From Alloacidobacterium dinghuense (lineage in GTDB: Bacteria; Acidobacteriota; Terriglobia; Terriglobales; Acidobacteriaceae): DNA of 64,000 nt. A program made the translations under genes and the position numbers. Under the pieces are notes generated by a model. That model did no database searches and had not been told where the DNA came from. It saw only the letters and a program-made list of their open reading frames with translations. Positions 1-64,000 of the stretch are shown piece after piece. The DNA is taken from NCBI RefSeq assembly GCF_014274465.1, contig NZ_CP060394.1, positions 992,001-1,056,000 of the forward strand, read 5' to 3'. How positions within the stretch are numbered: position 1 is the first letter of the stretch; every line of letters begins with the position of its first letter.

Positions 1-753
1 GTCGGACACCTTGACCCACTTCGGGTCGGGCGAGTCCTCGGCGTCGTAGTTGTCGTGCCAGTTCCACCATTTGTACGGCGGAGTCTGGGGGTAACCCTCT
101 GGCGAGTCCTCCCATGTTTCCTGACGGCCGAGCGGCGTGATATCGAGGTAGCTCCAGGTGGTCCCCATCGCCTCGTCGCCGCGGCTGTTGATGAGGTATG
201 TGCGGAACACCTTGTCGCCGTCGCGGATGAATGCATTGTGGCCGTGCCATTCATCGACGCCGAAGTCTGCGTCGAAGCCGTCTGTGATGGTATACCAAGG
301 CATTTCCCAGCCCATCCGCGCCTTCAGGCGGACGATGTCCGCCTGCGGGGCGCGTGAGGCGTAGGCGAGGGTGGTGTCGCGAGCGTTCAGATGGGACAGG
401 TGGGCGACCTGATCGGCACCCAGCGAGCAGCCCCGGCAGGCGTGCTCCGGCCAGCCGAACACACCGGGCTCGAAGAAGGCGCGATAGATGATCAACTGAC
501 GGCGGCGCTCGAACAGGTCGAGCAGGCTAACTCTACCTCTGGGCCCGTCGAACTCGTACTGCTTCTCCACTGCCATCCACGGCATCCGTCGACGCTCGGC
601 GGCCAGCGCATCACGGGAGCGGGTGAAGGTCTTCTCCGTGACGAGGAGCTGCTGGTGCGCAGCCTCCCACTCCTGCTGGGATACGATCGGGGGTGTATTC
701 GTTCCGAGATTTCCTTTTCCGTGTTCCTTGTCTTTCTCTTTGCTTGTTGCCAT
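1..753 (-). CDS. DUF899 family protein (thioredoxin-like), 3' end cut by window
   Basis: This reading frame is open from an ATG at 753 to the window edge (251 codons, no stop), so the C-terminus is missing. A clear ribosome site (AAAGGAG) lies 7 bases before the ATG. The protein has the DUF899 features as I remember them: an N-terminal helix ending in a SRDALAAERRRMPW-type motif (residues 47-60), then an 'IYRAFFEP' strand and an HACRGCS motif carrying a CxxC-like pair, then 'WEMPWY' and 'GDKVFRTY'. The family has a thioredoxin-like fold; its biochemical role is not established. The start lies 1 base past the stop of a small membrane-protein gene on the same strand, so the two are surely co-transcribed. 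I am confident of the family and make no functional claim. Confidence 0.88.
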   Translation of the reverse strand, partial: MATSKEKDKEHGKGNLGTNTPPIVSQQEWEAAHQQLLVTEKTFTRSRDALAAERRRMPWMAVEKQYEFDGPRGRVSLLDLFERRRQLIIYRAFFEPGVFGWPEHACRGCSLGADQVAHLSHLNARDTTLAYASRAPQADIVRLKARMGWEMPWYTITDGFDADFGVDEWHGHNAFIRDGDKVFRTYLINSRGDEAMGTTWSYLDITPLGRQETWEDSPEGYPQTPPYKWWNWHDNYDAEDSPDPKWVKVSD

Positions 754-754
754 C

Positions 755-901
755 TTATTTCTCCTTTGTTCTCTGAATTAGACCGAGACGATTCGGTCTT
801 AAAAAAGCTGTGAGCTTGCCGATGCATACCGCCAGAATTCCTCCTGTGGATCCGGCTCCAGCAACCATTATTGCTGTGCTTGCGATGCATGCTGGGCACA
901 T
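755..901 (-). CDS. 48-residue membrane protein (MCPAC-type), coupled to DUF899 gene
   Basis: The 48-codon gene has an excellent ribosome site (GGAGGGAGAT directly before ATG) and ends in TAA at 757-755, one base before the DUF899 start. The protein begins MCPACIAS and continues with one hydrophobic, glycine-rich segment (residues 7-27), followed by a basic tail ending RTKEK. The CxxC near the N-terminus followed by one membrane helix resembles small proteins that I recall next to DUF899 genes; that recollection is not checked. The ribosome site of the DUF899 gene lies inside the last codons of this gene, which suggests translational coupling. A longer upstream reading frame in the same phase exists, but it lacks a ribosome site and runs into the divergent intergenic region. 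Function unknown; a membrane anchor or redox partner for the DUF899 protein is inference. Confidence 0.7.
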   Translation of the reverse strand: MCPACIASTAIMVAGAGSTGGILAVCIGKLTAFLRPNRLGLIQRTKEK

Positions 902-1091
902 ATCTCCCTCCTCTAAACTTCTAATTCGTCCACGCCTGAGTGCATTACCTGTGTCGTCATTGCCTCTTTCTCGTTCGTCGGATGTTGGCTTTTTCGTCCG
1001 CGTTCTCGATATACCGGGTGCTCGGTGGTCATATACAAATAGTGATGCAGGTATCGAATGGACGGAGAGTGACAAGTGTGGCGGGATTCCG

Positions 1092-2312
1092 ATGGATTCG
1101 CTGATCACAGCCGCAGCACGTGCCCTCGCCGCAGGTGATCCCCTCGGAGCATTGAAACGAGTCGCGCTGCGCGACGATGCGCCTGCGCTCGCGCTTCGCG
1201 GGATCGCAATGGCACAGCTCGGAGAGTTTGTTCGGGCGAAGGAACTCCTTCGAAAGGCGACACGCGCCTTCGGTCCCAAAGAGTCCGTGGCACGAGCGAG
1301 ATGCATCGTCGCCGAAGCCGAGATTGCACTTGCCTCGCGCGACCTGAGCTGGCCTGCGAAGGCGCTCAATGCAGCAAGGGTGACGCTCCAAGAACATGGC
1401 GATCTATTGAACGCGGCGCATGCGCGCTATCTTGAGGTCCGGCGCCTTGTTCTCATCGGGCGCCTAGATGAGGCGGAGCACATGCTTGCCGATTTTGACC
1501 CTACGCTATTCCGGCCAGCATCGAGGGCCACCCACGAACTCGTAGTTGCCGGGATTGCGATGCGCCGTTTACGGACGAAAGATGCGCGTGCTGCGCTCGC
1601 CCGGGCCGAACTTGCCGCGGGCCAAGCGGGCATTCCTGCTTTGACGGCGGAGGTTGAAAATGCTTCCCACGTCCTGAACATGTCGGCAGCTCGCCTGATT
1701 GCACTTGGCGAAGAGCGACCACTCCTGCTGGAAGAAGTCGAAGGTTTGCTGGCGTCAAGAGCGCTCGTCGTGGACGCATGCCGGAATGTCGTGCGTGATC
1801 CAAGCACAATGGTTTCGCTTGTGACACGGCCGGTGTTGTTCTCGCTCGCACGCGCGCTGGGCGAGGCATGGCCCGATGACGTTCCGAGGGAACTGCTTCT
1901 TGCTCGGGCATTCGGAGCGAGATTCATTGATGAATCGCATCGCATGCGGTTGCGAGTCGAAATCGGACGGCTTCGCAAGCTGCTTCGGCCACTGGCTAAT
2001 GTAACTGCGACGAAGCATGGGTTTACACTGGTACCTCGCCACGCACGCGAGGTAGTTGTGCTGGCGCGACCGGTTGAAGATGACAATGGGGCAGTGCTCG
2101 CATTCCTCGCCGACGGAGAGGCGTGGTCGAGTTCAGCGCTGGCAATTGCGCTTGGGACAAGTCAGCGAACAGTGCAGAGAGCGCTTGATTCGCTAGCGGC
2201 GGCGGGAAAGGTGCAGTCCTTCGGTCGAGCGCGAGCTCGTCGTTGGATCACTCCGCCAGTGCCTGGATTCACGACAACCTTGTTACTCCCTGCTCCGCTG
2301 CCAATCGAATAA
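1092..2312 (+). CDS. Helix-turn-helix regulator with helical-repeat N-terminal region
   Basis: The 406-residue protein starts at MDSLITAAAR. The frame stays open upstream to 810, but that extension has unlike composition and covers the divergent promoter region, so I chose the internal ATG. Residues 1-270 are rich in Ala, Arg and Leu and look like TPR-type helical pairs (e.g. ALRGIAMAQLGEFVRAKELLRKA). Residues 290-335 are a winged-helix-like region (LLLARAFG...RLRVEIGRLRKLLRP), and the C-terminus has a second helix-turn-helix (SSALAIALGTSQRTVQRALD) before a proline-rich tail. This layout suggests a DNA-binding regulator sensing a protein or small-molecule signal. It is divergent from the 48-residue/DUF899 pair and 9 bp upstream of a beta-propeller gene that it probably shares a transcript with. 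The specific ligand and targets are unknown. Confidence 0.6.
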   Translation: MDSLITAAARALAAGDPLGALKRVALRDDAPALALRGIAMAQLGEFVRAKELLRKATRAFGPKESVARARCIVAEAEIALASRDLSWPAKALNAARVTLQEHGDLLNAAHARYLEVRRLVLIGRLDEAEHMLADFDPTLFRPASRATHELVVAGIAMRRLRTKDARAALARAELAAGQAGIPALTAEVENASHVLNMSAARLIALGEERPLLLEEVEGLLASRALVVDACRNVVRDPSTMVSLVTRPVLFSLARALGEAWPDDVPRELLLARAFGARFIDESHRMRLRVEIGRLRKLLRPLANVTATKHGFTLVPRHAREVVVLARPVEDDNGAVLAFLADGEAWSSSALAIALGTSQRTVQRALDSLAAAGKVQSFGRARARRWITPPVPGFTTTLLLPAPLPIE

Positions 2313-2321
2313 GGTGGACGT

Positions 2322-3044
2322 ATGAAACAATCAGCCGAAATCGTACGCGAGTATGGCCCATTTCCCGGCGCCGATCGTGTGGATGGAGTCACCTATGACG
2401 GCGAGCATGTCTGGTTTGCGTCCGGAAACAAATTGAATGCATTCGAACCCGCGAGCGGGCAGGCAGTGCGCTCGATCGATATCGCCGCGCATGCAGGAAC
2501 AGCCTATGACGGCCACCACTTGTTTCAAATCGCTGAGGATCGCATCCAGAAGATCGATCCCAAGAGCGGCCAAGTCGTCGCCACGATTCCGGCGCCAGGC
2601 GGCGGCCGTGACTCGGGCCTGGCGTGGGCCGAAGGGACGCTGTGGGTCGGTCAATATCGTGACCGGAAAATCCATCAAGTCAATCCGAACACCGGCGAGG
2701 TACTGCGAACGATCGAGTCCAACCGCTTCGTAACCGGGGTCACTTGGGTTGACGGAGATCTTTGGCACGCAACCTGGGAAGGCGATGAGAGCGACTTGAG
2801 ACGAATCGATCCTCGAACTGGGGAGGTTCTTGAACAGCTCGAAATGCCTCATGGTGTTTATATTTCAGGGCTCGAGTCGAACGGTGACGACCAGTTCTTC
2901 TGCGGCGGAGGAAAGACAGGAAAGATTAGAGCAGTTCGGCGGCGAATTGATGCCGTGGGCAGGGGCGTTGAGAGACGGAGCGACTCCGATAGCGCCCGCA
3001 AAATATCCGAGGCGCAATCGACTGACGCCCCAACAAGCTCTTAG
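2322..3044 (+). CDS. Glutaminyl-cyclotransferase-like beta-propeller protein
   Basis: The 240-residue protein shows repeated propeller blades of the type 'GVTYDGEHVWFASG', 'GTAYDGHHLFQIAE', 'GLAWAEGTLWVGQY' and 'GVTWVDGDLWHATW', each followed by a 'IDPKSGQVV' or 'VNPNTGEVL' strand. This is typical of short SMP-30/YncE/glutamine-cyclotransferase-like propellers. No signal peptide is seen, so it should act in the cytoplasm. It starts 9 bases after the HTH gene on the same strand. The propeller ends near residue 205 (FFCGGGKTGKIRAVRR); the last ~35 residues are Arg/Ser-rich, look like frame-shifted or junction sequence, and overlap the end of the LysR remnant. The catalytic activity cannot be asserted. 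Confidence 0.72.
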   Translation: MKQSAEIVREYGPFPGADRVDGVTYDGEHVWFASGNKLNAFEPASGQAVRSIDIAAHAGTAYDGHHLFQIAEDRIQKIDPKSGQVVATIPAPGGGRDSGLAWAEGTLWVGQYRDRKIHQVNPNTGEVLRTIESNRFVTGVTWVDGDLWHATWEGDESDLRRIDPRTGEVLEQLEMPHGVYISGLESNGDDQFFCGGGKTGKIRAVRRRIDAVGRGVERRSDSDSARKISEAQSTDAPTSS

Positions 3045-3495
3045 ATCAAATTTACGCAGGTCGCATCTGCCTTGTTTGCAAGTTCGGGTTGCAGATCCCA
3101 CGCTGTCTTCAGTCCGATCCCCTTACCCGCGCGCACCCAGTCATGCACCACCTCACCGCTCGTCATGCTCAGGGTTCCACTGACGATTACTTCAAAGCGT
3201 CTGCCTTGATCCCGGAAGAGCCATGTGTCCATCACCCGCCGGCCACGCACCAGGCGGATGCAGTCATGCTGCAGAAGATCGCTCGGTCTTGTCGGAACTC
3301 CGTGTTTCTTGAAGTGGGCTGGGGACGCGCAGACCATGCGTTTGGCAGTGAGGATCTTCCTGGCGATTACACTCGAGTCCGCGGGAGGCCCACGCGGAGT
3401 GCCACATCCAGGCCATCATCGATAACATCCGGGCCGGAGTCAGATAGCATGAGATGAACCTGAAATGCCTCGGCAAGATCAAACCGGATGTCGCT
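3041..3495 (-). pseudogene. LysR-family regulator remnant (effector-binding domain only)
   Basis: Translation of the minus strand gives an unmistakable LysR effector-binding domain: 'DIRFDLAEAF...DVIDDGLDVALRVGLP' then 'SSVIARKILTAKRMVCASPAHFKKHG' and 'VVHDWVRAGKGIGLKTAWDL'. The two parts lie in different frames; a one-base loss in the GGCCTCCCGCGGAC stretch (about 3381-3390) breaks the gene. The N-terminal helix-turn-helix half is absent and the C-terminus stops early after 'LANKADATCVNLI'. The gene is therefore truncated at both ends as well as frameshifted, which makes a sequencing error an insufficient explanation. It borders two further damaged genes. Such regulators commonly sit beside aldo/keto reductase genes, so it may once have controlled this locus; that is inference. 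Confidence 0.8.
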
Positions 3496-3758
3496 GCCGC
3501 ATAAGTGGTCTCATGGGTGCAGCTTAGAGCGGTTGATTTGAGGGTTCAAGCACTGAACGGTTAAGCGGCAACGTTTGCTGTGCCTGGCGTGCGCCAATGG
3601 CGCATTTTGAGGCGCTGATTGCGTTAACCAGTATAAACGGCAGCGCCGGGCCTTTTCATTGTTCTGACCTACAGAACTCACTTCTAGCACTCAATGAACC
3701 TCATTGTTGGAAGTGAGAGTTGCCGGAATTGAGCCCGGTTGACGAGAGTCACAGGAAG

Positions 3759-4426
3759 CTATTGCGCTGACAGACTCTGAGGCGGGTGCAGGTTGTTATT
3801 TTTCGAGCAAGCCCGGAGATACGCGCGCACCAGGAATGCGAGTTCATCGCGCAATCTTTCATAATCTCTTTCTGGCGATGCAGACTCCAGCAGCCTCCGA
3901 CCCACGCCGGCCATCGTTGCCTGCAGCATAGAGGCCACTAATTGGGATCTGTCGCCAACTCATCCTTTGCAGTCGCAAGCATGGCAACGATGGCGCGACT
4001 GGCTCTCAGACCCATCTCATGCGAGATTCGTGCGCCATCCACATCTGAGCTAACCGAATAGAGTGCGACGCTGGCCTTTGTGTCTCTCATCTTCGCTTTC
4101 AGAAAACTCGTTACCAGCGCCGTCGCCATCTCTTCAAGCGAAGAGCCAGCTTCTTCGCGGCATACCGTTTCCAGAACCGCCCCGATCTCATCCATGTGAC
4201 GCTGCAGTGCCGCCCGCAGCAGTGCACGTTTATTGGGAAAGTACTGATACAGCGTACCGACTGAAACCCCGGCGCGGGCCGCGACGCGCGTTGTTGTCAG
4301 ACGCTCTTTGCCCACTTTCAGCAAAACCTGAATCGTTGCCTTAAGAATTGCGTCGACACTCGCGGCTGAACGCGCCTGAACCGGTGATTTTCGGGGTTCT
4401 AACGTACTTTTTGGTCGCTTCGGCAA
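3759..4426 (-). pseudogene. TetR/AcrR-family regulator, frameshifted near the C-terminus
   Basis: From a TTG start at 4426 (TTTGGAG upstream) the frame encodes a normal TetR N-terminus: 'RSAASVDAILKATIQVLLKVG', then the helix-turn-helix 'TTRVAARAGVSVGTLYQYFPNKRALL', then a helical ligand domain. The frame stops at 3938, but the next frame continues the family's C-terminal helices: 'QLVASMLQATMAGVGRRLLE...DELAFLVRAYLRA', ending at 3759. A one-base deletion near 3940-3950 therefore splits the gene. The DNA-binding half is intact, so a shortened protein might still bind. It is divergent from the aldo/keto reductase gene with 88 bp between starts, the classical arrangement for a local repressor. 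It could be a real lesion or a sequencing error. Confidence 0.75.
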
Positions 4427-4514
4427 ATGCGAACTCCAAACCTGAAGTTTCCTTCATCCAATGATTGTAAACAGCAATTCCTAATACAGACATTGGCAAA
4501 TTCTGAGGAGACTC

Positions 4515-5409
4515 ATGATGAAGCAATCGGAGCTTGGCGGAACCTTTTCTCTTCTCAACACTTCAATGACCTTGAACCGCATGGGCTATGGCGCAATGCA
4601 ACTCGCAGGACAGGATGGTGACAGACGGGTCTGGGGTCCACCGCGCGATATTCCTGGTGCAATCGCTGTTCTGCGCGAGGCCGTTGCCTCGGGAGTGAAC
4701 CACATCGATACAAGTGACTTTTACGGTCCACACGTAACCAATCAACTCATCAAACAGGCGCTTCATCCTTACGCTGACGATCTTGTGATCGTGACCAAGG
4801 TGGGCGCGCGCCGCGGAAGTGATGGATCATGGATACATGCTCGCTCACGTCAGGAGATTGTCGACGCGCTGCACGACAATCTGAAGAATCTCGGCCTCGA
4901 GGCGCTCCACGTAGTCAATCTGCGTATTGGCGGTCTTACCGCACCGACGGCCGAACCGTTTGAGGAACCGCTTAGCGCTCTGGCCGAACTCAAGCAGCAG
5001 GGGGCTGATCCGGCATATCGGCCTCAGCACCGTCTCTCCCAAACAGCTGGCCGAGGCGCAAGCCATCACCGAGATTGTCTGCATCCAGAACTTCTACAAC
5101 GTGGCGCAGCGCACTGACGATGAATTCATCGATACACTTGCTGCGCAGGGCATCGCCTATGTACCGTACTTCCCACTGGGAGGATTCTTGCCGCTTCAGT
5201 CATCGCGCCTTAACGAAGTAGCCGCATCGATCGAGGCGACTCCGATGCAAGTAGCTCTCGCATGGCTTCTTCGGCGGTCGCCGAACGTGCTGCTGATCCC
5301 CGGCACATCGTCGGTCCAGCATCTCCGCGAGAATCTCAAGGCTGCAACGTTGGAGCTCCCAGATGAAGCTGTCGCCAGCCTCGACGGAGTTGGTATTGCA
5401 GCCGCTTAG
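4515..5409 (+). pseudogene. Aldo/keto reductase, frame broken at a G-run
   Basis: The start at 4515 (ATGATG, with GAGGAG upstream) leads into an aldo/keto reductase: 'LNRMGYGAMQLAG', 'HIDTSDFYGPHVTNQLIKQAL' (catalytic Asp/Tyr region), 'LVIVTKVGARRG' (catalytic Lys). The frame then turns to nonsense after 'AELKQQG'. The next frame resumes exactly: 'GLIRHIGLSTVSPKQLAEAQ', 'IVCIQNFYNVAQRTDDE', 'GIAYVPYFPLGG', 'IPGTSSVQHLRENL'. Five Gs at 5000-5004, where four are expected, account for the shift. Both halves are well conserved, so the lesion is recent or a homopolymer error. The intact family reduces aldehydes and ketones with NADPH. The gene is divergent from the TetR gene and followed by a hairpin. 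Confidence 0.82.
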
Positions 5410-5426
5410 AAGGCAGTCTCAAAGAC

Positions 5427-5455
5427 GAGTAACGCTTCGAACGGAAGCGTTACTC
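5427..5455. terminator. Perfect 12-bp hairpin after aldo/keto reductase
   Basis: The arms GAGTAACGCTTC and GAAGCGTTACTC pair perfectly around a 5-base loop, 17 bases after the reductase stop codon. There is no T-run on either side, so it may be a transcript-stabilising hairpin rather than a factor-independent terminator. Confidence 0.5.
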
Positions 5456-5597
5456 CTGGCCGAGGAAAGAGTTCTGAATCCATCCTGCTTTAATGCCGCG
5501 AGCGACAACTGTTGAGCCCAGCCGTCGGCGATCTCTTTAGCCTGTTCGATTTTCCCAATAATGACTAACTATTCGCTGCAGCAATGATGTTGATATA

Positions 5598-5627
5598 GCT
5601 GGAGCAATCCAACAGCTCCGGCTTTTT
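5598..5627 (+). terminator. Rho-independent terminator
   Basis: The arms GCTGGAGC and GCTCCGGC form an 8-bp stem (one G-U pair) with a 9-base loop, followed at once by TTTTT. It has the form of an intrinsic terminator reading left to right and would end transcription coming from the reductase gene. Confidence 0.6.
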
Positions 5628-5883
5628 GCTTTAGCAGCAGCGCAAAAAGTCTTTTGGCTCGCCGACTCGCGTGATTAATGGCTCAGGCCATGAGTGCAAA
5701 TGCAACAAGAAGTCAGCAGCGGCATCGGCGCATCGGCGTCGAGTGTCGTGATGTGGTGAATTCTGAATCGCTGGAGAACTGCGAATCAGATAGATGATTC
5801 TTACTTGCCAACCTTACCAGTGTACTTGCGTTCGCTGAAGGAACTCTGTCTTAGGCCAGTGGTGTGTATTCCGATCTGCTCAT

Positions 5884-6243
5884 TCAAATTGAGGCAAGAG
5901 CCGTCGTCTCATTGGGATAAATCGCCGCATATTTATTGATGCCCACCATTGAAAATACCTTCTGAAAATGTGAGCTCAAGCCAAAGATTGCAATCGTCCG
6001 CGCGGCGCTCTTGCTGGCTTCGAGTAACATCTGAATGATGATCGCGATGCCCGACGAGTTGATGTAATCGACAGCAGTGAAATCGAGCAGAATCTTAGAG
6101 GTAGCGCCATCCAGATTGTTGTAAGCACCAAGGATCGATTCCTTCGAAGACGAAGAAATATCGCCGGAAAAAGCAAGAATGCTGACCGGAGTTTGCGAAG
6201 CTCCGGTTGCTGTCCGCTGAGAAACCCTCGTAGTCGCCTGCAT
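5884..6243 (-). CDS. STAS-domain anti-sigma factor antagonist (RsbV/SpoIIAA-like)
   Basis: The 119-residue protein is a single STAS domain. After a short Thr/Ser-rich N-terminus come 'SILAFSGDISSSSKESILGA' and the switch motif 'ILLDFTAVDYINSSGIAIII', with the phosphorylatable Ser pair at residues 63-64. In partner switching the unphosphorylated form binds the RsbW-type kinase and frees its target; phosphorylation by that kinase releases it. Here the kinase gene is immediately upstream (its stop abuts this start) and a phosphatase gene lies before that, so all three switch components are in one minus-strand operon. A target sigma factor is not encoded nearby. Confidence 0.88.
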   Translation of the reverse strand: MQATTRVSQRTATGASQTPVSILAFSGDISSSSKESILGAYNNLDGATSKILLDFTAVDYINSSGIAIIIQMLLEASKSAARTIAIFGLSSHFQKVFSMVGINKYAAIYPNETTALASI

Positions 6244-6681
6244 TTAATGATTCTCCTTGCCTAGCTTGATGACCAGCCGGACAAAACTCTTGCCGGGAGG
6301 GCCCTGATGCCATTCGGCTTCATCGACGAGAGCCTGGATCAGAAACATCCCCATACCTCGCGGGTCCTCTTCGCCATGCATTTTGCGATCAATATCAGGG
6401 GCAGGCGGTTTGCTGCCAATACCTGCGCCATCATCAATGACCTTCACTTCAAGTTGATCGTCTGTAGTGGATAGGACAACACCTACGCTGAGCGCGCTGT
6501 TGAGTTTGTTTCCGTGTTCTATGGCATTGATGCAGGCTTCGGAGACAGCGGTCTTGAGATCATCAATGCGATCCTCAGAGAAGCCCATAAGCTTGGCCAT
6601 GCTGGCGGCAGTGCTCATGGCGACCTTTTCGAAACCAAGTTCCGAAGGAAGATGAACGTATACGGAGCTTCCGCTTTTCAT
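6244..6681 (-). CDS. RsbW-like anti-sigma serine kinase (HATPase_c_2)
   Basis: The 145-residue single-domain GHKL ATPase shows the N-box 'AVSEACINAIEHGNKLN' (residues 45-61), the G1 box 'VIDDGAGIG' and the G2-like 'DPRGMGMFLIQALVDEAEW'. Such proteins bind a target (often a sigma factor) and phosphorylate their STAS antagonist on serine. The start overlaps the upstream phosphatase gene by ATGA (6678-6681), and the stop abuts the STAS start, indicating translational coupling and fixed stoichiometry. The cognate substrate is very probably the adjacent STAS protein. Whether the final target is a sigma factor or another protein cannot be read from the sequence. Confidence 0.88.
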   Translation of the reverse strand: MKSGSSVYVHLPSELGFEKVAMSTAASMAKLMGFSEDRIDDLKTAVSEACINAIEHGNKLNSALSVGVVLSTTDDQLEVKVIDDGAGIGSKPPAPDIDRKMHGEEDPRGMGMFLIQALVDEAEWHQGPPGKSFVRLVIKLGKENH

Positions 6682-7859
6682 CTGTTGGCGAACTCCTGCT
6701 GCACGGAATCGAGATGATAGATCACAAGGGCAGTCATGTCATCGTTTTGTGGTGCGTTTGCGGAAAAGGTGGCAAGAGTATCCCACAGATAGTCAAGTGT
6801 GCGCTCGGCTTGCGAAAACGGCGAATCGCGGAAGGTAACACCAAGCCGCTCAGAGCCGAACTCGTCCTCGTCACGAAAAACTTCTGTTAATCCATCAGTG
6901 TAAAGCAGAATACTCGAACCTCTTTCGAAAGACAGAATTTCGGTCGCATATTTCATTTCGGGAAGCATGCCCAAAGGCGTACCCGAGGACGCGATCATCT
7001 TGATCGATCGGTCGGGCAAAATCATTGCTACTGGGTTGTGGCCGGCGTTTAATATTTCTACTTGGCCAAACTTAGCTCTTAGCCTTAAAAATACAGCCGT
7101 TACGTAACGACGCTGGGCCTCTATTCCCTCTTCCCAGTGATGCTGGTTCAGTCGCGCTGCAAGCTCGTCGAGGGGAAGGATCTGTCCTGCAAGCGAGCGC
7201 AATGCAGAACGAAAGCTGGTCGCGACGATCGCTGATGCCAGACCTTTCCCGGCGACATCTGCTACCACCATCAAATAATCGCCGTCTGGTTGTAGCACTG
7301 AATCAAGGTAATCTCCTCCTACCTCGTAGCAAGCTGTGGAGCGAGCGGCGATGGAAAAGCCGTGTATCTCCGGCATACTTCGCGGCAGTAAAGACTTCTG
7401 AATAGCGCGCGCGGCATTCAAATCCTGCTGTACGCGAGCCCACTCCAGATCGCGTTCATGCATCGTGGCATTGTCCAGAGCCACTGCAGTTTGCAGAACT
7501 AATCCCTCAATAAAGTCCTGCTCATAAATGGAACAAACACCTGCTTCTGGGCAAGTCACGATCAACTCAGCCAGCGTTTGGCCCTCTTTCGACGGCAAAG
7601 GAAATTTGAGGCAGTTGTGATAAGGTGGCTCCGGTTTCTGGCCGTAGAATGCGATGGGCTTTCCAGTTGATGGCGCTACAAAGATGGCTCCGTCTATCTC
7701 GAGCTCTCGTACCAAAATCTGAACAGCCTCTGTTAGAACCTCGTTTACTTGTATCGTGGAGTGAACCCTCCGAGTAGCTTCTAGAAGGGCTTGCAATCGC
7801 GCGATCTGTTGCTCCAGGGAGAGGCTATCCTGAGGCAAGAAAGGTGTCGCCGCATCCAT
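6678..7859 (-). CDS. GAF-SpoIIE protein phosphatase (RsbU-like)
   Basis: This 393-residue cytoplasmic protein has a GAF-like sensor (about residues 20-135, 'LLEATRRVHSTIQVNEVLTEAVQILVRE'), a short coiled linker, and a PP2C/SpoIIE phosphatase (about 155-385). The phosphatase motifs are all present: 'SLLPRSMPEIHGFSIAARS', 'EVGGDYLD', 'VADVAGKGLASAIVA', 'LNAGHNP', 'LYTDGLTEVF', 'NDDMTALVIY'. The metal-binding Asp residues are conserved, so it should be active. It would dephosphorylate the STAS protein encoded two genes downstream, switching the module on in response to a ligand or redox cue at the GAF domain. It is the first gene of a three-gene operon transcribed away from the divergent 7TM-SpoIIE gene. 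Confidence 0.88.
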   Translation of the reverse strand: MDAATPFLPQDSLSLEQQIARLQALLEATRRVHSTIQVNEVLTEAVQILVRELEIDGAIFVAPSTGKPIAFYGQKPEPPYHNCLKFPLPSKEGQTLAELIVTCPEAGVCSIYEQDFIEGLVLQTAVALDNATMHERDLEWARVQQDLNAARAIQKSLLPRSMPEIHGFSIAARSTACYEVGGDYLDSVLQPDGDYLMVVADVAGKGLASAIVATSFRSALRSLAGQILPLDELAARLNQHHWEEGIEAQRRYVTAVFLRLRAKFGQVEILNAGHNPVAMILPDRSIKMIASSGTPLGMLPEMKYATEILSFERGSSILLYTDGLTEVFRDEDEFGSERLGVTFRDSPFSQAERTLDYLWDTLATFSANAPQNDDMTALVIYHLDSVQQEFANR

Positions 7860-8131
7860 GTTCCAATGACCTCTCTTGCTGACCTATGCATTCCGGGGAT
7901 GGGGCTCAAGAGTCTCTGCCCCGGAAAGTCCAATAGCTGCCAGCATCTACCGCATTCAAACAGGACCTCAGTTTCAGTGATTCATTGAAAGAATTCAAGC
8001 CAATTTAGTCGCCTTGCATCGCCGGAGACAACTGTTGCGCCAACTTGCAGTTCGCCCTTTCACGAATTTCAACAACTTTCTGACTATCTTTTGTCTCATG
8101 GCCAGCGGATTCGTGGTGATATTGTCGAGGC

Positions 8132-10195
8132 ATGTTTTTTCGGCTAGTTCTGGCGACATTGACCTGCATGGTCGGCGCATGTCTCTGTGCCGAGACGGTG
8201 TCTCCATCCCCCTCCTCACTGGAAATTCAATCTCTCGGCCCTGGGGCAGTGTCGCTGGACGGACCATGGCAATTTCGTCTTGGCGATGATCTGGCGTGGA
8301 GGTCACCTTCCTATGATGATTCGGCCTGGGAATCAATAGATCCATCAACCTCCTGGGGAAGCCAAACGCATCATGCTTACACGGGTTTCGCGTGGTATCG
8401 GAAACACCTGCGAATCATGTCAGCTGAGCAACAAGGTAACTACGCTTTGCTCATGCCACCAGTAAATGATTCTTATGACCTGTACTGGAACGGCGTCTTA
8501 GTGGGCCACCAGGGTAACGGTCCACCTAACCCCCACTGGTTTTATAATCCGCTGCCCCAAAGCTTCACCGTGCCATCGAGCAGAGAAGACACAATCGCAA
8601 TCCGCGTTTGGAAGTCTCCGCCTTTATTCGTCGACTCAGGTACGCTCGGTGGATTGCATGGGGCACCTTTATTGGGCGATCCCGATACGATCTCTGCTCA
8701 GGAAGCAGAGCAGAATTCAGAGTCCATACATCAGGTCCTATATGAGTACACGCTGCTGATCTTGTATGGGATGGTAAGCATTTTCAGCCTTCTACTTTGG
8801 GGTAGAGAGCATAAGATCCGAGTGTTTCTTTGGCTAGCGCTGTTCACGGCGACCACGGTAGCACTTGCAGTTCTGCAAGGTCTCTTTTCTCTTCCGATTT
8901 CCTATGGACTGGGTCGAGGACTGAACCAACCCATCTATGCGTTGAATCATGTTTCGCTCTGGCTCTTGCTCTTGTGGTTGCTGCGCCTGAATGGAAAACG
9001 ACGCTTGGTGCGTTGCACTCGTATTCTTGCCATCTGCACGTTATCTGTCGCCCTACTGGACGGATTTCTTGCGCCGTTCTGGGGAACTGCGGGCGACTGG
9101 ATGCAGACTATCGACGCGATTCTGACCTCGTTGATGCTGGCCGTCCAGGTATATCCGATTCTGATCATCTTGATGGGAATCCGGCAACGGTTGGATTCAG
9201 CTCATTGGGCGGTAGCCATTAGCGCTTTCATATCGCAAATCATCAACATTATTGCCGATATGAGCGCAGCAGGACAGCGCTTCACTCACTGGACACTTTT
9301 CGAACGCATTATCAATACACCGCTCTTCGTGATTCACGGCATCGCCTTTTGGGCTTCGAATGTTATTGAAATTGTTCTCTTTGTCTCTATCCTCTATGCC
9401 GTTTATCGCTTCGACACAGAGCGCCAGACACGGCAAAGCTTGCTGGAACGCGAGATGCAAAGCGCACGCGAGATACAGGGACTATTGATTCCGGAAGCCA
9501 TGCCGTCCCTGGAGGGTTATGCTGTCACGAGTGCCTATCGTCCAGCTCTCGAAGTTGGCGGAGACTTCTTCCAGATCATGCGTCGTAAGAATGGATCCAC
9601 CATCGTCGCGCTTGGCGATGTGAGCGGCAAGGGCTTAAGAGCGGCTATGACCGTCTCTCTTATCGTGGGAATTTTGCGTTCACTTTCTGACGCGTCTTAC
9701 AGCCCGGCGCAGATATTGCAGGTGTTGAATCGTTGTTTGTACGGGCGGCTGCAGAACGGGTTCGTGACTGCTGTCATCTTACAACTTCACCACAATGGAA
9801 CAGTCACGATAGCCAATGCCGGTCACTTGCCTCCATTTCTGAACGAAAAGGAGCTTGCTACCGAGGGTTCTCTGCCGCTTGGGCTTTCGCCAGCGTTAAC
9901 CTACGAAGAATCTTCAGTGCATCTGCAACAACGAGATCAACTGAGCATCTATACGGATGGACTGCTCGAGGCGAGAAATACCACTAGAGAACTCTACGGA
10001 TTTGACCGGTTACACACTCTATTCGCAACCCAGCCAACCGCGCAGCAGGTAACTGAAGCGGCCATAGCCTTTGGTCAGAACGATGACATTACGGTCCTTA
10101 CTTTTACTCGACTCGCCCAAGGCGAGGAGGCAACCACATCTGTGACTGCCTCATTCGCCGAATCGAGCGTCGAAAGTCTTATCGAGCTACCGTAA
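8132..10195 (+). CDS. Membrane 7TM-SpoIIE phosphatase with extracytoplasmic sugar-binding-like domain
   Basis: The 687-residue protein starts with a signal peptide (MFFRLVLATLTCMVGACLCAE). Residues 35-190 resemble the jelly-roll of glycoside hydrolase family 2 N-domains ('SLDGPWQFRLGDD', 'DDSAWESIDPSTSWG', 'GFAWYRKHLRI', 'NDSYDLYWNGVLVG'), a fold that is also found ahead of 7TMR-type receptors. Residues 205-425 hold about seven hydrophobic helices. Residues 445-660 are a SpoIIE phosphatase ('AREIQGLLIPEAMP', 'EVGGDFFQ', 'ALGDVSGKGLRAAM', 'NAGHLPP', 'IYTDGLLEAR', 'GQNDDITVL'). It should sense an external, perhaps carbohydrate, ligand and dephosphorylate a cytoplasmic STAS protein; candidates are encoded on both sides. 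The 3' end overlaps the convergent Ig-repeat gene by 17 bp. Confidence 0.85.
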   Translation: MFFRLVLATLTCMVGACLCAETVSPSPSSLEIQSLGPGAVSLDGPWQFRLGDDLAWRSPSYDDSAWESIDPSTSWGSQTHHAYTGFAWYRKHLRIMSAEQQGNYALLMPPVNDSYDLYWNGVLVGHQGNGPPNPHWFYNPLPQSFTVPSSREDTIAIRVWKSPPLFVDSGTLGGLHGAPLLGDPDTISAQEAEQNSESIHQVLYEYTLLILYGMVSIFSLLLWGREHKIRVFLWLALFTATTVALAVLQGLFSLPISYGLGRGLNQPIYALNHVSLWLLLLWLLRLNGKRRLVRCTRILAICTLSVALLDGFLAPFWGTAGDWMQTIDAILTSLMLAVQVYPILIILMGIRQRLDSAHWAVAISAFISQIINIIADMSAAGQRFTHWTLFERIINTPLFVIHGIAFWASNVIEIVLFVSILYAVYRFDTERQTRQSLLEREMQSAREIQGLLIPEAMPSLEGYAVTSAYRPALEVGGDFFQIMRRKNGSTIVALGDVSGKGLRAAMTVSLIVGILRSLSDASYSPAQILQVLNRCLYGRLQNGFVTAVILQLHHNGTVTIANAGHLPPFLNEKELATEGSLPLGLSPALTYEESSVHLQQRDQLSIYTDGLLEARNTTRELYGFDRLHTLFATQPTAQQVTEAAIAFGQNDDITVLTFTRLAQGEEATTSVTASFAESSVESLIELP

Positions 10196-13004
10196 TCGTT
10201 ATCGTCGAACTGGCCGCCGCGTAGTTGGTCCCCCCGCTGTAGTTTGCGGCTATAGTATGGCTGCCATTCGAAAGCGAGGACGCCGAAACTGTGACTGTGG
10301 CTACACCTAAGGCATTCACCGGCATATTACCCAGCAGGTTGCTCCCATCGAAGAAAGAAACAGTACCAATCGCGTTCGGGGGGCCGGCACTCCATGACTG
10401 AATAGACGCGGTGAGCGTGAGCGTGCCGCCGGTCAAATACCAGCTGGAGGGGGTGAGTTGTATAGTCACCGGAGCTGGCGTCACGACGAAAGTAACTTTG
10501 CTCGGATTCGCAGCGGCGTAGTTCGTCTGGGCGGCATAGCCGATGATTAGGACATGCGTTCCAGCCGGAGGCTTCACCAAAGTGAACTGCGCAACGCCAT
10601 TTTGCAAAGTTAGCGATACGGGCGCCGCACCATCATACTGATAGGTCACGACGCCTTGTGGTGGTCCTGCATTCGAACTGGTATAAACTCCGCATTGGAA
10701 GTTGGCGCCATAAGGGTAGTTCAGATTCCAGCAGGACGTGCTGAGATTTACCGGCACTGGGTTCACGATGAGTTGCACCGGCGTAGAAGTGCCTCCGGGA
10801 TTAAATGCGTCACCCGCATACGTCGCGCTCAGTTGATGGACGCCAACTGGAAGTCCCTGGATATACAGATACGCCGCGCCATTTCCTTGTAGTGAGGAGG
10901 TCTGGAGAACCTTCGTGCCGTCGAGCAACTGGACCGTCCCGGTAGGCGTGTGTCCCTTGGTGGGAGCGATGCTGATTGTAACGTTGGTTCCTTGAGGGTA
11001 TGTGACCGTGGTGGAACTCAACGTGACCTTGATTGCAGAATCAAACGCGGCTGTCACGACATATTGGACTGAGGTTGATACTTGATTGCCCGCCGCATCG
11101 ATAGCCGTAACGGTGTAGGTCTTTGGTCCTGCCGTCGATGTGTCAACAGGGCTACTAATCGCGCCTGTGTTCAACACCCCCGAACTCGGCGAATAGGTCG
11201 AACTGCCACACCGTATGATCCCCGAGCGTTCATCGGTGCAGCTATAGGTTGCGGTAACCGCTTGGCCAACTGTATACGCATTGCCTGCTCCGGGCGCGGG
11301 AGAAAGAGTTGGCCCGGACGCGATCACAGGTGCGATGGTGTCTACGTTCACTGGAAACGTGTAATAGCCAGTCGACCAGCTTCCGCTGGAATCTTGCGTA
11401 AACTTAAGTTCCTCAGTTCCTGCGCAATCCTGTGCAAAGTAATGAATCAGGTAATTACCATCCGACAACCCGGTGAGGTTTTGCGGTGTTGTAAAGGTCG
11501 TCGCTGCTGGGTCGGTTGGATTGGCAGCAGTGGGACAGGCAATGGCGTTCTCTACCGTTGTATCCGTCGTGGATGGTGCGCTCGGCATGGGGACATTATT
11601 GGCAGCCGAAATCCCGTAAGTAATGCTTCTAATGGGAGATGGGACAAAGGCCGCAGCACCTGGAAGATTCGTTCCGGTAAGGACAGGCGGTTGACTTGAA
11701 AACGTAACGCTTGCGCTTGACGAATTGATCCAGCCTCCAGCTTGTTGATTCGCAACCGTAACCGTAGTCAGATCTTCAGGGACCTGTGCTACTGGAATAA
11801 AAGTCGAATTGGGATGGGTTACGTGACCAGTCGCCTCGTACACTCCTGGACCGCTGAAATTAGTCAGCAGGTTCTGAGGGCACAGCAGATCCTGCAGATT
11901 CGAAGCCGGATCGAAAGTGCATGGCCCGCCCGTCCAACCTTCAGCCGCCATTAAGAGCCCGATTCCTTGATGGAATGTGATGCCACTCGGTGTTGTGATA
12001 TCTGGCAACGTAAAGCCAGGCCCGTCAAAGATGTCCATGAAAATTTCATTTGGCAGCGAAGAGACGGGGCATTGAGCACCGCTACCCGTAGCGCCAGTTC
12101 CAACCGTGCATTGGAGAGTAAAAAGTTTGCACGCCGGCTGATTCTCGATCAGCTCCCCGGTGTGAATGAGGCACGTGGACGTAGCAAAAGAGGTGCCGGG
12201 AACAAGAGTCGATTGAAAAGCCGTCTGACTTACGGGAGAATCCTGCATTTGCGGAATGGTATTGGGGGATATAGTCAGACTTCCTGCAGCTTGGGCCTGG
12301 GAAAGGTCGTAAACAGACTGGATTTGTTGGTCAGTTCCCGAATTGAATGGGAAATTCTGGGTTAGCTGTTGAGGTGTCGGATTGTTCTGGGGGATTGGAT
12401 TCCCGGTAATCGTCGACGGGCCGGTGACCCCGCTCTGTGTACAATTCGTATTGAGATAAATCGTTGAGCTTGCGAGAAAGCCGCCCTCGTCAACCAAATC
12501 GATTTTTATTTGCTGTGCACCCGCTTGCAGTTGTGAGCTGATGTCGATAGGAGAAACCCCTCCGGTGCTTACCAGAGTATCGGGATTTTGACCGGTCAGG
12601 TTCCCTGCGCCTGCCGGAATTTGATAACTCGAAGTGAAACAATTCTGAACTGGGCCACTTGGTGTCGAGTCGGCGGTCCCGCCTCTACAGACGTTCACCG
12701 GCCCAACGATGGGCACGCCAGACAAAGAATTCACAGTCAAGTTAATGAAGTTGTCTACCAGCACCTTCCCCGTTCCGTCTGTAGAGGACGATAGAACAGC
12801 CGCAATTGGGGTACTGGGACAACTGAGGTTAATGGTCGCGCTGTTGAATGTTACAGCGCTGGCTCCGTAACCTGTGCCATTCGCGGAACTTCGCACGTTG
12901 ACAGGGTCAAATATCTTTATTGGCGTCTGTGCTTCTGAAGCAGAATGGCTAAAGAACAGGCAAAAGATTATCGTGCCTACAACGCTAAAGATTGTTTTCT
13001 GCAT
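10179..13004 (-). CDS. Secreted Ig-like repeat protein
   Basis: The 941-residue protein starts at MQKTIFSVVGTIIFCLFF, a signal peptide cut after 'ASEAQ'. An upstream in-frame ATG 132 bases earlier has no signal-peptide logic, so I chose the internal start. The N-terminal half is Thr/Ser/Pro/Asn-rich, has several Cys pairs and matches no family I can name. About residues 575-650 form a 'DTIAPVIASGPTLSP...AVTATYSCTDERSGI' Ig-like unit. The C-terminus carries three Big_3-type Ig-like repeats ('VTLSSTTVTYPQGTNVTISI', 'GTVQLLDGTKVL', 'LPVGVHQLSATYAGD'; the last ends 'GSHTIAANYSGGTNYAAASS'). Proteins of this type are common in Acidobacteriota as surface or extracellular adhesins. It lies between two partner-switching modules, without evident functional link. 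Confidence 0.8.
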   Translation of the reverse strand: MQKTIFSVVGTIIFCLFFSHSASEAQTPIKIFDPVNVRSSANGTGYGASAVTFNSATINLSCPSTPIAAVLSSSTDGTGKVLVDNFINLTVNSLSGVPIVGPVNVCRGGTADSTPSGPVQNCFTSSYQIPAGAGNLTGQNPDTLVSTGGVSPIDISSQLQAGAQQIKIDLVDEGGFLASSTIYLNTNCTQSGVTGPSTITGNPIPQNNPTPQQLTQNFPFNSGTDQQIQSVYDLSQAQAAGSLTISPNTIPQMQDSPVSQTAFQSTLVPGTSFATSTCLIHTGELIENQPACKLFTLQCTVGTGATGSGAQCPVSSLPNEIFMDIFDGPGFTLPDITTPSGITFHQGIGLLMAAEGWTGGPCTFDPASNLQDLLCPQNLLTNFSGPGVYEATGHVTHPNSTFIPVAQVPEDLTTVTVANQQAGGWINSSSASVTFSSQPPVLTGTNLPGAAAFVPSPIRSITYGISAANNVPMPSAPSTTDTTVENAIACPTAANPTDPAATTFTTPQNLTGLSDGNYLIHYFAQDCAGTEELKFTQDSSGSWSTGYYTFPVNVDTIAPVIASGPTLSPAPGAGNAYTVGQAVTATYSCTDERSGIIRCGSSTYSPSSGVLNTGAISSPVDTSTAGPKTYTVTAIDAAGNQVSTSVQYVVTAAFDSAIKVTLSSTTVTYPQGTNVTISIAPTKGHTPTGTVQLLDGTKVLQTSSLQGNGAAYLYIQGLPVGVHQLSATYAGDAFNPGGTSTPVQLIVNPVPVNLSTSCWNLNYPYGANFQCGVYTSSNAGPPQGVVTYQYDGAAPVSLTLQNGVAQFTLVKPPAGTHVLIIGYAAQTNYAAANPSKVTFVVTPAPVTIQLTPSSWYLTGGTLTLTASIQSWSAGPPNAIGTVSFFDGSNLLGNMPVNALGVATVTVSASSLSNGSHTIAANYSGGTNYAAASSTITITVAR

Positions 13005-13240
13005 GCGTTCGCAACTCCATAGATCGGCCAGATGAGCGGACATCAAAGGGTCGATTGATTGATGTTTCGAATATCTTTCAGGGGAGTCTCGACGCGAGCA
13101 GCCTGAGCGGTGAATAGGCGTCGGATTTGGCTGCAACGGACTATAACGTTCGCACAGACGTGTGTCAACGCGAATTAAAAGTTTGGGAGGCGATCGCGAT
13201 GGGTCGCATCTGCGGTGATGGTCCAGAAATCAACTCGAAG

Positions 13241-13246
13241 TATAAT
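13241..13246 (+). promoter_or_regulatory. Possible -10 element upstream of STAS gene
   Basis: A perfect TATAAT lies 82 bases before the chosen start of the STAS gene in the 323-bp divergent region 13005-13327. No convincing -35 hexamer stands 16-18 bases upstream, so this is only a candidate. I see nothing else in the region. Confidence 0.25.
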
Positions 13247-13327
13247 GCAGCATCAGTGATTGTTAATCACGGTCCGCAATATACACACATCCCCGGAAAT
13301 CGACCGATACTCAAGAGGGAATACAGA

Positions 13328-13663
13328 ATGACAATTTCGACGGAGTCTATGGCGGGTGATATCACCCGTATTCTTTTGGACGGCCGACTGGATATTGAAG
13401 GCGCGGCCGCAATCGACCTGCGCATGAATGTGTTGGCAGGAAGCGCCAAATTTCTTCTCATTGATCTCCAAAAAGTGTCGTTCATCGGTTCGTTAGGACT
13501 CAGTACAATCATAATTCCGGCGCAGGCCGTTCGCCGCAGGGGAGGAAAGGTGGCGCTTTTGGGTCCTATTCCCCTGGTAGAGGAAGTGCTCAAAGCCAGC
13601 AAGGTTGACCAGGTGATTCCCGTTTTCCGCGAACTTGATGCAGCAGTAGCCGCGCTTCGGTAG
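13328..13663 (+). CDS. STAS-domain anti-sigma factor antagonist
   Basis: The 111-residue STAS protein starts at MTISTESMAGD; AAGAGGGA precedes the ATG, and a longer in-frame upstream extension has no domain content. The core reads 'ITRILLDGRLDIEGAAAIDL', 'FLLIDLQKVSFIGSLGLSTI' and 'RRGGKVALLGPIPLVEEVL'. The acceptor position falls at Ser55 in the GSLG motif. A RsbW-like kinase gene follows 25 bp downstream, forming a second, minimal switch pair in the window. No phosphatase gene is attached, so the 7TM-SpoIIE or the GAF-SpoIIE phosphatase encoded nearby may serve it; that is inference. Confidence 0.87.
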   Translation: MTISTESMAGDITRILLDGRLDIEGAAAIDLRMNVLAGSAKFLLIDLQKVSFIGSLGLSTIIIPAQAVRRRGGKVALLGPIPLVEEVLKASKVDQVIPVFRELDAAVAALR

Positions 13664-13688
13664 CCAGCAAGAAGAACGACTGCCGAAC

Positions 13689-14129
13689 ATGCCAATCGAA
13701 CAACTGCAAGACTTCCTTGTGCTAGACAGCCGACTGACCGAGGTGAGCCGAGCGCAGTCATGGGCTGAGGCATTTGCAGACCGGTTCGGTGTGACTGAGA
13801 ACATCCGTTACGCAATTCGGCTGTGCCTGGAAGAGGCTCTGGCCAACGTCATTCGTCATGGCTATCGGAGTGAGTCTGGGCATCGTATCGTTATTCGGTG
13901 CTGGTGTTCATCGGACACGTTGTTTTTTGCGATCGATGACAAGGCTTTGCTTTTCAATCCAGCTGACGCTCTGCCTCGGGACGATGGATCCGAACCGGTG
14001 AGTCTTGAGTCGATTGCACCAGGCGGAAACGGACTACCGCTACTCCGACACTTCGCAGGATCGTTGGCTTACGAGAGGCTTCCCGAGGGAAATCGGCTGA
14101 CGATGGGTTTCTCAATTTCAGTCTCGTGA
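13689..14129 (+). CDS. RsbW-like anti-sigma serine kinase
   Basis: The 146-residue GHKL ATPase shows the N-box 'RLCLEEALANVIRHGYRSE' (residues 45-63), the G1-like 'FAIDDKALLFNPADAL' with a non-canonical glycine pattern, and the G2-like 'PGGNGLPLLRHFAGSLAYER' that matches the RsbW family. Its partner is almost certainly the STAS protein encoded 25 bp upstream. The G1 box lacks the usual DxGxG spacing, which is common in this subfamily and need not abolish ATP binding. Presumed role: sequester a target until the STAS partner is dephosphorylated. Confidence 0.83.
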   Translation: MPIEQLQDFLVLDSRLTEVSRAQSWAEAFADRFGVTENIRYAIRLCLEEALANVIRHGYRSESGHRIVIRCWCSSDTLFFAIDDKALLFNPADALPRDDGSEPVSLESIAPGGNGLPLLRHFAGSLAYERLPEGNRLTMGFSISVS

Positions 14130-14302
14130 TTTGTCAACGAATCCCTGAAGCTCTTGCAGATCTAGTTGCCGATCACTTCTCAAATTCTTGGGTTATGTTT
14201 CGTGCCCACAATGCTGTCGAGGGGGTAGAAGGGTGTGGCGAGACCCGGATTTCCAGCACCGTAAAAGGACTAAATATTCAAGAGCTCTAGTTCGTGGAAA
14301 AC

Positions 14303-14376
14303 TGGGAGATGGGCAAGTGCGCCATGCACCTTTCGAGTCTAGCCATATATATGGCACCTGACACCTATTTCTCCCA
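14303..14376. repeat. Inverted-repeat element with central perfect palindrome
   Basis: In the 281-bp gap between convergent genes, TGGGAGA (14303-14309) and TCTCCCA (14370-14376) flank a segment whose centre is the perfect 14-bp palindrome GCCATATATATGGC (14342-14355). The adjoining GGCACCTGACACC resembles ends of small REP- or IS200-type elements that I recall, but this is unverified. It could simply act as a bidirectional transcription stop. Confidence 0.35.
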
Positions 14377-14410
14377 ACTGTCTTACGGCGTAAACAGCTT
14401 GCCCACTCAT

Positions 14411-15412
14411 CTAGGGCTGCTTTTTGGCGCTGGTCGTGAGTTTGCGCAGGACAAACTCCTGTATGACGCCGTTGGCCATGTCGGCAGCGATATCAATCGC
14501 AGTGGCAGAAAAGACCAGTCCCGGGCCGCGATTTGATGACGGATAGTAGGTATTCGCGATGGCGCCCGAGGCGAGGTACCCCCCAAGTCCTGAGTAGTTC
14601 GGTTGCCAGCGCCCGTTATCTCCCTTACAGACGAACGGCGTTCGCAGGGCATAAATTATGCGCGACTTCGTTGTGCCCGTGCCTCGATAGAAATAGCGCG
14701 GATCCTGACGCAGGATCGAGGGCAGGATGGCTCCGCCGACCATGATGTCAGTCAAGCCGTTGGCATAGTTGGCACCAAAGCGTTGAGCATAGCCCTTTGC
14801 ACCCTGCTCGTAGTCGGGAGTGCCTGCCGCCTGATCGATTCCCGCGACGAAGGCGCTGCCAAGAATCGTGATGGGGTCCTTCGAGGTCTTGAGCGCGAGT
14901 CTGAACTTCAGTTTCGGTGTGAGCGGAACAGCGTTGTGGTCATAGACCACATAGAAATTAGGAATGAAGCCAAGGACACGTTGCTTCTCCTCTATCTCGA
15001 CCTGTCCTCTGGCAATTTCCTCGGTGGAGAGAGCCTTCACCGTAGTCACCGCGACTGCAATCCGGAGTCGGATTCCTTTCAGTTCCAGATATTGGCCAGG
15101 TCTCAGAGTGACTTCGGGCGAGATCCAGTCCGCAAATCCGTTGGCACTGATCGTAATGTGATAAGAAATCCCTGCCTTGAGTTGAGTGATTTGGAAGAAA
15201 CCATCGTCGTTTGTTGTTACCTGTTTAGGCTCAGGGAGCGAAGAACTCTGAAGAACTACGTTGGCTCCGGGAACAGTCCCGTCATTTACGTCAATCACTG
15301 TGCCGATGACAGTTCCAGTCTGTGGCTCAGGCGCGGAAATTTGCTGAGCCGCCGCAGCACAGGTGACAGAAACGCATAAGACTAGCCTGAACATGAAAAG
15401 CCTAATATTCAT
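14411..15412 (-). CDS. Secreted carboxypeptidase-regulatory-like domain protein
   Basis: The 333-residue protein has a signal peptide (about residues 7-22, 'FRLVLCVSVTCAAAAQQ'; an alternative start is the Met at residue 7, position 15394). Residues 33-115 form a CarboxypepD_reg-like beta-sandwich: 'GTVIGTVIDVNDGTVPGANVVL', 'TTNDDGFFQITQLKAG', 'ISYHITISANGFADW'. Residues 145-320 are a second, unnamed region rich in Gly/Tyr/Asn ('FYVVYDHNAVPLTPKLKFRLAL', 'RQDPRYFYRGTGTTKSRI'), which looks like an outer-membrane-associated domain I have seen only in Acidobacteriota proteins. It stands alone between convergent and divergent genes. A role at the cell surface is likely; nothing more specific can be said. 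Confidence 0.75.
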   Translation of the reverse strand: MNIRLFMFRLVLCVSVTCAAAAQQISAPEPQTGTVIGTVIDVNDGTVPGANVVLQSSSLPEPKQVTTNDDGFFQITQLKAGISYHITISANGFADWISPEVTLRPGQYLELKGIRLRIAVAVTTVKALSTEEIARGQVEIEEKQRVLGFIPNFYVVYDHNAVPLTPKLKFRLALKTSKDPITILGSAFVAGIDQAAGTPDYEQGAKGYAQRFGANYANGLTDIMVGGAILPSILRQDPRYFYRGTGTTKSRIIYALRTPFVCKGDNGRWQPNYSGLGGYLASGAIANTYYPSSNRGPGLVFSATAIDIAADMANGVIQEFVLRKLTTSAKKQP

Positions 15413-15595
15413 GCGCGAAGGAACTTTCGTAGGTTGGACGCGGCAGGTGAGGCGCCGGGTTCAAAAAATCACCCGAGAAAACAGTCTCGTTACGTTTTAT
15501 CGAATCTTTTGAATAGGTTAAGCGATAAATTCCACTCTCGCTGCGGAACAGTCTCAGACGCAGATTTCCAGTTGCTCGTCAGCTAGAATGAGTTT

Positions 15596-16903
15596 GTGCG
15601 AAAAGTCCTTCTTCTGATTCTTGTCCTCATTGTTTTACTGCCCATCATTTTTCTCGTTGCGCGTTCGACGACACCCGTCATCGATGTGACGTCTCCGATC
15701 ACGGTCCTTGGCCTGGCTACGCCGGTGACGGTTCGGGTGCACGATGTGCGCGGTCTTCGCAAACTGGAAGCGTCAGTTGAGCAGAACGGCGTCCACTACC
15801 CGGTCTGGAAGGAGGATCAGGCCACGCACGTCGCTGACGGCACATGGAACTTCACAGCGGGGGTCAATTCCACGCCGCAGCTTAAAGACGGTAAGGCAAA
15901 ACTGATTCTCGAAGCCACGTCGAACGATCTGCTTCGAAAGACTGGGCGCTGGGAGCGCGATGTGACGGTTGTGACGCGACCGCCAACCGTCAGTGTGGAT
16001 TCAGATCAGCACTATTTGTACCTGGGGATGGCCGATCTCGCCACCTTCAATGTCTCTGGTGCGTGGACGGACGCGGGCGTCCGTGTCGGCGATCAGATAT
16101 TTCGCGCTTGGCCGGTGCCAGGGGGCAAACCGGGTTACTTCTCCCTCTTTGCTTTTGCTTGGAATATGCCGTCGAACACGGTACCCGTCGTCTATGCGTC
16201 AAACGGGGCTGGGAACGATGTGACGAGCCCCATCGTTTTCCAGTTTCCCAAGAAGGAGCAGCCCAAGTACACGGTCCATGACTTGCAGGTGAGCGACGCG
16301 TTCATGCAGAAGGTCGTCAACGAGCTTGACCCGAATGGCTCGGGCGATCCTGTAGCGCGTTTTGTAAAGATCAATAACGAAATGAGGCGTGCCAATAATC
16401 AGGTGCTGTTTGATCTTCGGCTCAAGACTACCGACAAATTCTTATGGTCACAGCCCTTTGTTCGGCAGTCTCATTCGCAGTCGGAGGCGACCTTTGCGGA
16501 CCTGCGCAACTATATCTACAAAGGCAAAAAGATCGATCAGCAGGTGCACCTTGGATATGACCTCGCGGTCACGCAGCACGTAGGCGTGGAGGCGTCAAAC
16601 GACGGACGAGTCGTCTACGCGGCTCCTCTGGGGATCTACGGCAACTGCATTATAGTTGACCATGGTTATGGGCTGCAGACACTCTACGGTCATCTAAGCC
16701 ACATTGATGTGCACGAGGGTGACATGGTGAAGCGGGGGCAGGTTATGGGCACAAGCGGCCAGACGGGCATGGCCGGCGGCGACCACATTCACTTCGGTAT
16801 GCTGCTCGATGGCGTGCAGATTGATCCGAAGGAATGGTGGGACAGCCATTGGATTAAAGATCACATTGCAAAACGCATCGACTTGCCGGGATTTCACGAC
16901 TGA
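15596..16903 (+). CDS. M23-family (LytM) metallopeptidase, membrane-anchored
   Basis: The 435-residue protein starts at GTG and opens with one membrane helix (residues 4-22, 'VLLLILVLIVLLPIIFLVA'). Residues 30-285 form a Val/Thr-rich beta region without a recognised family. Residues 320-420 are an M23 peptidase: 'QQVHLGYDLAV' (first Zn ligand His, then Asp), 'VVYAAPLGIYGNCIIVDHG', 'LQTLYGHLSHIDVHEGD', 'GMAGGDHIHFGMLLDG' (HxH motif with Zn ligand). All ligands are present, so it should cleave peptidoglycan peptide cross-links in the periplasm or assist such cleavage. It is preceded by a 183-bp region and followed by a decayed transporter in the opposite direction. Confidence 0.88.
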   Translation: MRKVLLLILVLIVLLPIIFLVARSTTPVIDVTSPITVLGLATPVTVRVHDVRGLRKLEASVEQNGVHYPVWKEDQATHVADGTWNFTAGVNSTPQLKDGKAKLILEATSNDLLRKTGRWERDVTVVTRPPTVSVDSDQHYLYLGMADLATFNVSGAWTDAGVRVGDQIFRAWPVPGGKPGYFSLFAFAWNMPSNTVPVVYASNGAGNDVTSPIVFQFPKKEQPKYTVHDLQVSDAFMQKVVNELDPNGSGDPVARFVKINNEMRRANNQVLFDLRLKTTDKFLWSQPFVRQSHSQSEATFADLRNYIYKGKKIDQQVHLGYDLAVTQHVGVEASNDGRVVYAAPLGIYGNCIIVDHGYGLQTLYGHLSHIDVHEGDMVKRGQVMGTSGQTGMAGGDHIHFGMLLDGVQIDPKEWWDSHWIKDHIAKRIDLPGFHD

Positions 16904-16909
16904 GCGAGA

Positions 16910-17400
16910 CTACTTACAGAATTGACGCCAGGGTGTCTTTTCCATTTCGAGAGGACGCTGCTGGGTGCACCGGCACCCCGCAAGTGCGGTGGCGGCTACT
17001 GTGAAGGAACTGCCCCAGCCGAAGTGCTGTGAAAACCAAGGCGTGAGCGAGACTGTGGTAGCGCGAAGCGAATTGCGATCAACACGCCGCATACATGCGA
17101 CACACCTGTAGGCAGAAGCGCAGTGGCCCCCTGTAACGATCCCCCACGAAAAGACTCCAAGCGACCATAGGCGTCGCGGACCGAAGCGGGCCGCGAGCCA
17201 TCCTGCCGGTATTGGAAATCTGGGATAACGATCAGAAGAGAATATCCAGCCCAGATATTGCTTTCCCAAGCTGTACCCTGAACTGATCTGGAGTCCAGCA
17301 ATCGAGATGTTCGTCCGATCGAGATGAGCATCTGCGCCGAGAAGGAAGAGCAGAAATGAAAAGATAGAACCGCACCAGTGTCCTACACTCAAGGGACGTC
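16910..17400 (-). pseudogene. Decayed MFS transporter (ACS-like)
   Basis: Minus-strand translation recovers pieces of a major-facilitator transporter in two frames: 'AHLDRTNISIAGLQISSGYSLGKQYLGWIFS' and 'PAGWLAARFGPRRLWSLGVFSWG' in one, 'TALLPTGVSHVCGVLIAIRFAL' in the other, then 'SLTPWFSQHFGWGSSFT' and 'PLEMEKTPWRQFCK'. The motif order follows an intact ACS-family (sugar-acid/H+) symporter, but frames change at least twice and the stretch between 'IRFAL' and 'LTPWF' is about 50 residues too short. The last third of the protein is missing. The adjacent enolase-superfamily gene suggests a lost sugar-acid uptake system. Confidence 0.8.
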
Positions 17401-17481
17401 TATACTCCTGCGAAGTGCTATATTTTCGAGGTTCAATTTTCCGGACAGATTGAATTTGAATTCTGAAAGGGAGAGGTGAAA

Positions 17482-18858
17482 ATGTTCGATCGAAATGGAT
17501 CAAGCTTCAATCGCCGTAACATGCTGAAATCCTCTGCGATGCTGCTGGCTGGTGGTCTCGTTGGCCAAACTTTCAAGAAGGCTGAGGCGGAGGACACCGT
17601 CAAGAACGTCAATCTGCATTCCAGTCCATCGACACTCAAGATCACAGACATGCGCTACGCCATAGTCGTTAAGCCTGGTCCGAGCCCCTGTGTCATTATT
17701 CGAATCGATACGAACCAGGATGTATATGGCCTGGGCGAAGTGCGGGATATTGCTGGCCCTCAATATGCGATGGTGCTGAAGAGCCGCATTCTCGGCGAAA
17801 ACCCGCTAAATGTCGACTACCTCTTCGAAAAGATTGCGCAATTTGGTGGTGTGTCTCGTCAGGGAGGTGGTGTCAGCGCCGTGGAAATGGCCCTTTGGGA
17901 TATTGCGGGGAAAGTTTACAACTGCCCCGTGTATCAGATGTTAGGTGGCAAGTGGCGCGATACTGTCCGCATTTATGCCGACACGACGGAATCAAAGGAT
18001 CCTCAGGAGTATGGGCGGCGTGCAAAAGAGCGTGTAGCGATGGGGCTTACCTGGATGAAGATGGATCTCGGCATCGATACACTCGAGGGCATTCCAAATA
18101 CCGTGATGCAGCCCTCCGGACTGAGTTCATGGGAACTGCACAGTCAGCCCCACCCGTTTATTGCCACCGAAGTTACGGATAAAGGCATCGACAGATTGTG
18201 CGAGTATGTGGCTGCTGTTCGCGATGCAATCGGCTATGACATGCCATTGTCTATGGATCATCTTGGCCATGTAGGTGTGAAGTCTGCCATTCGATTGGGC
18301 AAGGCCTATGAAAAGTTCAATCTGGAGTGGATGGAGGACTTGATTCCTTGGTATTACACCGATCTCTGGAAACAGATCACTGACGCTAGTCCGACGCCGA
18401 CGCTCACCGGCGAAGACATTTATGAGTTTACCGATTTTGAGACGTTATGTAAGAACCATGCGGTCAGCAAGATTCATCCCGATCTTGAAACATCGGGTGG
18501 AATTTTGCGCACGCATAAAGTCGGCGACATGGCATTTCGGTATGGCGTTCCCATGGCGATGCACTTTGCTGGCACTCCAGTGGGCTGTATGGCGAATGTG
18601 CACTGCGCAGCCGCGACGCGGAATTTTCTTGCGCTCGAAAACCATTCGCTCGACGTGCCATTCTGGCAGGATCTGGTCACAGGAATTGACAAACCGATCA
18701 TCGACAAAGGATTTATCAAGGTCGCGGATACGCCGGGTCTGGGCATCACCCTGAACGACGATGAAGTGAAGCGTCACTTGAAGCCTGGAACCGGATACTT
18801 TGAGCCAACGCCCATGTGGGACGAACAGCAGTCATGGGACGACGCGACGTTCAGTTGA
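17482..18858 (+). CDS. Tat-exported enolase-superfamily enzyme (mandelate racemase/muconate cycloisomerase type)
   Basis: The 458-residue protein begins with a Tat-like signal ('FNRRNMLKSSAMLLAGGLVG', twin Arg at 11-12). The start is ATG 17482, six bases after GGGAGAGG; an in-frame GTG lies two codons earlier. The barrel motifs are those of the enolase superfamily: 'GLTWMKMDLGI' (Lys193), metal ligands Asp259 ('LSMDHLGH'), Glu285 ('LEWMEDLIPW') and Glu321 ('TLTGEDIY') with the usual spacing, then 'IHPDLETSGG' and 'MHFAGTPVG'. Such enzymes abstract a proton alpha to a carboxylate, often dehydrating sugar acids. The substrate is not predictable. It lies 50 bp upstream of the RraA-like gene and next to a dead transporter. 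Confidence 0.85.
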   Translation: MFDRNGSSFNRRNMLKSSAMLLAGGLVGQTFKKAEAEDTVKNVNLHSSPSTLKITDMRYAIVVKPGPSPCVIIRIDTNQDVYGLGEVRDIAGPQYAMVLKSRILGENPLNVDYLFEKIAQFGGVSRQGGGVSAVEMALWDIAGKVYNCPVYQMLGGKWRDTVRIYADTTESKDPQEYGRRAKERVAMGLTWMKMDLGIDTLEGIPNTVMQPSGLSSWELHSQPHPFIATEVTDKGIDRLCEYVAAVRDAIGYDMPLSMDHLGHVGVKSAIRLGKAYEKFNLEWMEDLIPWYYTDLWKQITDASPTPTLTGEDIYEFTDFETLCKNHAVSKIHPDLETSGGILRTHKVGDMAFRYGVPMAMHFAGTPVGCMANVHCAAATRNFLALENHSLDVPFWQDLVTGIDKPIIDKGFIKVADTPGLGITLNDDEVKRHLKPGTGYFEPTPMWDEQQSWDDATFS

Positions 18859-18907
18859 TGGCAGTTTCCCCAAACAAAAGGAATTTCCGACTGCTGGAGG
18901 AGAATTC

Positions 18908-19834
18908 ATGAAGAGAGTTTTAGCGACTATTTTGTTTGTCTGCGCAATCATTGTGGTGCCTGCATTTTCTCAGGTGAGGATGACGAAAGAACAGATTCTG
19001 TTTTACACCTCGGACTGGAATGGCGAACGATTCCCGGACGGACGCCCCAAAGTTCCAGACGATCTTCTCAAACGAGCGTTAGACGTTTCAATCGAAGATG
19101 TTTGGGATTATCTTCGCGATAAAGGTTATAAATGCCAATTTGATGGTGGTTGGCAAGCCCTTCACATTGACAAGCCTTTCGCTGGCCGTGCCCTGACTGC
19201 GCAATATATGCCGCTCAGACCGGACATGGCCAAGGCGATCGCCGCCGAAGGCAAAGCTGAAGGGCGAGTAAGCTGGACCAATAGCTGGCCCATTAACGAA
19301 CTCCGGGAAGGAGACGTTTATGTAGCCGATGGTTTTGGAAAGGTCATCGAAGGTACATTGATAGGCTCTAACCTTGGAAGTGGGATTGCGGCACACACCC
19401 ACTCCGGATTCGTCTTCGACGCTGGAATTCGCGACCAGGAAGAGAACCGAGAAATTCCGAACCTAAATGGGTTCTATCGGGGCTATGATCCCTCTGCATG
19501 GGCTGACATGACATTGACAGCCATCAACGCTCCCGTGCGGATTGGACGCGCTATTGTGCTTCCTGGAGACCTTGTTTTAGCGAAAACAGATGGGGTAATT
19601 TTCATCCCCGCAATTTTGGCGGAAGACGCGGTCAGCTCAGCGGAATTCACCAATTTGCAGGATGAATTCAACTTTGAATTGAACCGTTCGGGCAAGAATG
19701 GCGGCGAATTCGAGGGTGGCTGGACATCACAAAAATACGACGCACTAGCGAAGTGGATTGATGCTCATCCCGAAAAGCTGAGAATGCCCCGCTCCGAATT
19801 CAACGCAATCCTAGAAAAGAGGAAATCAAGATAA
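18908..19834 (+). CDS. Secreted RraA-like / HMG-aldolase-fold protein
   Basis: The 308-residue protein starts at ATG 18908 behind a strong GGAGGAG site and has a signal peptide (MKRVLATILFVCAIIVVPAFSQ). The RraA-fold signatures are clear: 'INELREGDVYVADGFGK', 'GTLIGSNLGSGIAAHTHSGFVFDAGIRDQ' in short pieces around the metal-binding Asp, and 'VLPGDLVLAKTDGVIFIP'. Members include the RNase E inhibitor RraA and class II pyruvate aldolases; the acidic 'GIRD' Asp and secretion argue for an aldolase- or decarboxylase-like enzyme rather than an RNase regulator. It follows the Tat-exported enolase-type gene by 49 bp and probably acts on its product in the periplasm, which is inference. Confidence 0.83.
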   Translation: MKRVLATILFVCAIIVVPAFSQVRMTKEQILFYTSDWNGERFPDGRPKVPDDLLKRALDVSIEDVWDYLRDKGYKCQFDGGWQALHIDKPFAGRALTAQYMPLRPDMAKAIAAEGKAEGRVSWTNSWPINELREGDVYVADGFGKVIEGTLIGSNLGSGIAAHTHSGFVFDAGIRDQEENREIPNLNGFYRGYDPSAWADMTLTAINAPVRIGRAIVLPGDLVLAKTDGVIFIPAILAEDAVSSAEFTNLQDEFNFELNRSGKNGGEFEGGWTSQKYDALAKWIDAHPEKLRMPRSEFNAILEKRKSR

Positions 19835-19990
19835 AGCAGGATGCTGCTTATTCCGGGCCGAATTCGCGAGACGCTTGAGGCGCTCATTTATGTTCATGAG
19901 CTGGCCTTCATGATTGGCAGCCTTCCACATCTGTCCTTTTTGAGTCGAGACCGGAGTCCCGTCAGGCTTGACGAGGGCGTACGGACCAGG
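19827..19990 (-). pseudogene. Unidentified protein C-terminal remnant
   Basis: A minus-strand reading without stops encodes a plausible protein tail ('[19 protein letters not shown]', 'MWKAANHEGQLMNINERLKR') ending in a TGA overlapping the RraA-like gene. It is bounded upstream by TAA exactly where the CRTAC1 remnant begins on the other strand. It looks like a fragment left by a rearrangement; I do not recognise the family. Confidence 0.3.
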
Positions 19991-19991
19991 A

Positions 19992-20980
19992 TGCGCCTTT
20001 CTGGATTATGACGATGACGGCTGGATGGATATCTTCCTGGTGAACAGTGGGCCAAGTGATTTCTGGAAACCATCCAAACCTGTTCGCAATGCTCTTTACA
20101 AGAACAATCGCGATGGAATCTTACGGACGTGACCGAAAAGGCTGGGGTCAGCGGAGCGTATTTCGGAATGGGGGGTCGCCGTTGGAGACTACGATAATGA
20201 TGGCTGGCCAGATCTGTTCGTAACCGCATATGGCAGATGTATTCTCTACAAGAACAATCACGATCGGACCTTCACGGACGTGACAGATCGCGCAGGTGTC
20301 GCCACTCCGGGGTGGACGACCAGCGCAGCGTGGTTCGATTACGACAACGACGGAAGACTAGATCTGTTTGTCTGCAGCTTTGTCGACTACACGGGAGTCC
20401 GCAAGCTTGAGTGCGGCAACAATCAGCTCGGCAGGAATTACTACTGCGTCCCCTCGCGTCTTCAAGCCCATCGCCAGCTTCCTTTACCACAACAACGGCG
20501 ACGGCACCTTCGCCGTGGGCGATTACGATAACGATGGCGCGCTGGACGTAATCATAGGGGTCAATGGCGGCCCCCTGTACTCCTTATTAAGAGGACAACA
20601 ACTGGCTGGGATTGAAACTAGCGGGTGTCACCTGCAACCGTGATGCTATCGGCGTCCGGATTGTATGGAAAGCGGGTGGCAAAGTAAGGACGCAACTGAA
20701 AAACAACGGCGGTAGTTATCTTTCCTCGCACGATCTTCGCGAAGTCCTGGGCATTGGCACAGCCACGCAAATTGACGAGTTGGAGATTCACTGGCCGGCT
20801 CCAAGCAAGCACATCGAGAAACTCAACAACGTTGCTCCTAATCGCTACGTGCACGTCGTGGAAGGCAAGGGTATGTGTAATGCGACAGGATTGGTAAGCG
20901 AGTGCATGCTGCATAAAAACGTGTTCTCCCTGCTCAGTTGCAAGCCAAATATCGACGGAGTTATAGTTGGGCATCGGTGA
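19992..20980 (+). pseudogene. ASPIC/UnbV (CRTAC1-like) FG-GAP repeat protein, decayed
   Basis: Three frames of the plus strand carry successive FG-GAP/VCBS blades: '[20 protein letters not shown]', then '[20 protein letters not shown]' and '[19 protein letters not shown]', then '[16 protein letters not shown]', and finally the ASPIC/UnbV tail 'GVTCNRDAIGVRIVWKAGGK', 'YLSSHDLREVLGIGTATQID', 'VVEGKG'. At least three frameshifts or small deletions separate the parts, and the N-terminus (signal peptide) is missing. CRTAC1-like secreted proteins are abundant in Acidobacteriota. No function can remain from this copy. The molybdenum-hydroxylase operon follows directly. Confidence 0.83.
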
Positions 20981-21118
20981 TTTCGCTCTGCCGGAAGACT
21001 TCCAAAGTCGACGCAGATGAGTTCTGAACAGCCGATGCGCCCGCTGATTTCAGGACAGAGAAGTTTTCAACTGTTCAAGAAAGATCACAGCCTTCGGCAA
21101 CCGTATGAGGAGCAATGT

Positions 21119-21817
21119 ATGTCGGCTGATAAGACGTCGCATTCCGATCTTCCGTCGATAGAAAGGGAAGAGCAACGAAGCAAAAGAGTAACAGGCGATC
21201 CAGGCCGGAACGGCATCACGCGCCGCGGTTTCCTCAAGGGCGCTGGATTGACAGCAGCTGGCAGCACGTTACTCGAGGGAGTCCACGCCTTTGGCAGCGA
21301 CGTTTCGGACGGTTCAAAGCATGGCGTTACGGAAATCGGCCCTGGCCTCACTTCCATCAAGTTGAGCGTGAATGGCAAGGAACATGCCATCGAAATTGAA
21401 CCTCGAACGACGCTGGCGGAAGCCTTGCGCATCCAGATGGGTATGACCGGCACCAAAGTGATCTGTGATCGGGGTACGTGCTCGGGCTGCACTGTATGGC
21501 TCGATAAAGTACCGGTAAATAGTTGCATGACGCTTGCTGTCGATGCCATTGGCCATCAGGTGACAACCATCGAAGGCCTTTCTGTGAACGGAAGTCCTCA
21601 TCCGCTCCAAGCAGCGTTTGTGAAGCATGATGCTTTGCAGTGCGGCTTTTGCACTCCGGGCATGGTCATGAGTTGCGCAGCACTACTTGAAAAAAATCCA
21701 AATCCTACGACGCAGGACGTTCGTCGTGCAGTCGCCGGTAATCTCTGCCGTTGTGGTACTTATCCTAGAATCTTCTCGGCCACGCTTGAGGTGGCAGGCA
21801 ACAGCCGCAAGGCATAG
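21119..21817 (+). CDS. Tat-exported [2Fe-2S] subunit of a xanthine-dehydrogenase-type enzyme
   Basis: The 232-residue subunit starts at ATG 21119 (GAGGAG seven bases before; an in-frame ATG 34 codons earlier lacks a site). A Tat signal 'ITRRGFLKGAGLTAAGSTLL' lies at residues 33-52. The first, plant-ferredoxin-like cluster is bound by Cys116, 121, 124 and 136 ('CDRGTCSGC'), the second by Cys175, 178, 210 and 212 ('QCGFCTPGM', 'NLCRCGTYPRI'). All eight ligands are present. It passes electrons from the molybdopterin to the FAD subunit. It is first in a four-gene operon whose other subunits lack signals and would be co-exported with it. Confidence 0.92.
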   Translation: MSADKTSHSDLPSIEREEQRSKRVTGDPGRNGITRRGFLKGAGLTAAGSTLLEGVHAFGSDVSDGSKHGVTEIGPGLTSIKLSVNGKEHAIEIEPRTTLAEALRIQMGMTGTKVICDRGTCSGCTVWLDKVPVNSCMTLAVDAIGHQVTTIEGLSVNGSPHPLQAAFVKHDALQCGFCTPGMVMSCAALLEKNPNPTTQDVRRAVAGNLCRCGTYPRIFSATLEVAGNSRKA

Positions 21818-21829
21818 TGGAGGAGCATC

Positions 21830-24238
21830 ATGGCAATTCACACGAGTGAAAACGCGCTGCTCCAGGAAGCAGATAGCCCGGATAAGACAACTGCTGACAA
21901 GAAGACCGTGATGATGCCAGTTGGCGTGCCCGGATATACCCTGCAAGATGAGCCGCGCGAGATCCCTTCCGACGAGCCGCCAGTGTGGCCGGTTAACAAG
22001 GATCTGAAATATGTTGGCCGCGCGGTGGAGCGTTGGGACGGCCTGGCCAAAGTTTCAGGCCGCGCACGCTACACTGCCGACATTCAGTTGCCGGGCATGC
22101 TGTACGCAAAATTCGTGAATGCATCTGTGCCTCACGCCAAGATTGTCTTCGTCGATACCTCAGCGGCGGAGAAGTACCCTGGTGTCAAAGCCGTTCACGT
22201 GATCGAACACGTAATGGGGGGAGCCGTTCTCCGCGATCCTTCTCTTGAGCAGACAAAGTATCCGGTCGTGCGTTATGCCGGCCAGCCCGTTGCGGCGGTG
22301 GCGGCTGTGACTCCTTATGCTGCCGAGGAAGCAGCTTCGCTTGTGAAGGTTCAATATGAGCCGATGCCCTTTGTTGTCGAATTGGACAAGGCGCGCGCGA
22401 AAAATGCAGCTCTGGTTTTTCCAGGTGTGGCCGATCAGGCAGGCACTGCGGGCGGCGGTGGTGGACCCCATGATGTTCCACAAACCGGCAATATTCATGG
22501 ACCGTCGGTCAAGAAAGTCGGCGATATAGATCAAGGCTTTAAGGATGCGGATGTTGTTGTCGAGGGTCACTACATTACGCAGGTCCAGACGCATTCTGCT
22601 CTCGAAACACACGGCGTAGTAGCCGACTGGAAGCCCGAATTACTGACAGTATGGGCCTCGACGCAAGGCACAGCGAGCGTGCGCGAGGAACTGGCCGCCT
22701 TCTTCAAAATTCCAATGCCGCAAGTGCGCGTGATTACTGAATATATGGGTGGCGGCTTCGGCGCCAAATTCGGAGCAGGGAATCCAGGAGTGGTGGCGGC
22801 AGCTCTCTCGAAGAAAACTGGTGCGCCGGTTCGGCTCATGCTTGATCGCGAAGAGGAGCATCTGTCTGTTGGCAATCGTCCCAGCTCCGATCAAGTGCTG
22901 CGAATCGGAGCAAAGAAGAGCGGTGAAATAACTGCCATTCATCTTGTCAGTTACGGCACAGCGGGATGTGGCACCGGGGCTGGGTGTGCAGGACCGGCAT
23001 CCAACCTTTATAAGTACGCAGCTCTGCACACCGAGGAGAACGATGTATTCATCAATGCCGGTCCGGGAGCGGCCATGCGTGCGCCAGGACATCCGCAGGG
23101 AGCTTTCGCACTGGAGCAGACAATCGATGAACTCGCCGTGAAGCTTGGAATGGATCCCATCGATCTCCGAGATAAAACCGACATTCATCCAGTGCGCCGC
23201 GTTGAGCGACAGATTGTGCGCGAAAGCGATCTCTGGAAGGCACGCATTCCAAAAGCTGGCGCAGATACTGGCCCTATGAAGCGCGGCGTAGGTCTCGCGC
23301 AGTCTGTATGGTATCGGTTCGTCAGCATGAATTCTGCTGCCGAAGTCCGTGTGCATAAGGATGGCTCTCTCGAAGTTCTCTCCGCGGTGCAGGATATTGG
23401 TTCGGGCATAAAGACGGTTATGGCGCAGATTCTGGCGGAACAATTCGGTGTGCCCCCGTCGCAGGTTGTCGTCAAAGCGGGTGACACCAACTATCCGCCC
23501 GGCCCGAACTCGGGTGGAAGCGTGACTACGCTTTCGCTGACTCCCGCGGTTCGTGACGCAGCTTGGCAGGCATCACAGAAATTCCTCGCAGACATCGCAC
23601 CAGCCCTTGGTACAACGCCTGGAGACCTGGTGCTAATTGACGGCGATGTCAGGAGCAAGTCCGGCAAGTTTCAACCGCTTAGTTTCCGCCGTGCCGCGGG
23701 CAAAATGACGACCGATCAGATTACAGTGCAGGCCAAACGGATTCCGGACTACGACAAGAGTAAGTACTTGACCTATGGTGGTGTTGATGTGGCAGAAGTT
23801 GAGGTGGATACAGAGGTCGGGCGCATTCATGTGAAGCGTGTTCTATCTGTACATGATTGCGGGCGGCCCATGAATCCCTCTTTGGTCATCAGCCAAATCA
23901 ACGGTGGAATCATCCAGGGAATGTCCTACACACTTTTCGAGAATCGTCTGTTGGATCCAGCCTACGGCCTGATGGTGAACCCAAATCTGGATATGTATAA
24001 GATCGCCGGCTCGCGTGAAGTTCCTGAGATTGAGGTGAAGCTCGTCGAAGCCTACATCGGTCAAAGTTCAACGGATGCGTCGGGCATTGGCGAAGCGGCA
24101 GGCGTTGTCTCCATAGGAGCAGCTATTGGGAATGCTGTCTATAACGCGATCAGAGTCCGCATCCGCCAGATGCCCATGACACCGGCGGTGGTGCTGGCTG
24201 CGCTACGCAAGCCCGAGCCGGAGAGGGAGTTGGCATGA
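21830..24238 (+). CDS. Xanthine-dehydrogenase-family molybdopterin-binding subunit
   Basis: The 802-residue large subunit begins 12 bases after the iron-sulfur gene. Family motifs appear in order: 'YVGRAVERWDGLAKVSGRARY' (residues ~60-80), 'HSALETHGVVADW', 'YMGGGFGAKFGAG', 'AMRAPGHPQGAFALE' (molybdopterin-contact region), 'GSGIKTVMAQILAEQFGV', and 'DASGIGEAAGV', which holds the active-site Glu close to the C-terminus. It hydroxylates an aldehyde or heterocycle using water-derived oxygen. The 'AMRAPGHPQ' segment resembles isoquinoline/aldehyde oxidoreductase members more than true xanthine dehydrogenase, but substrate assignment is uncertain. The stop overlaps the FAD-subunit start (ATGA). Confidence 0.92.
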   Translation: MAIHTSENALLQEADSPDKTTADKKTVMMPVGVPGYTLQDEPREIPSDEPPVWPVNKDLKYVGRAVERWDGLAKVSGRARYTADIQLPGMLYAKFVNASVPHAKIVFVDTSAAEKYPGVKAVHVIEHVMGGAVLRDPSLEQTKYPVVRYAGQPVAAVAAVTPYAAEEAASLVKVQYEPMPFVVELDKARAKNAALVFPGVADQAGTAGGGGGPHDVPQTGNIHGPSVKKVGDIDQGFKDADVVVEGHYITQVQTHSALETHGVVADWKPELLTVWASTQGTASVREELAAFFKIPMPQVRVITEYMGGGFGAKFGAGNPGVVAAALSKKTGAPVRLMLDREEEHLSVGNRPSSDQVLRIGAKKSGEITAIHLVSYGTAGCGTGAGCAGPASNLYKYAALHTEENDVFINAGPGAAMRAPGHPQGAFALEQTIDELAVKLGMDPIDLRDKTDIHPVRRVERQIVRESDLWKARIPKAGADTGPMKRGVGLAQSVWYRFVSMNSAAEVRVHKDGSLEVLSAVQDIGSGIKTVMAQILAEQFGVPPSQVVVKAGDTNYPPGPNSGGSVTTLSLTPAVRDAAWQASQKFLADIAPALGTTPGDLVLIDGDVRSKSGKFQPLSFRRAAGKMTTDQITVQAKRIPDYDKSKYLTYGGVDVAEVEVDTEVGRIHVKRVLSVHDCGRPMNPSLVISQINGGIIQGMSYTLFENRLLDPAYGLMVNPNLDMYKIAGSREVPEIEVKLVEAYIGQSSTDASGIGEAAGVVSIGAAIGNAVYNAIRVRIRQMPMTPAVVLAALRKPEPERELA

Positions 24239-25236
24239 ACAGTTTCGTACTCGCAAATTGCACAACGGTAGATGGCGCTCTATCGCAGCTAAGGGATGGC
24301 GCAGTCATCAAAGCGGGTGGCGTAGATTTGCTCGACCGCATGAAGATTGGGATCGAGCAGCCATCGAAACTCGTGAATATCCGAAGCATCTCTGGGCTGC
24401 GTGGAATTCACCAGACAGACAGTGGACTGACCATCGGAGCGCTCACTACTCTCTCCGAAATCAGCGAGCATCCCGTGATATGCAAGCAATACCAAATTCT
24501 CTCCGACGCCTGCGGGAGCGCAGCAACTCCACACATTCGCAATATGGCAACACTGGGCGGCAATCTGCTTCAACGAATACAGTGCTGGTACTACCGTTCT
24601 GCGGATTTTGAGTGCCTGCGAAAAGGCAAAGATATGTGCTTCGCTTTTGACGGCCTCAATCAGTATCACGCCATTATGGATTATGGCGCCTGTCCTGCGG
24701 TCGCCCCCTCTTCTGCAGCCGTGGCTCTGCTTGCCCTGAATGCCAGTGTCGAGCTTAATTCGACGAAGCGAGGTAAGCGGGTCCTTGCTGTTAAAGATCT
24801 CTACGTTACTGGTGAAGACGATCCGACAAAGTTCACTGCTGTCGGACCTGACGAACTTCTGACATCGATCATGATTCCGAAGCCCGCAATTGGAACGCGC
24901 TCGGCGTATCAAAAGTATGGGGAGAAAGAGAGCTTTGACTGGGCGATTGCCGATGCCGGAGTTCTTCTCGAAATGGACGGCAACATTTGCCGACGGGCTG
25001 TGATTACGATGGGAGCAGCATCCCCTGTAGTGCGCCGCTCATCACAGGCTGAAGCTGTGCTATCCGGCAAGCCAATTACCGAGGCAAATGCATGGGCGGC
25101 AGGCAAGGCTGCAATGGAAGGCGCGCATCCCCTGTCAATGAATGCCTATAAGGTCGAGCTTTTTCCAGTTGCAATCTATCGCACCATTCTTCTGGCCGCA
25201 GGGCAGATGGATCGCGACCCGAGTGCGGCCGGTTAG
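24235..25236 (+). CDS. FAD-binding subunit of the molybdenum hydroxylase
   Basis: The 333-residue subunit has the FAD_binding_5 N-domain ('AVIKAGGVDLLDRMK', 'LVNIRSISGLRGI', 'TIGALTTLSEISEHPVI', 'ATPHIRNMATLGGNLLQR') and the CO-dehydrogenase flavoprotein C-domain ('GPDELLTSIMIP', 'SAYQKYGEKESFDWAIADAG', 'VITMGAASPVVRR'). A 'RIQCWYYRSADFECLRKGKD' insert with three Cys resembles the form found in enzymes such as PaoB-type aldehyde oxidoreductases, where the segment binds an extra [4Fe-4S] cluster; the ligands visible are Cys at about 121, 128 and 136. That assignment is inference. It ends the catalytic trio and is followed by a small Cys-rich gene. Confidence 0.9.
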   Translation: MNSFVLANCTTVDGALSQLRDGAVIKAGGVDLLDRMKIGIEQPSKLVNIRSISGLRGIHQTDSGLTIGALTTLSEISEHPVICKQYQILSDACGSAATPHIRNMATLGGNLLQRIQCWYYRSADFECLRKGKDMCFAFDGLNQYHAIMDYGACPAVAPSSAAVALLALNASVELNSTKRGKRVLAVKDLYVTGEDDPTKFTAVGPDELLTSIMIPKPAIGTRSAYQKYGEKESFDWAIADAGVLLEMDGNICRRAVITMGAASPVVRRSSQAEAVLSGKPITEANAWAAGKAAMEGAHPLSMNAYKVELFPVAIYRTILLAAGQMDRDPSAAG

Positions 25237-25242
25237 GAGGCA

Positions 25243-25467
25243 ATGATGAGCACAACAAATGTCAAACCGCAGCCATGCCAGTGCCTCCGAACCAAGAACC
25301 CGTATGGCACAACACCCCAGGATGCAGAATCATGGCTCCCAGGTGTGCATTCGGCCTCAAGCTACTGGTGCCTGTGCACAATGGGCCCGGCTGGTCCCGA
25401 CGAGAACTATGTACATCTCGCCAGATGCGTGCCGGGGCGCAGCTGTTACCAAGCTCCGGAAGAATAG
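25243..25467 (+). CDS. Small Cys-rich protein at the end of the molybdenum-hydroxylase operon
   Basis: This 74-codon gene starts at ATGATG 25243, only 6 bases after the FAD-subunit stop, with a perfect AGGAGG site. The protein carries three Cys clusters: 'CQCLRTKNPYGT' (residues 13-24), 'YWCLCTMGPAGPDENYVH' and 'CVPGRSCYQAP'. The paired 'CxCLRTK...YWCLxTMGPAGPD...CxxGRxCY' layout looks like a conserved metal- or disulfide-binding module and I believe that I have seen similar proteins in Acidobacteriota, but I cannot name the family. A position as fourth gene of the operon suggests a maturation or electron-transfer role. No signal peptide. An overlapping frame from 25259 is a shadow. Confidence 0.65.
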   Translation: MMSTTNVKPQPCQCLRTKNPYGTTPQDAESWLPGVHSASSYWCLCTMGPAGPDENYVHLARCVPGRSCYQAPEE

Positions 25468-25904
25468 CACTGACGGCACAACAAGCAGCTTTGGCATTCT
25501 CCTAAGAAACCTGGACCGAGCACGCGTCGCTTCGTCTGAGGCAAAACTCTCAAGCTGAAATTCGCACTTACTTGATTTTTTTAGACAGGCTGTGCAGCCG
25601 TGTGTCTGCCTTGGCCGGATGTCTAGCAAAACTTGCTGGCGGCTGTTCCTCTATCGTGATCAAATTCTGCTGGACAAGACCCTAGTCCTAGAGCTACCTC
25701 ACTGGAGACTATGCAACTTCAAAATGGTCTTCGATGCATCACGGTGCTCGGGCGCGGATAACTTAAGCGTGTAACTCCGTCGAGAATTGCTGTAATGTTG
25801 CTTGGACGAGCGCCATGCGAACGAGCTTGTGCTGCAACACGCATGAAAGCTCTCTCGCTCGAGTCATTTTCGATTCCGCTTAGCTTGCTGCGAGGAGGAC
25901 ATTC
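25468..25904. other. Intergenic region, no gene recognised
   Basis: The 437 bp between the Cys-rich gene and the sugar transporter contain short open frames without ribosome sites or recognisable products, and a T7 run near 25574-25580 without an obvious stem. The promoter of the transporter operon must lie here, but no clear -35/-10 pair was found. Confidence 0.4.
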
Positions 25905-26894
25905 TTGTATCAGCCGGAGACGTATGCAATTACGCTCTCATTCATGATTATCAGCATGCTGTGTTGGGGTTCATGGGCAAATACTGTCAAACTTTGCCCC
26001 GAATATCGCTTTCAGCTTTTCTACTGGGACTATGTCATTGGCCTGATCCTCGGTTCTCTGCTCTGGGGCTGGACACTTGGGAGCATTGGAGGCAGCGGAC
26101 GTTCGTTTGAGTTCGACTTGGCCCACAGCGGCAGCCATAGCATATGGCTTGCCGCCTTGGGCGGCATCATTTTCAACGTTGCCAACCTATTGCTGGTAGC
26201 GGCAATTGACATTGCTGGACTGGCGGTCGCCTTTCCCATCGGCATAGGTCTCGCGCTGGTAGTAGGAGCCGTCGGCAGTTATTTGGTCTCACCCGCGGGC
26301 AATCCCGTCATGTTGTTCAGTGGTATAGCTCTTGTGGTGACGGCAATCGTGCTGGATGCTGCTGCATATCGTCTCCGAGAGGCGACACAGCAGAAGATGA
26401 GCGGGCGTGGCGTTATTCTCAGCCTCGTAGCTGGGCTGCTTATGGGCTGTTTCTATCCTTTCGTCTCGAAGGCGATGAGCGGTGTAGATGCTCCCGGTCC
26501 TTATGCGACATCATTTTTTTTTGCTCTAGGAGTGGCGGCCTGCTCTGTCGTTGCAAATACTCTTCTGATGCGGCATCCCCTTGACGGCAAGTCGCCGGTT
26601 GGGATGTCCGCTTATGCTTCTGCGCCGGGACGATGGCATATATGGGGAATCGTGGGAGGCGCAATCTGGTGCACAGGCGCCGTCCTGAATTTCGTCGCAT
26701 CACGCGCTCATATTGTCGGTCCCGCAGTGTCGTATTCGATCGGGCAGGGAGCAACGATGATTTCTGCCTGTTGGGGTGTCTTCGTCTGGAAAGAATTCTC
26801 TTCAGCGCCGCCGCGTTCGAAGACACTGCTTGTCTGGATGTTTATCTTTTTCATCTGCGGATTGACCACAGTCGCTCTGGCGCCGGTCTTCTAG
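25905..26894 (+). CDS. GRP-family (DMT-like) sugar transporter
   Basis: The 329-residue protein begins with TTG behind a GAGGAGG site. It has ten hydrophobic segments, among them 'LSFMIISMLCWGSWANTVKL', 'FYWDYVIGLILGSLLWGWTL', 'GGIIFNVANLLLVAAIDIAG' and 'LLVWMFIFFICGLTTVALAP'. The 'CWGSWANT', 'YWDYVIG', 'GGIIFNVANLLLVAA' and 'AFPIGIGLALVVGA' motifs are those of the glucose/ribose porter branch of the drug/metabolite superfamily. It likely imports ribose or a nucleoside-derived sugar by proton symport. The ribokinase gene starts 12 bp downstream, and the pair forms an import-and-phosphorylate unit. The exact sugar is not determined by the sequence. Confidence 0.83.
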   Translation: MYQPETYAITLSFMIISMLCWGSWANTVKLCPEYRFQLFYWDYVIGLILGSLLWGWTLGSIGGSGRSFEFDLAHSGSHSIWLAALGGIIFNVANLLLVAAIDIAGLAVAFPIGIGLALVVGAVGSYLVSPAGNPVMLFSGIALVVTAIVLDAAAYRLREATQQKMSGRGVILSLVAGLLMGCFYPFVSKAMSGVDAPGPYATSFFFALGVAACSVVANTLLMRHPLDGKSPVGMSAYASAPGRWHIWGIVGGAIWCTGAVLNFVASRAHIVGPAVSYSIGQGATMISACWGVFVWKEFSSAPPRSKTLLVWMFIFFICGLTTVALAPVF

Positions 26895-26906
26895 CTAAGG
26901 ATCCCA

Positions 26907-27848
26907 ATGACCTCCGTGCAGAAGCCGATTGTCGTTGTGGGCAGCATCAACATCGACCTGGTTGCGAACGCCGAGAAGATTCCGGCCGCGGGAGAAACCG
27001 TGCGCGGTACGGATTTTCAGGTTCATCCCGGGGGAAAAGGCGCTAACCAGGCAGTCGCCGTGGCTCGCCTTGGTTATCCTGTGCAACTCGTCGGCAAGGT
27101 CGGGACCGACTCGTTCGGGGATCAAGTGCTCTCCTACCTTCAGCAGACCGGAGTCGATGTCGAGGCAGTAGAAAAACACAGAGGTACATCAGGCGTAGCT
27201 ATCATTGCGGTGTCTCCAGATGGAGAGAACAGCATCATCATCACGCCGGGAGCCAACGCGCATGTGACGCCCGACTTTCTGAACATGCATCACGGTGCTA
27301 TTCGCAATGCCGGGATCGTTCTCGCGCAACTCGAAATACCGATCGAGACCGTGGAGCACCTGGCCAAACTCTGCAGCGACGAGAGTGTCCCACTCATGCT
27401 CGATCCGGCACCCGCGCGTGCGTTGCCAGACAACCTATTTCCGCAAGTGCACTGGTTTACTCCTAATGAAACCGAGGCAGCCTTCTATGCTGCGCCCACC
27501 AATCAGACACACCTATCAGATTCGGCACAGATAGCACGCGCTCTGCTAAACGCGCGAGTTGAGAATGTCGTGCTGAAGCTGGGCTCACGCGGAGCGTTCC
27601 TTGCTTCCGCGAACGGCTTCTCGCATACGATTCCAGCATTCCCGGTAAAAGCAGTTGACACTACGGCAGCAGGCGACGCCTACAACGGGGCCTTCGCCAC
27701 CGCACTTATGCTGGGCATGGAGCCGGTCGAGGCTGCCCGCTTCGCAGCAGCAGCGGCGGCCATTTCGGTCACCCGTCCCGGTGCCCAGCCTTCCATGCCG
27801 ACCCGCGCCGAAGTGGAGGCTTTGCTCGAAACTGGAAAAGGAACATAG
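26907..27848 (+). CDS. rbsK: Ribokinase (PfkB family)
   Basis: The 313-residue PfkB-family sugar kinase opens 'IVVVGSINIDLVANAEKIP' and then has the sugar-binding 'HPGGKGANQAVAVARLG' (signature 1) and the ATP/anion-hole signature 2 'VDTTAAGDAYNGAFATALM' near residue 250, where the catalytic Asp lies in 'GDAYNG'. 'GTSGVAIIAVSPDGENSII' and 'WFTPNETEA' are typical of ribokinase rather than fructokinase. It converts D-ribose to ribose-5-phosphate with ATP. It lies between the GRP transporter and a SUMF1-domain gene, all on one strand with gaps of 12 and 6 bp, which indicates an operon. Confidence 0.9.
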   Translation: MTSVQKPIVVVGSINIDLVANAEKIPAAGETVRGTDFQVHPGGKGANQAVAVARLGYPVQLVGKVGTDSFGDQVLSYLQQTGVDVEAVEKHRGTSGVAIIAVSPDGENSIIITPGANAHVTPDFLNMHHGAIRNAGIVLAQLEIPIETVEHLAKLCSDESVPLMLDPAPARALPDNLFPQVHWFTPNETEAAFYAAPTNQTHLSDSAQIARALLNARVENVVLKLGSRGAFLASANGFSHTIPAFPVKAVDTTAAGDAYNGAFATALMLGMEPVEAARFAAAAAAISVTRPGAQPSMPTRAEVEALLETGKGT

Positions 27849-27854
27849 GCACAG

Positions 27855-30020
27855 ATGCGTCTATCGGTTTCTCGGCTAACTCTCGTTGTCGTTCTTCTCG
27901 CGCTCCAATTACCAGCACAGGACACTCACTACGCTCAGGTGGGCCAGCAGATTCCCGCACCAGGATGCATCGCGCAGAAAGGCGCGTGGGAAGGCGGATC
28001 CAAGCCCTGCACGACGGAAGACTTCGACGCGTGGCTGAAAGACATCACGCATTGGCGGACGGAGCGCAAGATTCGCATCGGATACAGCAACGATCGCTAT
28101 CAGCAGCCCGCGTTCAAGTGGGCGCAATCCGCCTTCATGCAACCGCAAATGATGGTGCAGGACCGCTACTTTTACGATCCCGTCGCTGGCAAGTACACCG
28201 TCGATCGCTACCTTGAGGATCTCGAGAAACGCTACGGAGGCATCGACGCGGTTCTCATCTGGCCCACTTATCCGAACATGGGCATCGACAACCGCAACCA
28301 GCACGACATGATCCGCTCCATGCCCGGAGGATTACCGGGCGTCCGTCAAATGGTGGCCGACTTCCATGGGCGCGGCGTGCACATTCTGTTTCCCATGATG
28401 ATGTGGGATCAGGGAACGCGTGACCCGGGAATGCCGTGGCCGCAGGCCATCGCTGAAATCATGAAAGAGATCGGCGCCGACGGCGTCAACGGCGACACGC
28501 AGGATGGGGTGCCGCTCGCCTTCTCGCTGGCCGCTGACAAGTCAGGTCATCCGTTAGTCTTCGAGCCCGAAGGCAGCCCGAGTGACGAAGCCCTCGCGTG
28601 GAACGTTCTCACCTGGGGTCAGTACAAATTCGAATTCGCGCCGAAGGTCGATCGCTTCAGGTGGCTCGAGCCGCGACATCAGGTCAACATCTCCGATCGG
28701 TGGAACCGTGATAAGACTGACGATCTTCAGTACGCCTTCTTCAACGGCGAAGGTTGGGAAAGCTGGGAGAACATCTGGGGCATCTGGAACGGCATTACGC
28801 CCCGCGACGAAGAAGCCACACGCCGCGTCGCCACCATCGAGCGCGCCGTTGCTCCATTCTTTGCGAGCGAAGAATGGCAGCCTTTCTATCCCACGCACCT
28901 TTACGGTGTCTTTGCCAGCAAGTGGCCGCTCGGGCAGCAGACGGTTTGGACCATCGTCAATCGCAATGAGTACGACATTGCCGGTCGGCAGATTTCCATT
29001 CCGTACGCGCAGGGCGTACGCTACTTCGATCTCTACCACGGAGTCGAACTGACTCCGGAGCATGACGGCGATCAGGCCGTGTTGTCGTTTGCGATGGAAG
29101 CGCATGGTTATGGTGCACTGCTCGCGACTCCCGGTGAACCAGACGCGCCGATCACGCAATTGATGGCGAAGACGAAGCAGATGGCGGCGGCGCCGCTATC
29201 CGGTTATTCGCATGAGTGGAAGCCGCTGCCACAACATCTCGTAGAGATTCCGAAGACAGAGCCTGCGGCCACGGCTCCCGAAGGCATGGTGAAGATTCCA
29301 GCAGCCGACTATGTCTTCAAGGTAGAAGGTATTGAGATTGAAGGCTTCAACGACGCCGGCGTCGATGTGCAGTATCCATGGGAGGATATTCCGCGTCGCT
29401 ACCATGAGCACGAGATGCACATTGCCTCTTTCTACATCGACAAATATCCGGTGGCCAACGCCGAGTTCAAGAAGTTCCTCGATGCGACGCACTACCATCC
29501 GAGCGACGATCTGAACTTCCTCAAAGATTGGAAGGATGGCACTTTTCCAGACGGATCGGGAAACAAGCCTGTGACCTGGGTATCGCAGGAGGATGCCCGC
29601 GCCTACGCGAAGTGGGCAGGGAAGCGGCTTCCGCATGAGTGGGAATGGCAATACTCGGCCCAGGGCACAGATGGGCGCATCTACCCATGGGGGAATGATT
29701 GGGATGCGAGCAAAGTGCCGGTTCCGGATCGCAGCCGGACGATGCGTGGTCCCAACGATGTTGATGCGCATCCCGCAGGCGCGAGTCCTTTCGGAGTGAT
29801 GGATTTGGTCGGCAATGTGTGGCAGTGGACCGACGAATATGTTGACGAACATACTCGCGGTGGAATTCTGCGCGGCGGCAGCTATTACCAGCCACAGGGG
29901 TCAATCTGGTATTTTCCGCAGGCTTACAGAAACGATCAGCACGGCAAGTTGCTGCTGATGGCTCCGAGTTACGATCGTTCCGGAGCGCTTGGTTTTCGAT
30001 GCGTGAAGGATGCCGACTGA
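27855..30020 (+). CDS. Secreted two-domain protein: barrel-like N-domain plus SUMF1 (FGE-like) domain
   Basis: The 721-residue protein has a signal peptide (residues 1-22, 'LTLVVVLLALQLPAQ'). Residues 45-450 resemble a glycosidase-type TIM barrel: 'YGGIDAVLIWPTYPNMGIDN', 'GRGVHILFPMMMWDQGTRD', 'EIGADGVNGDTQDGVP', 'WLEPRHQVNISDRWNRDKTD', followed by a beta-sandwich-like region. Residues 480-720 form a formylglycine-generating-enzyme (SUMF1) domain: 'SFYIDKYPVANAEFKKFLD', 'PVTWVSQEDARAYAKWAGKRLPHEWEWQYSA', 'GVMDLVGNVWQWT', 'ILRGGSYYQPQG', 'LGFRCVKD' (shown in parts). SUMF1 domains in such proteins often act as carbohydrate-binding or non-catalytic modules. The FGE catalytic Cys pair is not seen, so oxidation of sulfatases is unlikely. 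It ends the ribokinase operon. Confidence 0.78.
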   Translation: MRLSVSRLTLVVVLLALQLPAQDTHYAQVGQQIPAPGCIAQKGAWEGGSKPCTTEDFDAWLKDITHWRTERKIRIGYSNDRYQQPAFKWAQSAFMQPQMMVQDRYFYDPVAGKYTVDRYLEDLEKRYGGIDAVLIWPTYPNMGIDNRNQHDMIRSMPGGLPGVRQMVADFHGRGVHILFPMMMWDQGTRDPGMPWPQAIAEIMKEIGADGVNGDTQDGVPLAFSLAADKSGHPLVFEPEGSPSDEALAWNVLTWGQYKFEFAPKVDRFRWLEPRHQVNISDRWNRDKTDDLQYAFFNGEGWESWENIWGIWNGITPRDEEATRRVATIERAVAPFFASEEWQPFYPTHLYGVFASKWPLGQQTVWTIVNRNEYDIAGRQISIPYAQGVRYFDLYHGVELTPEHDGDQAVLSFAMEAHGYGALLATPGEPDAPITQLMAKTKQMAAAPLSGYSHEWKPLPQHLVEIPKTEPAATAPEGMVKIPAADYVFKVEGIEIEGFNDAGVDVQYPWEDIPRRYHEHEMHIASFYIDKYPVANAEFKKFLDATHYHPSDDLNFLKDWKDGTFPDGSGNKPVTWVSQEDARAYAKWAGKRLPHEWEWQYSAQGTDGRIYPWGNDWDASKVPVPDRSRTMRGPNDVDAHPAGASPFGVMDLVGNVWQWTDEYVDEHTRGGILRGGSYYQPQGSIWYFPQAYRNDQHGKLLLMAPSYDRSGALGFRCVKDAD

Positions 30021-30033
30021 GGGCTGTACCCAC

Positions 30034-30141
30034 CCCTATATTTCCGGCAAATTCTTCATTTCACAGAGCTTAGTTGTATTTTGTGGCGATTTAATCTGCC
30101 AAATTATTCTATTTGCAGGAGTTAGCCGATTTCGTGTTCTA
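30034..30141. repeat. Imperfect direct repeat, copy 1
   Basis: This ~108-bp unit starts CCCTATATTTCCGGCAAATT and ends at 'TTCGTGTTCT'. It pairs with copy 2, 159 bp downstream. Shared blocks are TTCCGGCAAATT, TCATT.CACAG, CTTA, TGTAT/TACAC, AAATT.TTCTATTTGC.GG and TTAGCC. It is non-coding, AT-rich and located just after the SUMF1 gene. Confidence 0.65.
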
Positions 30142-30192
30142 GAGGCCCGGAGCCCTATGCTCGGTACGCCTGATTTTTCCTTGCGCGAACGA

Positions 30193-30300
30193 CCCTATTG
30201 TTCCGGCAAATTACTCATTCCACAGGCACTTACCTACACTTGACGGTGCCTTATGCGTTAAATTCTTCTATTTGCGGGATTTAGCCACTTCGTGAGTTCC
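30193..30300. repeat. Imperfect direct repeat, copy 2
   Basis: The unit CCCTATTGTTCCGGCAAATT...TTAGCCACTTCGTGAGTT is the second copy of the ~108-bp repeat. About three of four bases match copy 1 in the aligned blocks by eye. The remaining bases to 30492 show no further copy or gene. Confidence 0.65.
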
Positions 30301-30492
30301 AGGATTGGGATTCCTTGGATTGGAGTCCGTTGCCTTCTATATATATTTTAGCAATTTTCCCCATAATTCCCTGCACACTCGCTAATTGTGTAAATTATTC
30401 AAATTAAATCGGTTATTTGGCGATGGCCTATCGAGGGGGCTTGACAACAATTTTAAGGGAATGCTGCCGGGAGGTGGTTCCCTCCGATTGCT

Positions 30493-31620
30493 TCAACCCC
30501 GTCGCATCAGTTCTGCCATCAGACGGACTGTCAGATCGAGTTCGGGGATCGGGACATATTCGCGATCGCTGTGAGCGGAGCGCATATCACCCGGCCCTAT
30601 GACTACAACTTCCTTCGCAATCGTGGACAGAAGGCTAGCTTCTGAACCGAATGGAATGGAAGTCTCAGAACGGCCAGTGAAGTCGGCGATTTGAGAAACT
30701 AGCGGGGCATTCGCGAGTGTCTCAAAGCCGGACTGTTGGCGGAGAGTCGTTACCTGATACTCGAATCGCGAATCCCCTCGGCGCATTCCGGCTATGATCT
30801 CCCCGATGCCATCGAGCGCCTTGTTGGCCGGCTGGCTTGGGATGGGCCTCCATTCGACCAGGAACTCGCATCGACCGGGCACGATGTTTTTTGCTGTGCC
30901 TCCTTGAATCGTTCCGACATTGAGCGTGGTGAAAGGCGGGTCGAAGAAGTTGTGCCGGTCGCTTGCCAATTCCTTGCTGAGTTCTTCGATCGAGGAGATG
31001 AGTCGTGCAGTCGCCAAGATGGCGGAGGCTCCGCTCGCAGGATGCGCGCTGTGCGCTTCCTTTCCATGAACGGTGACCTTTGCCAGGCAGTAGCCTTTGC
31101 CTGCTCGCGCAACGTGGAGAGAAGTCGGCTCTCCGATTATCGCCCGTGCAGGTTTCAACGCATTCGCCGCGATCAGATGAGCCGCGCCGATGCAGCCGAT
31201 TTCTTCGTCCGCGGTGAGAACGATACGCAAACCATCCGCAAAAGCGTTGGACTCGACTTGATCGGTTGCTGCCAGTAAGCAGGCGAGAAAGCCCTTTACG
31301 TCGCATGCGCCGCAGCCATGCAGGTTCTCATTCTCGATAAATGGATCGAGCGCTTTTGTCCAGTCGACAGCGAACGGAACTGTGTCGGTGTGACAGAAGA
31401 ACGCGAGATCGACATCGTTTCTGGCGACATCCTGATTCGGCGGGGCCGCGATGAGATTGACTTTCTCTGTGCCGGACGAATCGCGATAGGAGAGTCTCCG
31501 TGTCTGCCATTTCTTCGATTGCAGGAATTTCTCCGCATACTCGATGACGGCGAGATTCGAGGTCGAGGAGACGGAGGGAATTCGGATCAGGTTCAGCAGG
31601 TGATCGACAGCGGCCGTCAT
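30493..31620 (-). CDS. M20-family amidohydrolase (ArgE/DapE-like)
   Basis: The 375-residue metallopeptidase shows the M20 zinc motifs: His77 and Asp79 ('FFCHTDTVP'), Asp107 ('CGACDVKGFLAC', bridging), Glu139/Glu140 ('LTADEEIGCIGA', base and ligand), 'IIGEPTSLHVARAGKG', and a C-terminal His in 'GDMRSAHSDREYVP'. The dimerisation lid spans about 175-285. The family splits N-acyl amino acids, most often N-acetylornithine or N-succinyl-diaminopimelate. Its start overlaps the stop of the formimidoylglutamate deiminase gene (ATGA), so here it may act in histidine breakdown by hydrolysing N-formyl-L-glutamate. That substrate is inference from context; acetylornithine deacetylase is the alternative. 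Confidence 0.83.
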   Translation of the reverse strand: MTAAVDHLLNLIRIPSVSSTSNLAVIEYAEKFLQSKKWQTRRLSYRDSSGTEKVNLIAAPPNQDVARNDVDLAFFCHTDTVPFAVDWTKALDPFIENENLHGCGACDVKGFLACLLAATDQVESNAFADGLRIVLTADEEIGCIGAAHLIAANALKPARAIIGEPTSLHVARAGKGYCLAKVTVHGKEAHSAHPASGASAILATARLISSIEELSKELASDRHNFFDPPFTTLNVGTIQGGTAKNIVPGRCEFLVEWRPIPSQPANKALDGIGEIIAGMRRGDSRFEYQVTTLRQQSGFETLANAPLVSQIADFTGRSETSIPFGSEASLLSTIAKEVVVIGPGDMRSAHSDREYVPIPELDLTVRLMAELMRRG

Positions 31621-33014
31621 GCAAGTGTCTCGATGGCTGGGGCTTTTGCCCAGACCTTGCGGTATACCTCTTTGTAGCGTGCGATAATCTCCTTTTCGAA
31701 TTCGTGCTTACCATCGCGAATGATCAACTTGCCATTTACCGCGACGTCGCGAATGGCAGAGGGATCCAATCCAAAGACGATAATCGACAGGAGATCTTCA
31801 GGGGAATTGCCGACGATCGATGGATGGTCAAGATCGACGGTAAAGAAGTCCGCATATTTGCCATCCGTAAGTTCGCCGGCGGCTACACTCAGCGATCGCG
31901 CACCGTGAATGGTTGCACAGTCAAGAAGACGCGCTGCGAGCGGTTGTCCGTCAATCTGATCGAGTACAGCACGTTCCTGGTGGCTGAGCCGAAGGTGATA
32001 ATCCAGTTCGCGGGCATCTTCGATCAGACTTATCTGGGCTTGACTATCACTGCCGAAGGCGATGGGGATACCGGCTCGCATTGTCCGGTCAGCTGGAAAG
32101 CTTCCGTCTCCCAGGTTGCGCTCGGTCGTGGGGCAAGAGCAGATTGTGGCCCCTGCCTCCGCCATCATGCGAATCTCGTCATCGGTGATGTGGATCGCGT
32201 GAACGGCTGTCAGATTTCGCGTCAGTAGACCTTCTCTGGTCAATAATGTAACCGGAGTAGTTCCATATTCAGCCTTACATGCCGCGTTCTCTGCTACCTG
32301 CTCGGAGATGTGCATGTGCAACGGGAGCTGTTTGGCGTTCGCCCATGCTGTTAATTCGCGCAGGTCTTCCAGCGGAATCGCGCGGATACTGTGTGGCGCG
32401 ATGCCCAACTGGACCTGATTGCCGGAATTGATTGGGTAGATGGCGAGGAGTGATTCCGCGTTTGCAAGAAAATCCGTCGTGTTCTCAAAGAATCGTATCT
32501 GGCCTGGATCGGTCGCTACCTGATATCCAGAACGGAAATATGCCGCTCGCAAGAGAACAATTCGTATGCCGACCGACTGGGCGGCAGCGATCACCATGCG
32601 GCTCAGAAGATTTGGGTCATCATAAGGGTGGCCGTTGGGATCGGTATGCAAGTAGTGAAACTCACCTACCGTGGTGATTCCCGCGCGCGCCATTTCGAGA
32701 AATGTCATCCGGGCAACGTCGTACACATCTTGCGGAGTGAGTTGCGCGGCAGCATGGTACATGGTTCCTCGCCACGACCAGAAGTCCTTTCCGCTGGTCA
32801 CACGCGATTCTGACTTGCCGCGAATGAGCCGCTGGAATGCATGAGAGTGGACGTTGATGAGTCCGGGCAGCAATGCGCGGCGTGGCAACGATACGGTTTG
32901 CACAGGTTCGGCGGCGTGCGCGCTGATCTTGCCACGGTCATCGACCGAGAGAGCAGTATTTGATGCGAACCCGGCTCGCGTGTAAAGAGCTTCGGGTAAA
33001 TAGCTGGTACTCAC
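31617..33014 (-). CDS. hutF: Formimidoylglutamate deiminase
   Basis: The 465-residue amidohydrolase has the N-terminal HxH zinc motif 'GLINVHSHAFQRLIRGKSE' (His56, His58), the HutF-like 'WRGTMYHAAAQLTPQDVYD' and 'ARAGITTVGEFHYLHTDPNG', the 'GIAPHSIRAIPL' strand (Zn His), 'PLHMHISEQVAEN' and the C-terminal 'IAFGSDSQAQISLIEDARELDYH' with the catalytic Asp. The sequence 'FHYLHTDPNGHPYDDPN' is characteristic of HutF. It converts N-formimidoyl-L-glutamate to N-formyl-L-glutamate plus ammonia in the five-step histidine pathway. The M20 gene overlaps its 3' end. No other hut genes lie in the window. Confidence 0.87.
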   Translation of the reverse strand: MSTSYLPEALYTRAGFASNTALSVDDRGKISAHAAEPVQTVSLPRRALLPGLINVHSHAFQRLIRGKSESRVTSGKDFWSWRGTMYHAAAQLTPQDVYDVARMTFLEMARAGITTVGEFHYLHTDPNGHPYDDPNLLSRMVIAAAQSVGIRIVLLRAAYFRSGYQVATDPGQIRFFENTTDFLANAESLLAIYPINSGNQVQLGIAPHSIRAIPLEDLRELTAWANAKQLPLHMHISEQVAENAACKAEYGTTPVTLLTREGLLTRNLTAVHAIHITDDEIRMMAEAGATICSCPTTERNLGDGSFPADRTMRAGIPIAFGSDSQAQISLIEDARELDYHLRLSHQERAVLDQIDGQPLAARLLDCATIHGARSLSVAAGELTDGKYADFFTVDLDHPSIVGNSPEDLLSIIVFGLDPSAIRDVAVNGKLIIRDGKHEFEKEIIARYKEVYRKVWAKAPAIETLA

Positions 33015-33086
33015 AACTTCTCCACGAAAAGGGATCTTGTATCAGCATACAAAACCTGAGCGTTACCCGATGCCGATATCAGAACT

Positions 33087-34091
33087 TCAGCGGGTGAGAA
33101 TCTGTTCGAGCCTTTCGAGGCTCGGCCGTTCGCCCATGACGATGAGGAAGTCGCCGGATGAGATGTTGAAGTCAGCCGGGGGATTGAAGATTGTTTCGCC
33201 TCCCTGTTTGCGAACGGCAAGTACGATCACTCCGGATTTGTGTGATTCCAACAGTTGCCCGAGCGGTCTGCTGGTGAATTCAGTTTTGGGAGTGACACAG
33301 AGCTGTTCCATCGTGACCTTTGGTCCTATATTGCTTCTGGTAAAGTCGAGGAACTCGAGTACATGAGGTCTTAAAAGCGCGTCGGCGAGTTGTCGCCCTG
33401 CCATGGCGTATGGAGTAAAGACCGTATCGGCTCCAGCGCGGCGCAGCTTCTCTCCGGCTTCTTCCTCTGAGACTCGGGTTACGACGGTCAGATTTGGATT
33501 CAGCGTTTTCGCAGAAAGAATGATGAAGAGATTTTCTGCGTCAGAGGGTAGAGCGGCAATCAATCCTTTCGCTCTGGCCACACCGGCTTCGCGAAGGCAA
33601 TCGTCGTGCGTGGCATCGGCAACGAGGGCAAGCATTCCTGCTGCAGTTGCTTTTGCGACGCGCTGATCATTGCGATCAAGCACCACGAAAGGGGCGTTGG
33701 CTCGTTGGAATTCATACGAGGCGTTTCGTCCCACGCGGCCGAAGCCGCAGACAATGAAGTGGTCGTGTAGGTTTTGAATCATGCGTTTTTTCCTGCGCTT
33801 GCCGTAGCGATCCTGCAATTCGAGTTCGATGATGGTTTGCGTCATTGCCCCAACGGAGATGAAGAGTGCGCTCACTCCGAAGATGATGAGAAATGAATTG
33901 AAAACGCGGCCGGAATGGCTGAGAGGCTTCAGCTCCTGATAACCAATGGTGGTGATGGTTGTGAGGGTCATGTAGAAGCCTTCGAACCATGAGTAGTCCT
34001 CGATCCATACAAAGCCGGTTGTACCGGCGACCATGATGATGCATAGGAGTCCGGCAATGAGGATGAAGCGGCGGACAACACGGCTACGCAT
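33087..34091 (-). CDS. 2-TM potassium channel with RCK (TrkA-N/TrkA-C) domains
   Basis: The 334-residue protein has two membrane helices (residues 8-30 and 62-86) with a pore loop between them, then an RCK/TrkA-N Rossmann domain ('HFIVCGFGRVGRNASYEF', 111-230) and a TrkA-C domain (250-334, 'RPLGQLLESHKSGVIVLAVRKQG'). The layout is that of MthK-type Ca2+/nucleotide-gated K+ channels. The selectivity filter reads TTIGYQE (47-53) where TVGYGD or TIGYGE is usual: the second glycine is replaced by Gln. It should still pass K+ or other cations, but selectivity may differ. The gene stands between hutF and the efflux operon without overlap. Confidence 0.85.
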   Translation of the reverse strand: MRSRVVRRFILIAGLLCIIMVAGTTGFVWIEDYSWFEGFYMTLTTITTIGYQELKPLSHSGRVFNSFLIIFGVSALFISVGAMTQTIIELELQDRYGKRRKKRMIQNLHDHFIVCGFGRVGRNASYEFQRANAPFVVLDRNDQRVAKATAAGMLALVADATHDDCLREAGVARAKGLIAALPSDAENLFIILSAKTLNPNLTVVTRVSEEEAGEKLRRAGADTVFTPYAMAGRQLADALLRPHVLEFLDFTRSNIGPKVTMEQLCVTPKTEFTSRPLGQLLESHKSGVIVLAVRKQGGETIFNPPADFNISSGDFLIVMGERPSLERLEQILTR

Positions 34092-34170
34092 GGAAGATCC
34101 CCGGTAGAGACGTTCAGGCCATTATTGTCTTCTGCCGACGTTCCGCCAACAGGCAAATCGAGTGGTCTGG

Positions 34171-35283
34171 CTATAGAGTGCGCTTGAACAAAGGCGTCGC
34201 AATCAAGAGGGTCGCGATTCCAAACCCGAATAGGAAGAGCAGATCGAAGCGGATGGCCGTCAAGCCGCCGTCCTTGAGAAGCACTGCTTTGAAGCCGTGG
34301 ACGGCATACGTAAATGGATCAACAACGGCGATGGCTTGCAGCCATTTCGGGAAGCCGGAAACGGGAGAGATGGCTCCGCTGGGGAAGAATAACAACGTGT
34401 TGAGGACACCAAACATCGCACGCGGCACCAGGGGGTCCTCGACACGCACCATCATGAGGAACATCATGCCGTTGAACGCGACGGAAGTAGAGATGATGAG
34501 CAGGCAGAGTAGCAATGCAGAGATCGGATGGAAGATGACGCCAAGGCCGGCGAAGAGCGAGCCGATGACGGTGAGGCAGACGCCCGACAGCACGGCTTTG
34601 ATGGTGCCTGCAAGGTTGAGTCCGAGTACCAGCTCGAGCCTGGTGATCGGCGTCACCAGATAGCCTTCGTGGACCCCTCGCGCCTTGTCGTCGATGTAGA
34701 GCATGCCGCCGCCGATCATGACCGCTACATACATCGCGAGCGCGATCGATCCGGAGAGAAGATACTTCATGTACTCGACGTACGGGTAGAGCTCGACGAT
34801 CTCAAGCGCGATCTGTGTGACTACCTTCTGTTGAATCACGGGAGCATTCATGGCATCGACCAGAGACTGCATCTCTGCTTCGAGGCTGTTGCTCATGGTC
34901 TGATCTGAGTTGTCGACGACGAGACCGATCGCGGGGGAATCGCCCGCGAGGACACGCCGAGAATATTGAGCCGGAATAATCACTGCGCCATCGAGTTTGC
35001 CGGTGCGCACGTCTTCACGCGCAGCCTGCTCATCTTCGTAGGGGACGGTGGTGAAGGTGCGGATATTTACGGCGATGGAGTCGAAGGCCTCATGGATTTT
35101 CAACGACTGCGAACCGCGGTCGTAGTCGACTACGCCCATTTTCGCGCCGCGAATTTTGCCTCCAAACGCATTCCCGAGAACAATCAATTGAACAAGCGGA
35201 AGCGTCATCGAGACCATCATCAAGGCAGGTGAGCGGAAGAATTTTCGCATCTCCCGCTCGACGATAGCCATCATGCGTTTCAT
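34171..35283 (-). CDS. ABC-2 type permease of an efflux system (YbhS/YhhJ-like)
   Basis: The 370-residue permease has one N-terminal helix (residues 21-41, 'ALMMVSMTLPLVQLIVLGNA'), a large extracytoplasmic loop (45-175, 'MGVVDYDRGSQSLKIHEAFD', 'GAVIIPAQYSRRVLAGD', 'VDNSDQTMSNSLEAEMQSL'), and five further helices with the ABC-2 signature 'TLLFFPSGAISPVSGFPKWL' near residue 295. Only one permease gene is present whereas the E. coli ybhGFSR operon has two, so this protein probably works as a homodimer. It is last in the four-gene operon; its start overlaps the ATPase stop (ATGA). Confidence 0.88.
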   Translation of the reverse strand: MKRMMAIVEREMRKFFRSPALMMVSMTLPLVQLIVLGNAFGGKIRGAKMGVVDYDRGSQSLKIHEAFDSIAVNIRTFTTVPYEDEQAAREDVRTGKLDGAVIIPAQYSRRVLAGDSPAIGLVVDNSDQTMSNSLEAEMQSLVDAMNAPVIQQKVVTQIALEIVELYPYVEYMKYLLSGSIALAMYVAVMIGGGMLYIDDKARGVHEGYLVTPITRLELVLGLNLAGTIKAVLSGVCLTVIGSLFAGLGVIFHPISALLLCLLIISTSVAFNGMMFLMMVRVEDPLVPRAMFGVLNTLLFFPSGAISPVSGFPKWLQAIAVVDPFTYAVHGFKAVLLKDGGLTAIRFDLLFLFGFGIATLLIATPLFKRTL

Positions 35284-36293
35284 GGTTGCATCCCCGGTCG
35301 TGGCGGCATGACGAAGCCATGCGCCTTGACCTGTTCGTCACGAAGCTGACGCCCCGTGTAGTGCACAAAGACATCGTCGAGCGTGGTGTTCTGCACGCTC
35401 AGCGACTTGATGGTGTCACCCTTATCGCTCACCATCTCCACCAGTTGCGTTGTCGTCATTGAACCGTTCGAGGTCAGCAGCCTGTACATTCCCGTACCAA
35501 GCGATTCGACTGAGATGACTCCAGCCAGCTGCTTCAATCGCGCGGGCCACTCTTCAGACTCATGTGTGAGCTGGGCTTCCACTACATTGTTTCCCGGAAC
35601 GCTGGCTTTGAGCGCCATCGGAGTATCGAGAGCTACCAGCTTCCCGTGATCGACAATGGCAATTCGGTCGCACAGATGATCGGCTTCGTCCATGTAGTGT
35701 GTGGTGATCAGCATGGTGAGGTCCCGGCTGTTCCTGAGGTTATTCAGCATCTCCCATACAGCGACGCGTGAGACCGGGTCGAGCCCTGTAGTGGGCTCGT
35801 CGAGGAAGAAGATTCGCGGATTGTGAACGAGCCCGCGGGCGATCTCAAGGCGCCGTCGCATGCCGCCGGAGAGCGTCTTGGTCTGCGCGTTGCGCCACTT
35901 GAGCAGATCGACGGCTTCCAGCAATTCATCGATACTGTCCTGCCGTTCTGCTTTCGGAACCTCGTAGAGCTTGGCATAGATGGAGAGATTTTCTTCCACG
36001 GTCAAATCGATGTCGCTGGTCAGCGCCTGAGGAATCACGCCGATGGTTCGCCTGACGGCATCGGGTTCTTTAGAGACGTCATGGCCGGCGACGATCGCTT
36101 TCCCGCTGGTGACCGGAATCAGTGTCGTCATCATACGGATCAGCGTGCTTTTGCCGGCGCCATTCGGTCCGAGGAGTCCGAAGATTTCTCCATTGGCAAC
36201 GTCGAAGGTGACACCGCCGACGGCTTCGAAAGCGCCATAGCGCTTGACGATGTTCTCAACCGACATCGCCGTCCCTGCAGTGCTGCCGTTCAT
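35280..36293 (-). CDS. ABC transporter ATPase (DrrA/YbhF-like)
   Basis: The 337-residue ATPase has the Walker A 'LLGPNGAGKSTLIRMM' (residues 40-55), the Q-loop 'GVIPQALTSDIDLTVEENL', the signature 'KTLSGGMRRRLEIARGLVHN', Walker B 'IFFLDEPTTGLDPVSR' and the H-loop 'LITTHYMDEADHLCDRIAI'. The C-terminal ~110 residues ('GVISVESLGTGMYRLLTSNG', 'TTLDDVFVHYTGRQLRDE') are the DrrA-type extension. It powers efflux through the adjacent permease and membrane fusion protein. Both junctions are ATGA overlaps, which implies coupled translation. Confidence 0.92.
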   Translation of the reverse strand: MNGSTAGTAMSVENIVKRYGAFEAVGGVTFDVANGEIFGLLGPNGAGKSTLIRMMTTLIPVTSGKAIVAGHDVSKEPDAVRRTIGVIPQALTSDIDLTVEENLSIYAKLYEVPKAERQDSIDELLEAVDLLKWRNAQTKTLSGGMRRRLEIARGLVHNPRIFFLDEPTTGLDPVSRVAVWEMLNNLRNSRDLTMLITTHYMDEADHLCDRIAIVDHGKLVALDTPMALKASVPGNNVVEAQLTHESEEWPARLKQLAGVISVESLGTGMYRLLTSNGSMTTTQLVEMVSDKGDTIKSLSVQNTTLDDVFVHYTGRQLRDEQVKAHGFVMPPRPGMQP

Positions 36294-37369
36294 GGCTTCA
36301 CCAGTTTGTCTTTCGGTATATAGACTTCGGCGATCATTCCCGGCACATATTTCATGCCGGGGTTGTCGATGAGGAGTTTCAGACGAATCGTCTTGATATC
36401 GCGCTTGCGCCGGCTAACGTCGCGCTGTGTCGCGAAGTCTGCTTCTGCTGACTTGGCAATTATTTTGCCCTGAATGGCGCCGCCGCTCGGCATGACCACG
36501 CGCAGAGTGTCGCCCACTTGTACGGAGTCCGCTTCGGTTTCGGGGAGGGGCGCATATATCCACGTCTGGGTCAGGTCTGTGATGGTCACGATCGGAGTTC
36601 CGGATGCGACCACTTCTCCCTGGCGCGCTGCTCTCACGTTTACTTTGCCAGAGACAGGCGCCAGTACGCGGGCGTAGCCCAGTTGTACTTCGGCCTGATC
36701 GACGAGAGCCTGAGCGCTTTCCATCTCGCTGCGCGTCGCGGCCACGGTTTTCGCAGCAGCCTGCGCCTGAATCGTATTGGCAATAGCAACCTTCAGCATC
36801 GCCTCTGCCGCGGCCACATTCTGCTTCGCGCTGTCGACGGCTGCTTTCGCGGCATTGAGGGACGTTTCTGCTTCCTCACGCGCCTGTTCGCTCATTACGC
36901 CTTGCCCTGCAAGAGCGACTGTGCGCTTGCTGTCGGCTTCCTGATGCGCATACTGTGCCTGAGACTGGGCCAAGGCGGCTTGTGCAGCGTACAACTGAGC
37001 TTCAGCGTTTGTCACCTGGCTGGACGTGCCGCCGCGTGTCTGACGTTCGGTGTCACTTGCCTGCTGGACTTTATATTGCGCGCTCGTCGCTGTAGCTTTG
37101 GCAGCGTTGCGGGCGGCAGCCAGGTCGTCACTCTGGATCGTGGCGATCAGTTGTCCGGCCTGGACATCGTCTCCTTCATCAACGGTGAGCGTCTCGATTC
37201 GGCCGGGAACGCGTGAGCTAACGACCACTTCATTGGCGTCGACCGTGCCGATGAGTTGGAGATCCCCAGAGCGTTTCGTGGTAAGGAAATACCAGGCAAG
37301 TGCAATTAGAAGCAAGACTCCAAGCAGGATGAATATGCGGTTGCGAGCATTCATGAGAGCTTTCCCCAC
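36290..37369 (-). CDS. HlyD-family periplasmic adaptor (YbhG-like)
   Basis: The 359-residue membrane fusion protein has one N-terminal anchor ('RIFILLGVLLLIALAWYFL', residues 12-30), a biotinyl-lipoyl domain ('GTVDANEVVVSSRVPGRIET', 'VDEGDDVQAGQLIATIQSDD'), a long Ala/Gln-rich coiled-coil hairpin (95-225, many 'AQAAL..AQAQYA' heptads), then 'LGYARVLAPVSGKVNVRAAR' and 'VTITDLTQTWIYAPLPETEA'. The long hairpin suggests direct docking to a TolC-like outer-membrane channel, though no such gene lies here. It overlaps the TetR gene by 19 bp and the ATPase gene by 4 bp. The set mirrors the CecR-YbhGFSR efflux locus. Confidence 0.9.
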   Translation of the reverse strand: MGKALMNARNRIFILLGVLLLIALAWYFLTTKRSGDLQLIGTVDANEVVVSSRVPGRIETLTVDEGDDVQAGQLIATIQSDDLAAARNAAKATATSAQYKVQQASDTERQTRGGTSSQVTNAEAQLYAAQAALAQSQAQYAHQEADSKRTVALAGQGVMSEQAREEAETSLNAAKAAVDSAKQNVAAAEAMLKVAIANTIQAQAAAKTVAATRSEMESAQALVDQAEVQLGYARVLAPVSGKVNVRAARQGEVVASGTPIVTITDLTQTWIYAPLPETEADSVQVGDTLRVVMPSGGAIQGKIIAKSAEADFATQRDVSRRKRDIKTIRLKLLIDNPGMKYVPGMIAEVYIPKDKLVKP

Positions 37370-38079
37370 ATTTGAACGTTCTTAGCCTGAGGTACGGGCA
37401 TGGCGGCGAGGACGTGTTTGGCCAGATTTGCGCCATGAGTCCGATCCGCGAAGAGGGCGTTTCCTAGAAATTGCACAGAAGCCTTGCGCCTGGCTGCAAT
37501 CTCCGCCTTATCAAACGGACGAAGAGACATGGCGAGACGCATCATCGGGGCACTCAGGAAATAGAAGACATTTGCACCGAGCATGGAATACACCACTTGA
37601 AGGGAATCCAAGTCGCATAGCTCGCCAGTCCGTATCCCTTCTGCAACGGTCTCCTGCAATTTCTTGAGAAGAGGCTTAAAGAACTTTTTCACAATGAGCG
37701 GCATGGATCCGCTCTCGCCCAGGCGAAAACGGACCATCTCCTGCTGCATGAGACTCTGGAAATCGCGCTGGGTGAGAATTCGATCGAAATGGTTCAGTGT
37801 CGCGCGCAGCAGGCGCTCTCCAGCGCTGTACTTAGGATCCAGGACGGCGAGCGTGCGCTCCGCCACCATGCCGGAGACCTGTTCCAATGCTGCCTCATAC
37901 AAGCCGCTTTTGCTCTTGAAGTAGTAATAGATGAGCGCCTTATTCACCTTCGCTGATTCCGCAATGGTGTCGGTGCGCGCGCCAGCAAGACCGTGTGCAC
38001 TGAATTCTCGTATCGCTGCGCGAAGAATCTTTCCCCGGGTCTGATCTGCACGATCCTTAGTGCTTGAGGTTAAACTCAT
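37351..38079 (-). CDS. TetR/AcrR-family regulator of the efflux operon
   Basis: The 242-residue regulator has the TetR DNA-binding domain at residues 12-60 ('RGKILRAAIREFSAHGLAGA', 'TIAESAKVNKALIYYYFKSK') and a helical ligand domain to ~225. Its gene is first in the operon, upstream of the HlyD, ATPase and permease genes, the same arrangement as cecR with ybhGFSR in E. coli. A TTAAC...GTTAA inverted repeat sits 11 bases before the start and is a plausible operator for autoregulation. 'GERLLRATLNHFDRILTQRD' and the C-terminal 'KASVQFLGNALF' are family-typical. The inducing compound is unknown. Confidence 0.9.
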   Translation of the reverse strand: MSLTSSTKDRADQTRGKILRAAIREFSAHGLAGARTDTIAESAKVNKALIYYYFKSKSGLYEAALEQVSGMVAERTLAVLDPKYSAGERLLRATLNHFDRILTQRDFQSLMQQEMVRFRLGESGSMPLIVKKFFKPLLKKLQETVAEGIRTGELCDLDSLQVVYSMLGANVFYFLSAPMMRLAMSLRPFDKAEIAARRKASVQFLGNALFADRTHGANLAKHVLAAMPVPQAKNVQMWGKLS

Positions 38080-38089
38080 CGGTCATTGA

Positions 38090-38105
38090 TTAACCAGTTA
38101 GTTAA
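38090..38105. promoter_or_regulatory. Candidate TetR operator (TTAAC-N6-GTTAA)
   Basis: The inverted repeat TTAACCAGTTAGTTAA lies 11-26 bases upstream of the TetR start codon. The inner CAGTTA also partly repeats the half-site TTAACT on the other strand. Position and size fit a TetR operator overlapping the promoter of the efflux operon. Confidence 0.5.
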
Positions 38106-38365
38106 GTATAGCAAGATCTGCAGGAGGATGTCGGAAAGTCCGGTTGCTGAAGAGGACATGCCGGGATCGGGGGCTCTCTTTTCGGTAAGGGGAGTCTATG
38201 CAGCAGTAGATAGGCCCCCTGTCACAATTGACAGTCTACAGGGTGATTCCAGCCGAGTAGGATCAACCTCGATTCAGATAACGAGCCTCCCTGCCGTGGC
38301 GCTAACTTGCCTCAATCCATATCGGTGTGGGTCGCATGCACGGGTTCTGTCGTGGAGGAGGAGAA

Positions 38366-38893
38366 GTGATCAAGAACAAGGCAATTCTGTTCATCGTTTT
38401 CGCGTACCTGGCTTGCGCACCCGCGGCCTTTACCCAGGAAAAAGCGCCCGCTCCGGCCGCGCCCGGTAAGCCGGGTGCGACAGAAGAACAGAACCTCAAT
38501 GAGTACATCACGCTCTTACGGAAAGATGTGCGGTCACAAAAGTCCGCAGTGATGAGCGCGGTTATGCAACTCGACCCGGACCAGGCGGCTAAGTTCTGGC
38601 CAATTTATCGTGACTATGACGCCGAGTTGTCGAAGGTGAACAATCTGCGAGTGTCAAATATTAAAGAGTACTCGCAAACATACGACCATTTGACGGATGC
38701 GAAGGCAGATGAGCTGATTCAGAACGCATTCTTATATCAGAAGCAACGCATGGATCTACTGAACAAGTACTACGACGTCATGAAGCAATCATTGGGAGCT
38801 ACTACGGCAGCGCGCTTTGTACAGGCTGAATACCAATTGCTGCTGATCATCGATCTGCAAATTGACTCGTCGTTGCCACTGGCGGGTTCGTAA
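38366..38893 (+). CDS. Secreted helical protein of unknown function
   Basis: The 175-residue protein starts at GTG 38366 behind GGAGGAGGAG; upstream in-frame codons lack a site. A signal peptide (residues 4-22, 'KAILFIVFAYLACAPAAFTQ') precedes a Pro/Ala linker (25-38). The mature part is helical and charged: 'LNEYITLLRKDVRSQKSAVM', 'MQLDPDQAAKFWPIYRDYDA', 'RMDLLNKYYDVMKQSLGATT', 'RFVQAEYQLLLIIDLQI'. The helix pairs with 'L.P.QAAKFWPIYRDY' and 'ARFVQAEY' resemble Spy/CpxP-like (LTXXQ) periplasmic chaperones in general form, but the exact repeats are not found. It precedes another exported protein gene by 22 bp and is probably co-transcribed with it. Confidence 0.72.
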   Translation: MIKNKAILFIVFAYLACAPAAFTQEKAPAPAAPGKPGATEEQNLNEYITLLRKDVRSQKSAVMSAVMQLDPDQAAKFWPIYRDYDAELSKVNNLRVSNIKEYSQTYDHLTDAKADELIQNAFLYQKQRMDLLNKYYDVMKQSLGATTAARFVQAEYQLLLIIDLQIDSSLPLAGS

Positions 38894-38915
38894 TCCGAAA
38901 GGAGGAAAGAACGAA

Positions 38916-39515
38916 ATGCATATCTCCAGAGTTTCTCCGATAAGAGTCTTGTGCGCTGTGTTGGTGTTTCTTGCAGGCCTTGCGCCAGCGGCCGTGGCAC
39001 AGGAAAACATGGTTACGATCCCCGCCGGGACAACCATTATGGTGAGAATGCTGGATTCGATCGATTCCAGCCAGAATCCGCAGGGTTATCGGTTTACGAC
39101 GGTGCTTGAGACCAACATCGCCGTCAACGGCACCGTCATCGTTCCTGCAGGCAATACTGTGTATGGACGGCTTGCCGTGGCGGAACAGGCGGGACGCGCG
39201 ACGGGATCCTCCAATCTGCAATTGGAACTTACGGATATCGTCGTCAACGGTACTGGCTATCCGATCTACACGAGCGATTATGAGGTGAAAGGCAGCAGCA
39301 GCACGAAGAGAAGCGCCAAGCGTCTTTTGGGTGGGGCCGGTTTGGGGGCAATCATCGGAGGCATAGCAGGGAACGCCGGGATGGGAGCTGCCATTGGTGT
39401 AACTGCGGGTGCTGTGGGATCCATAGCGCAGAAAGGGCAGTCCATCAAGGTGCCGAGCGAGACCCTTATTTCGTTCCGTCTGCAGCAGCCGGCGTCCCTG
39501 CCGGCACCCTACTAG
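38916..39515 (+). CDS. Secreted glycine-zipper/TrbI-like protein
   Basis: The 199-residue protein starts at ATG 38916 after an AAGGAGGAAA site. A signal peptide (residues 1-28, 'VLCAVLVFLAGLAPAAVAQ') is followed by a beta domain ('VTIPAGTTIMVRMLDSIDSS', 'VNGTVIVPAGNTVYGRLAVA', 'LQLELTDIVVNGTGYPIYTS'). Its 'IPAGTTI.VRMLDSI', 'G..F...L...V' and 'VPAGN.VYGRL' strings resemble the TrbI/VirB10-like SH3-type fold seen in many Acidobacteriota exports. Residues 140-175 form a glycine-rich helix hairpin ('LGGAGLGAIIGGIAGNAGMG', 'AAIGVTAGAVGSIAQKG') of the glycine-zipper kind that inserts in membranes. Function unknown. Confidence 0.72.
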   Translation: MHISRVSPIRVLCAVLVFLAGLAPAAVAQENMVTIPAGTTIMVRMLDSIDSSQNPQGYRFTTVLETNIAVNGTVIVPAGNTVYGRLAVAEQAGRATGSSNLQLELTDIVVNGTGYPIYTSDYEVKGSSSTKRSAKRLLGGAGLGAIIGGIAGNAGMGAAIGVTAGAVGSIAQKGQSIKVPSETLISFRLQQPASLPAPY

Positions 39516-39620
39516 ACCGGGGACGCAATCGCGAAAGCCTATTTTCGAAAGCTGAACATAACCCTGTCTCAGCTTGTAGGACAATAATCAGGAAACACCA
39601 GGAGCGCGAAAGGTGGAGCT

Positions 39621-40280
39621 ATGAGCGAAGAAAGTGTTCTGGAAAAATTGAGGGCGGGAGCAAGGAAGTTTCAGGCTGAGGTCTACGCGAAGAATGCCGA
39701 GCACTATCAGCGGGCGGCATCGACTCCGCAGGCACCACACACGCTGATCATTTCCTGTGCCGATTCGAGAGTGGACGTAGAAGCGATCACCAGTTCGGGG
39801 CCCGGTCAGGTCTTCGTAACGCGGAACGTGGGCAATATGGCGCCGCCCTACAGCGGTACCCCGGGCGGCGTGACTGCGGTGATTGAGTACGCGGTTGCCG
39901 CGCTTAAAGTGAAGCACGTTGTAGTATGCGGTCACTCGGACTGCGGAGCGATGAAAGCACTTTTGCATCCTCCGGCGACGGACAACCTGCCGACTGTGAG
40001 GTACTGGCTGCACCATGGACAGGCAGCGCTGATGGTGGCCGAAAGCATGGCTCACAAGGACGAGCCACAGATCGACAAGCTGAAGCGGCTCACGGAAGAG
40101 AATGTGCTGATGCAGCTTGTGCATCTGAAGACACACCCGAGTGTGGCGGGCGCGATGGCGCGTGGCGAGCTGACCATGTCTGGTTGGGTCTATGACATTG
40201 GGAGCGGCGTGGTGCGCATCGCTGAGGAGGGACACAGGGACTTCATACCGGTGACGGTGGGCGCCGGAGCCAAGGCATGA
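39621..40280 (+). CDS. Beta-class carbonic anhydrase
   Basis: The 219-residue protein has all beta-carbonic-anhydrase active-site residues: Cys46, Asp48 and Arg50 in 'IISCADSRVD', and His105 and Cys108 in 'VVCGHSDCGAMKAL'; 'VFVTRNVGNM' and 'IEYAVAALKVKHVVV' are the usual strands. It interconverts CO2 and bicarbonate in the cytoplasm with a zinc ion. AGGTGGAG precedes the ATG. The stop overlaps the bestrophin start (ATGA, 40277-40280), so the two are translationally coupled. The coupling suggests that the enzyme supplies or consumes bicarbonate passing the bestrophin channel, an arrangement with a known parallel in algal carbon handling; for this organism it is inference. Confidence 0.93.
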   Translation: MSEESVLEKLRAGARKFQAEVYAKNAEHYQRAASTPQAPHTLIISCADSRVDVEAITSSGPGQVFVTRNVGNMAPPYSGTPGGVTAVIEYAVAALKVKHVVVCGHSDCGAMKALLHPPATDNLPTVRYWLHHGQAALMVAESMAHKDEPQIDKLKRLTEENVLMQLVHLKTHPSVAGAMARGELTMSGWVYDIGSGVVRIAEEGHRDFIPVTVGAGAKA

Positions 40281-41200
40281 TCGTTTCCAAAACTCAGCGG
40301 CTAACGGTGATGCTTCAGGGGCTGCGACCGGCGCTGTTTTCATTGCTGGGATGGGACCTTGTGATCGTGGTGTGCTACAAGGTCCTGCACTGGAAGTGGG
40401 TAGGATCGAGCTTTGTACCGTTGGGGTCCTTCGGCGCAGTGCTCGGCATCATCGTTGGTTTCCGGAACAGTTCCGCATATGGGCGATGGTGGGAGGCGCG
40501 GATACTGTGGGGAGCCATCGTGAACCGAAGCAGGACGTTCGCGCGGCAAGTGTTGACGACGATGTCGCCTGAGCGATCTGCGACACCTGCCGAACAGACT
40601 GAGGTTGCTGATGCGCAGCGGGAACTGGTACTTCATCAGGTCGCCTATGTTCACGCGCTGTGTCATCAGCTACGCGGACAGGACCCTGTGCCCACCGTGG
40701 TGCGGCTGATTCCAACGGAAGATCCGGCGAAGCTCGCCCGCGAGAAGAACCTGGCTCTCAAGTTGCAAACCCGGATGAGCGCGATGCTGGTGGCGGCGCG
40801 CCGGCGCGGTTGGCTGGATGAATGGCAGTGGCAGGCTCTGGATCAGAGCCTGGCGGGGCTTATGGATTCACAAGGCGGCGCCGAGCGCATCAAAAACACG
40901 CCTATGCCGAAGCAGTTCGATTTCTTCCCTCGATTCTTTGTGCAGATTTACTGCCTGATGCTGCCGATAGGGATGGTCGTGGATCTCGGGTGGTATACGC
41001 CGCTGGGTTCCACATTGGTCGGGTTCCTGTTCCTGGCTCTGGAAAAGATCGGGCGCGACCTCGAAGATCCGTTTGAAAATCGAATTCATGATGTGTCGAC
41101 GACAGCGATTGCCACAACTATCGAGATCAATCTGCGGCAACTGCTGGGCGAAACCGAACTGCCGCCGCCAGCGCAGCCGGTCGATGGAATCTTGTGGTGA
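40277..41200 (+). CDS. Bestrophin-family anion channel
   Basis: The 307-residue membrane protein has the bestrophin layout: a first helix ('LFSLLGWDLVIVVCYKVLHW', residues 16-35), 'PLGSFGAVLGIIVGFRNSSAYGRWWEARILWG' as short segments with the conserved 'FRN..AY.RW.E.R..WG' motif (residues 48-80), a cytoplasmic helical region and two later helices ('FVQIYCLMLPIGMVVDLGWY', 'TLVGFLFLALEKIGRDLEDPF'). The 'GRDLEDPF' ending is the classical Ca2+-clasp-like or C-terminal motif. Bestrophins form pentameric anion channels that pass chloride and bicarbonate. Its gene overlaps the carbonic anhydrase gene. Convergent dipZ follows after 28 bp. Confidence 0.9.
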   Translation: MIVSKTQRLTVMLQGLRPALFSLLGWDLVIVVCYKVLHWKWVGSSFVPLGSFGAVLGIIVGFRNSSAYGRWWEARILWGAIVNRSRTFARQVLTTMSPERSATPAEQTEVADAQRELVLHQVAYVHALCHQLRGQDPVPTVVRLIPTEDPAKLAREKNLALKLQTRMSAMLVAARRRGWLDEWQWQALDQSLAGLMDSQGGAERIKNTPMPKQFDFFPRFFVQIYCLMLPIGMVVDLGWYTPLGSTLVGFLFLALEKIGRDLEDPFENRIHDVSTTAIATTIEINLRQLLGETELPPPAQPVDGILW

Positions 41201-41228
41201 CGAGAGGTTCGTTCGCAGTATTTCTCTT

Positions 41229-42974
41229 CTAGCCGAAGGTGAAGGCGAAGGCCTGCACACCTGGATCTGAAAATTCGATCACAAAATCTCGATCTTTGAT
41301 CGCGCCCTTCTGCCGGATGAGTTGATACAGGCGATGCTCGGTGAGGAGGCCGTTACCTTGCTCGTCGGTGTCTACGCCGTGGTTCTCTCTGGGTAACTGG
41401 CCATCGATGGTGACGCGAAAGCGCACGGGTTTCCCGTCTGCTGCGGGACCCAAAACCAGGTGCAAGTCGCGGGCATGAAAACGAAATGCGATCTTGCCTC
41501 CTGGGGAGGTCAGCATTGCGGTCTGGTCGTGGTCAATCCAGTTGCCGGCAAGCGCCCACTGGTTCAACTCGAGGTGGGGCGGGGTGGCATAGAGCTTCGG
41601 GGCATCTTGCTTGAAGCCGCCAGGTGAGGCAAAGTTTTGCGCCCGTGCGTAACCGATATAGGTTTCAGGAGACTGCACCTCATCCATATCCGGTGCGGCT
41701 TCGGCTCCATTTGCGCTGACGCTCACGACGCCACCAGGAAGAGGTTGCTCGCCGGCTCGCTCTTTCAAAAGGAGTTGGATCCACTGCTCAGATTGCTCAT
41801 AGTCTCCTTCGCCGAAATGGTGGTAGCGTAGCTTGCCATTCACATCGAAGAAGTAGTGTGCAGGCCAGTATTGATTGCTGAAGGCAGTCCAGATTGCATA
41901 GTTGTTATCCAGCGCCACGGGATAAGTGATTCCGAGATCGCGTACCGCTTTCTGTACGTTCGACAAGTCCTTTTCGAAGGGGAACTCCGGCGTATGCACA
42001 CCGATCACTACCAGGGCGCTGTCTTTATATTTTTCGGCCCATGCGTGAAGATACGGCTGATCGCGAAGGCAGTTGATACAGGAGTAGGTCCAGAAATCGA
42101 CGAGAACAACTTTTCCTTTGAGCTGATCGGCGGTTAGCGGCTGCGTGTTTATCCACGCTGTTGCGCTTGTCAGACCGGAGAGCGGGGAGCCTTCCGTCAG
42201 AGCTTCGCCGGTGTCAGTGATGGTTAGCGTCTGATCGGGAATGCGTATTACCTTTGCTGGGTGCAGGCGATCGACCAGCTTCTGTTCCAGGCCCGATGTG
42301 CTTGAGAGTGAGATTCGCGTCAGGATACTGCGGTCCAATCCGAGTGCAATCGCAATCACTCCGATCAGAACAACGGCGCCGAGAATGCGGCGTACCCATT
42401 CTTCCACGCCAAGGGATCGCTTCATCGCTGCGAAGACGCGTCCGCCGGCGAAGAGCGCTACGGCGAGGGATGTTGCAGCGCCTGCTGCGTAGATCAAGAG
42501 CAGCAAGGATGTGTGGGCACTTGCTCCCTGCAGGGCTGCTCCTGTGAGAATCAGGCCGAGGATGGGACCTGCGCACGGCGCCCACAACAGTCCGGTGGCG
42601 ACGCCCAGTACGAGCGGTTGCCAAATACTCACAGAACCGTCAGATGCCACCTGAGTAAGTCGATTGCCCAAATGCACAAAAGGTCGGGAGAGTCGCTCTG
42701 CTAATGCTGGCCAAAGAAGGGACAGGCCGAGGAGAGCAAAGAGCAGTAGAGCAGCCACGCGTCCAAATTGGTTCGCGCGTATCAGCCATGAGCCTCCGGC
42801 TACGGCGATGGAAGCGACGACGGCAAACGTGATTGCCATGCTTAGCAGAAGAGGCAATCCAGTTCTGCGGAAAGGCTGGTCAACACGTGCAAAGGTGAAG
42901 GGCAGGATCGGGAGGATGCACGGGCTCACGATGGTGAGGATGCCTCCAACATAGGCCAATATGAACAGGACCAT
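41229..42974 (-). CDS. dipZ: DipZ-type thiol-disulfide protein (CcdA + thioredoxin + beta-sandwich)
   Basis: The 581-residue protein starts at MVLFILAYVGGIL, the first CcdA helix; an upstream in-frame ATG 90 bases earlier gives no membrane-protein logic. Residues 1-235 hold six helices of CcdA/DsbD-beta type with its Cys pair ('TIVSPCILPILPF', 'GLLWAPCAGPILGL'). Residues 290-420 are a thioredoxin-like domain with CINC in 'LVDFWTYSCINCLRDQPYL' and 'VVIGVHTPEFPFEKDLSNV'. The C-terminal ~150 residues form a beta-rich domain ('GGKIAFRFHARDLHLVLGPA', 'RFRVTIDGQLP') typical of DipZ. It conveys electrons across the membrane to reduce extracytoplasmic targets. It is convergent with the bestrophin gene. 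Confidence 0.9.
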   Translation of the reverse strand: MVLFILAYVGGILTIVSPCILPILPFTFARVDQPFRRTGLPLLLSMAITFAVVASIAVAGGSWLIRANQFGRVAALLLFALLGLSLLWPALAERLSRPFVHLGNRLTQVASDGSVSIWQPLVLGVATGLLWAPCAGPILGLILTGAALQGASAHTSLLLLIYAAGAATSLAVALFAGGRVFAAMKRSLGVEEWVRRILGAVVLIGVIAIALGLDRSILTRISLSSTSGLEQKLVDRLHPAKVIRIPDQTLTITDTGEALTEGSPLSGLTSATAWINTQPLTADQLKGKVVLVDFWTYSCINCLRDQPYLHAWAEKYKDSALVVIGVHTPEFPFEKDLSNVQKAVRDLGITYPVALDNNYAIWTAFSNQYWPAHYFFDVNGKLRYHHFGEGDYEQSEQWIQLLLKERAGEQPLPGGVVSVSANGAEAAPDMDEVQSPETYIGYARAQNFASPGGFKQDAPKLYATPPHLELNQWALAGNWIDHDQTAMLTSPGGKIAFRFHARDLHLVLGPAADGKPVRFRVTIDGQLPRENHGVDTDEQGNGLLTEHRLYQLIRQKGAIKDRDFVIEFSDPGVQAFAFTFG

Positions 42975-43109
42975 GGAACCGCAACTCCCTCGTCTACCAG
43001 GAAACTGAATCGTAACTTTGGACGCCTCCGAGTGTGAAAGGGTTACAGACAGCCAGTGGTTCATTTTAAAAGCTAGAGGAGGTTGATCCCATGAGTTTGA
43101 AATAAAGAT

Positions 43110-43127
43110 GCCCGCATTGCCGCGGGC
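43110..43127 (-). terminator. GC-rich hairpin with U-rich tail (minus strand)
   Basis: GCCCGC (43110-43115) and GCGGGC (43122-43127) pair perfectly around ATTGCC. Read on the minus strand the stem is followed by ATCTTTATTT. It could terminate a transcript approaching dipZ from upstream or act as an attenuator in the dipZ leader. Confidence 0.4.
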
Positions 43128-43195
43128 CTGTGGAGGGATCCGATTAGACGAAATCAGATCGAGAAGAGTAGAACTGGCCCATGGCGATCATCATG

Positions 43196-43219
43196 TCATT
43201 AGCTTTGTATGGCTAATGA
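43196..43219. repeat. 8-bp inverted repeat TCATTAGC/GCTAATGA
   Basis: Perfect 8-bp arms flank TTTGTATG. It may be an operator or the end of a decayed small element; ATTAGCTTTGTA from this site recurs 220 bp downstream at 43418-43429 in direct orientation. Confidence 0.35.
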
Positions 43220-43908
43220 TTACAAGTTATAAATTAATGCTGTAACTGCTGTCATTTAAGACATTCTGCTGTATGAGATAAGGACACCTGGAACTTACTA
43301 GCTCTGTCACATAATCAGTATTCAGTCGCTGTAACAAACCATAAGGGAACATAACTACAGTTTGTCGTCGTCTCTGGCAAGCCTGCTATCAGAAACCAGT
43401 CAACGGCGTCTTAGTTATTAGCTTTGTAAATGCGCAAGAGTCGACTTCGGTAGGGCAGGTAGCACCGCGCTACAATTATTGCTAAATTCGGCCGTGCTTG
43501 CCCCGCAACGAAACAGGCAGGGGTCTGGTCCTGTCGAGCTGAGCCCACATGGCGCAAAGAACGTGAGCTCCGAATAAGAAACACTTAATACGTCGAAGTT
43601 GCCTTGCGGGATCTCGTTCCTTACAACAAGAGCAGAGCGCCTCTTACCGTTCCGTTCGCCTCTTTGTGGTCGTGATCGCCTTTGGCATGCGAAAGTGGAC
43701 CAGGAGAAGAAAAAACGAAAACGATTGAGGCAACGTTTTTCCGCTTTCCGGCAACAGAGGGGAATGCCATCACTGAGTGCTCGCACCCCAGATGTTTCAT
43801 TCGTTCTTTCATTCGTTCATTTGGGAGCTAAGCGGTATCTGCCTTTGATAGAATCAGCGGGCTCGCATGGCATAAGCTTTTGGGTATTCGACTTCGAATG
43901 GAGATTCC

Positions 43909-44787
43909 ATGAGTAATCTACTGACCCTGATTCAAGAGAATCGGGACGCAATACTAAATGAATGGTTACAAGCAATCCGCGAAGTGAGCAGCAGGCGCGG
44001 CTTAATTGATGATCGTGAGCTGGAAACGCAGACCTCAGAAGTATTGGCGGCGATCTATATTGTCCCGACCGAAACACCTCTCAATAACCTCGACACGTCA
44101 GCGTGGCGGCCATTAAAGGATCTTCTGGCTAACCTGTCGGCATCGCGGGCCATTCAGGGGTTTACTCCTTCTGAAACAGCTATGTTCGTGCTTTCCCTGA
44201 GAGCACCGCTCTTTGCCCTGATCAGAAAGCACTGGGGCAATAAAGCGGATCAGCTCTTTGCGGAAATCACCGTCGCCGCTGATTTTATCGACAAGTTGGC
44301 CCTTCACACGACAGACAGTTATATTCATGGACGCGATCAAGTCATCATCAGGCAGCAGGAGGAGATGCTGGAACTCTCGACTCCAGTGGTGACTCTATGG
44401 GATGGAATCGTGGCTCTCCCTCTGATCGGAACACTAGACAGCGCGCGGACGCAGGTGGTGATGGAATCGCTCCTTCAGGCCATCGTGCAGACAAATTCCC
44501 GGGTTGCGATTATCGATATAACCGGCGTTCCTACAGTCGACACTCTCGTTGCTCAACATTTGCTTAAGACGATTACCGCAGCGCGACTCATGGGTGCTGA
44601 TTGCATTCTCAGCGGTATTCGGCCACAGATTGCTCAAACGATCGTTCACCTCGGCATCAACCTCGAAGAGGTGACGACGAAGGCGAGGCTGGCAGATGCG
44701 TTCCGTCTCGCCCTGGAGCGAAGTGGCCGCGCAGTCGTTCGGGTCGCTAAAAATAACACCGTTTCGGCAGTCTCCAAGGAGTTCTGA
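43909..44787 (+). CDS. rsbR: RsbR-like stressosome sensor (RsbRD-type N-domain + STAS)
   Basis: The 292-residue protein has a helical sensor N-domain (residues 1-145, 'MSNLLTLIQENRDAILNEWL', RsbRD_N type) joined by a helix to a STAS domain (155-275). The STAS motifs match RsbR closely: 'STPVVTLWDGIVALPLIGTL', 'IIDITGVPTVDTLVAQHLLK', 'LSGIRPQIAQTIVHLGINL'. Thr205 and Thr209 lie in the 'DITGVPTVDT' switch segment that RsbT phosphorylates in Bacillus; Thr175 in 'GTLDSAR' is near the second known site. It would co-assemble with RsbS to form the stressosome that traps RsbT. The stop and the rsbS start share a base (TGATG). It is the first gene of a six-gene overlapping array. Confidence 0.9.
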   Translation: MSNLLTLIQENRDAILNEWLQAIREVSSRRGLIDDRELETQTSEVLAAIYIVPTETPLNNLDTSAWRPLKDLLANLSASRAIQGFTPSETAMFVLSLRAPLFALIRKHWGNKADQLFAEITVAADFIDKLALHTTDSYIHGRDQVIIRQQEEMLELSTPVVTLWDGIVALPLIGTLDSARTQVVMESLLQAIVQTNSRVAIIDITGVPTVDTLVAQHLLKTITAARLMGADCILSGIRPQIAQTIVHLGINLEEVTTKARLADAFRLALERSGRAVVRVAKNNTVSAVSKEF

Positions 44788-45176
44788 TGGAACGGATTCC
44801 AATTCTGCGCATGGGAGACTTGCTCCTGGTAACAATCCAGGTAGACATGCACGACAAGCTCGCTCTTACCCTTCAGGATGATCTGACAACAAAAATTGCA
44901 GAAGTCGGAGCAAAGGGTGTTCTCATTGACATCTCATCGCTGGAGATCGTGGATTCATTTATAGGACGAACGCTGGCAAATATCGCTTCCATGGCGAAGG
45001 TGCTCGATTCGCAAACAGTCGTAGTCGGAATGCAGCCCGCGGTTGCCATCACACTTGTTGAATTGGGGATGTCGTTGCCGGGCATTCGTACAGCGTTGAA
45101 TGTTGAGTCTGGTATGGAATATCTGCGGGAAAATGTGACCGAGGGCCAGGACAATGGGGACAGTACAGAAGACTGA
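44787..45176 (+). CDS. rsbS: RsbS-like stressosome scaffold (STAS)
   Basis: The 129-residue single STAS domain begins 'MERIPILRMGDLLLVTIQVD', as RsbS proteins do, and has the RsbS switch motif 'SSLEIVDSFIGRTLANIAS' with the acceptor Ser57. 'TVVVGMQPAVAITLVELGM' is the RsbR/S interaction helix. In the stressosome, unphosphorylated RsbS and RsbR hold RsbT; phosphorylation of Ser57 releases it. Its start overlaps the rsbR stop and its last 23 bp overlap rsbT, consistent with co-translation and fixed ratios. Confidence 0.9.
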   Translation: MERIPILRMGDLLLVTIQVDMHDKLALTLQDDLTTKIAEVGAKGVLIDISSLEIVDSFIGRTLANIASMAKVLDSQTVVVGMQPAVAITLVELGMSLPGIRTALNVESGMEYLRENVTEGQDNGDSTED

Positions 45177-45561
45177 AACAGTCCCCATCAAGACCGACTC
45201 CGACGTCGTGTCGGTACGTCAGCGAGTGCGTACCTGGGCGATCGAAATGAAGTTCAGCCTTGTGGACCAGACAAAGATCGTAACCGCGGCGAGCGAACTA
45301 GCTCGAAATACGCTCGAACATGGAAAAGGCGGAGACCTGGAGCTAGCTGTGATTGAAAATGGCATCCGGAAAGGGTTGCGACTAGCATTTTCGGACCGTG
45401 GACCGGGGATTCCGGATGTTAAACAGGCGTTGACCGATGGCTTTACGACAGGGCAGGGAATGGGGCTTGGTCTTGGCGGAAGCAAGCGGCTCATGAACGA
45501 ATTCGAAATCGATTCCAAACCAGGCGGCGGAACGACAGTCACTGTCATCCGATGGAAGTGA
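45154..45561 (+). CDS. rsbT: RsbT-like switch serine/threonine kinase
   Basis: The 135-residue GHKL ATPase matches RsbT: 'VRQRVRTWAIEMKFSLVDQT' then the N-box 'AASELARNTLEHGKGGDLEL' (residues 45-64), G1 'FSDRGPGIPDVKQALTDGF' and G2 'GMGLGLGGSKRLMNEFEI'. RsbT phosphorylates RsbS and RsbR and, when released, activates a downstream partner (RsbU in Bacillus). No RsbU-like phosphatase follows here. Instead the next genes carry further RsbT-like domains and histidine-kinase modules, so the released kinase may act on those. It overlaps rsbS by 23 bp and the next gene by 10 bp. Confidence 0.9.
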   Translation: MGTVQKTETVPIKTDSDVVSVRQRVRTWAIEMKFSLVDQTKIVTAASELARNTLEHGKGGDLELAVIENGIRKGLRLAFSDRGPGIPDVKQALTDGFTTGQGMGLGLGGSKRLMNEFEIDSKPGGGTTVTVIRWK

Positions 45562-46577
45562 CTGTGCTCATCAATCGACTCATATCTCTCCAGGCCAACG
45601 ATTTGAGCCAAGTTGGCAATGCACGCAGGCAGGCCATGGCCATAGCAGGTTCTGTGGGTTTCGATGACACTCGACAGGGAGAGCTTGGCATCATCGTCAC
45701 AGAAGCAGCCCGCAACATTGCGATGCATGCTGATTCAGGCGAGCTGATTCTGTGCCCCTGGTCGCTGGACGGCATGAAAGGTATCGATGTTTTCGCGCTC
45801 GACCGGGGCAAGGGTATTGCAAATATCGAAAGGGCGTTAGAAGACGGATATTCCACGGCGGGAACTGCTGGTCAAGGCATGGGAGCGATGCAACGTCTGG
45901 CCGGAGATTTCCAGATTTATTCGGCGGCCAGCCAGGGGACGGCGCTTTTTGCCCGTGTTCTTTATGGCCCTGCCACATCAAGGCCGAATATAGGACCCTC
46001 GCAGGGAGCTATTTCCGTTGCAGTAGCTGGAGAGTCCGTTTGTGGCGACGCGTGGAGTTCATGCCATACTCCGGAACGCAGCATCTACATCGTTGCTGAT
46101 GGCCTCGGCCATGGCCCACTGGCAGCCGAGGCAGCGCAGGAGGCCATTAGAGTATTCCATGAATCGTCAGAACGCTCCCCGGAGCAGATACTAGGAGAGA
46201 TTCATGGCGCACTGGCAAAGACTCGTGGAGCTGCCGTCTCCATCGCAGAAATCCTGTATGACAGGCGCAGCGTGAATTACGCGGGAGCAGGCAACATAGC
46301 AGCTGTCCTCTGGTCAAAGGGAAAGAGCAGAAGTTTGGTTTCGATGAACGGAACAGTTGGCCATTCGGTTGGCAAACTTCAGTCTTTCTCCTACCCCTGG
46401 GAATCAAATTCCATGTTGATCATGCATTCCGACGGGTTGGGAACCCGATGGAGTCTGGATCAATATCCTGGTCTCTCCCAACGCCATCCTGCTTTGATTG
46501 CCGCTGTTCTCTTTCGCGACTTCAGCAGAAAACGCGACGATGCGACAATCGTTGTGTCACGAATCCAGTCAGAATGA
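45552..46577 (+). CDS. RsbT-like ATPase fused to RsbX-type PP2C phosphatase
   Basis: The 341-residue protein has an N-terminal RsbT-like GHKL domain (residues 1-137): N-box 'IIVTEAARNIAMHADSGELI', G1 'ALDRGKGIANIERALEDGY', G2 'GQGMGAMQRLAGDFQIYS'. Residues 150-338 are a SpoIIE/RsbX-type phosphatase: 'VADGLGHGPLAAEAAQEAIR' (Asp183 in the metal site), 'VNYAGAGNIAAVLW', 'NGTVGHSVGKLQSF', 'MLIMHSDGLGTRW' and 'RDDATIVV'. RsbX resets the stressosome by dephosphorylating RsbR and RsbS. Fusion of kinase-like and phosphatase units in one chain suggests that this protein both docks in the complex like RsbT and resets it. It overlaps its neighbours by 10 and 4 bp. Confidence 0.88.
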   Translation: MEVTVLINRLISLQANDLSQVGNARRQAMAIAGSVGFDDTRQGELGIIVTEAARNIAMHADSGELILCPWSLDGMKGIDVFALDRGKGIANIERALEDGYSTAGTAGQGMGAMQRLAGDFQIYSAASQGTALFARVLYGPATSRPNIGPSQGAISVAVAGESVCGDAWSSCHTPERSIYIVADGLGHGPLAAEAAQEAIRVFHESSERSPEQILGEIHGALAKTRGAAVSIAEILYDRRSVNYAGAGNIAAVLWSKGKSRSLVSMNGTVGHSVGKLQSFSYPWESNSMLIMHSDGLGTRWSLDQYPGLSQRHPALIAAVLFRDFSRKRDDATIVVSRIQSE

Positions 46578-48706
46578 AAGACATTCAAAATTATTCGATA
46601 TTTACGCTTCGTCTTCGGCAGGAACGGCATGTGGTCTACGCGCGCCAACGGGCAAGAGAAATTGCGAAACTGCTCGGGTTCGATCACCAGGAACAAATAC
46701 GCCTTGCCACGACAGCTTCGGAATTAGCACGAAACGCATTTCGATACGCCACAAATGGAGCGGTCGAGTTTCTGGTTCAGGATTCGTCGCCACAGCTCTT
46801 TCTCATCTCGGTTACGGATGAAGGTCCGGGGATTGCGAACCTTGCTGAGATTCTGAACGGGCAATACGTTTCAAAGACGGGCTTGGGTAAAGGCATTATA
46901 GGAACGAGCCGTCTGATGGATCACTTCAACATCACCGCACCCCCAGGCGGTACCCGCGTGGAAGCCGGCAAATGGCTTCCAGCTTCGGCGCCGCGCATTG
47001 ATGCGAATCGAGCCAAGGCGATCTCAACCCAACTGGCCAGTACAGACACTGCTGATCCATTCGATGAAATCGAGCGTCAGAATCAGGAATTGCTCAAGAC
47101 TCTGGCAACGCTTCGGGAAAAGCAGGAGCAACTCGCTGAACTCAACCGCGAACTGGAAGATACGAATCGAGGTGTCGTGGCGCTCTACGCCGAACTCGAT
47201 CAGCATGCCGACGATCTAAGGCGGGTATCGGACCTCAAGACTAGTTTTCTATCCAATCTTTCCCACGAATTCAGGACGCCGCTCAATTCCATCATTTCGC
47301 TCAGCCGATTACTGCTCAATCGATCCGATGGGGATCTCTCACTGGAGCAGGAAAAGCAAGTTATCTATATTCAACGTTCTGCGTCCGAATTGTCCGAACT
47401 TGTCAATGATCTTCTGGATCTTGCCAAGGTTGAAGCAGGAAAAACGGAGGTAAGAGCCAAGTATTTCGAAGTGCAGGATGTTTTTGGTGCGCTGAGGGGG
47501 GTTTTAAAGCCACTTTTAGTCGGCAACAGTCTTGAATTGATCTTTGACGCACAGGTGAACCTCCCGCCGCTGTATACGGATGAAGGAAAAGTATCCCAGA
47601 TCCTTCGAAATCTGATTTCGAACGCGCTGAAGTTCACTCGTCGCGGGCATGTTCGTGTGACGGCAAATCTCGATGCAGAAGACAACGATGTTGTCTTCAG
47701 TGTGTCCGACACCGGAATTGGAATTGCGCCCGAAAACCTGGAACGGATATTCGAGGAGTTTGTTCAAGTAGAGAGTGAGCTGCAAAGCCAGGTAAAGGGT
47801 ACCGGTTTGGGACTTCCGTTATCACGGCGATTGGCGGAACTGCTGGGCGGAACGCTCAAGGTCGACAGCGAACCGGGAGTGGGATCGACTTTTGTTCTTA
47901 CGGTTCCGGTTATCTATGGGAAGACCCAGCAGGGAACGACGCAGGAAGCACAAATCGCGGAGGCAAGTGGTCCGGCCATACTGTTGATCGAGGATAATCG
48001 CGAAGCCAATTTTGTCTACGAGTCCACACTCAAGAATACAAAGTATGAATTGACTTTCGTCGCATCTCTTCACGAAGCGCGGACCGCGATGAAACGGCTG
48101 AAGCCTGCTTTGGTATTAATGGATCGCTTGCTCGATGGTGAAGACAGCTTATTTTACATTGAAGAGCTGCGGTCCACAGGCTTCTTAGGTCCAGTCCTCG
48201 TTGTCAGTGTAGTCGACGATGTGAAAGCAGCACTCGATGCGGGAGCGGCAGCATTCCTGGCAAAGCCAGTGGTGCCATTTACTTTGTTAAGTACGGTTCA
48301 GGAACTCATCGAAGGACAATCTGCCAAAACGCTCCTGCTCGTCGATGACGATGAGGTTACCCGCTATTTGCTTGGTGAAGCCCTGTCCAGGCTCGGGTAT
48401 CGTGTTCTAGAAGCCAGGAATGGGCGCGAAGCGATCAAGACAGTCAAGGAACGCGTCGTGGACGGCGTTTTTCTCGACATTATTATGCCGGGACTGGATG
48501 GGTTTGAAGTACTGAAGGAAATTCGTGCGAATGAGAATTCAAAATTCATCCCGATCATAATTCATTCCTCGAAAAACCTCTCCGTACAGGAACTGAATCT
48601 AATCGCCGGTATGAGCGTAACGATCTATCCGAAACAGGCCTTAGCAACGGACGCAAGCACAGCCGCACTGCGGAATGCGCTGAAAATGGGGGGAATTGAA
48701 GAATGA
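46574..48706 (+). CDS. RsbT-like domain fused to hybrid histidine kinase with two receivers
   Basis: The 710-residue protein starts at ATG 46574 (ATGA overlap with the upstream stop; an in-frame ATG 42 codons earlier is less likely). Residues 5-135 are an RsbT-like GHKL domain: 'HVVYARQRAREIAKLLGFDH', N-box 'TTASELARNAFRYATNGAVE', G1 'VTDEGPGIANL', G2 'GLGKGIIGTSRLMDHFNI'. After a coiled coil (160-215) comes HisKA (His231 in 'LSNLSHEFRTPLNSI'), HATPase (331-445, 'NLISNALKFTRRG', 'DTGIGIAPENLERIFEEFVQ', 'GTGLGLPLSRRL'), receiver 1 (Asp516) and receiver 2 (Asp635). The unusual N-domain links a partner-switching protein directly to a His-Asp phosphorelay. The next gene overlaps by ATGA. Confidence 0.88.
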   Translation: MKDIQNYSIFTLRLRQERHVVYARQRAREIAKLLGFDHQEQIRLATTASELARNAFRYATNGAVEFLVQDSSPQLFLISVTDEGPGIANLAEILNGQYVSKTGLGKGIIGTSRLMDHFNITAPPGGTRVEAGKWLPASAPRIDANRAKAISTQLASTDTADPFDEIERQNQELLKTLATLREKQEQLAELNRELEDTNRGVVALYAELDQHADDLRRVSDLKTSFLSNLSHEFRTPLNSIISLSRLLLNRSDGDLSLEQEKQVIYIQRSASELSELVNDLLDLAKVEAGKTEVRAKYFEVQDVFGALRGVLKPLLVGNSLELIFDAQVNLPPLYTDEGKVSQILRNLISNALKFTRRGHVRVTANLDAEDNDVVFSVSDTGIGIAPENLERIFEEFVQVESELQSQVKGTGLGLPLSRRLAELLGGTLKVDSEPGVGSTFVLTVPVIYGKTQQGTTQEAQIAEASGPAILLIEDNREANFVYESTLKNTKYELTFVASLHEARTAMKRLKPALVLMDRLLDGEDSLFYIEELRSTGFLGPVLVVSVVDDVKAALDAGAAAFLAKPVVPFTLLSTVQELIEGQSAKTLLLVDDDEVTRYLLGEALSRLGYRVLEARNGREAIKTVKERVVDGVFLDIIMPGLDGFEVLKEIRANENSKFIPIIIHSSKNLSVQELNLIAGMSVTIYPKQALATDASTAALRNALKMGGIEE

Positions 48707-50157
48707 TCGATGATCAACCTGTCGTATTGATCGTCGATGACCGCGAGGCGAATCGCTACACAATCGCACACACTCTTAAGCGTTCAGGCTTTCAGGTGAT
48801 GGAAGCTTCGAATGGTAAAGAAGCACTCGAGATGGCAAACCGCATCCCGGCTGTCATTTTGCTCGATGTGAGACTCCCCGACATTCTTGGGTATGAAGTC
48901 TGCCGGCGAATCAAGTCCAATCCAAATACCGGCTTTATTCCCATCGTGCAGCTATCAGCGGCGTTTCTCGATAATGAAAGCAAGATTTATGCGTTGGAGA
49001 GTGGAGCAGATGCTTACCTAACCCAGCCTGTCGAACCAAATGTTCTGGTCGCTACCATCAAATCTCTCGTCAGGCTACATCGCGCGGAATCGCAGTCGCG
49101 GCTTTCCGCCAAGCAATGGCAGGCTACCTTCGATGGACTCTCCGAAGGTATTGCCCTTACGGATTCGTTAGGAGTGGTGCAGCGGAGCAATCGCGCATTA
49201 TCAAAACTATTGGATCGCCCCTACCTAGAAATTGAGAAGCATCCGTTGAACGATCTGCTCAGCGCGCATTTTGGCATGGAAGTTGATTGCCGAAAGAAAC
49301 AGCAGTTTTCAGAGATCCAATACGATGATCGTTATTTTGACCTCAGCCTGGAGCCGATATTTCTTGATGAAGTGCATACAAGCAGCATTTTGATTCTTTC
49401 CGAAATAACAGCACGCAAGGTAGCCGAGGCCGCTGTACTTGCGAACGAACGTCTAGCCGCAACCGGGCGCATGGCGAACACAATTGCTCATGAGATCAAT
49501 AATCCTCTTGAAGCAATCACGAATCTTCTTTATCTACTAAAGAGTACGTCCGACCCTGACAGGGCTAGGGACTATCTCGATTCTGCTCAAATAGAAGTCG
49601 AGCGCGTCTCAAAAATTGCGCGGAGAATTCTCTCTTTCAACCGCGAGTCCAAGGCTCCCGTTCCCGTGAAGTTATCCGAACTTCTTGAAGATGTTCTGGC
49701 GCTTAACAACCGTGGACTTGTTGACAAAAATCTTTGGGTCATCCGCGAGTGGGATTCAAGTCTATGCATCGAGGGATTTCCCGCGCAGTTACGGCAGGTA
49801 TTTTCGAACATAATCCGCAACGCAATTGAAGCGGCACTTCCAGAAACGAGGCTTCGTCTCAGGATTTCGGGATACCCACGGAATGGCTCGGTTGGCGGAC
49901 GGATTGCCCGGGTGACAATTTCCGATCAGGGCGTTGGGATACCTGCACCGAATCTCAGGAAAGTCTTTGATGCCTTCTTTACAACGAAAGAGCTAAGGGG
50001 ATCAGGCATCGGTCTGTGGCTCAGTAGCGCGATCGTGCGTGAGCATCATGGATACATTCGAGTGCGCAGCAGCATCCAACCTGGCTTGTCTGGAACATGT
50101 CTTTCCGTAATGTTGCCGTGTCAGTGGCACTCCGATCCACCTCCAGCCAAGGATTGA
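48703..50157 (+). CDS. Receiver-PAS histidine kinase
   Basis: The 484-residue protein has an N-terminal receiver (phospho-acceptor Asp55 in 'VILLDVRLPD'), a PAS-like domain (residues 135-235, 'WQATFDGLSEGIALTDSLGV'), HisKA (His263 in 'NTIAHEINNPLEAITNL') and a HATPase domain ('QVFSNIIRNAIEAALPE', 'SDQGVGIPAPNLRKVFDAFF', 'GSGIGLWLSSAIVREHHGY'). The receiver lacks the usual conserved Lys: the 'YLTQPVEP' segment has Gln108 in place of the Lys of KP. This predicts altered phosphorylation dynamics. It overlaps the upstream hybrid kinase by 4 bp and is last in the rsbRST array. A paralogue with the same layout lies at 56931. Confidence 0.85.
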   Translation: MIDDQPVVLIVDDREANRYTIAHTLKRSGFQVMEASNGKEALEMANRIPAVILLDVRLPDILGYEVCRRIKSNPNTGFIPIVQLSAAFLDNESKIYALESGADAYLTQPVEPNVLVATIKSLVRLHRAESQSRLSAKQWQATFDGLSEGIALTDSLGVVQRSNRALSKLLDRPYLEIEKHPLNDLLSAHFGMEVDCRKKQQFSEIQYDDRYFDLSLEPIFLDEVHTSSILILSEITARKVAEAAVLANERLAATGRMANTIAHEINNPLEAITNLLYLLKSTSDPDRARDYLDSAQIEVERVSKIARRILSFNRESKAPVPVKLSELLEDVLALNNRGLVDKNLWVIREWDSSLCIEGFPAQLRQVFSNIIRNAIEAALPETRLRLRISGYPRNGSVGGRIARVTISDQGVGIPAPNLRKVFDAFFTTKELRGSGIGLWLSSAIVREHHGYIRVRSSIQPGLSGTCLSVMLPCQWHSDPPPAKD

Positions 50158-50583
50158 TAAGGAGAGTCGCCTCATCGTGACGAATCTCAAAGAGGGAACC
50201 ACCACCAGGGGAAACGCCGTGGCTTGTGTGGAAGCGTCCTAAGAGATGGGAAATAGCCACTCATGCATCCCTCGAACTGTTGAAACCGAGCCTATCAAAC
50301 CCCAATGTGCCTCGAAATCGGGCATCATTGCGCCGGATTTATCGCTCGAAAAGCACCGCCTGCAAGGGGTTTCTAGTCCAACCCGCATTCGGCTACTTGC
50401 ATCTAATTGGCCGTTACCGTTCCGGTTATAAAACTCGCACGTCCTGGACTCGGGGAGGTGATGGTCCGGATGAAATATTCTGCCTTACAATCCCTCTGTG
50501 AGGTATGCGGTACAGAATCGACGCTGTGAAATAACTGCAGTTTTTCGTGTCTTGGGTTTAGGTGGGTTCTGGGAGATTCAACC
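50158..50583. other. Intergenic region before the HAMP-array kinase
   Basis: The 426 bp are mostly structureless. One short frame at 50464-50532 (MVRMKYSALQSLCEVCGTES, then TL) follows GGGGAGG and could be a ~22-residue peptide with a CxxC motif, but support is too weak to annotate it as a gene. The promoter of the kinase operon presumably lies here. Confidence 0.4.
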
Positions 50584-53500
50584 ATGAAAAAGAACAGGCC
50601 GAGTGGTGCGGTCATATCTGATCCGGCCACTGCTGAAGTCAACAATGCTTTAAGCGGAAACGGACATACTATTTCGGGGGAGTCGGTAACGGCGGAACTA
50701 GGCGTAATCCTGGCGAGCCTGCAAAAGATGAAGGAGGGCAATTTTTCTGTCCGCCTGCCTGGAGCGTGGACAGGGCTCGCTGGAAAAGTAGCAGATACCT
50801 TCAATGACATCATCGCAGCAAATGAACAGATGGCGCTCGAACTGGCCAGGGTAGGTCAGGCTGTCGGGAAGAAAGGGCGCATTCGTGAGCGTGCCCGTTT
50901 CCATGCCCCCAAGGGCGCCTGGGGTGAGATGGAAACTTCCATCAATACCCTCGTTGACGACCTGTTGCGGCCGACGACAGAAGTCACACGTGCTATCGCT
51001 GCAGTCGCACAGGGCAGCCTCAATGAAAAAGTGCGACTCGACGTAGACGGCCGCCCTCTGGAAGGCGAGTTCCTGCGTTCGGCAAACATCGTGAACACGA
51101 TGATTCAGCAGTTAAGCGTCTTCACGTCAGAGGTTACGCGCGTGGCCCGCGAAGTCGGCACTGATGGCAAGCTCGGAGGACAGGCCGTGGTGCCCGGAGT
51201 TGCCGGAACCTGGAAGGACCTCACGGATTCCGTCAACCTGATGGCCAGCAACCTCACCAGCCAGGTGCGCAACATTGCTGAAGTAGCTACGGCGGTAGCA
51301 AGCGGCGACCTCTCACGCAAGATCACTGTCGACGTACACGGCGAGATTCTCCAGCTGAAAGAAGCCATTAACACGATGGTGGATCAGCTGCGATCTTTTG
51401 CTTCGGAAGTGACGCGCGTTGCGCGCGAAGTTGGAACAGATGGCAAGCTCGGCGGACAGGCGGTCGTTCCGGGCGTTGCCGGAACATGGAAGGATCTTAC
51501 CGACTCTGTGAATGCCATGGCGGGAAACCTGACGGCGCAGGTACGCAACATTGCCGAAGTAACAACCGCCGTGGCCCGCGGAGACCTGTCGCGCAAGATC
51601 ACTGTGGATGTGAAGGGAGAAATTCTTGAACTCAAAGAAACCATCAACACGATGGTTGATCAGCTCAACGCCTTCGCCGGTGAAGTGACACGCGTGGCGC
51701 GCGAAGTTGGAACCGAGGGAAAGCTGGGCGGCCAAGCTAGTGTGCCCGGAGTCGCTGGCACGTGGAAGGACCTGACTGACAACGTCAACTTCATGGCCAG
51801 CAACCTGACGGGTCAGGTGCGCAATATCGCCGAGGTTGCGACGGCAATTGCGAATGGCGATCTCTCCCGCAAGATTACCGTCGACGTTCGCGGCGAGATT
51901 CTTCAGCTCAAAGAAACGCTGAATACGATGGTTGATCAGCTAAACCGCTTCGCTGGCGAAGTAACGCGCGTGGCGCGCGAAGTGGGAACCGAGGGCAGGC
52001 TTGGGGGACAGGCAAACGTGCCCGGCGTTGCCGGAACGTGGAAGGACCTGACGGACTCAGTGAATTCGATGGCCGGAAACCTGACCGGACAAGTGCGCAA
52101 CATTGCAGAAGTTACAACCGCTGTTGCTGGCGGAGACTTGTCGCGCAAGATCACTGTCGATGTGAAGGGCGAAATCCTCGAACTCAAAAACACCATCAAT
52201 ACAATGGTGGACCAGCTTAACGCCTTTGCCAGCGAAGTAACGCGCGTGGCCCGCGAAGTCGGTACGGACGGCAAGCTCGGCGGACAGGCACAGGTGCCCG
52301 GCGTCGCTGGCACGTGGAAAGACCTAACCGACAACGTCAACTTCATGGCCAGCAACCTGACCGGCCAGGTGCGCAACATCGCTGAGGTTGCCACGGCCGT
52401 GGCACGTGGAGACTTGTCACGCAAGATCACCGTCGATGTCAAGGGCGAGATTCTAGAACTAAAGAACACGCTCAACACAATGGTTGACCAGCTGCGCGCA
52501 TTTGCTTCTGAAGTGACGCGCGTGGCTCGCGAAGTGGGTACGGACGGCAAGCTGGGCGGACAGGCCGCGGTGCCGGGTGTCGCGGGAACATGGAAAGATC
52601 TCACCGACTCGGTGAACTCGATGGCCAGCAACCTGACCAACCAGGTCCGCAACATCGCAGAGGTAGCCACGGCCATTGCCAGTGGCGACCTTTCGAAAAA
52701 GATCACAGTAAACGTCAGCGGCGAAATTCTTCTGCTCAAAGAAACCATCAACACGATGGTGGACCAGCTCAACGCCTTCGCCGGCGAAGTGACGCGCGTG
52801 GCTCGCGAGGTGGGTACGGAGGGAAATCTCGGTGGACAAGCCAGCGTGCCGGGAGTCGCCGGAACCTGGAAAGACCTTACCGACAACGTCAACTCGATGG
52901 CCGGAAACCTCACCAGCCAGGTGCGAAACATTGCTGAGGTTACGACAGCAGTAGCCCGCGGTGACCTGTCGCGTAAGATCACGGTCGACGTGAAGGGGGA
53001 AATCCTCGAACTTAAGAACACCATTAATACGATGGTGGACCAGCTCAATGCATTCGCCGGTGAAGTAACGCGCGTGGCCCGCGAAGTCGGCACCGACGGT
53101 AAGCTTGGCGGACAGGCACAGGTGCCCGGCGTCGCTGGTACGTGGAAAGACCTTACCGACAATGTAAACTTCATGGCCAGCAACCTGACCGGCCAAGTGC
53201 GCAACATCGCTGAGGTCGCCACGGCAATCGCTAACGGAGACTTGTCGAAGAAGATCACCGTCGACGTCCGCGGCGAAATCCTGCAGCTGAAGGAAACGCT
53301 GAACACGATGGTGGAGCAGCTGCGTTCCTTCGCGGCTGAGGTAACGCGCGTCGCGCGCGAAGTCGGCACCGACGGCAAGCTGGGTGGACAAGCTGTCGTG
53401 CCTGGCGTCGCCGGTACATGGAAGGACCTTACCGACTCCGTTAATGCTATGGCAGGAAACCTGACTGCTCAGGTGCGCAACATCGCTGAAGTAACTACGG

Positions 53501-56500
53501 CCGTCGCGCGCGGTGATCTGTCGCGCAAGATCACCGTAGATGTGAAAGGCGAAATTCTAGAACTCAAAGAAACCATCAACACCATGGTGGATCAGCTCAA
53601 CGCCTTCGCAGCTGAAGTAACGCGCGTTGGACGCGAAGTAGGAACCGAAGGCAGACTGGGAGGCCAAGCCCAGGTCCCTGGCGTTGCCGGTATCTGGAAG
53701 GACCTGACCGACAACGTGAATGTCATGGCTGCAAACCTGACCGAACAGGTGCGCGGCATCGTGAAAGTGGTGACGGCGGTCGCCAACGGCGTGCTCACGC
53801 AAAAGCTCACCGTGAACGCCAAGGGAGAAGTCGCCGCTCTGGCGGAGACGATCAACAGCATGACTGACACGTTGGCGACATTTGCCGATCAGGTAACTAC
53901 GGTGGCGCGCGAGGTCGGCGTCGAAGGCCGTCTCGGTGGACAGGCGAATGTGCCCGGCGCTGCTGGAACCTGGAAGGATCTTGTCGATAACGTAAACCTG
54001 CTTGCTGACAACCTGACCAACCAGGTTCGCGCCATCGCTGAAGTTGCAACGGCTGTGACAAAAGGCGACCTCACGCGGTCGATTCAGGTAGAGGCAAGAG
54101 GGGAAGTCTCAGAGTTGAAGGACAACATCAACACGATGATCAACAATCTTCGACTCACCACTGAGCGCAATACAGAACAGGATTGGCTCAAGACTAACCT
54201 TGCGCGCTTTACCGGTATGCTGCAAGGGCAGCGCGAACTGAGCACCGTAGGCCGCATGCTCCTTTCCGAACTGGCTCCGCTTGTGAATGCGCAACAGGGT
54301 GTGATCTACCAGATGGATTCCGAAGAGCCCGGTACCCTTACACTGCTCTCCGCCTACGCAAGCACACCGGCCGGACAACTCGAACGGATACCAATTGGCC
54401 AAGGCCTGATCGGCCAATGCGCGACCGAAAAGAAGCGGATGCTGATTGCCGATCTGCCGCCAAAGTCCACCATTCCCATTCGATCCGGCCTTTTTGAGTC
54501 AGTCCCGCAGAACGTAATCGTCTTGCCGGTGTTGTTTGAAGATCGAGTGAAGGCAGTGATCGAGTTGGCTACGCTCAGGGCGTTCACAGCCTCACATCTT
54601 GCTTTCCTGGAGCAGCTCACATCCAGCATCGGCATTGTATTGAACAGCATTGAAGCGACGATGCAGACCGAGGCGCTGCTGAAGCAATCGCAACAACTCG
54701 CCACCGAGCTTCAATCACAGCAGACAGAATTGCAGCAGACAAACGAACAGCTCGGGCTGAAGGCGCAGGAGCTGGCCGAACAAAATGTGGAAGTCGAACG
54801 CAAGAACCAGGAAATCGAGCAGGCCCGCAGAGCTCTGGAAGAAAAGGCCAAAGAACTGGCCCTCACTTCGAAGTACAAGTCAGAATTTCTGGCCAACATG
54901 TCGCATGAGTTGCGCACTCCGTTAAACAGCATTCTCGTTTTGGGGCAGCAACTCAGCGACAATCCGGATGGCAACCTTACTTCAAAGCAAATCGAATTTG
55001 CCCGCACGATCCATGCTGCTGGAACCGATCTGCTCACTCTGATCAGCGATATTCTCGATCTCTCAAAGATCGAGTCTGGTACGGTTTCCGTAGATGCGGA
55101 AGAGGTCTTCTTTGCCAGCCTGATTGAGATGGTTGCACGTCCGTTCCGGCATGAAGCTGAGAACAGAAAGCTTTCCTTCGATCTACACACGGATAAGCAT
55201 CTTACGCGCAGCCTGGTCACTGATTCGAAGCGTCTACAGCAGGTGCTCAAGAACTTGCTCTCGAATGCCTTCAAATTTACAGAGCAAGGCGGTGTTCTAC
55301 TCTCGGTGTTCAAAGCGGGCAATGGTTGGAGCGAGAATCATCCCATCCTGGGGAGCGCGGTTTCGGTGATCGCATTCGAAGTAGCTGACACGGGAATTGG
55401 AATCCCGCCAGAGAAGCAGAAAATTATTTTTGAAGCCTTTCAACAAGCGGATGCGGGTACGAGCCGCAAGTACGGTGGCACCGGGCTAGGTCTTGCAATC
55501 AGCCGCGAGCTTGCCAGTTTGCTTGGCGGTGAAATTCAATTGCGCAGTGCTCCAGGAAAAGGAAGCACATTCACCCTCTATCTGCCACAGACGTATGTTG
55601 GTCCTACAAGTTCAAGTAATACAGAGGATGCGTCAAGGGAGAAATCAAGAGTAGCTTCAGTCCTTCAACTTGCGAGCACATCTGTAGCCGAGCACTCGAC
55701 GGAAGAGGTTGAAGATGACCGCGGAACGCTGGAGCCGGGAGACACCACACTGTTGATCGTTGAGGATGACCCCCATTACGCTCGGGTTCTGTGCGATCTC
55801 GCTCGCGATAAAGGATTCAAAGTTCTGGTCGCATCGCGCGGCGCCGAGGCATTAGAGTTGGCGCGCGAATTTCGTCCCAGCGCTGTTTCGCTCGATGTAT
55901 TTCTGCCGGACATGCTGGGCTGGACGGTGCTCAATCATCTGAAGCAAGACCCGGGCATGCGGCATATACCTGTCCAGATGTTGACGATGGATGAGGATAG
56001 ACACCACGGCTTGTCACGGGGAGCATTTTCATTCGTGACCAAGCCAACGACGACCGAAGGTCTGGAAGCAACCTTGACTAAGATCAAGGAATTTTCGTCG
56101 ACACGACGCAAACGGCTGCTTGTGGTGGAAGATAATCCTGCCGAGCAGATGAGCATCAAGGAATTGCTCGGTTATGACGATATCGATGTATCCGTCGCTT
56201 CAAGCGGCGCGGAAGCTCTGGCTACAGTCCGCACACAGCAGGTTGACTGTGTGGTTCTTGATATGCGGTTGCCCGATATGACCGGCTTTGAGGTACTTGA
56301 ACAACTGCGAGATATGCCATCATTCAGCGACTTGCCGGTTGTCGTCTTTACCGGTAAGGAGTTGACTCCAGATGAAGATGCAAAGCTTCGCACGCTTGCC
56401 CGCAGCGTGGTCTTAAAGGATGTCGAATCGCCCGAACGCCTGCTGGATGAGACTTCACTGTTTCTCCATCGAGTAGTTGCTGATTTGCCGACGAATAAGC

Positions 56501-56913
56501 AGAATATGCTTGATCGTTTGCATAGATCAGACGACGCTCTGGTGGCGAAGAAGGTACTGGTTGTCGATGATGACGTGCGAAACATCTTCGCCCTGAGTAG
56601 CGTTCTTGAAAGAAGAGGTATGAGTGTTCTAACTGCGAGCACAGGGCGCGAGGCCATCGCCACACTTGAGTCCACACCCGATGTGGCGATTGTTCTGATG
56701 GATGTCATGATGCCGGAAATGGATGGATATGAGACCATGCAGGTCATACGTCGGAACGACGCCTACCGCAGGCTTCCGATCATCGCTCTTACAGCAAAAG
56801 CAATGAAGGGCGACCGAGAGAAATGCCTGGAGGCGGGTGCATCTGAATATCTGGCCAAGCCGGTGAATACGGAGCAGTTGCTGGCAGCTCTGCGTATGTG
56901 GCTCCACAGGTAG
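50584..56913 (+). CDS. Giant soluble hybrid histidine kinase with 11-unit HAMP array (group-III-like)
   Basis: The 2109-residue protein has no membrane helix. After a divergent N-terminal HAMP pair (~35-180) come eleven ~92-residue HAMP repeat units (about 181-1190), each '[19 protein letters not shown]', '[19 protein letters not shown]', '[20 protein letters not shown]', 'INTMVDQL'. A GAF domain (1200-1370) and coiled coil precede HisKA (His1441 in '[15 protein letters not shown]') and HATPase (~1553-1668, '[20 protein letters not shown]', '[13 protein letters not shown]'). Three receivers follow, with Asp1771, Asp1893 and Asp2040. HAMP arrays with this consensus characterise fungal osmosensing group-III kinases (Nik1/Os-1) and bacterial relatives. 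It probably senses osmotic or cell-wall stress in the cytoplasm. A second REC-PAS kinase gene follows after 17 bp. Confidence 0.9.
51124..54159 (+). repeat. Eleven tandem 276-bp units encoding the HAMP array
   Basis: The repeat unit is 276 bp (92 codons), in frame, with no gaps. Units start near 51124, 51400, 51676 and so on every 276 bp to 53884. Units 2 and 9 encode almost the same sequence; units 10 and 11 are the most diverged. Long DNA identity makes expansion or contraction by recombination likely. Confidence 0.9.
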
Positions 56914-56930
56914 CCAAGGGAATCCTTCAT

Positions 56931-58526
56931 ATGTCAACAAATGGCAAGAATCAACCCATCGGGCAAGAAAGGCCTCGCGAATCGACGGGGCCCAATCAAA
57001 AAGTCAACATACTTCTTGTTGACGATCAACCCGCAAAGCTATTGAGCTATGAGGCAATTTTAGGGGAGCTCGGCGAGAACCTTATCAAAGCGGCTTCAGG
57101 AACGGAAGCTCTTGAGCATCTGTTGAAAGCCAATATCGCGGTCGTGCTTACCGATGTCAGCATGCCAGGGATCGACGGCTTCGAGTTGGCGGACATGATG
57201 CGCCAGCACCCACGTTTTCAGAAGACTCCGATTCTATTTATTTCCGCAATCCATCTTTCTGATCTCGACAGAATCAAGGGGTATGAACGAGGCGCAGTTG
57301 ACTACATCTCTGTCCCTGTTGTTCCCGAAGTTTTGCGAGCGAAAGTCAGCGTGTTTGCTGAACTACACCGCAAGCGGCTGGAACTCGAGAATTTGAACCA
57401 GGAACTGGAGCAGCGTGTCGCGGAACGAACAGAGGAACTGCGAGAACGCGCGGACCTGCTTGATCTCGCATCTGAAGCGATCACGGTGCGGAACATGGAT
57501 GGCACCCTTCGGTTCTGGAGTGCCGGCGCGGAAGATTTATATGGCTGGAAGCGCGAGGAGATATTTGGCAAGAGCGTCCACGAAGTCTTGTCTACAAAGT
57601 TTCCCGTTCCGTTTAGCAAGATCGAAGCTTCTTTGCATGAGACAGGTAGATGGGAAGGCAATCTCACTCAACGCACACGTGATGGGCAGGAGATTACAGT
57701 TGCGTGTCGAAAGGCGTTGAAAACGAACAAGGCTGGCTCTCCAGTGGCGATTCTGGAGATCAGCCGTGATATAACCGCGACGTTACGGGCCGAGCAGGGA
57801 CTGCGCAATGCTGAGAAGCTGGCCGCAATGGGAAGAGTCGCGGGCATTATTGCGCATGAGATTAATAATCCATTGGAAGCAATTCTTAACATTTTCCATC
57901 TTCTTCGCAATCATACGTCGCTCGATGTTGAGGCGCTAGAGTATGCGCAATTAGCAGAGAAGGAGCTATTGCGCGTGGCCCACATCGTGAAGCACACGCT
58001 CAGTTTCTACCGCGAGGCTCAGCAGCCGATAGCTGTTTCGATTTCAGAGGCGCTCGACAACGTCCTGGAATTACAGTCGCGAAATATTCAATTACAGGGA
58101 ATCACTCTGGAAAAGCGTTACCTCACGGAAGGGACCGTCCAGGGATTTCCGGGCGAGTTGAGACAGGTGTTCATGAACCTGGTCGGAAATGCCATTCAGG
58201 CAATGCCGCACGGGGGAAGGCTGCGAATCATCATACGTGAGTATGCAGACTCCAAGACTCGAAGCACGGGCGTATCCGTGAGTGTGTGCGATACAGGTTC
58301 GGGCATTAAACCCGAGCATGCGAAGCAATTATTCGAACCTTTTTTCACCACAAAATCGATGAAAGGTACGGGTCTTGGCTTGTGGATCAGCAAAGGCATC
58401 GTCCACAAATATGATGGCGCAATTCAATTCCGAAGCGTCAGGCGTTCTGACATGTCGGCCACCTGCTTTCGGGTAGTTATTCCCGGACAAATTCCGTCAC
58501 AACGGCCGAAGGCAGATGTGGCCTGA
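56931..58526 (+). CDS. Receiver-PAS histidine kinase, paralogue of the 48703 kinase
   Basis: The 531-residue protein starts at ATG 56931 (AAGGG ten bases upstream). Receiver at residues 25-145 (Asp75 in 'VVLTDVSMPGIDGFE'), coiled coil (145-175), PAS (176-285, 'LLDLASEAITVRNMDGTLRF'), HisKA (His309 in 'AGIIAHEINNPLEAILN') and HATPase (to ~515, 'QVFMNLVGNAIQAMPHGG', 'DTGSGIKPEHAKQLFEPFFT', 'GTGLGLWISKGIVHKYDG'). The receiver lacks the conserved Lys: 'DYISVPVVPE' has Val128 at that place, as the paralogue has Gln. It follows the HAMP-array kinase by 17 bp, and a single-domain receiver gene follows it by 18 bp, so the three form an operon. Confidence 0.86.
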   Translation: MSTNGKNQPIGQERPRESTGPNQKVNILLVDDQPAKLLSYEAILGELGENLIKAASGTEALEHLLKANIAVVLTDVSMPGIDGFELADMMRQHPRFQKTPILFISAIHLSDLDRIKGYERGAVDYISVPVVPEVLRAKVSVFAELHRKRLELENLNQELEQRVAERTEELRERADLLDLASEAITVRNMDGTLRFWSAGAEDLYGWKREEIFGKSVHEVLSTKFPVPFSKIEASLHETGRWEGNLTQRTRDGQEITVACRKALKTNKAGSPVAILEISRDITATLRAEQGLRNAEKLAAMGRVAGIIAHEINNPLEAILNIFHLLRNHTSLDVEALEYAQLAEKELLRVAHIVKHTLSFYREAQQPIAVSISEALDNVLELQSRNIQLQGITLEKRYLTEGTVQGFPGELRQVFMNLVGNAIQAMPHGGRLRIIIREYADSKTRSTGVSVSVCDTGSGIKPEHAKQLFEPFFTTKSMKGTGLGLWISKGIVHKYDGAIQFRSVRRSDMSATCFRVVIPGQIPSQRPKADVA

Positions 58527-58544
58527 AGTGCATCTAAGTGAATT

Positions 58545-58916
58545 ATGGAAGTGCGCCCAGGCGGTTGCAGATTTGTGATCCTCTGCGTTGATGATGAGCC
58601 CATCGCACTTCTCATAAGACAGCGGGTCCTGGAAAAAGCAGGATATGAGGTGATTCCTGCCAGTTCGGTAAACCAGGCTTTGGAAATTCTGGATACGCGT
58701 TTGATCGATCTCGTGCTTACCGATTTCTTAATGCCGGGCAAAACTGGCGCGGAATTGGCAGGCGAGGTGAAGCGGCGGAAACCCGATATCCCAGTAGTAA
58801 TGATTTCCGGCGTACATGAAATTCCTGACGGGCTGGCCGCCGATTTGTTTCTGAACAAACTGGAGGGCCCAGTTTACCTGTGCGAGCGAATACGAGAAGT
58901 GCTTCAAGAAATTTAG
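58545..58916 (+). CDS. Single-domain response regulator (CheY-like)
   Basis: The 123-residue protein is a receiver domain alone: acidic pair Asp16/Asp17 ('ILCVDDEPIALLIRQ'), phospho-acceptor Asp60 ('LIDLVLTDFLMPGKTGAEL'), switch Ser in 'PVVMISGVHE', and Lys104 in 'DLFLNKLEGP'. All key residues are present, so it can be phosphorylated. It probably shuttles phosphoryl groups between the neighbouring hybrid kinases, as phosphorelay intermediates do, because it has no output domain. It ends the operon of the HAMP-array kinase. Confidence 0.88.
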   Translation: MEVRPGGCRFVILCVDDEPIALLIRQRVLEKAGYEVIPASSVNQALEILDTRLIDLVLTDFLMPGKTGAELAGEVKRRKPDIPVVMISGVHEIPDGLAADLFLNKLEGPVYLCERIREVLQEI

Positions 58917-58990
58917 TGGCACAGAGTTTGAATGAGCACGGGACTTAGTTCCTCAAACAATGAAGCAGTAAAGGATATTGCGCTGGAATT

Positions 58991-60043
58991 ATGCGATCGA
59001 AATCTACGTTCAGGTCACGCGGCCGAATTGAGTCTCTTCTGATATTCGCGCTTGTGGGAGCTTTGCCGATGCCAAGTGCACATGCGACCTCCTGCGCTAC
59101 TGCATCGCAGCTGACCGCAACTCAGCGAGACGCTCTTTCAAACACTGCCCGCACCATGGTCGGCGAGGTGCAGAGCGGAGATGTGCAGGGTCTTCGAACC
59201 AGCACCATCCCCGCTGTTGCCGCTGATTTCAATGGAATAGCGAACTCTGCAGAAACCCTGAAGCCACTTCTTCAGAATGCAACCATTACTGTCGATAACC
59301 TGTTCACTTTTGATACTGGGACTGACCAGGCCGGCGCTCAGGGAATTCAGTTCTATTGCAGCCCGGCACACTCGAACATGACAGTCGTGCTTAACTTCCC
59401 CACGATACCGTCGGGAAAATATGCTGCTGTGATTCTTCACGCGACTGGCGTGCCTCAACCGCAGCAGATCTCCCTCGTTCTGTCGCAGTCCCAACCCAAC
59501 CAGTGGAAACTTGCAGGCTTTTTCAATAAGCCTATGTTGACGGCGGGACATGATGGCCTTTGGTACTGGTCTCAGGCGCGGCAATACTCACAGAAGAAAA
59601 TGAATTGGGATGCCTGGTTTTATTACCTGAACGCAGCTTTCCTTCTCGATCCCGTTGATTTCATTTCCAGTCCAAACCTGGAAAAACTACGGCGCGAAAC
59701 CGACCAGGTCCATCCTGACAATCTTCCTGGAGTGAAGTCCATGATGCTCGATGCTTCCGGTTCCTCCTTTGAAGTGACCGGGCTTGAGACGACAGATTCG
59801 CTGGGTGGCTTGGATCTCGTTGTGTATTACAACCCTAGTGCCATTCAGGCAGGTGGGCTGCGCGACCCGGTGACGGCACGAAAGCAAGTAGTGGACTTGA
59901 TGAAAGCAATGCTGGCTGTACATCCTGAACTGGGGTCAGCCTTTCACGGCATCTGGATCCATGCGAATCAAAACGGTGCTTCGGTATTCGCTTTGGAACT
60001 GCCGATGGATCAAATCGCTGGAGCAAACCCTGGGACTACTTAA
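58991..60043 (+). CDS. Secreted protein of unknown function
   Basis: The 350-residue protein has a signal peptide (residues 13-33, 'SLLIFALVGALPMPSAHATS'). The mature part has an N-terminal helical region ('LTATQRDALSNTARTMVGEVQSGDV' in pieces 42-68), a central beta domain ('AHSNMTVVLNFPTIPSGKYA', 'QPNQWKLAGFFNKPMLTAGH') and helical 'WSQARQYSQKKMNWDAWFYY', 'NAAFLLDPVDFISSPNLEKL', then 'IWIHANQNGASVFALELPMD'. Two Cys (33, 121) could form a disulfide. The combination resembles proteins of unknown function frequent in Acidobacteriota. Convergent with the thymidylate-kinase-like gene. No specific role can be proposed. Confidence 0.7.
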   Translation: MRSKSTFRSRGRIESLLIFALVGALPMPSAHATSCATASQLTATQRDALSNTARTMVGEVQSGDVQGLRTSTIPAVAADFNGIANSAETLKPLLQNATITVDNLFTFDTGTDQAGAQGIQFYCSPAHSNMTVVLNFPTIPSGKYAAVILHATGVPQPQQISLVLSQSQPNQWKLAGFFNKPMLTAGHDGLWYWSQARQYSQKKMNWDAWFYYLNAAFLLDPVDFISSPNLEKLRRETDQVHPDNLPGVKSMMLDASGSSFEVTGLETTDSLGGLDLVVYYNPSAIQAGGLRDPVTARKQVVDLMKAMLAVHPELGSAFHGIWIHANQNGASVFALELPMDQIAGANPGTT

Positions 60044-60171
60044 TCCCACTGGATTTTGAGGTTTAATGATGGGGCTATAATTCCCAGTTATCGATTGGAT
60101 GGGATCTACCACAGCAGCCTAGACCACATCCATCGACACTCTTAACTTCACATTTTGGTAGAGAGCATCTT

Positions 60172-60942
60172 TCACGAAACGTTTGGATGGACATCTTCCT
60201 CGTCGAGCGGGGCGTGAACACGATGATCAGCATCAAGCAACTCTGTACTCCGCGTGTATTGACACTCATCGAGAGACAGCTGTTTCAGTACGTGTTTCCA
60301 AATGTGTTCGTGAGCCTCCCGGGCGGGCATCGGATCGATGATGGTTATTCCACCAATCAGTTCGGTGAGGGCAATATAGGATGCACGGTTCGTATGGAGA
60401 AATTCGAGAGGATATTCAGGCTTTCGTGCGCGAGCTTGAACCGGATCCGCATCCAGTAGAAAGCTGACATGCGGTTTTGGCACAATCGTCATGATTACTC
60501 GAGCGTAAGCGCGATTAACTGAATTGCTTAGTATCAGGTTTGAGAGTTCGTCGTAAGCATATCGATCAAATATGATGAAGTCTGCATCAGACCGTATAGT
60601 TTTGTTAACCATAAGTCGCAATGAGACGGCGTCGGCGAAATAAAGGCACAATCGAACTAGAGTCATGGGCCAAGAACGGACATTTTTGTCTCGCCGATTA
60701 ATTGGTTTGTCTGGACTTCCGACTCCTTTGTCTCCTTTAAAGAGAGTGTGCCCACTTACTTCTCGTAGACGCGTAAATGTCGCAACGTTATCCCAAAAAG
60801 TAATGAGCTGAATGCGCGCTCCAGTGCGCTCAATCTTCGTTCGAAGCGCTTCAATTTGAGTGCTTTTCCCGGCGCCGTCGATGCCGGAGAAGCTTACCAA
60901 TATGGGACGCCTATTCGTTGAATGTGTTGCGTCGAGTTTCAT
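60172..60942 (-). CDS. Thymidylate-kinase-like P-loop protein
   Basis: The 256-residue protein has the Walker A 'LVSFSGIDGAGKSTQIEALR' (Lys26), a 'DADFIIFDRYAYDELSNL' DR(Y/H) motif as in thymidylate kinases, and 'VSFLLDADPVQARARKPEYP'. The region after the P-loop departs from true Tmk: 'DNVATFTRLREVSGHTLFKG' and 'RRDKNVRSWPMTLVRLCLYF' contain an extra segment typical of Tmk-like proteins in exopolysaccharide loci, where the function is not known. It could phosphorylate a nucleotide or sugar precursor. It is last in the minus-strand flippase-STAS group (17 bp after its neighbour). Confidence 0.75.
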   Translation of the reverse strand: MKLDATHSTNRRPILVSFSGIDGAGKSTQIEALRTKIERTGARIQLITFWDNVATFTRLREVSGHTLFKGDKGVGSPDKPINRRDKNVRSWPMTLVRLCLYFADAVSLRLMVNKTIRSDADFIIFDRYAYDELSNLILSNSVNRAYARVIMTIVPKPHVSFLLDADPVQARARKPEYPLEFLHTNRASYIALTELIGGITIIDPMPAREAHEHIWKHVLKQLSLDECQYTRSTELLDADHRVHAPLDEEDVHPNVS

Positions 60943-60958
60943 TCGGCAGTGTTTTGGC

Positions 60959-61447
60959 TCAATGTGGCTGGCTGGGGCTTCCCTTAGAGAGGGCGACGAC
61001 TGTTCCTACTGCGACACCCGTGGCCACGACAATACCTACACTAATAAGGATGGCACGTCTTCTCTTCTGCTTCGCAGGCGCTATAGCTGCTCCGGCCGGA
61101 CGTGAAGCTGCAACGCCCACGATTGTTTCGTATGGCGCTGCAGCAGTGCCTACAGGTTGCGGAGTACTTTGCTGCGGTTCCGGAGCGTTCTGCAAGCTAT
61201 TTGACGGGACAGCCTGCGCCGCAGGAGCGGAAGTGCCAGACGATGTTTCAGGTTGCGTTGAGTTGGTGCGTGGCGCGTCAGCTTCACTGCTTGGCATTTG
61301 CGATTGGGCAGGGGACGCGCTTTGCGGCTGCTGTTCCTGTGGTGCCTGCTGTGGTGATGCTGTGCTTGCTTCACAAAATGGTGCAATCAAAAGTATCACC
61401 AGACATGCCGCTATTTGCTGCCGGATCCAAGAACTTGAGATTGTCAT
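60959..61447 (-). CDS. Pro/Gln/Ala-rich exported or membrane protein
   Basis: The 162-residue protein has an N-terminal hydrophobic segment (residues 8-27, 'IRQQIAACLVILLIAPFCEA') that looks like a signal peptide, a long disordered Pro/Gln/Ser/Ala linker (30-110), and a C-terminal membrane helix ('RRRAILISVGIVVATGVAVGTVVAL' in parts, residues 130-155) preceded by basic residues. This bitopic layout fits a periplasm-spanning anchor or linker. Low-complexity sequence gives no family. The gene lies between the STAS and thymidylate-kinase-like genes on the same strand. Confidence 0.6.
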   Translation of the reverse strand: MTISSSWIRQQIAACLVILLIAPFCEASTASPQQAPQEQQPQSASPAQSQMPSSEADAPRTNSTQPETSSGTSAPAAQAVPSNSLQNAPEPQQSTPQPVGTAAAPYETIVGVAASRPAGAAIAPAKQKRRRAILISVGIVVATGVAVGTVVALSKGSPSQPH

Positions 61448-61484
61448 TGCAATACGTACCCTTCCTGCACGTCATGAAGATCAA

Positions 61485-61928
61485 CTATGCCGCTTGTTCT
61501 GATGCCAGAGGTGAGGACCCGGAGAGCAACTCTTGTGAAATTGCATACATCGGCGCCTGATGAAAGCTGTTCACCGCCTCCTGGGTCGTATGAAAGACTT
61601 CAAACAAGCGGATTGCTCCGATGCGTTCCAGAGTTGCTAGTGCTTCGCGAGGAATCGCAGCAAGCTTAACGTCGCCATTGCGTTTCATCGCTTCTTCCAA
61701 ACACCGCAGCAACACGTGAATTGCGATCCTGTCCATTTGGTGTATGTTGGTACAGTCGAGCACAAGACGTGGGCGTTCGGCGTTCATGTAATTCTCTATT
61801 TCGCGAAAGAAGATCCATCTTTGCCGCAGGCTTAATTTCTCCGGCAACTGCTTTACCATTACGGCGCGTCCTTGAATTGTCATATCTGTATGCCTGCCTT
61901 TGCTGCATTTGCCTAACTCGTCGTTCAT
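61485..61928 (-). CDS. STAS-domain protein lacking the phosphorylatable serine
   Basis: The 147-residue protein starts at ATG 61928, 13 bases after the flippase stop; an alternative start is ATG 61883 behind AAAGGCAGG (132 residues). The STAS fold is clear: 'TIQGRAVMVKQLPEKLSLRQ', 'RLVLDCTNIHQMDRIAIHVL', 'EALATLERIGAIRLFEVFHT'. At the place of the conserved DSSG/DSxG switch the sequence is 'MDRIAI', with Arg67 where Ser or Thr is expected. It therefore cannot be switched by RsbW-type phosphorylation in the usual way. It sits among polysaccharide-export genes, so a structural or scaffolding role there is more likely than sigma-factor control; this is inference. Confidence 0.78.
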   Translation of the reverse strand: MNDELGKCSKGRHTDMTIQGRAVMVKQLPEKLSLRQRWIFFREIENYMNAERPRLVLDCTNIHQMDRIAIHVLLRCLEEAMKRNGDVKLAAIPREALATLERIGAIRLFEVFHTTQEAVNSFHQAPMYAISQELLSGSSPLASEQAA

Positions 61929-61941
61929 ATTTCTCAAACGT

Positions 61942-63912
61942 TTAAGAACTCTGCAAAAGGCGTGTAAGTTCCCTTTCGGGATCACGGACAAGATGCGCCA
62001 AGAGGTTTCGCCCATATCGAAAGAGGGTCAAGGGGTTCGTGTTGTACCAGCAGCATTGCGTCATTCTTGGCGACAAACCGCATAGAAAACGGAGTTTGTG
62101 CACACTGTGGGGCGAAGTGAGTGTTGCTGCCACCAGGCGATGATTTCCATCAAGAACTGTTAGAGGTTCGCTTTCGTTTATCCCAATGAGAACTACAGTG
62201 CCCAAAATCGCGTCTTCTTTGAGAAGCTGATTGCGAATTGCGGTAATCTTTGACAGAAATGGACCTTCGACAACGTTGTCATACTTGCGAATTCGCTCGG
62301 CCACGTCAGTGATGGAGTAATTGCCCCGCGCTAATTTTCGCCACTGTGCGCGAGGAAATGCCCGAATGTGATCTAATCCCGTTTCCCGTACTTCAACTTC
62401 GTACCAACTAGTTCCTGACGGGAGTTCTTTCCACAAAGACAAATGCCGTATGAAGAATAGAGCGCGGCGCTTCGCATTTTCGCCAGCATCATCAAGGTCA
62501 GGATTGATAACAATCTCGCGCAAAGCTTCTCGGTAATCGCGAAAGGCGGGATTGTCGAAATCGCTCTTCAGAAACTCAGCGATGACCTCATCCTCTGAGA
62601 TGCGCCGAAGAACTCGGATTGGTCGAACGGGTTCAAACGGCTGTAAAACTTCTGATTCGCCTAACGTACTGCGGAAAAACGGCAATGCGACTAGAGCCAG
62701 CAAAATGAACATCAGGATCAACTGGACCAGGATGACTTGCTGCAGAGATGAATGAAATCGGCAAATGCCTGCGACGACAACGCCACTGAACGCCAACTGG
62801 ATCCAGCTAGTATTGGCAATCTTGTAGGACATTTCGTACGTGATAATTACGACGCTTAACGAATAAATCACAGTCGTAATGGCGTAGAGCGCCAACAAAT
62901 ACGGAAGACCATGCCTACCACCAATTGCAAATCCAGATCCGAAGAACGTTGTCCAAAGCGAAGCAGGCGTGATACACAGGGCAATGGCCAATACAGAACC
63001 AATTCCCAAAACCAGGAGCAGTGAAGTTGTGAGCAGCTTGTGATTTCTTCTCTCTTCTTCACGCGTGCCTGCAGCAAGCGGAAACATGGTGTTGACCACC
63101 GCCGAGGAAAAAGCAAAGATGACACGCCCTACCATAGCCACCGCGGCATAGAGTCCCGCCGTATTTGGCGCAAAGAAGTGTTTCACCAGCACGATGTCGC
63201 AGTTATTGATGAGAACCTGACCGGCAAAAAAGACCATTCCCTGGAGTGTTTCACGAAGGGCATACGACAAACGAAGCTGGTTGGGAATCAGGGTTGGGAG
63301 TTTCGGTACGGCGGCAAGGTAAGCGACCGCTACGGCTGCGGAATTTGCTGCGATCACGCCCTCAACACCCAGGCCAAGCATGATCAATAAAAGGGACCCA
63401 CCGAGTCGAACCGCACCTTCGAGCACTAGATTGGTGGCTAAGCGACGGAATCCATAAGCCCCCTGAATGTAACCGCGTCGGCTTCCTAAGGGAACATAAA
63501 ACGCTGCTCCAACCGCGAGCAAGGCAACGAGAAACGGGCTAGGCAACTTGAGATACTCAGCGATTGCGCTTTGAAACAGCAAAAGAAGAAGGCCGGCAAG
63601 GATGCCGCATCCCCACGCGCCGCGATGGAAATCCCGATACGCCGCGCCTTTGTCTTCTGGCGAAGACTGTTGCGCCACCATCTTTGCAGAGACGATCTGA
63701 AAAGAGAGGGTTACTGCGGATATAAGAGTCAGAAGTGTGTAAACCGCAGTAGCGTGTCCAAAACCTGTCGGACCCAGGAAACGTGCAACTGCGATGTTAT
63801 ATGCAAAATTAATGGCGGTTGCCAGGCCTGAGCCTGAGAGCAATACAAAACTTCCTGAGAGAATGCGGGATTGAAGCGTCTTTACTTCTTGCGTCGGGCC
63901 TCTTTTTACCAC
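61942..63912 (-). CDS. Wzx-like flippase fused to a C-terminal DGNHR (ParB/sulfiredoxin-like) domain
   Basis: The 656-residue protein starts at GTG 63912 (GGAG eight bases before). Residues 15-430 hold about twelve helices of a polysaccharide flippase ('LSGSGLATAINFAYNIAVAR', 'GPTGFGHATAVYTLLTLISA', 'LINNCDIVLVKHFFAPNTAG', 'AVVNTMFPLAAG'). From residue ~432 a soluble domain of ~220 residues follows: 'RRISEDEVIAEFLKSDFDNP', 'REIVINPDLDDAGENAKRRA', 'WYEVEVRETGLDHIRAFP' and 'VLDGNHRLVAATL' (Asp588, His591, Arg592). The DGNHR motif is that of ParB/sulfiredoxin-like enzymes that bind nucleotides. The fusion is unusual and suggests a nucleotide-dependent function on the cytoplasmic side of lipid-linked glycan export. 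It heads a minus-strand group. Confidence 0.82.
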   Translation of the reverse strand: MVKRGPTQEVKTLQSRILSGSFVLLSGSGLATAINFAYNIAVARFLGPTGFGHATAVYTLLTLISAVTLSFQIVSAKMVAQQSSPEDKGAAYRDFHRGAWGCGILAGLLLLLFQSAIAEYLKLPSPFLVALLAVGAAFYVPLGSRRGYIQGAYGFRRLATNLVLEGAVRLGGSLLLIMLGLGVEGVIAANSAAVAVAYLAAVPKLPTLIPNQLRLSYALRETLQGMVFFAGQVLINNCDIVLVKHFFAPNTAGLYAAVAMVGRVIFAFSSAVVNTMFPLAAGTREEERRNHKLLTTSLLLVLGIGSVLAIALCITPASLWTTFFGSGFAIGGRHGLPYLLALYAITTVIYSLSVVIITYEMSYKIANTSWIQLAFSGVVVAGICRFHSSLQQVILVQLILMFILLALVALPFFRSTLGESEVLQPFEPVRPIRVLRRISEDEVIAEFLKSDFDNPAFRDYREALREIVINPDLDDAGENAKRRALFFIRHLSLWKELPSGTSWYEVEVRETGLDHIRAFPRAQWRKLARGNYSITDVAERIRKYDNVVEGPFLSKITAIRNQLLKEDAILGTVVLIGINESEPLTVLDGNHRLVAATLTSPHSVHKLRFLCGLSPRMTQCCWYNTNPLTLFRYGRNLLAHLVRDPERELTRLLQSS

Positions 63913-64000
63913 GTGTTTGTGCTCCAGCTTTAGAGAGGAGTCTTAATAAAAGTCTTGTCTTGCAAAAGATGTGCGCGGGATTCCTAGGGGAAAGTTAGGA

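Follow-up and report, generated by a model that had tools for sequence, protein, structure and literature searches.

We describe a six-gene stressosome cassette, RsbRST with three further genes, whose output is probably wired by domain fusion and not by a contact between RsbT and RsbU_N: judged from sequence, a hybrid histidine kinase that carries an RsbT-family domain (T-HK) would itself be a client of the stressosome. The cassette lies at positions 43909-50157 of the forward strand of a 64,000-nt stretch of DNA (the window). The question of how the signal leaves stressosomes outside the Bacillales is one that a fused RsbT domain would answer for a large bacterial group; the cassette points to a way in which a stressosome that has no sigma factor could transmit a signal. 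Stressosome modules of the rsbRSTX type beside two-component genes have already been published (PMC9237108), as have RsbU_N-histidine kinases in stressosome operons (PMC12143880); the initial annotation, made from the letters of the window, had likewise described the former modules as known. With its RsbT-family domain fused to a kinase, the cassette is an apparently new and widespread variation on these modules.

Gene content of the cassette

The six genes are co-oriented, and an ORF check gave successive overlaps of 1, 23, 10, 4, and 4 bases. The first gene (43909..44787, +) encodes an RsbR-type sensor/scaffold protein consisting of an RsbRD_N four-helix sensor domain (Pfam, E=2e-24) and a STAS domain (E=4e-16). 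In a sequence search of solved structures, the STAS domain matched Vibrio RsbR (7o0i) with E=8e-33. This is the only RsbRD_N protein in the genome, and the equivalents of its phospho-acceptor residues are S178 (Ser replacing Thr171) and T212. The second gene (44787..45176, +) encodes an RsbS-type STAS scaffold protein (Pfam STAS) with S57 as the equivalent of the phospho-Ser; the same search matched it to the solved Listeria RsbS (E=9e-32) and to RsbS 6jhk (E=1e-31). The third (45154..45561, +) encodes a stand-alone RsbT switch kinase (Pfam HATPase_c_2), whose catalytic Glu and Asn are invariant among 82 homologues. By homology and residue conservation, the RsbR-RsbS-RsbT set is a genuine stressosome module.

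The next two genes encode fusion proteins. TX (45552..46577, +) joins an RsbT-like domain to an RsbX-type PP2C phosphatase (Pfam HATPase_c_2 and SpoIIE/PP2C), and its PP2C part matched the solved RsbX 3w40 with E=1.7e-14; by this homology, TX is of the RsbX feedback phosphatase type, but fused to an RsbT-like domain. T-HK (46574..48706, +) comprises an RsbT-family domain (residues 1-140; HATPase_c_2 in Pfam), a long helical linker, a HisKA-HATPase_c kinase module, and two REC domains. A mechanical ORF start for T-HK at 46448 was set aside in favor of 46574, which overlaps the TX stop codon as ATGA and is matched in relatives. The sixth gene, REC-HK (48703..50157, +), encodes a kinase with REC, a PAS-like linker, HisKA, and HATPase_c, and is probably the next step of a phosphorelay.

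The ORFs and Pfam domains confirm the six overlapping genes of the initial annotation, which had read them as rsbR, rsbS, rsbT, an RsbT-RsbX fusion, an RsbT-hybrid-kinase fusion, and a REC-PAS kinase. In the last of these, Pfam called the REC, HisKA, and HATPase_c domains, but no PAS domain at E<=0.01. A HAMP-array kinase further along (2109 aa, 50584-56913) was considered as a member of the cassette and rejected, since relatives have the cassette without this kinase behind it.

Ancestry and contact residues of the fused domains

A tree was built from the T, TX, and T-HK domains, the classical RsbT proteins of the phylum, Bacillus subtilis RsbT (in what we take to be its sequence), SpoIIAB, and the RsbW-like domains of this genome. 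Each of the three domain types, T, TX, and T-HK, is monophyletic. A single clade with a support of 0.994 unites the T-HK domain with T, classical RsbT, and B. subtilis RsbT, to the exclusion of SpoIIAB and the RsbW-like domains; the TX domain is sister to this RsbT clade, just outside it. On this phylogeny, the kinase-borne domain belongs to the RsbT family, and the TX-borne domain is probably an RsbT paralogue, whose divergence clearly exceeds that seen in T-HK. The claim that RsbT-type ATPase domains are fused to two different outputs thus stands for T-HK, whereas TX carries a diverged sister with some altered contacts. An AlphaFold model of the T domain of T-HK (pLDDT 89) has SpoIIAB and RsbW as its best fold matches; a phmmer search with this domain against solved structures gave no match, whereas the fold search did. 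The N-terminal domains of the kinases at two other loci (L152 and L153) had no demonstrable T-domain identity.

The residues through which these proteins meet their partners offer a closer comparison. In the crystal structure of RsbW with RsbV, residues Arg23, Asp42, Lys44/Ser48, and Glu49 of RsbW contact the STAS partner (PMC7340262), and Gln20 of Listeria RsbT is a modeled contact to RsbR (PMC9237128). At the equivalents of RsbW Arg23, Asp42, Ser48, and Glu49 (0/+19/+25/+26), 90 T-HK domains have Arg (100%), Arg (100%), Ser (100%), and Glu (98%). The cassette RsbT has Lys, Ser, and Glu at +19, +25, and +26 from the contact Arg, each in 100% of cases, and TX has the contact Arg in 97%, a variable +19 position, Thr at +25 in 91%, and Glu at +26 in 100%. 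The +19 position is Asp in RsbW versus Lys or Arg in RsbT, and Leu or Val in the classical RsbT of the phylum. At the position equivalent to Gln20, all T-HK domains (100%) and 93% of RsbT have Gln, whereas 95% of TX have Arg. T-HK carries a SELARN motif, and the Arg of SELAR is present in 21% of TX. The catalytic Glu and Asn are found in 98% and 100% of the 90 T-HK domains, respectively. An alignment check of RsbT against RsbW type, set beforehand, therefore comes out on the side of RsbT for the kinase-borne domain, with contact positions and catalytic residues kept. The retained contact residues suggest that T-HK has an RsbT-like partner surface, of which TX would have a diverged version.

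Loss of the ATP site is informative in this regard. In the kinase-borne T domains of three loci (L141, L143, and L146), the ATP-site Asn and Gly boxes are lost, while the contact residues Arg, Arg, and Ser are retained, and Glu mostly so. Across degenerate and intact T domains together, the invariant columns are Arg20, Arg39, Ser45, and Arg49 (L146 numbering), with Glu46 nearly invariant, and the spacing of Arg20/Arg39/Ser45/Glu46 is exactly that of RsbW Arg23/Asp42/Ser48/Glu49. The degenerate L146 domain has an AlphaFold mean pLDDT of 75.5, good only in the N-terminal half. At this locus, an intact switch-kinase domain is found only in the T-PP2C protein; L143, L144, and L146 all have T-PP2C but no stand-alone RsbT, and the kinase still bears a T-like domain. 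The T-HK of L047 is missing its ATP lid. The kinase module beneath the T domain has also been exchanged, with HisKA_2 in L139 and REC-less kinases in L074 and L124, and the last gene of the cassette varies, encoding a REC-GGDEF diguanylate cyclase in L117. The loss of the ATP site with contact residues kept, together with the exchangeable kinases, favors a docking role for the T domain. The window's own T-HK domain has all ATP-site residues intact and may thus be an active kinase as well as a dock.

Conservation of the cassette and the distribution of RsbU_N

A search of 60 relatives with the N-terminal domain of T-HK found the cassette in nine other genomes, at the levels of genus, family, order, and class; in one of them (G018) there is no adjacent REC-HK gene. 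A broader scan, of 84,980 genomes (one per species), yielded 415 related stretches, of which we examined the best 80, chosen by similarity to the window's T domain. Together with the window, these make 81 loci. Upstream sequence is complete in 72, and the order R-S-T-TX-THK is kept in 72/72 of these, across many phyla; a REC-first gene follows T-HK in 67/72. This constancy among the best 80 of 415 plus the window puts the arrangement far beyond chance, and the gene neighborhood proposed from the window alone is thereby borne out. Among the other nine loci, seven end at contig edges and two (L110 and L126) keep T-HK with a truncated TX and have lost RST, so that a stressosome encoded nearby may be dispensable for part of the T-HK proteins.

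Key residues are equally constant in the same set (best 80 of 415 plus the window): RsbS Ser57, RsbR T212, and RsbR S178 are each found in 72/72, the five metal-ligand Asp residues of the TX PP2C domain in 78/78, and the phospho-acceptor His of T-HK in 81/81. The named loci nearest in sequence, among the best 80 of 415, are those of Acidobacterium sp. S8 and Silvibacterium. The titles of cassette loci include Acidobacteria, Cyanobacteria, Nitrospira, Rokubacteria, Methylomirabilota, Chloroflexi, Planctomycetota, Proteobacteria, and Desulforhopalus, many of them being metagenome bins, so that individual titles may be wrong. Complete genomes bearing the cassette include Terriglobus roseus DSM 18391 (L096) and Herbaspirillum huttiense (L135). 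Counted by match score and frame length, strong long-frame T-HK matches occur in about 15/396 genomes of Acidobacteriota, 9/292 in the phylum of Chroococcus (Cyanobacteria), and 10/399 in the phylum of Herbaspirillum. The fusion is therefore uncommon per genome, yet broadly spread.

Distances among core, T-type, and kinase domains correlate with r=0.68-0.82 (68 loci), so the cassette is largely inherited as a unit. An apparently closer match of T-domain distances to the stressosome core than to the attached kinase domain was an artefact of the exchanged kinases in L074 and L124, and vanished after the removal of these two loci.

The source genome is that of a soil-dwelling member of the Acidobacteriota and measures 6.27 Mb. 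A profile search for RsbU_N (PF08673) found no match anywhere in it; the earlier observation that no RsbU follows the cassette thus holds genome-wide, and the downstream RsbU with RsbU_N that marks a SigB-type pathway is absent from this genome. Unfused cassettes, by contrast, often bear RsbU_N on the kinase. For example, two loci of one cyanobacterial genome (L149 and L150 of G499) have a kinase with no T domain and with RsbU_N (E=5e-15 and 7e-17, respectively). At L142 and L149, X is encoded on its own and T is present as two stand-alone genes; these are unfused forms of the same parts. Among 396 Acidobacteriota genomes, RsbU_N occurs in 0/15 with T-HK versus 13/23 with RsbT and no fusion (Fisher p=2.8e-4, a value that overstates independence because 9/15 of the T-HK genomes come from one family). 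In those 13 unfused genomes, RsbU_N lies close to RsbT. Outside the Acidobacteriota, T-HK genomes are without RsbU_N but for a weak, sub-cut-off match in G454 and for G051, where T-HK and RsbU_N are both present, on different contigs. From these distributions, the fused T domain apparently stands in place of a separate RsbT-receptor domain.

Output wiring and comparison with known systems

The reading that we favor for the cassette can be set out as a series of steps. RsbR and RsbS would form the STAS scaffold, with RsbT as the switch kinase, as homology and residue conservation indicate. The RsbT-family domain of T-HK would dock on the STAS surfaces of RsbS and RsbR as RsbT does. Upon a signal at RsbR, the T domains would phosphorylate RsbS S57 and RsbR S178/T212, and the resulting drop in affinity would release T-HK together with RsbT. 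The change between docked and released states would alter HisKA kinase activity through the helical linker; either state may be the active one. Phosphate would then pass to REC1/REC2, on to the REC domain of the downstream kinase, and from there to unlinked outputs. TX would be the RsbX reset enzyme, probably brought to the phosphorylated scaffold by its RsbT-like domain, although we hold this less firmly than the docking of T-HK.

Alternative roles for the kinase-borne domain bear on this reading. One is that it pairs with stand-alone RsbT instead of RsbS/RsbR, so that a T-T heterodimer activates T-HK in place of the contact between RsbT and RsbU_N. RsbW and SpoIIAB do dimerize through alpha1/beta1 (PMC7340262), a Listeria docking model proposes T-T contacts (PMC9237128), and RsbU_N is missing where the fusion is present. 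Nevertheless, we consider such pairing unlikely, as the positions kept even in degenerate kinase-borne T domains are those that contact STAS partners, and the kinases of L143, L144, and L146 keep a T-like domain where there is no stand-alone RsbT to pair with.

The direction of signaling could also be reversed, with the His-Asp system as input and the T domain of T-HK as an extra Ser/Thr switch kinase acting on the stressosome or another STAS protein. The conservation of the catalytic Glu and Asn would fit such a role, and the two REC domains on a hybrid kinase of this size might serve to integrate inputs. However, the ATP site has been lost repeatedly with the fusion retained (L141, L143, and L146, and the missing lid of L047), a stand-alone RsbT is already present, and RsbU_N, the domain with which the fusion is mutually exclusive, is an output receptor; we regard this option as quite improbable. 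Least credible to us is that the neighborhood reflects operon inheritance only, with the T domain serving an unrelated function and RsbT phosphorylating the kinase, as suggested for Vibrio. While it has been proposed that RsbT brings about the phosphorylation of downstream sensor kinases in which RsbU_N is missing (PMC9237108), this explanation predicts neither near-invariant contact positions across phyla nor the exclusion of RsbU_N, and we think it very doubtful.

Taken beyond this cassette, the client reading would mean that stressosomes have two interchangeable output wirings. In the receptor wiring, freed RsbT activates an effector with RsbU_N; in the client wiring, effector enzymes would bear RsbT domains themselves and be held and released by the scaffold, in many phyla, with various kinases, and sometimes through a docking pseudo-ATPase. 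We lean only slightly toward this generalization. The client reading predicts that the kinase itself binds the scaffold. If it is true, enzymes tagged with a T domain could in general be held by the stressosome, which would thereby connect Ser/Thr partner switching and His-Asp phosphorelays; an obvious application would be the construction of stress-responsive kinases.

Several known systems resemble the cassette in part. As in the RsbRST-RsbU-RsbX-SigB pathway of Bacillus subtilis and Listeria, there are RsbR, RsbS, and RsbT proteins with conserved phospho-acceptor and catalytic residues, and an RsbX-type phosphatase. Unlike in that pathway, the genome has no RsbU_N, RsbT-family domains are found on RsbX and on a histidine kinase, and a phosphorelay occupies the place of the RsbU output. 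In the modules of Vibrio vulnificus (VvD1/VvD2), Ruegeria, and "Dogia", HisKA/REC proteins likewise come after a minimal set of stressosome genes, with no SigB cascade; these modules have a single-domain PP2C RsbX and a globin-coupled sensor RsbR, and no T-kinase fusion is described (PMC9237108). The present cassette differs in the RsbT-like domain attached to its X protein, in the RsbRD_N domain of its RsbR, and in the RsbT domain on its kinase. In the same survey, most downstream proteins were without RsbU_N, phosphorylation by RsbT was proposed instead, and in Vibrio no contact between RsbT and an effector could be shown (PMC9237108). Full-text searches, which did not extend to the drawings in figures or to the stressosome reviews of 2005 and 2017, returned no report of an RsbT-histidine kinase fusion. 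Within that coverage, the arrangement is not a standard one in the literature, as initially supposed; it is a recurrent cassette and not a one-off.

In RsbU_N-histidine kinases and the RsbU_N-GGDEF protein of Moorella, an N-terminal domain and a helical linker turn a kinase or cyclase into the stressosome effector (PMC12143880), as they would in T-HK. There the N-terminal domain is the RsbT receptor (PMC12143880), whereas in T-HK it is the RsbT domain itself. Rv1364c (PDB 3ke6) resembles TX in combining PP2C and a GHKL switch-kinase domain within one protein; the switch-kinase segment matched in 3ke6 lies at the C-terminal end (residues 275-381 of 399), while TX has its RsbT-like domain at the N terminus and is encoded in a stressosome operon.

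Kinase type and ATP-binding residues

At one related locus (L139, 6883–8118, G861:C2), the gene downstream of those for RsbR, RsbS, RsbT, and the RsbT–RsbX-type phosphatase fusion (TX) encodes a fusion of an RsbT domain with a HisKA_2/HWE-type kinase, i.e., the RsbT domain is the same and the kinase type has changed. Histidine kinases at three other loci carry pseudo-ATPase RsbT domains (L141, 5981–8479; L143, 3–674; L146, 4970–6175), in which the partner-contact residues, equivalent to the STAS-contacting positions of RsbW, are retained and the ATP-binding residues are gone.

Loss, gain, and breakage of genes

At two loci encoding RsbT–histidine kinase fusions (L110 and L126, ~7000–10200), RsbR, RsbS, and RsbT have been lost and TX is truncated; these are cassettes in decay or rewired. 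No stand-alone RsbT was found in related loci L151–L154, where the RsbT domain occurs only on an RsbT–PP2C fusion. The ~9999–12122 region of L040 (L060/L040, G002:C78), from a metagenome-assembled genome, has the fusion frame split into two ORFs inside the kinase domain, reflecting a pseudogene or sequencing error. A second, stand-alone fusion gene (L140, 6058–7518, G1040:C1) adjoins a divergent RsbR gene, separate from the RsbR–RsbS–RsbT cassette of the same genome, and is possibly an additional client or spare sensor.

Other genes in the window

Two RsbW-like HATPase_c_2 domains are encoded outside the cassette at ~6289–6630 (minus strand) and 13728–14105 (plus strand). The gene that follows the cassette (50584–56913, plus strand) encodes a 2109-aa HAMP-array protein with 11–12 near-identical HAMP repeats, GAF, HisKA–HATPase, and three REC domains.

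Follow-up and report, generated by a model that had tools for sequence, protein, structure and literature searches.

The window, a stretch of 64,000 nucleotides of Alloacidobacterium dinghuense, encodes a 656-residue protein in which a Wzx/MOP-type flippase is genuinely fused to a cytoplasmic domain that very probably belongs to the ParB/sulfiredoxin (Srx) superfamily. This is a new and previously undescribed architecture, in which the conserved attachment is new, while the transporter type and the superfamily of the attachment are both known; what is new is the architecture, not the kind of system. The initial annotation had claimed a fusion of a flippase to a DGNHR domain, and the reading frame was found to span both parts at exactly 61942-63912 (minus strand), with 75 of the 80 loci kept from a scan of 84,980 species genomes likewise fused. 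The parts of the gene are as follows.

61942..63912, minus strand: the whole fusion gene (656 aa), an open reading frame for a MOP/Wzx-type flippase with a C-terminal DGNHR domain
62638..63912, minus strand: the membrane part, residues 1-425, with 12 predicted transmembrane (TM) helices (AlphaFold2 model, hydropathy, Foldseek)
61945..62628, minus strand: the C-terminal cytoplasmic domain, residues 429-656, divergent and ParB/Srx-like (AlphaFold2, profile-profile comparison, PHROG)
62338..62358, minus strand: the near-invariant FPRAQWR motif, residues 519-525, a candidate Box I or second pocket wall
62137..62151, minus strand: the DGNHR motif, residues 588-592, the putative counterpart of the ParB GxxR phosphate box (Box II)
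62038..62082, minus strand: the CGLSPRMTQCCWYNT motif, residues 611-625, a Cys/aromatic signature of the flippase-linked family

The 656 codons are open from a GTG start with no internal stop, and the gene is present in a single copy in its own genome (one contig, 6.27 Mb). The chance that two adjoining genes were wrongly joined by a frame or assembly error, a concern raised at the outset, is close to nil. One clade does have separate adjoining or overlapping genes, but the same fused frame recurs in dozens of independent assemblies and the whole frame is under purifying selection. The cultured strains Acidobacteriaceae KBS 83 (L078) and Acidipila rosea DSM 103428 (L086) both carry the fusion, which is therefore no artefact of metagenome assembly. 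Purifying selection acts on each half: between close pairs, dN/dS was 0.05-0.21 in the flippase part and 0.01-0.23 in the domain.

Hydropathy and the AlphaFold2 model placed 12 membrane helices within residues 13-421 (full-length model: pLDDT 88, pTM 0.69). Positive charges (K+R) concentrate on the inner loops (4, 3, 4, 3, 4, 1 and 3, versus 1, 1, 0, 1, 1 and 0 on the outer loops), and by the positive-inside rule both termini, including the C-terminal domain, are thus predicted to be cytoplasmic. Foldseek matched the membrane part to WzxE (E 4e-7, TM-score by target length 0.74-0.75) and also to MATE and MurJ, in keeping with a MOP fold of 12-14 TM helices. The Pfam family Polysacc_synt (PF01943) scored below its gathering threshold (25 bits versus 28.2, E 1.5e-5, over 268 positions), which we take as sequence divergence, the modelled membrane fold being clear. 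Given that PF01943 is sub-threshold while fold comparison settles the type, the part is classed by fold; the earlier description of a complete Wzx-type membrane part kept its WzxE-like fold, and its family name was loosened to Wzx/MOP-type. The protein thereby resembles Wzx/WzxE in its 12 helices, its fold, its inward C-terminus and its glycosyltransferase surroundings, and differs from them in the added cytoplasmic domain and the sub-cut-off Polysacc_synt match. The same genome has five other flippases, scoring above the Pfam cut-off, but a single copy of the domain, which thus sets this flippase apart; we infer that this flippase transports a lipid-linked glycan.

The soluble C-terminal part, at first put at about 220 residues, is a compact cytoplasmic domain of about 228 residues (429-656), and the full-length model places a separate domain from residue 432. 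Modelled by itself from an alignment of 78 domains, it was again compact, with a mean pLDDT of 90.9. In domain numbering, the model consists of a strand (4-10), three helices (12-67), a strand (74-80), further helices, strands 144-149 and 156-160, the GNHR box, a helix (162-171), a strand (180-185) and two C-terminal helices. We take the stretch 74-185 to show the ParB/Srx order, with GNHR at the place of ParB's GxxR phosphate box. In the predicted fold DGNHR follows a strand and precedes a helix, as a GxxR box does.

The motif is not a chance occurrence: a search without a motif filter gave 24 Acidobacteriaceae homologues, every one of them with [D/E]GNHR (12 with D, 12 with E), and two distant actinobacterial solo homologues have EGHLR in its place. 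With DGHIR in a solo relative from another acidobacterial family, these variants define a common core of an acidic residue followed by G-x-x-R-x-x-A. That GNHR does not vary among the 78 aligned rows is partly built in, since the genome scan searched for this very motif. Some 20 residues besides the box are invariant in the 78 rows, many of them polar or aromatic. Within FPRAQWR these are R93 and W96 (domain numbering), the W being kept in the distant solo relatives too; within CGLSPRMTQCCWYNT they are G184, S186, M189, C193, W194, Y195 and T197, and further invariant positions include R54, W66, E68, P70, W75 and Y205. Only the flippase-linked family has the Cys pair and the two C-terminal helices.

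Kinship with the ParB/Srx superfamily was sought at several levels. Searches of the domain against Pfam, NCBIfam, PADLOC and PDB sequences returned nothing above cut-off; in Pfam, PF02195 does not recognise it, and PADLOC PD-Lambda-5_A matches were weak (E 0.005-0.02). Profile-profile comparison with divergent ParB-like domains (11 rows of the same bacterial group, some rows themselves carrying SGNHR or DGHLR) gave a P of about 4.5e-5 and a score of 35.7 over ~45 of the 228 columns (domain residues 127-171), and in this hhalign alignment the GxxR is in register. The match was checked by reversal, by 200 column shuffles (best score 23.3 versus the real 35.7) and against 13 unrelated families, whose profiles gave P values of at least 0.19. 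It is modest, and significance was reached with the divergent ParB-like domains only, comparison with 12 canonical ParB sequences being not significant (P 0.08-0.19). The PHROG family 'ParB-like partition protein' was matched by 5 of 26 members (best E 0.003; residues 130-171 in the window protein), one member matched DndB (E 0.033), and in 60 genomes of the phylum no protein passed the threshold for PF08857 (ParBc_2). Foldseek of the domain against the PDB gave no match with E below 0.001, the weak ones including, at E 4-8, sulfiredoxin (7lj1, 6ky4), Noc (7ol9) and the SerK-like 1vk1; against viral models, 16 of the 50 matches listed were named ParB, Spo0J or sulfiredoxin. The ParB/Srx likeness proposed at the start therefore stands in fold order and in a profile match at superfamily level, and falls short of an individually significant PDB match.

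Within that superfamily, the domain shares the helix-strand-strand-GxxR-helix-strand order of the ParB-CTPases and Srx, whereas it has no HTH or dimerisation domain and adds N-terminal helices and a C-terminal Cys/Trp extension. Two closer identities were rejected. A canonical ParB (ParABS) would have matches to PF02195, HTH and dimerisation domains, which are missing here, and the genome has its own separate ParB. As for sulfiredoxin, the catalytic Cys of GCHR is replaced by Asn in all fused and split members.

Apart from the window's own genome, ~20 of 61 related genomes gave strong domain scores, mostly from frames 650-720 codons long. Many soil-dwelling Acidobacteriaceae carry the domain: 94 of the 282 genomes searched in the family have it, representing 39 of the 62 genera, roughly three quarters of the matches lying in frames of more than 600 codons. 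A phylum-wide sample of 297 genomes contained it in seven, six of them Acidobacteriaceae and the seventh with a solo gene. The other loci of the 80 comprise four with the domain as the next gene (overlap of ~4-30 bases) and one without a flippase; stand-alone versions near Wzx genes, which the initial annotation suggested looking for, thus exist as a separate gene beside the flippase. One derived clade has the gene split into two neighbouring or overlapping genes. A tree of 97 domains nests the separate-gene state inside the fused family (two state changes). Within the family, fusion therefore came first, and the split forms arose by fission or as derived paralogues. A record assigned to Rhodanobacteraceae (L099) contains a complete acidobacterial operon around the fusion, so mis-binning or cluster transfer is likely, and it was left out as a case from another phylum.

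Two paralogues (L052:8561-9583 and L053:8587-9564, in genomes G007 and G014) have an N-terminal membrane segment instead of the flippase and adjoin an EPSP synthase gene and an alpha/beta hydrolase; a flippase remnant was looked for upstream of them and not found. More distant relatives, with EGHLR or DGHIR, are solo genes.

L057:6989-7597 and L058:6989-7597: solo relatives on actinomycete megaplasmids
L145:1293-2336: solo relative in another acidobacterial family

The solo proteins of Streptantibioticus and Kitasatospora are the same domain, aligning with most of the window domain at ~27% identity. The solo relatives, that of the other acidobacterial family included, have no flippase and lie outside polysaccharide loci in the cases seen. 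They keep the G and mostly the M of CGLSPRMTQCCWYNT, and lack the Cys pair and the C-terminal helices. The solo relatives are an uncatalogued protein family, and the L145 gene adjoins one resembling, by eye, a DUF4062-type protein. Two scans of viral contigs found no relative of the domain, and a search of phages gave no match to the window domain and a 64-residue match to a solo relative only; hence the domain is no phage part.

The fusion gene is the first of four genes on the same strand, followed by those for a STAS protein, a one-helix protein and a kinase with gaps of 58, 37 and 16 bases, respectively.

61485..61883, minus strand: STAS-domain protein, the next gene of the operon (PF01740, E 3.9e-11)
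60959..61447, minus strand: small one-TM protein with a PAGxAIAPAKQ motif (family c7, the motif and position being those of the c7 proteins)
60172..60942, minus strand: thymidylate-kinase-like P-loop kinase, the last gene of the operon (PF02223, E 4.1e-8)

The STAS gene was assigned an ATG start at 61883 by comparison with homologues (the mechanical reading frame starts at 62015). A STAS homologue was present in 27 of the 45 loci with full flanks, on the same strand in 26. The protein has D-A-A-G instead of D-S-S-G, and the family has Ala or another residue at the serine position, which we take to be the site phosphorylated in SpoIIAA-type switches. A phospho-switch operated by this neighbour was put aside because the phosphorylatable serine is absent; the STAS protein may be a non-phosphorylated partner of the flippase domain. 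The c7-type protein, which has no Pfam match, is encoded in 30 of the 45 loci, and a thymidylate-kinase-like gene lies downstream of the flippase in 34. Conserved in this distinct kinase family are the Walker A motif, FSGIDGAGKSTQ, RRDKNVR, DRYxYDELANL and RKPEYP, and the protein is unlikely to be a true dTMP kinase. Genes for glycan assembly were found nearby, namely for a GH99-like hydrolase, a GT2 and a GT-C-like membrane protein upstream beyond the window, and for a GT4 and a hexapeptide transferase, together with a 1400-residue TPR protein, in the loci of other genomes. By its gene content, the locus is of a polysaccharide or glycolipid type.

We tentatively favour a role for the domain as a membrane-tethered, nucleotide-dependent enzyme acting on a lipid-linked glycan over one as a nucleotide-operated gate; these readings, and that of a scaffold, all derive from the anatomy of the protein and its relatives. 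As an enzyme, the domain would sit at the inner mouth of a dedicated Wzx/MOP-type flippase serving a lipid-linked glycan and would use [D/E]GNHR, where its helix begins, to bind a nucleotide. At the inner face it might then, in a SerK-like manner, attach a phosphate, or a group derived from the nucleotide, either to the lipid-linked glycan or to the carrier. The modification would occur just before the substrate enters the flippase, so that the fusion couples modification to export. SerK, a ParB-fold enzyme that phosphorylates a small molecule (PMC5120207), offers the closest biochemical parallel; the domain is like it only in fold order and in the acidic residue before GxHR, the 1vk1 fold match being weak and a PDB sequence match lacking. 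An enzyme is preferred because of the many polar and aromatic residues among the invariant ones besides the box, because the separate-gene versions must work in trans, because the flippase-less paralogues keep a membrane segment, and because solo relatives exist without any flippase. The kinase gene that closes the operon lends this reading further support. Speaking against it are the failure of PF02195 to recognise the domain, the lack of an individually significant PDB fold match, and a profile match that covers some 45 columns and is significant with divergent ParB-like domains only.

As a gate, the domain would bind an NTP and put the flippase into a permissive or a blocked state in response to the supply of energy or nucleotide sugars, performing no glycan chemistry. 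We regard this as possible, and as only slightly less likely than the enzyme. ParB-fold domains are versatile NTP switches according to a 2025 survey (PMC12704722), and a regulatory C-terminal domain on a MOP flippase has a precedent in mycobacterial MurJ (MviN), which likewise carries a cytoplasmic C-terminal domain with an NTP-binding type of fold (PMC6180346). That domain is, however, a pseudokinase of unrelated fold, with lipid II as the flippase substrate and FhaA as the partner. Attachment to a transporter is also the older and usual state in the family, and with five ordinary flippases besides, this one is specially equipped. Against a gate, paralogues and solo relatives without a flippase exist, the split clade manages without a covalent link, and the strong invariance around the box exceeds the needs of a simple sensor. 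A scaffold, in which the ParB/Srx core has no nucleotide function and brings the STAS protein and the kinase together with glycosyltransferases at the flippase, seems unlikely to us. It would fit the conserved operon order and the adjacency in most loci of a STAS gene, whose product lacks the serine that is usually phosphorylated and so may serve as a partner to be bound; in the survey, moreover, only 11 of 28 purified ParB-fold proteins bound an NTP (PMC12704722). The retention of GNHR in every unfiltered member, and of G-x-x-R even in distant solos, is instead what is expected of a phosphate pocket, not of a docking face. Highly improbable is thiol or metal chemistry, with the near-invariant Cys pair and Cys 611 forming a redox or metal site framed by the ParB-like core. 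C183, C192 and C193 (domain numbering) are kept in 77, 74 and 78 of the 78 rows, and sulfiredoxin, of the same superfamily, works on thiols, but the Asn at the Srx catalytic position is found throughout and the solo relatives lack the cysteines.

Ion gradients and substrate flow, not nucleotides, are believed to drive Wzx flippases. It is possible, though still tentative, that the fusion is a nucleotide-coupled Wzx, in which a ParB/Srx-type domain would tie transport to nucleotide binding or to phosphotransfer to the substrate; it would then be the first case of a ParB-fold enzyme or switch acting in cell-envelope export. Being widespread and conserved, the fusion offers a concrete instance, open to test, of a possible link between glycan export and a nucleotide step. 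The ParB/Srx superfamily, so far associated mainly with the chemistry of DNA, thiols and serine, would also reach into membrane glycan export, through a domain family missing from the curated libraries searched. The main text of the 2025 survey of ParB-fold fusions, which searched with PF02195, lists HTH, HNH, methyltransferase, CBS, ASCH and other partners and mentions neither flippase nor polysaccharide (PMC12704722). A full-text search of open-access literature for flippase, ParB and Wzx yielded no such fusion among the papers listed, going by titles and abstract openings.

Other genes of the window include the following. On the plus strand, 58991-60043 encodes a secreted-looking protein of 350 aa with no Pfam family above cut-off, and its homologues (family c16) occur near the operon in 12 of the 45 loci. 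The gene at 50584-56913 (plus strand) encodes a very large hybrid histidine kinase of 2109 aa with a long series of near-identical HAMP-looking repeats, and is followed by a response-regulator histidine kinase gene.
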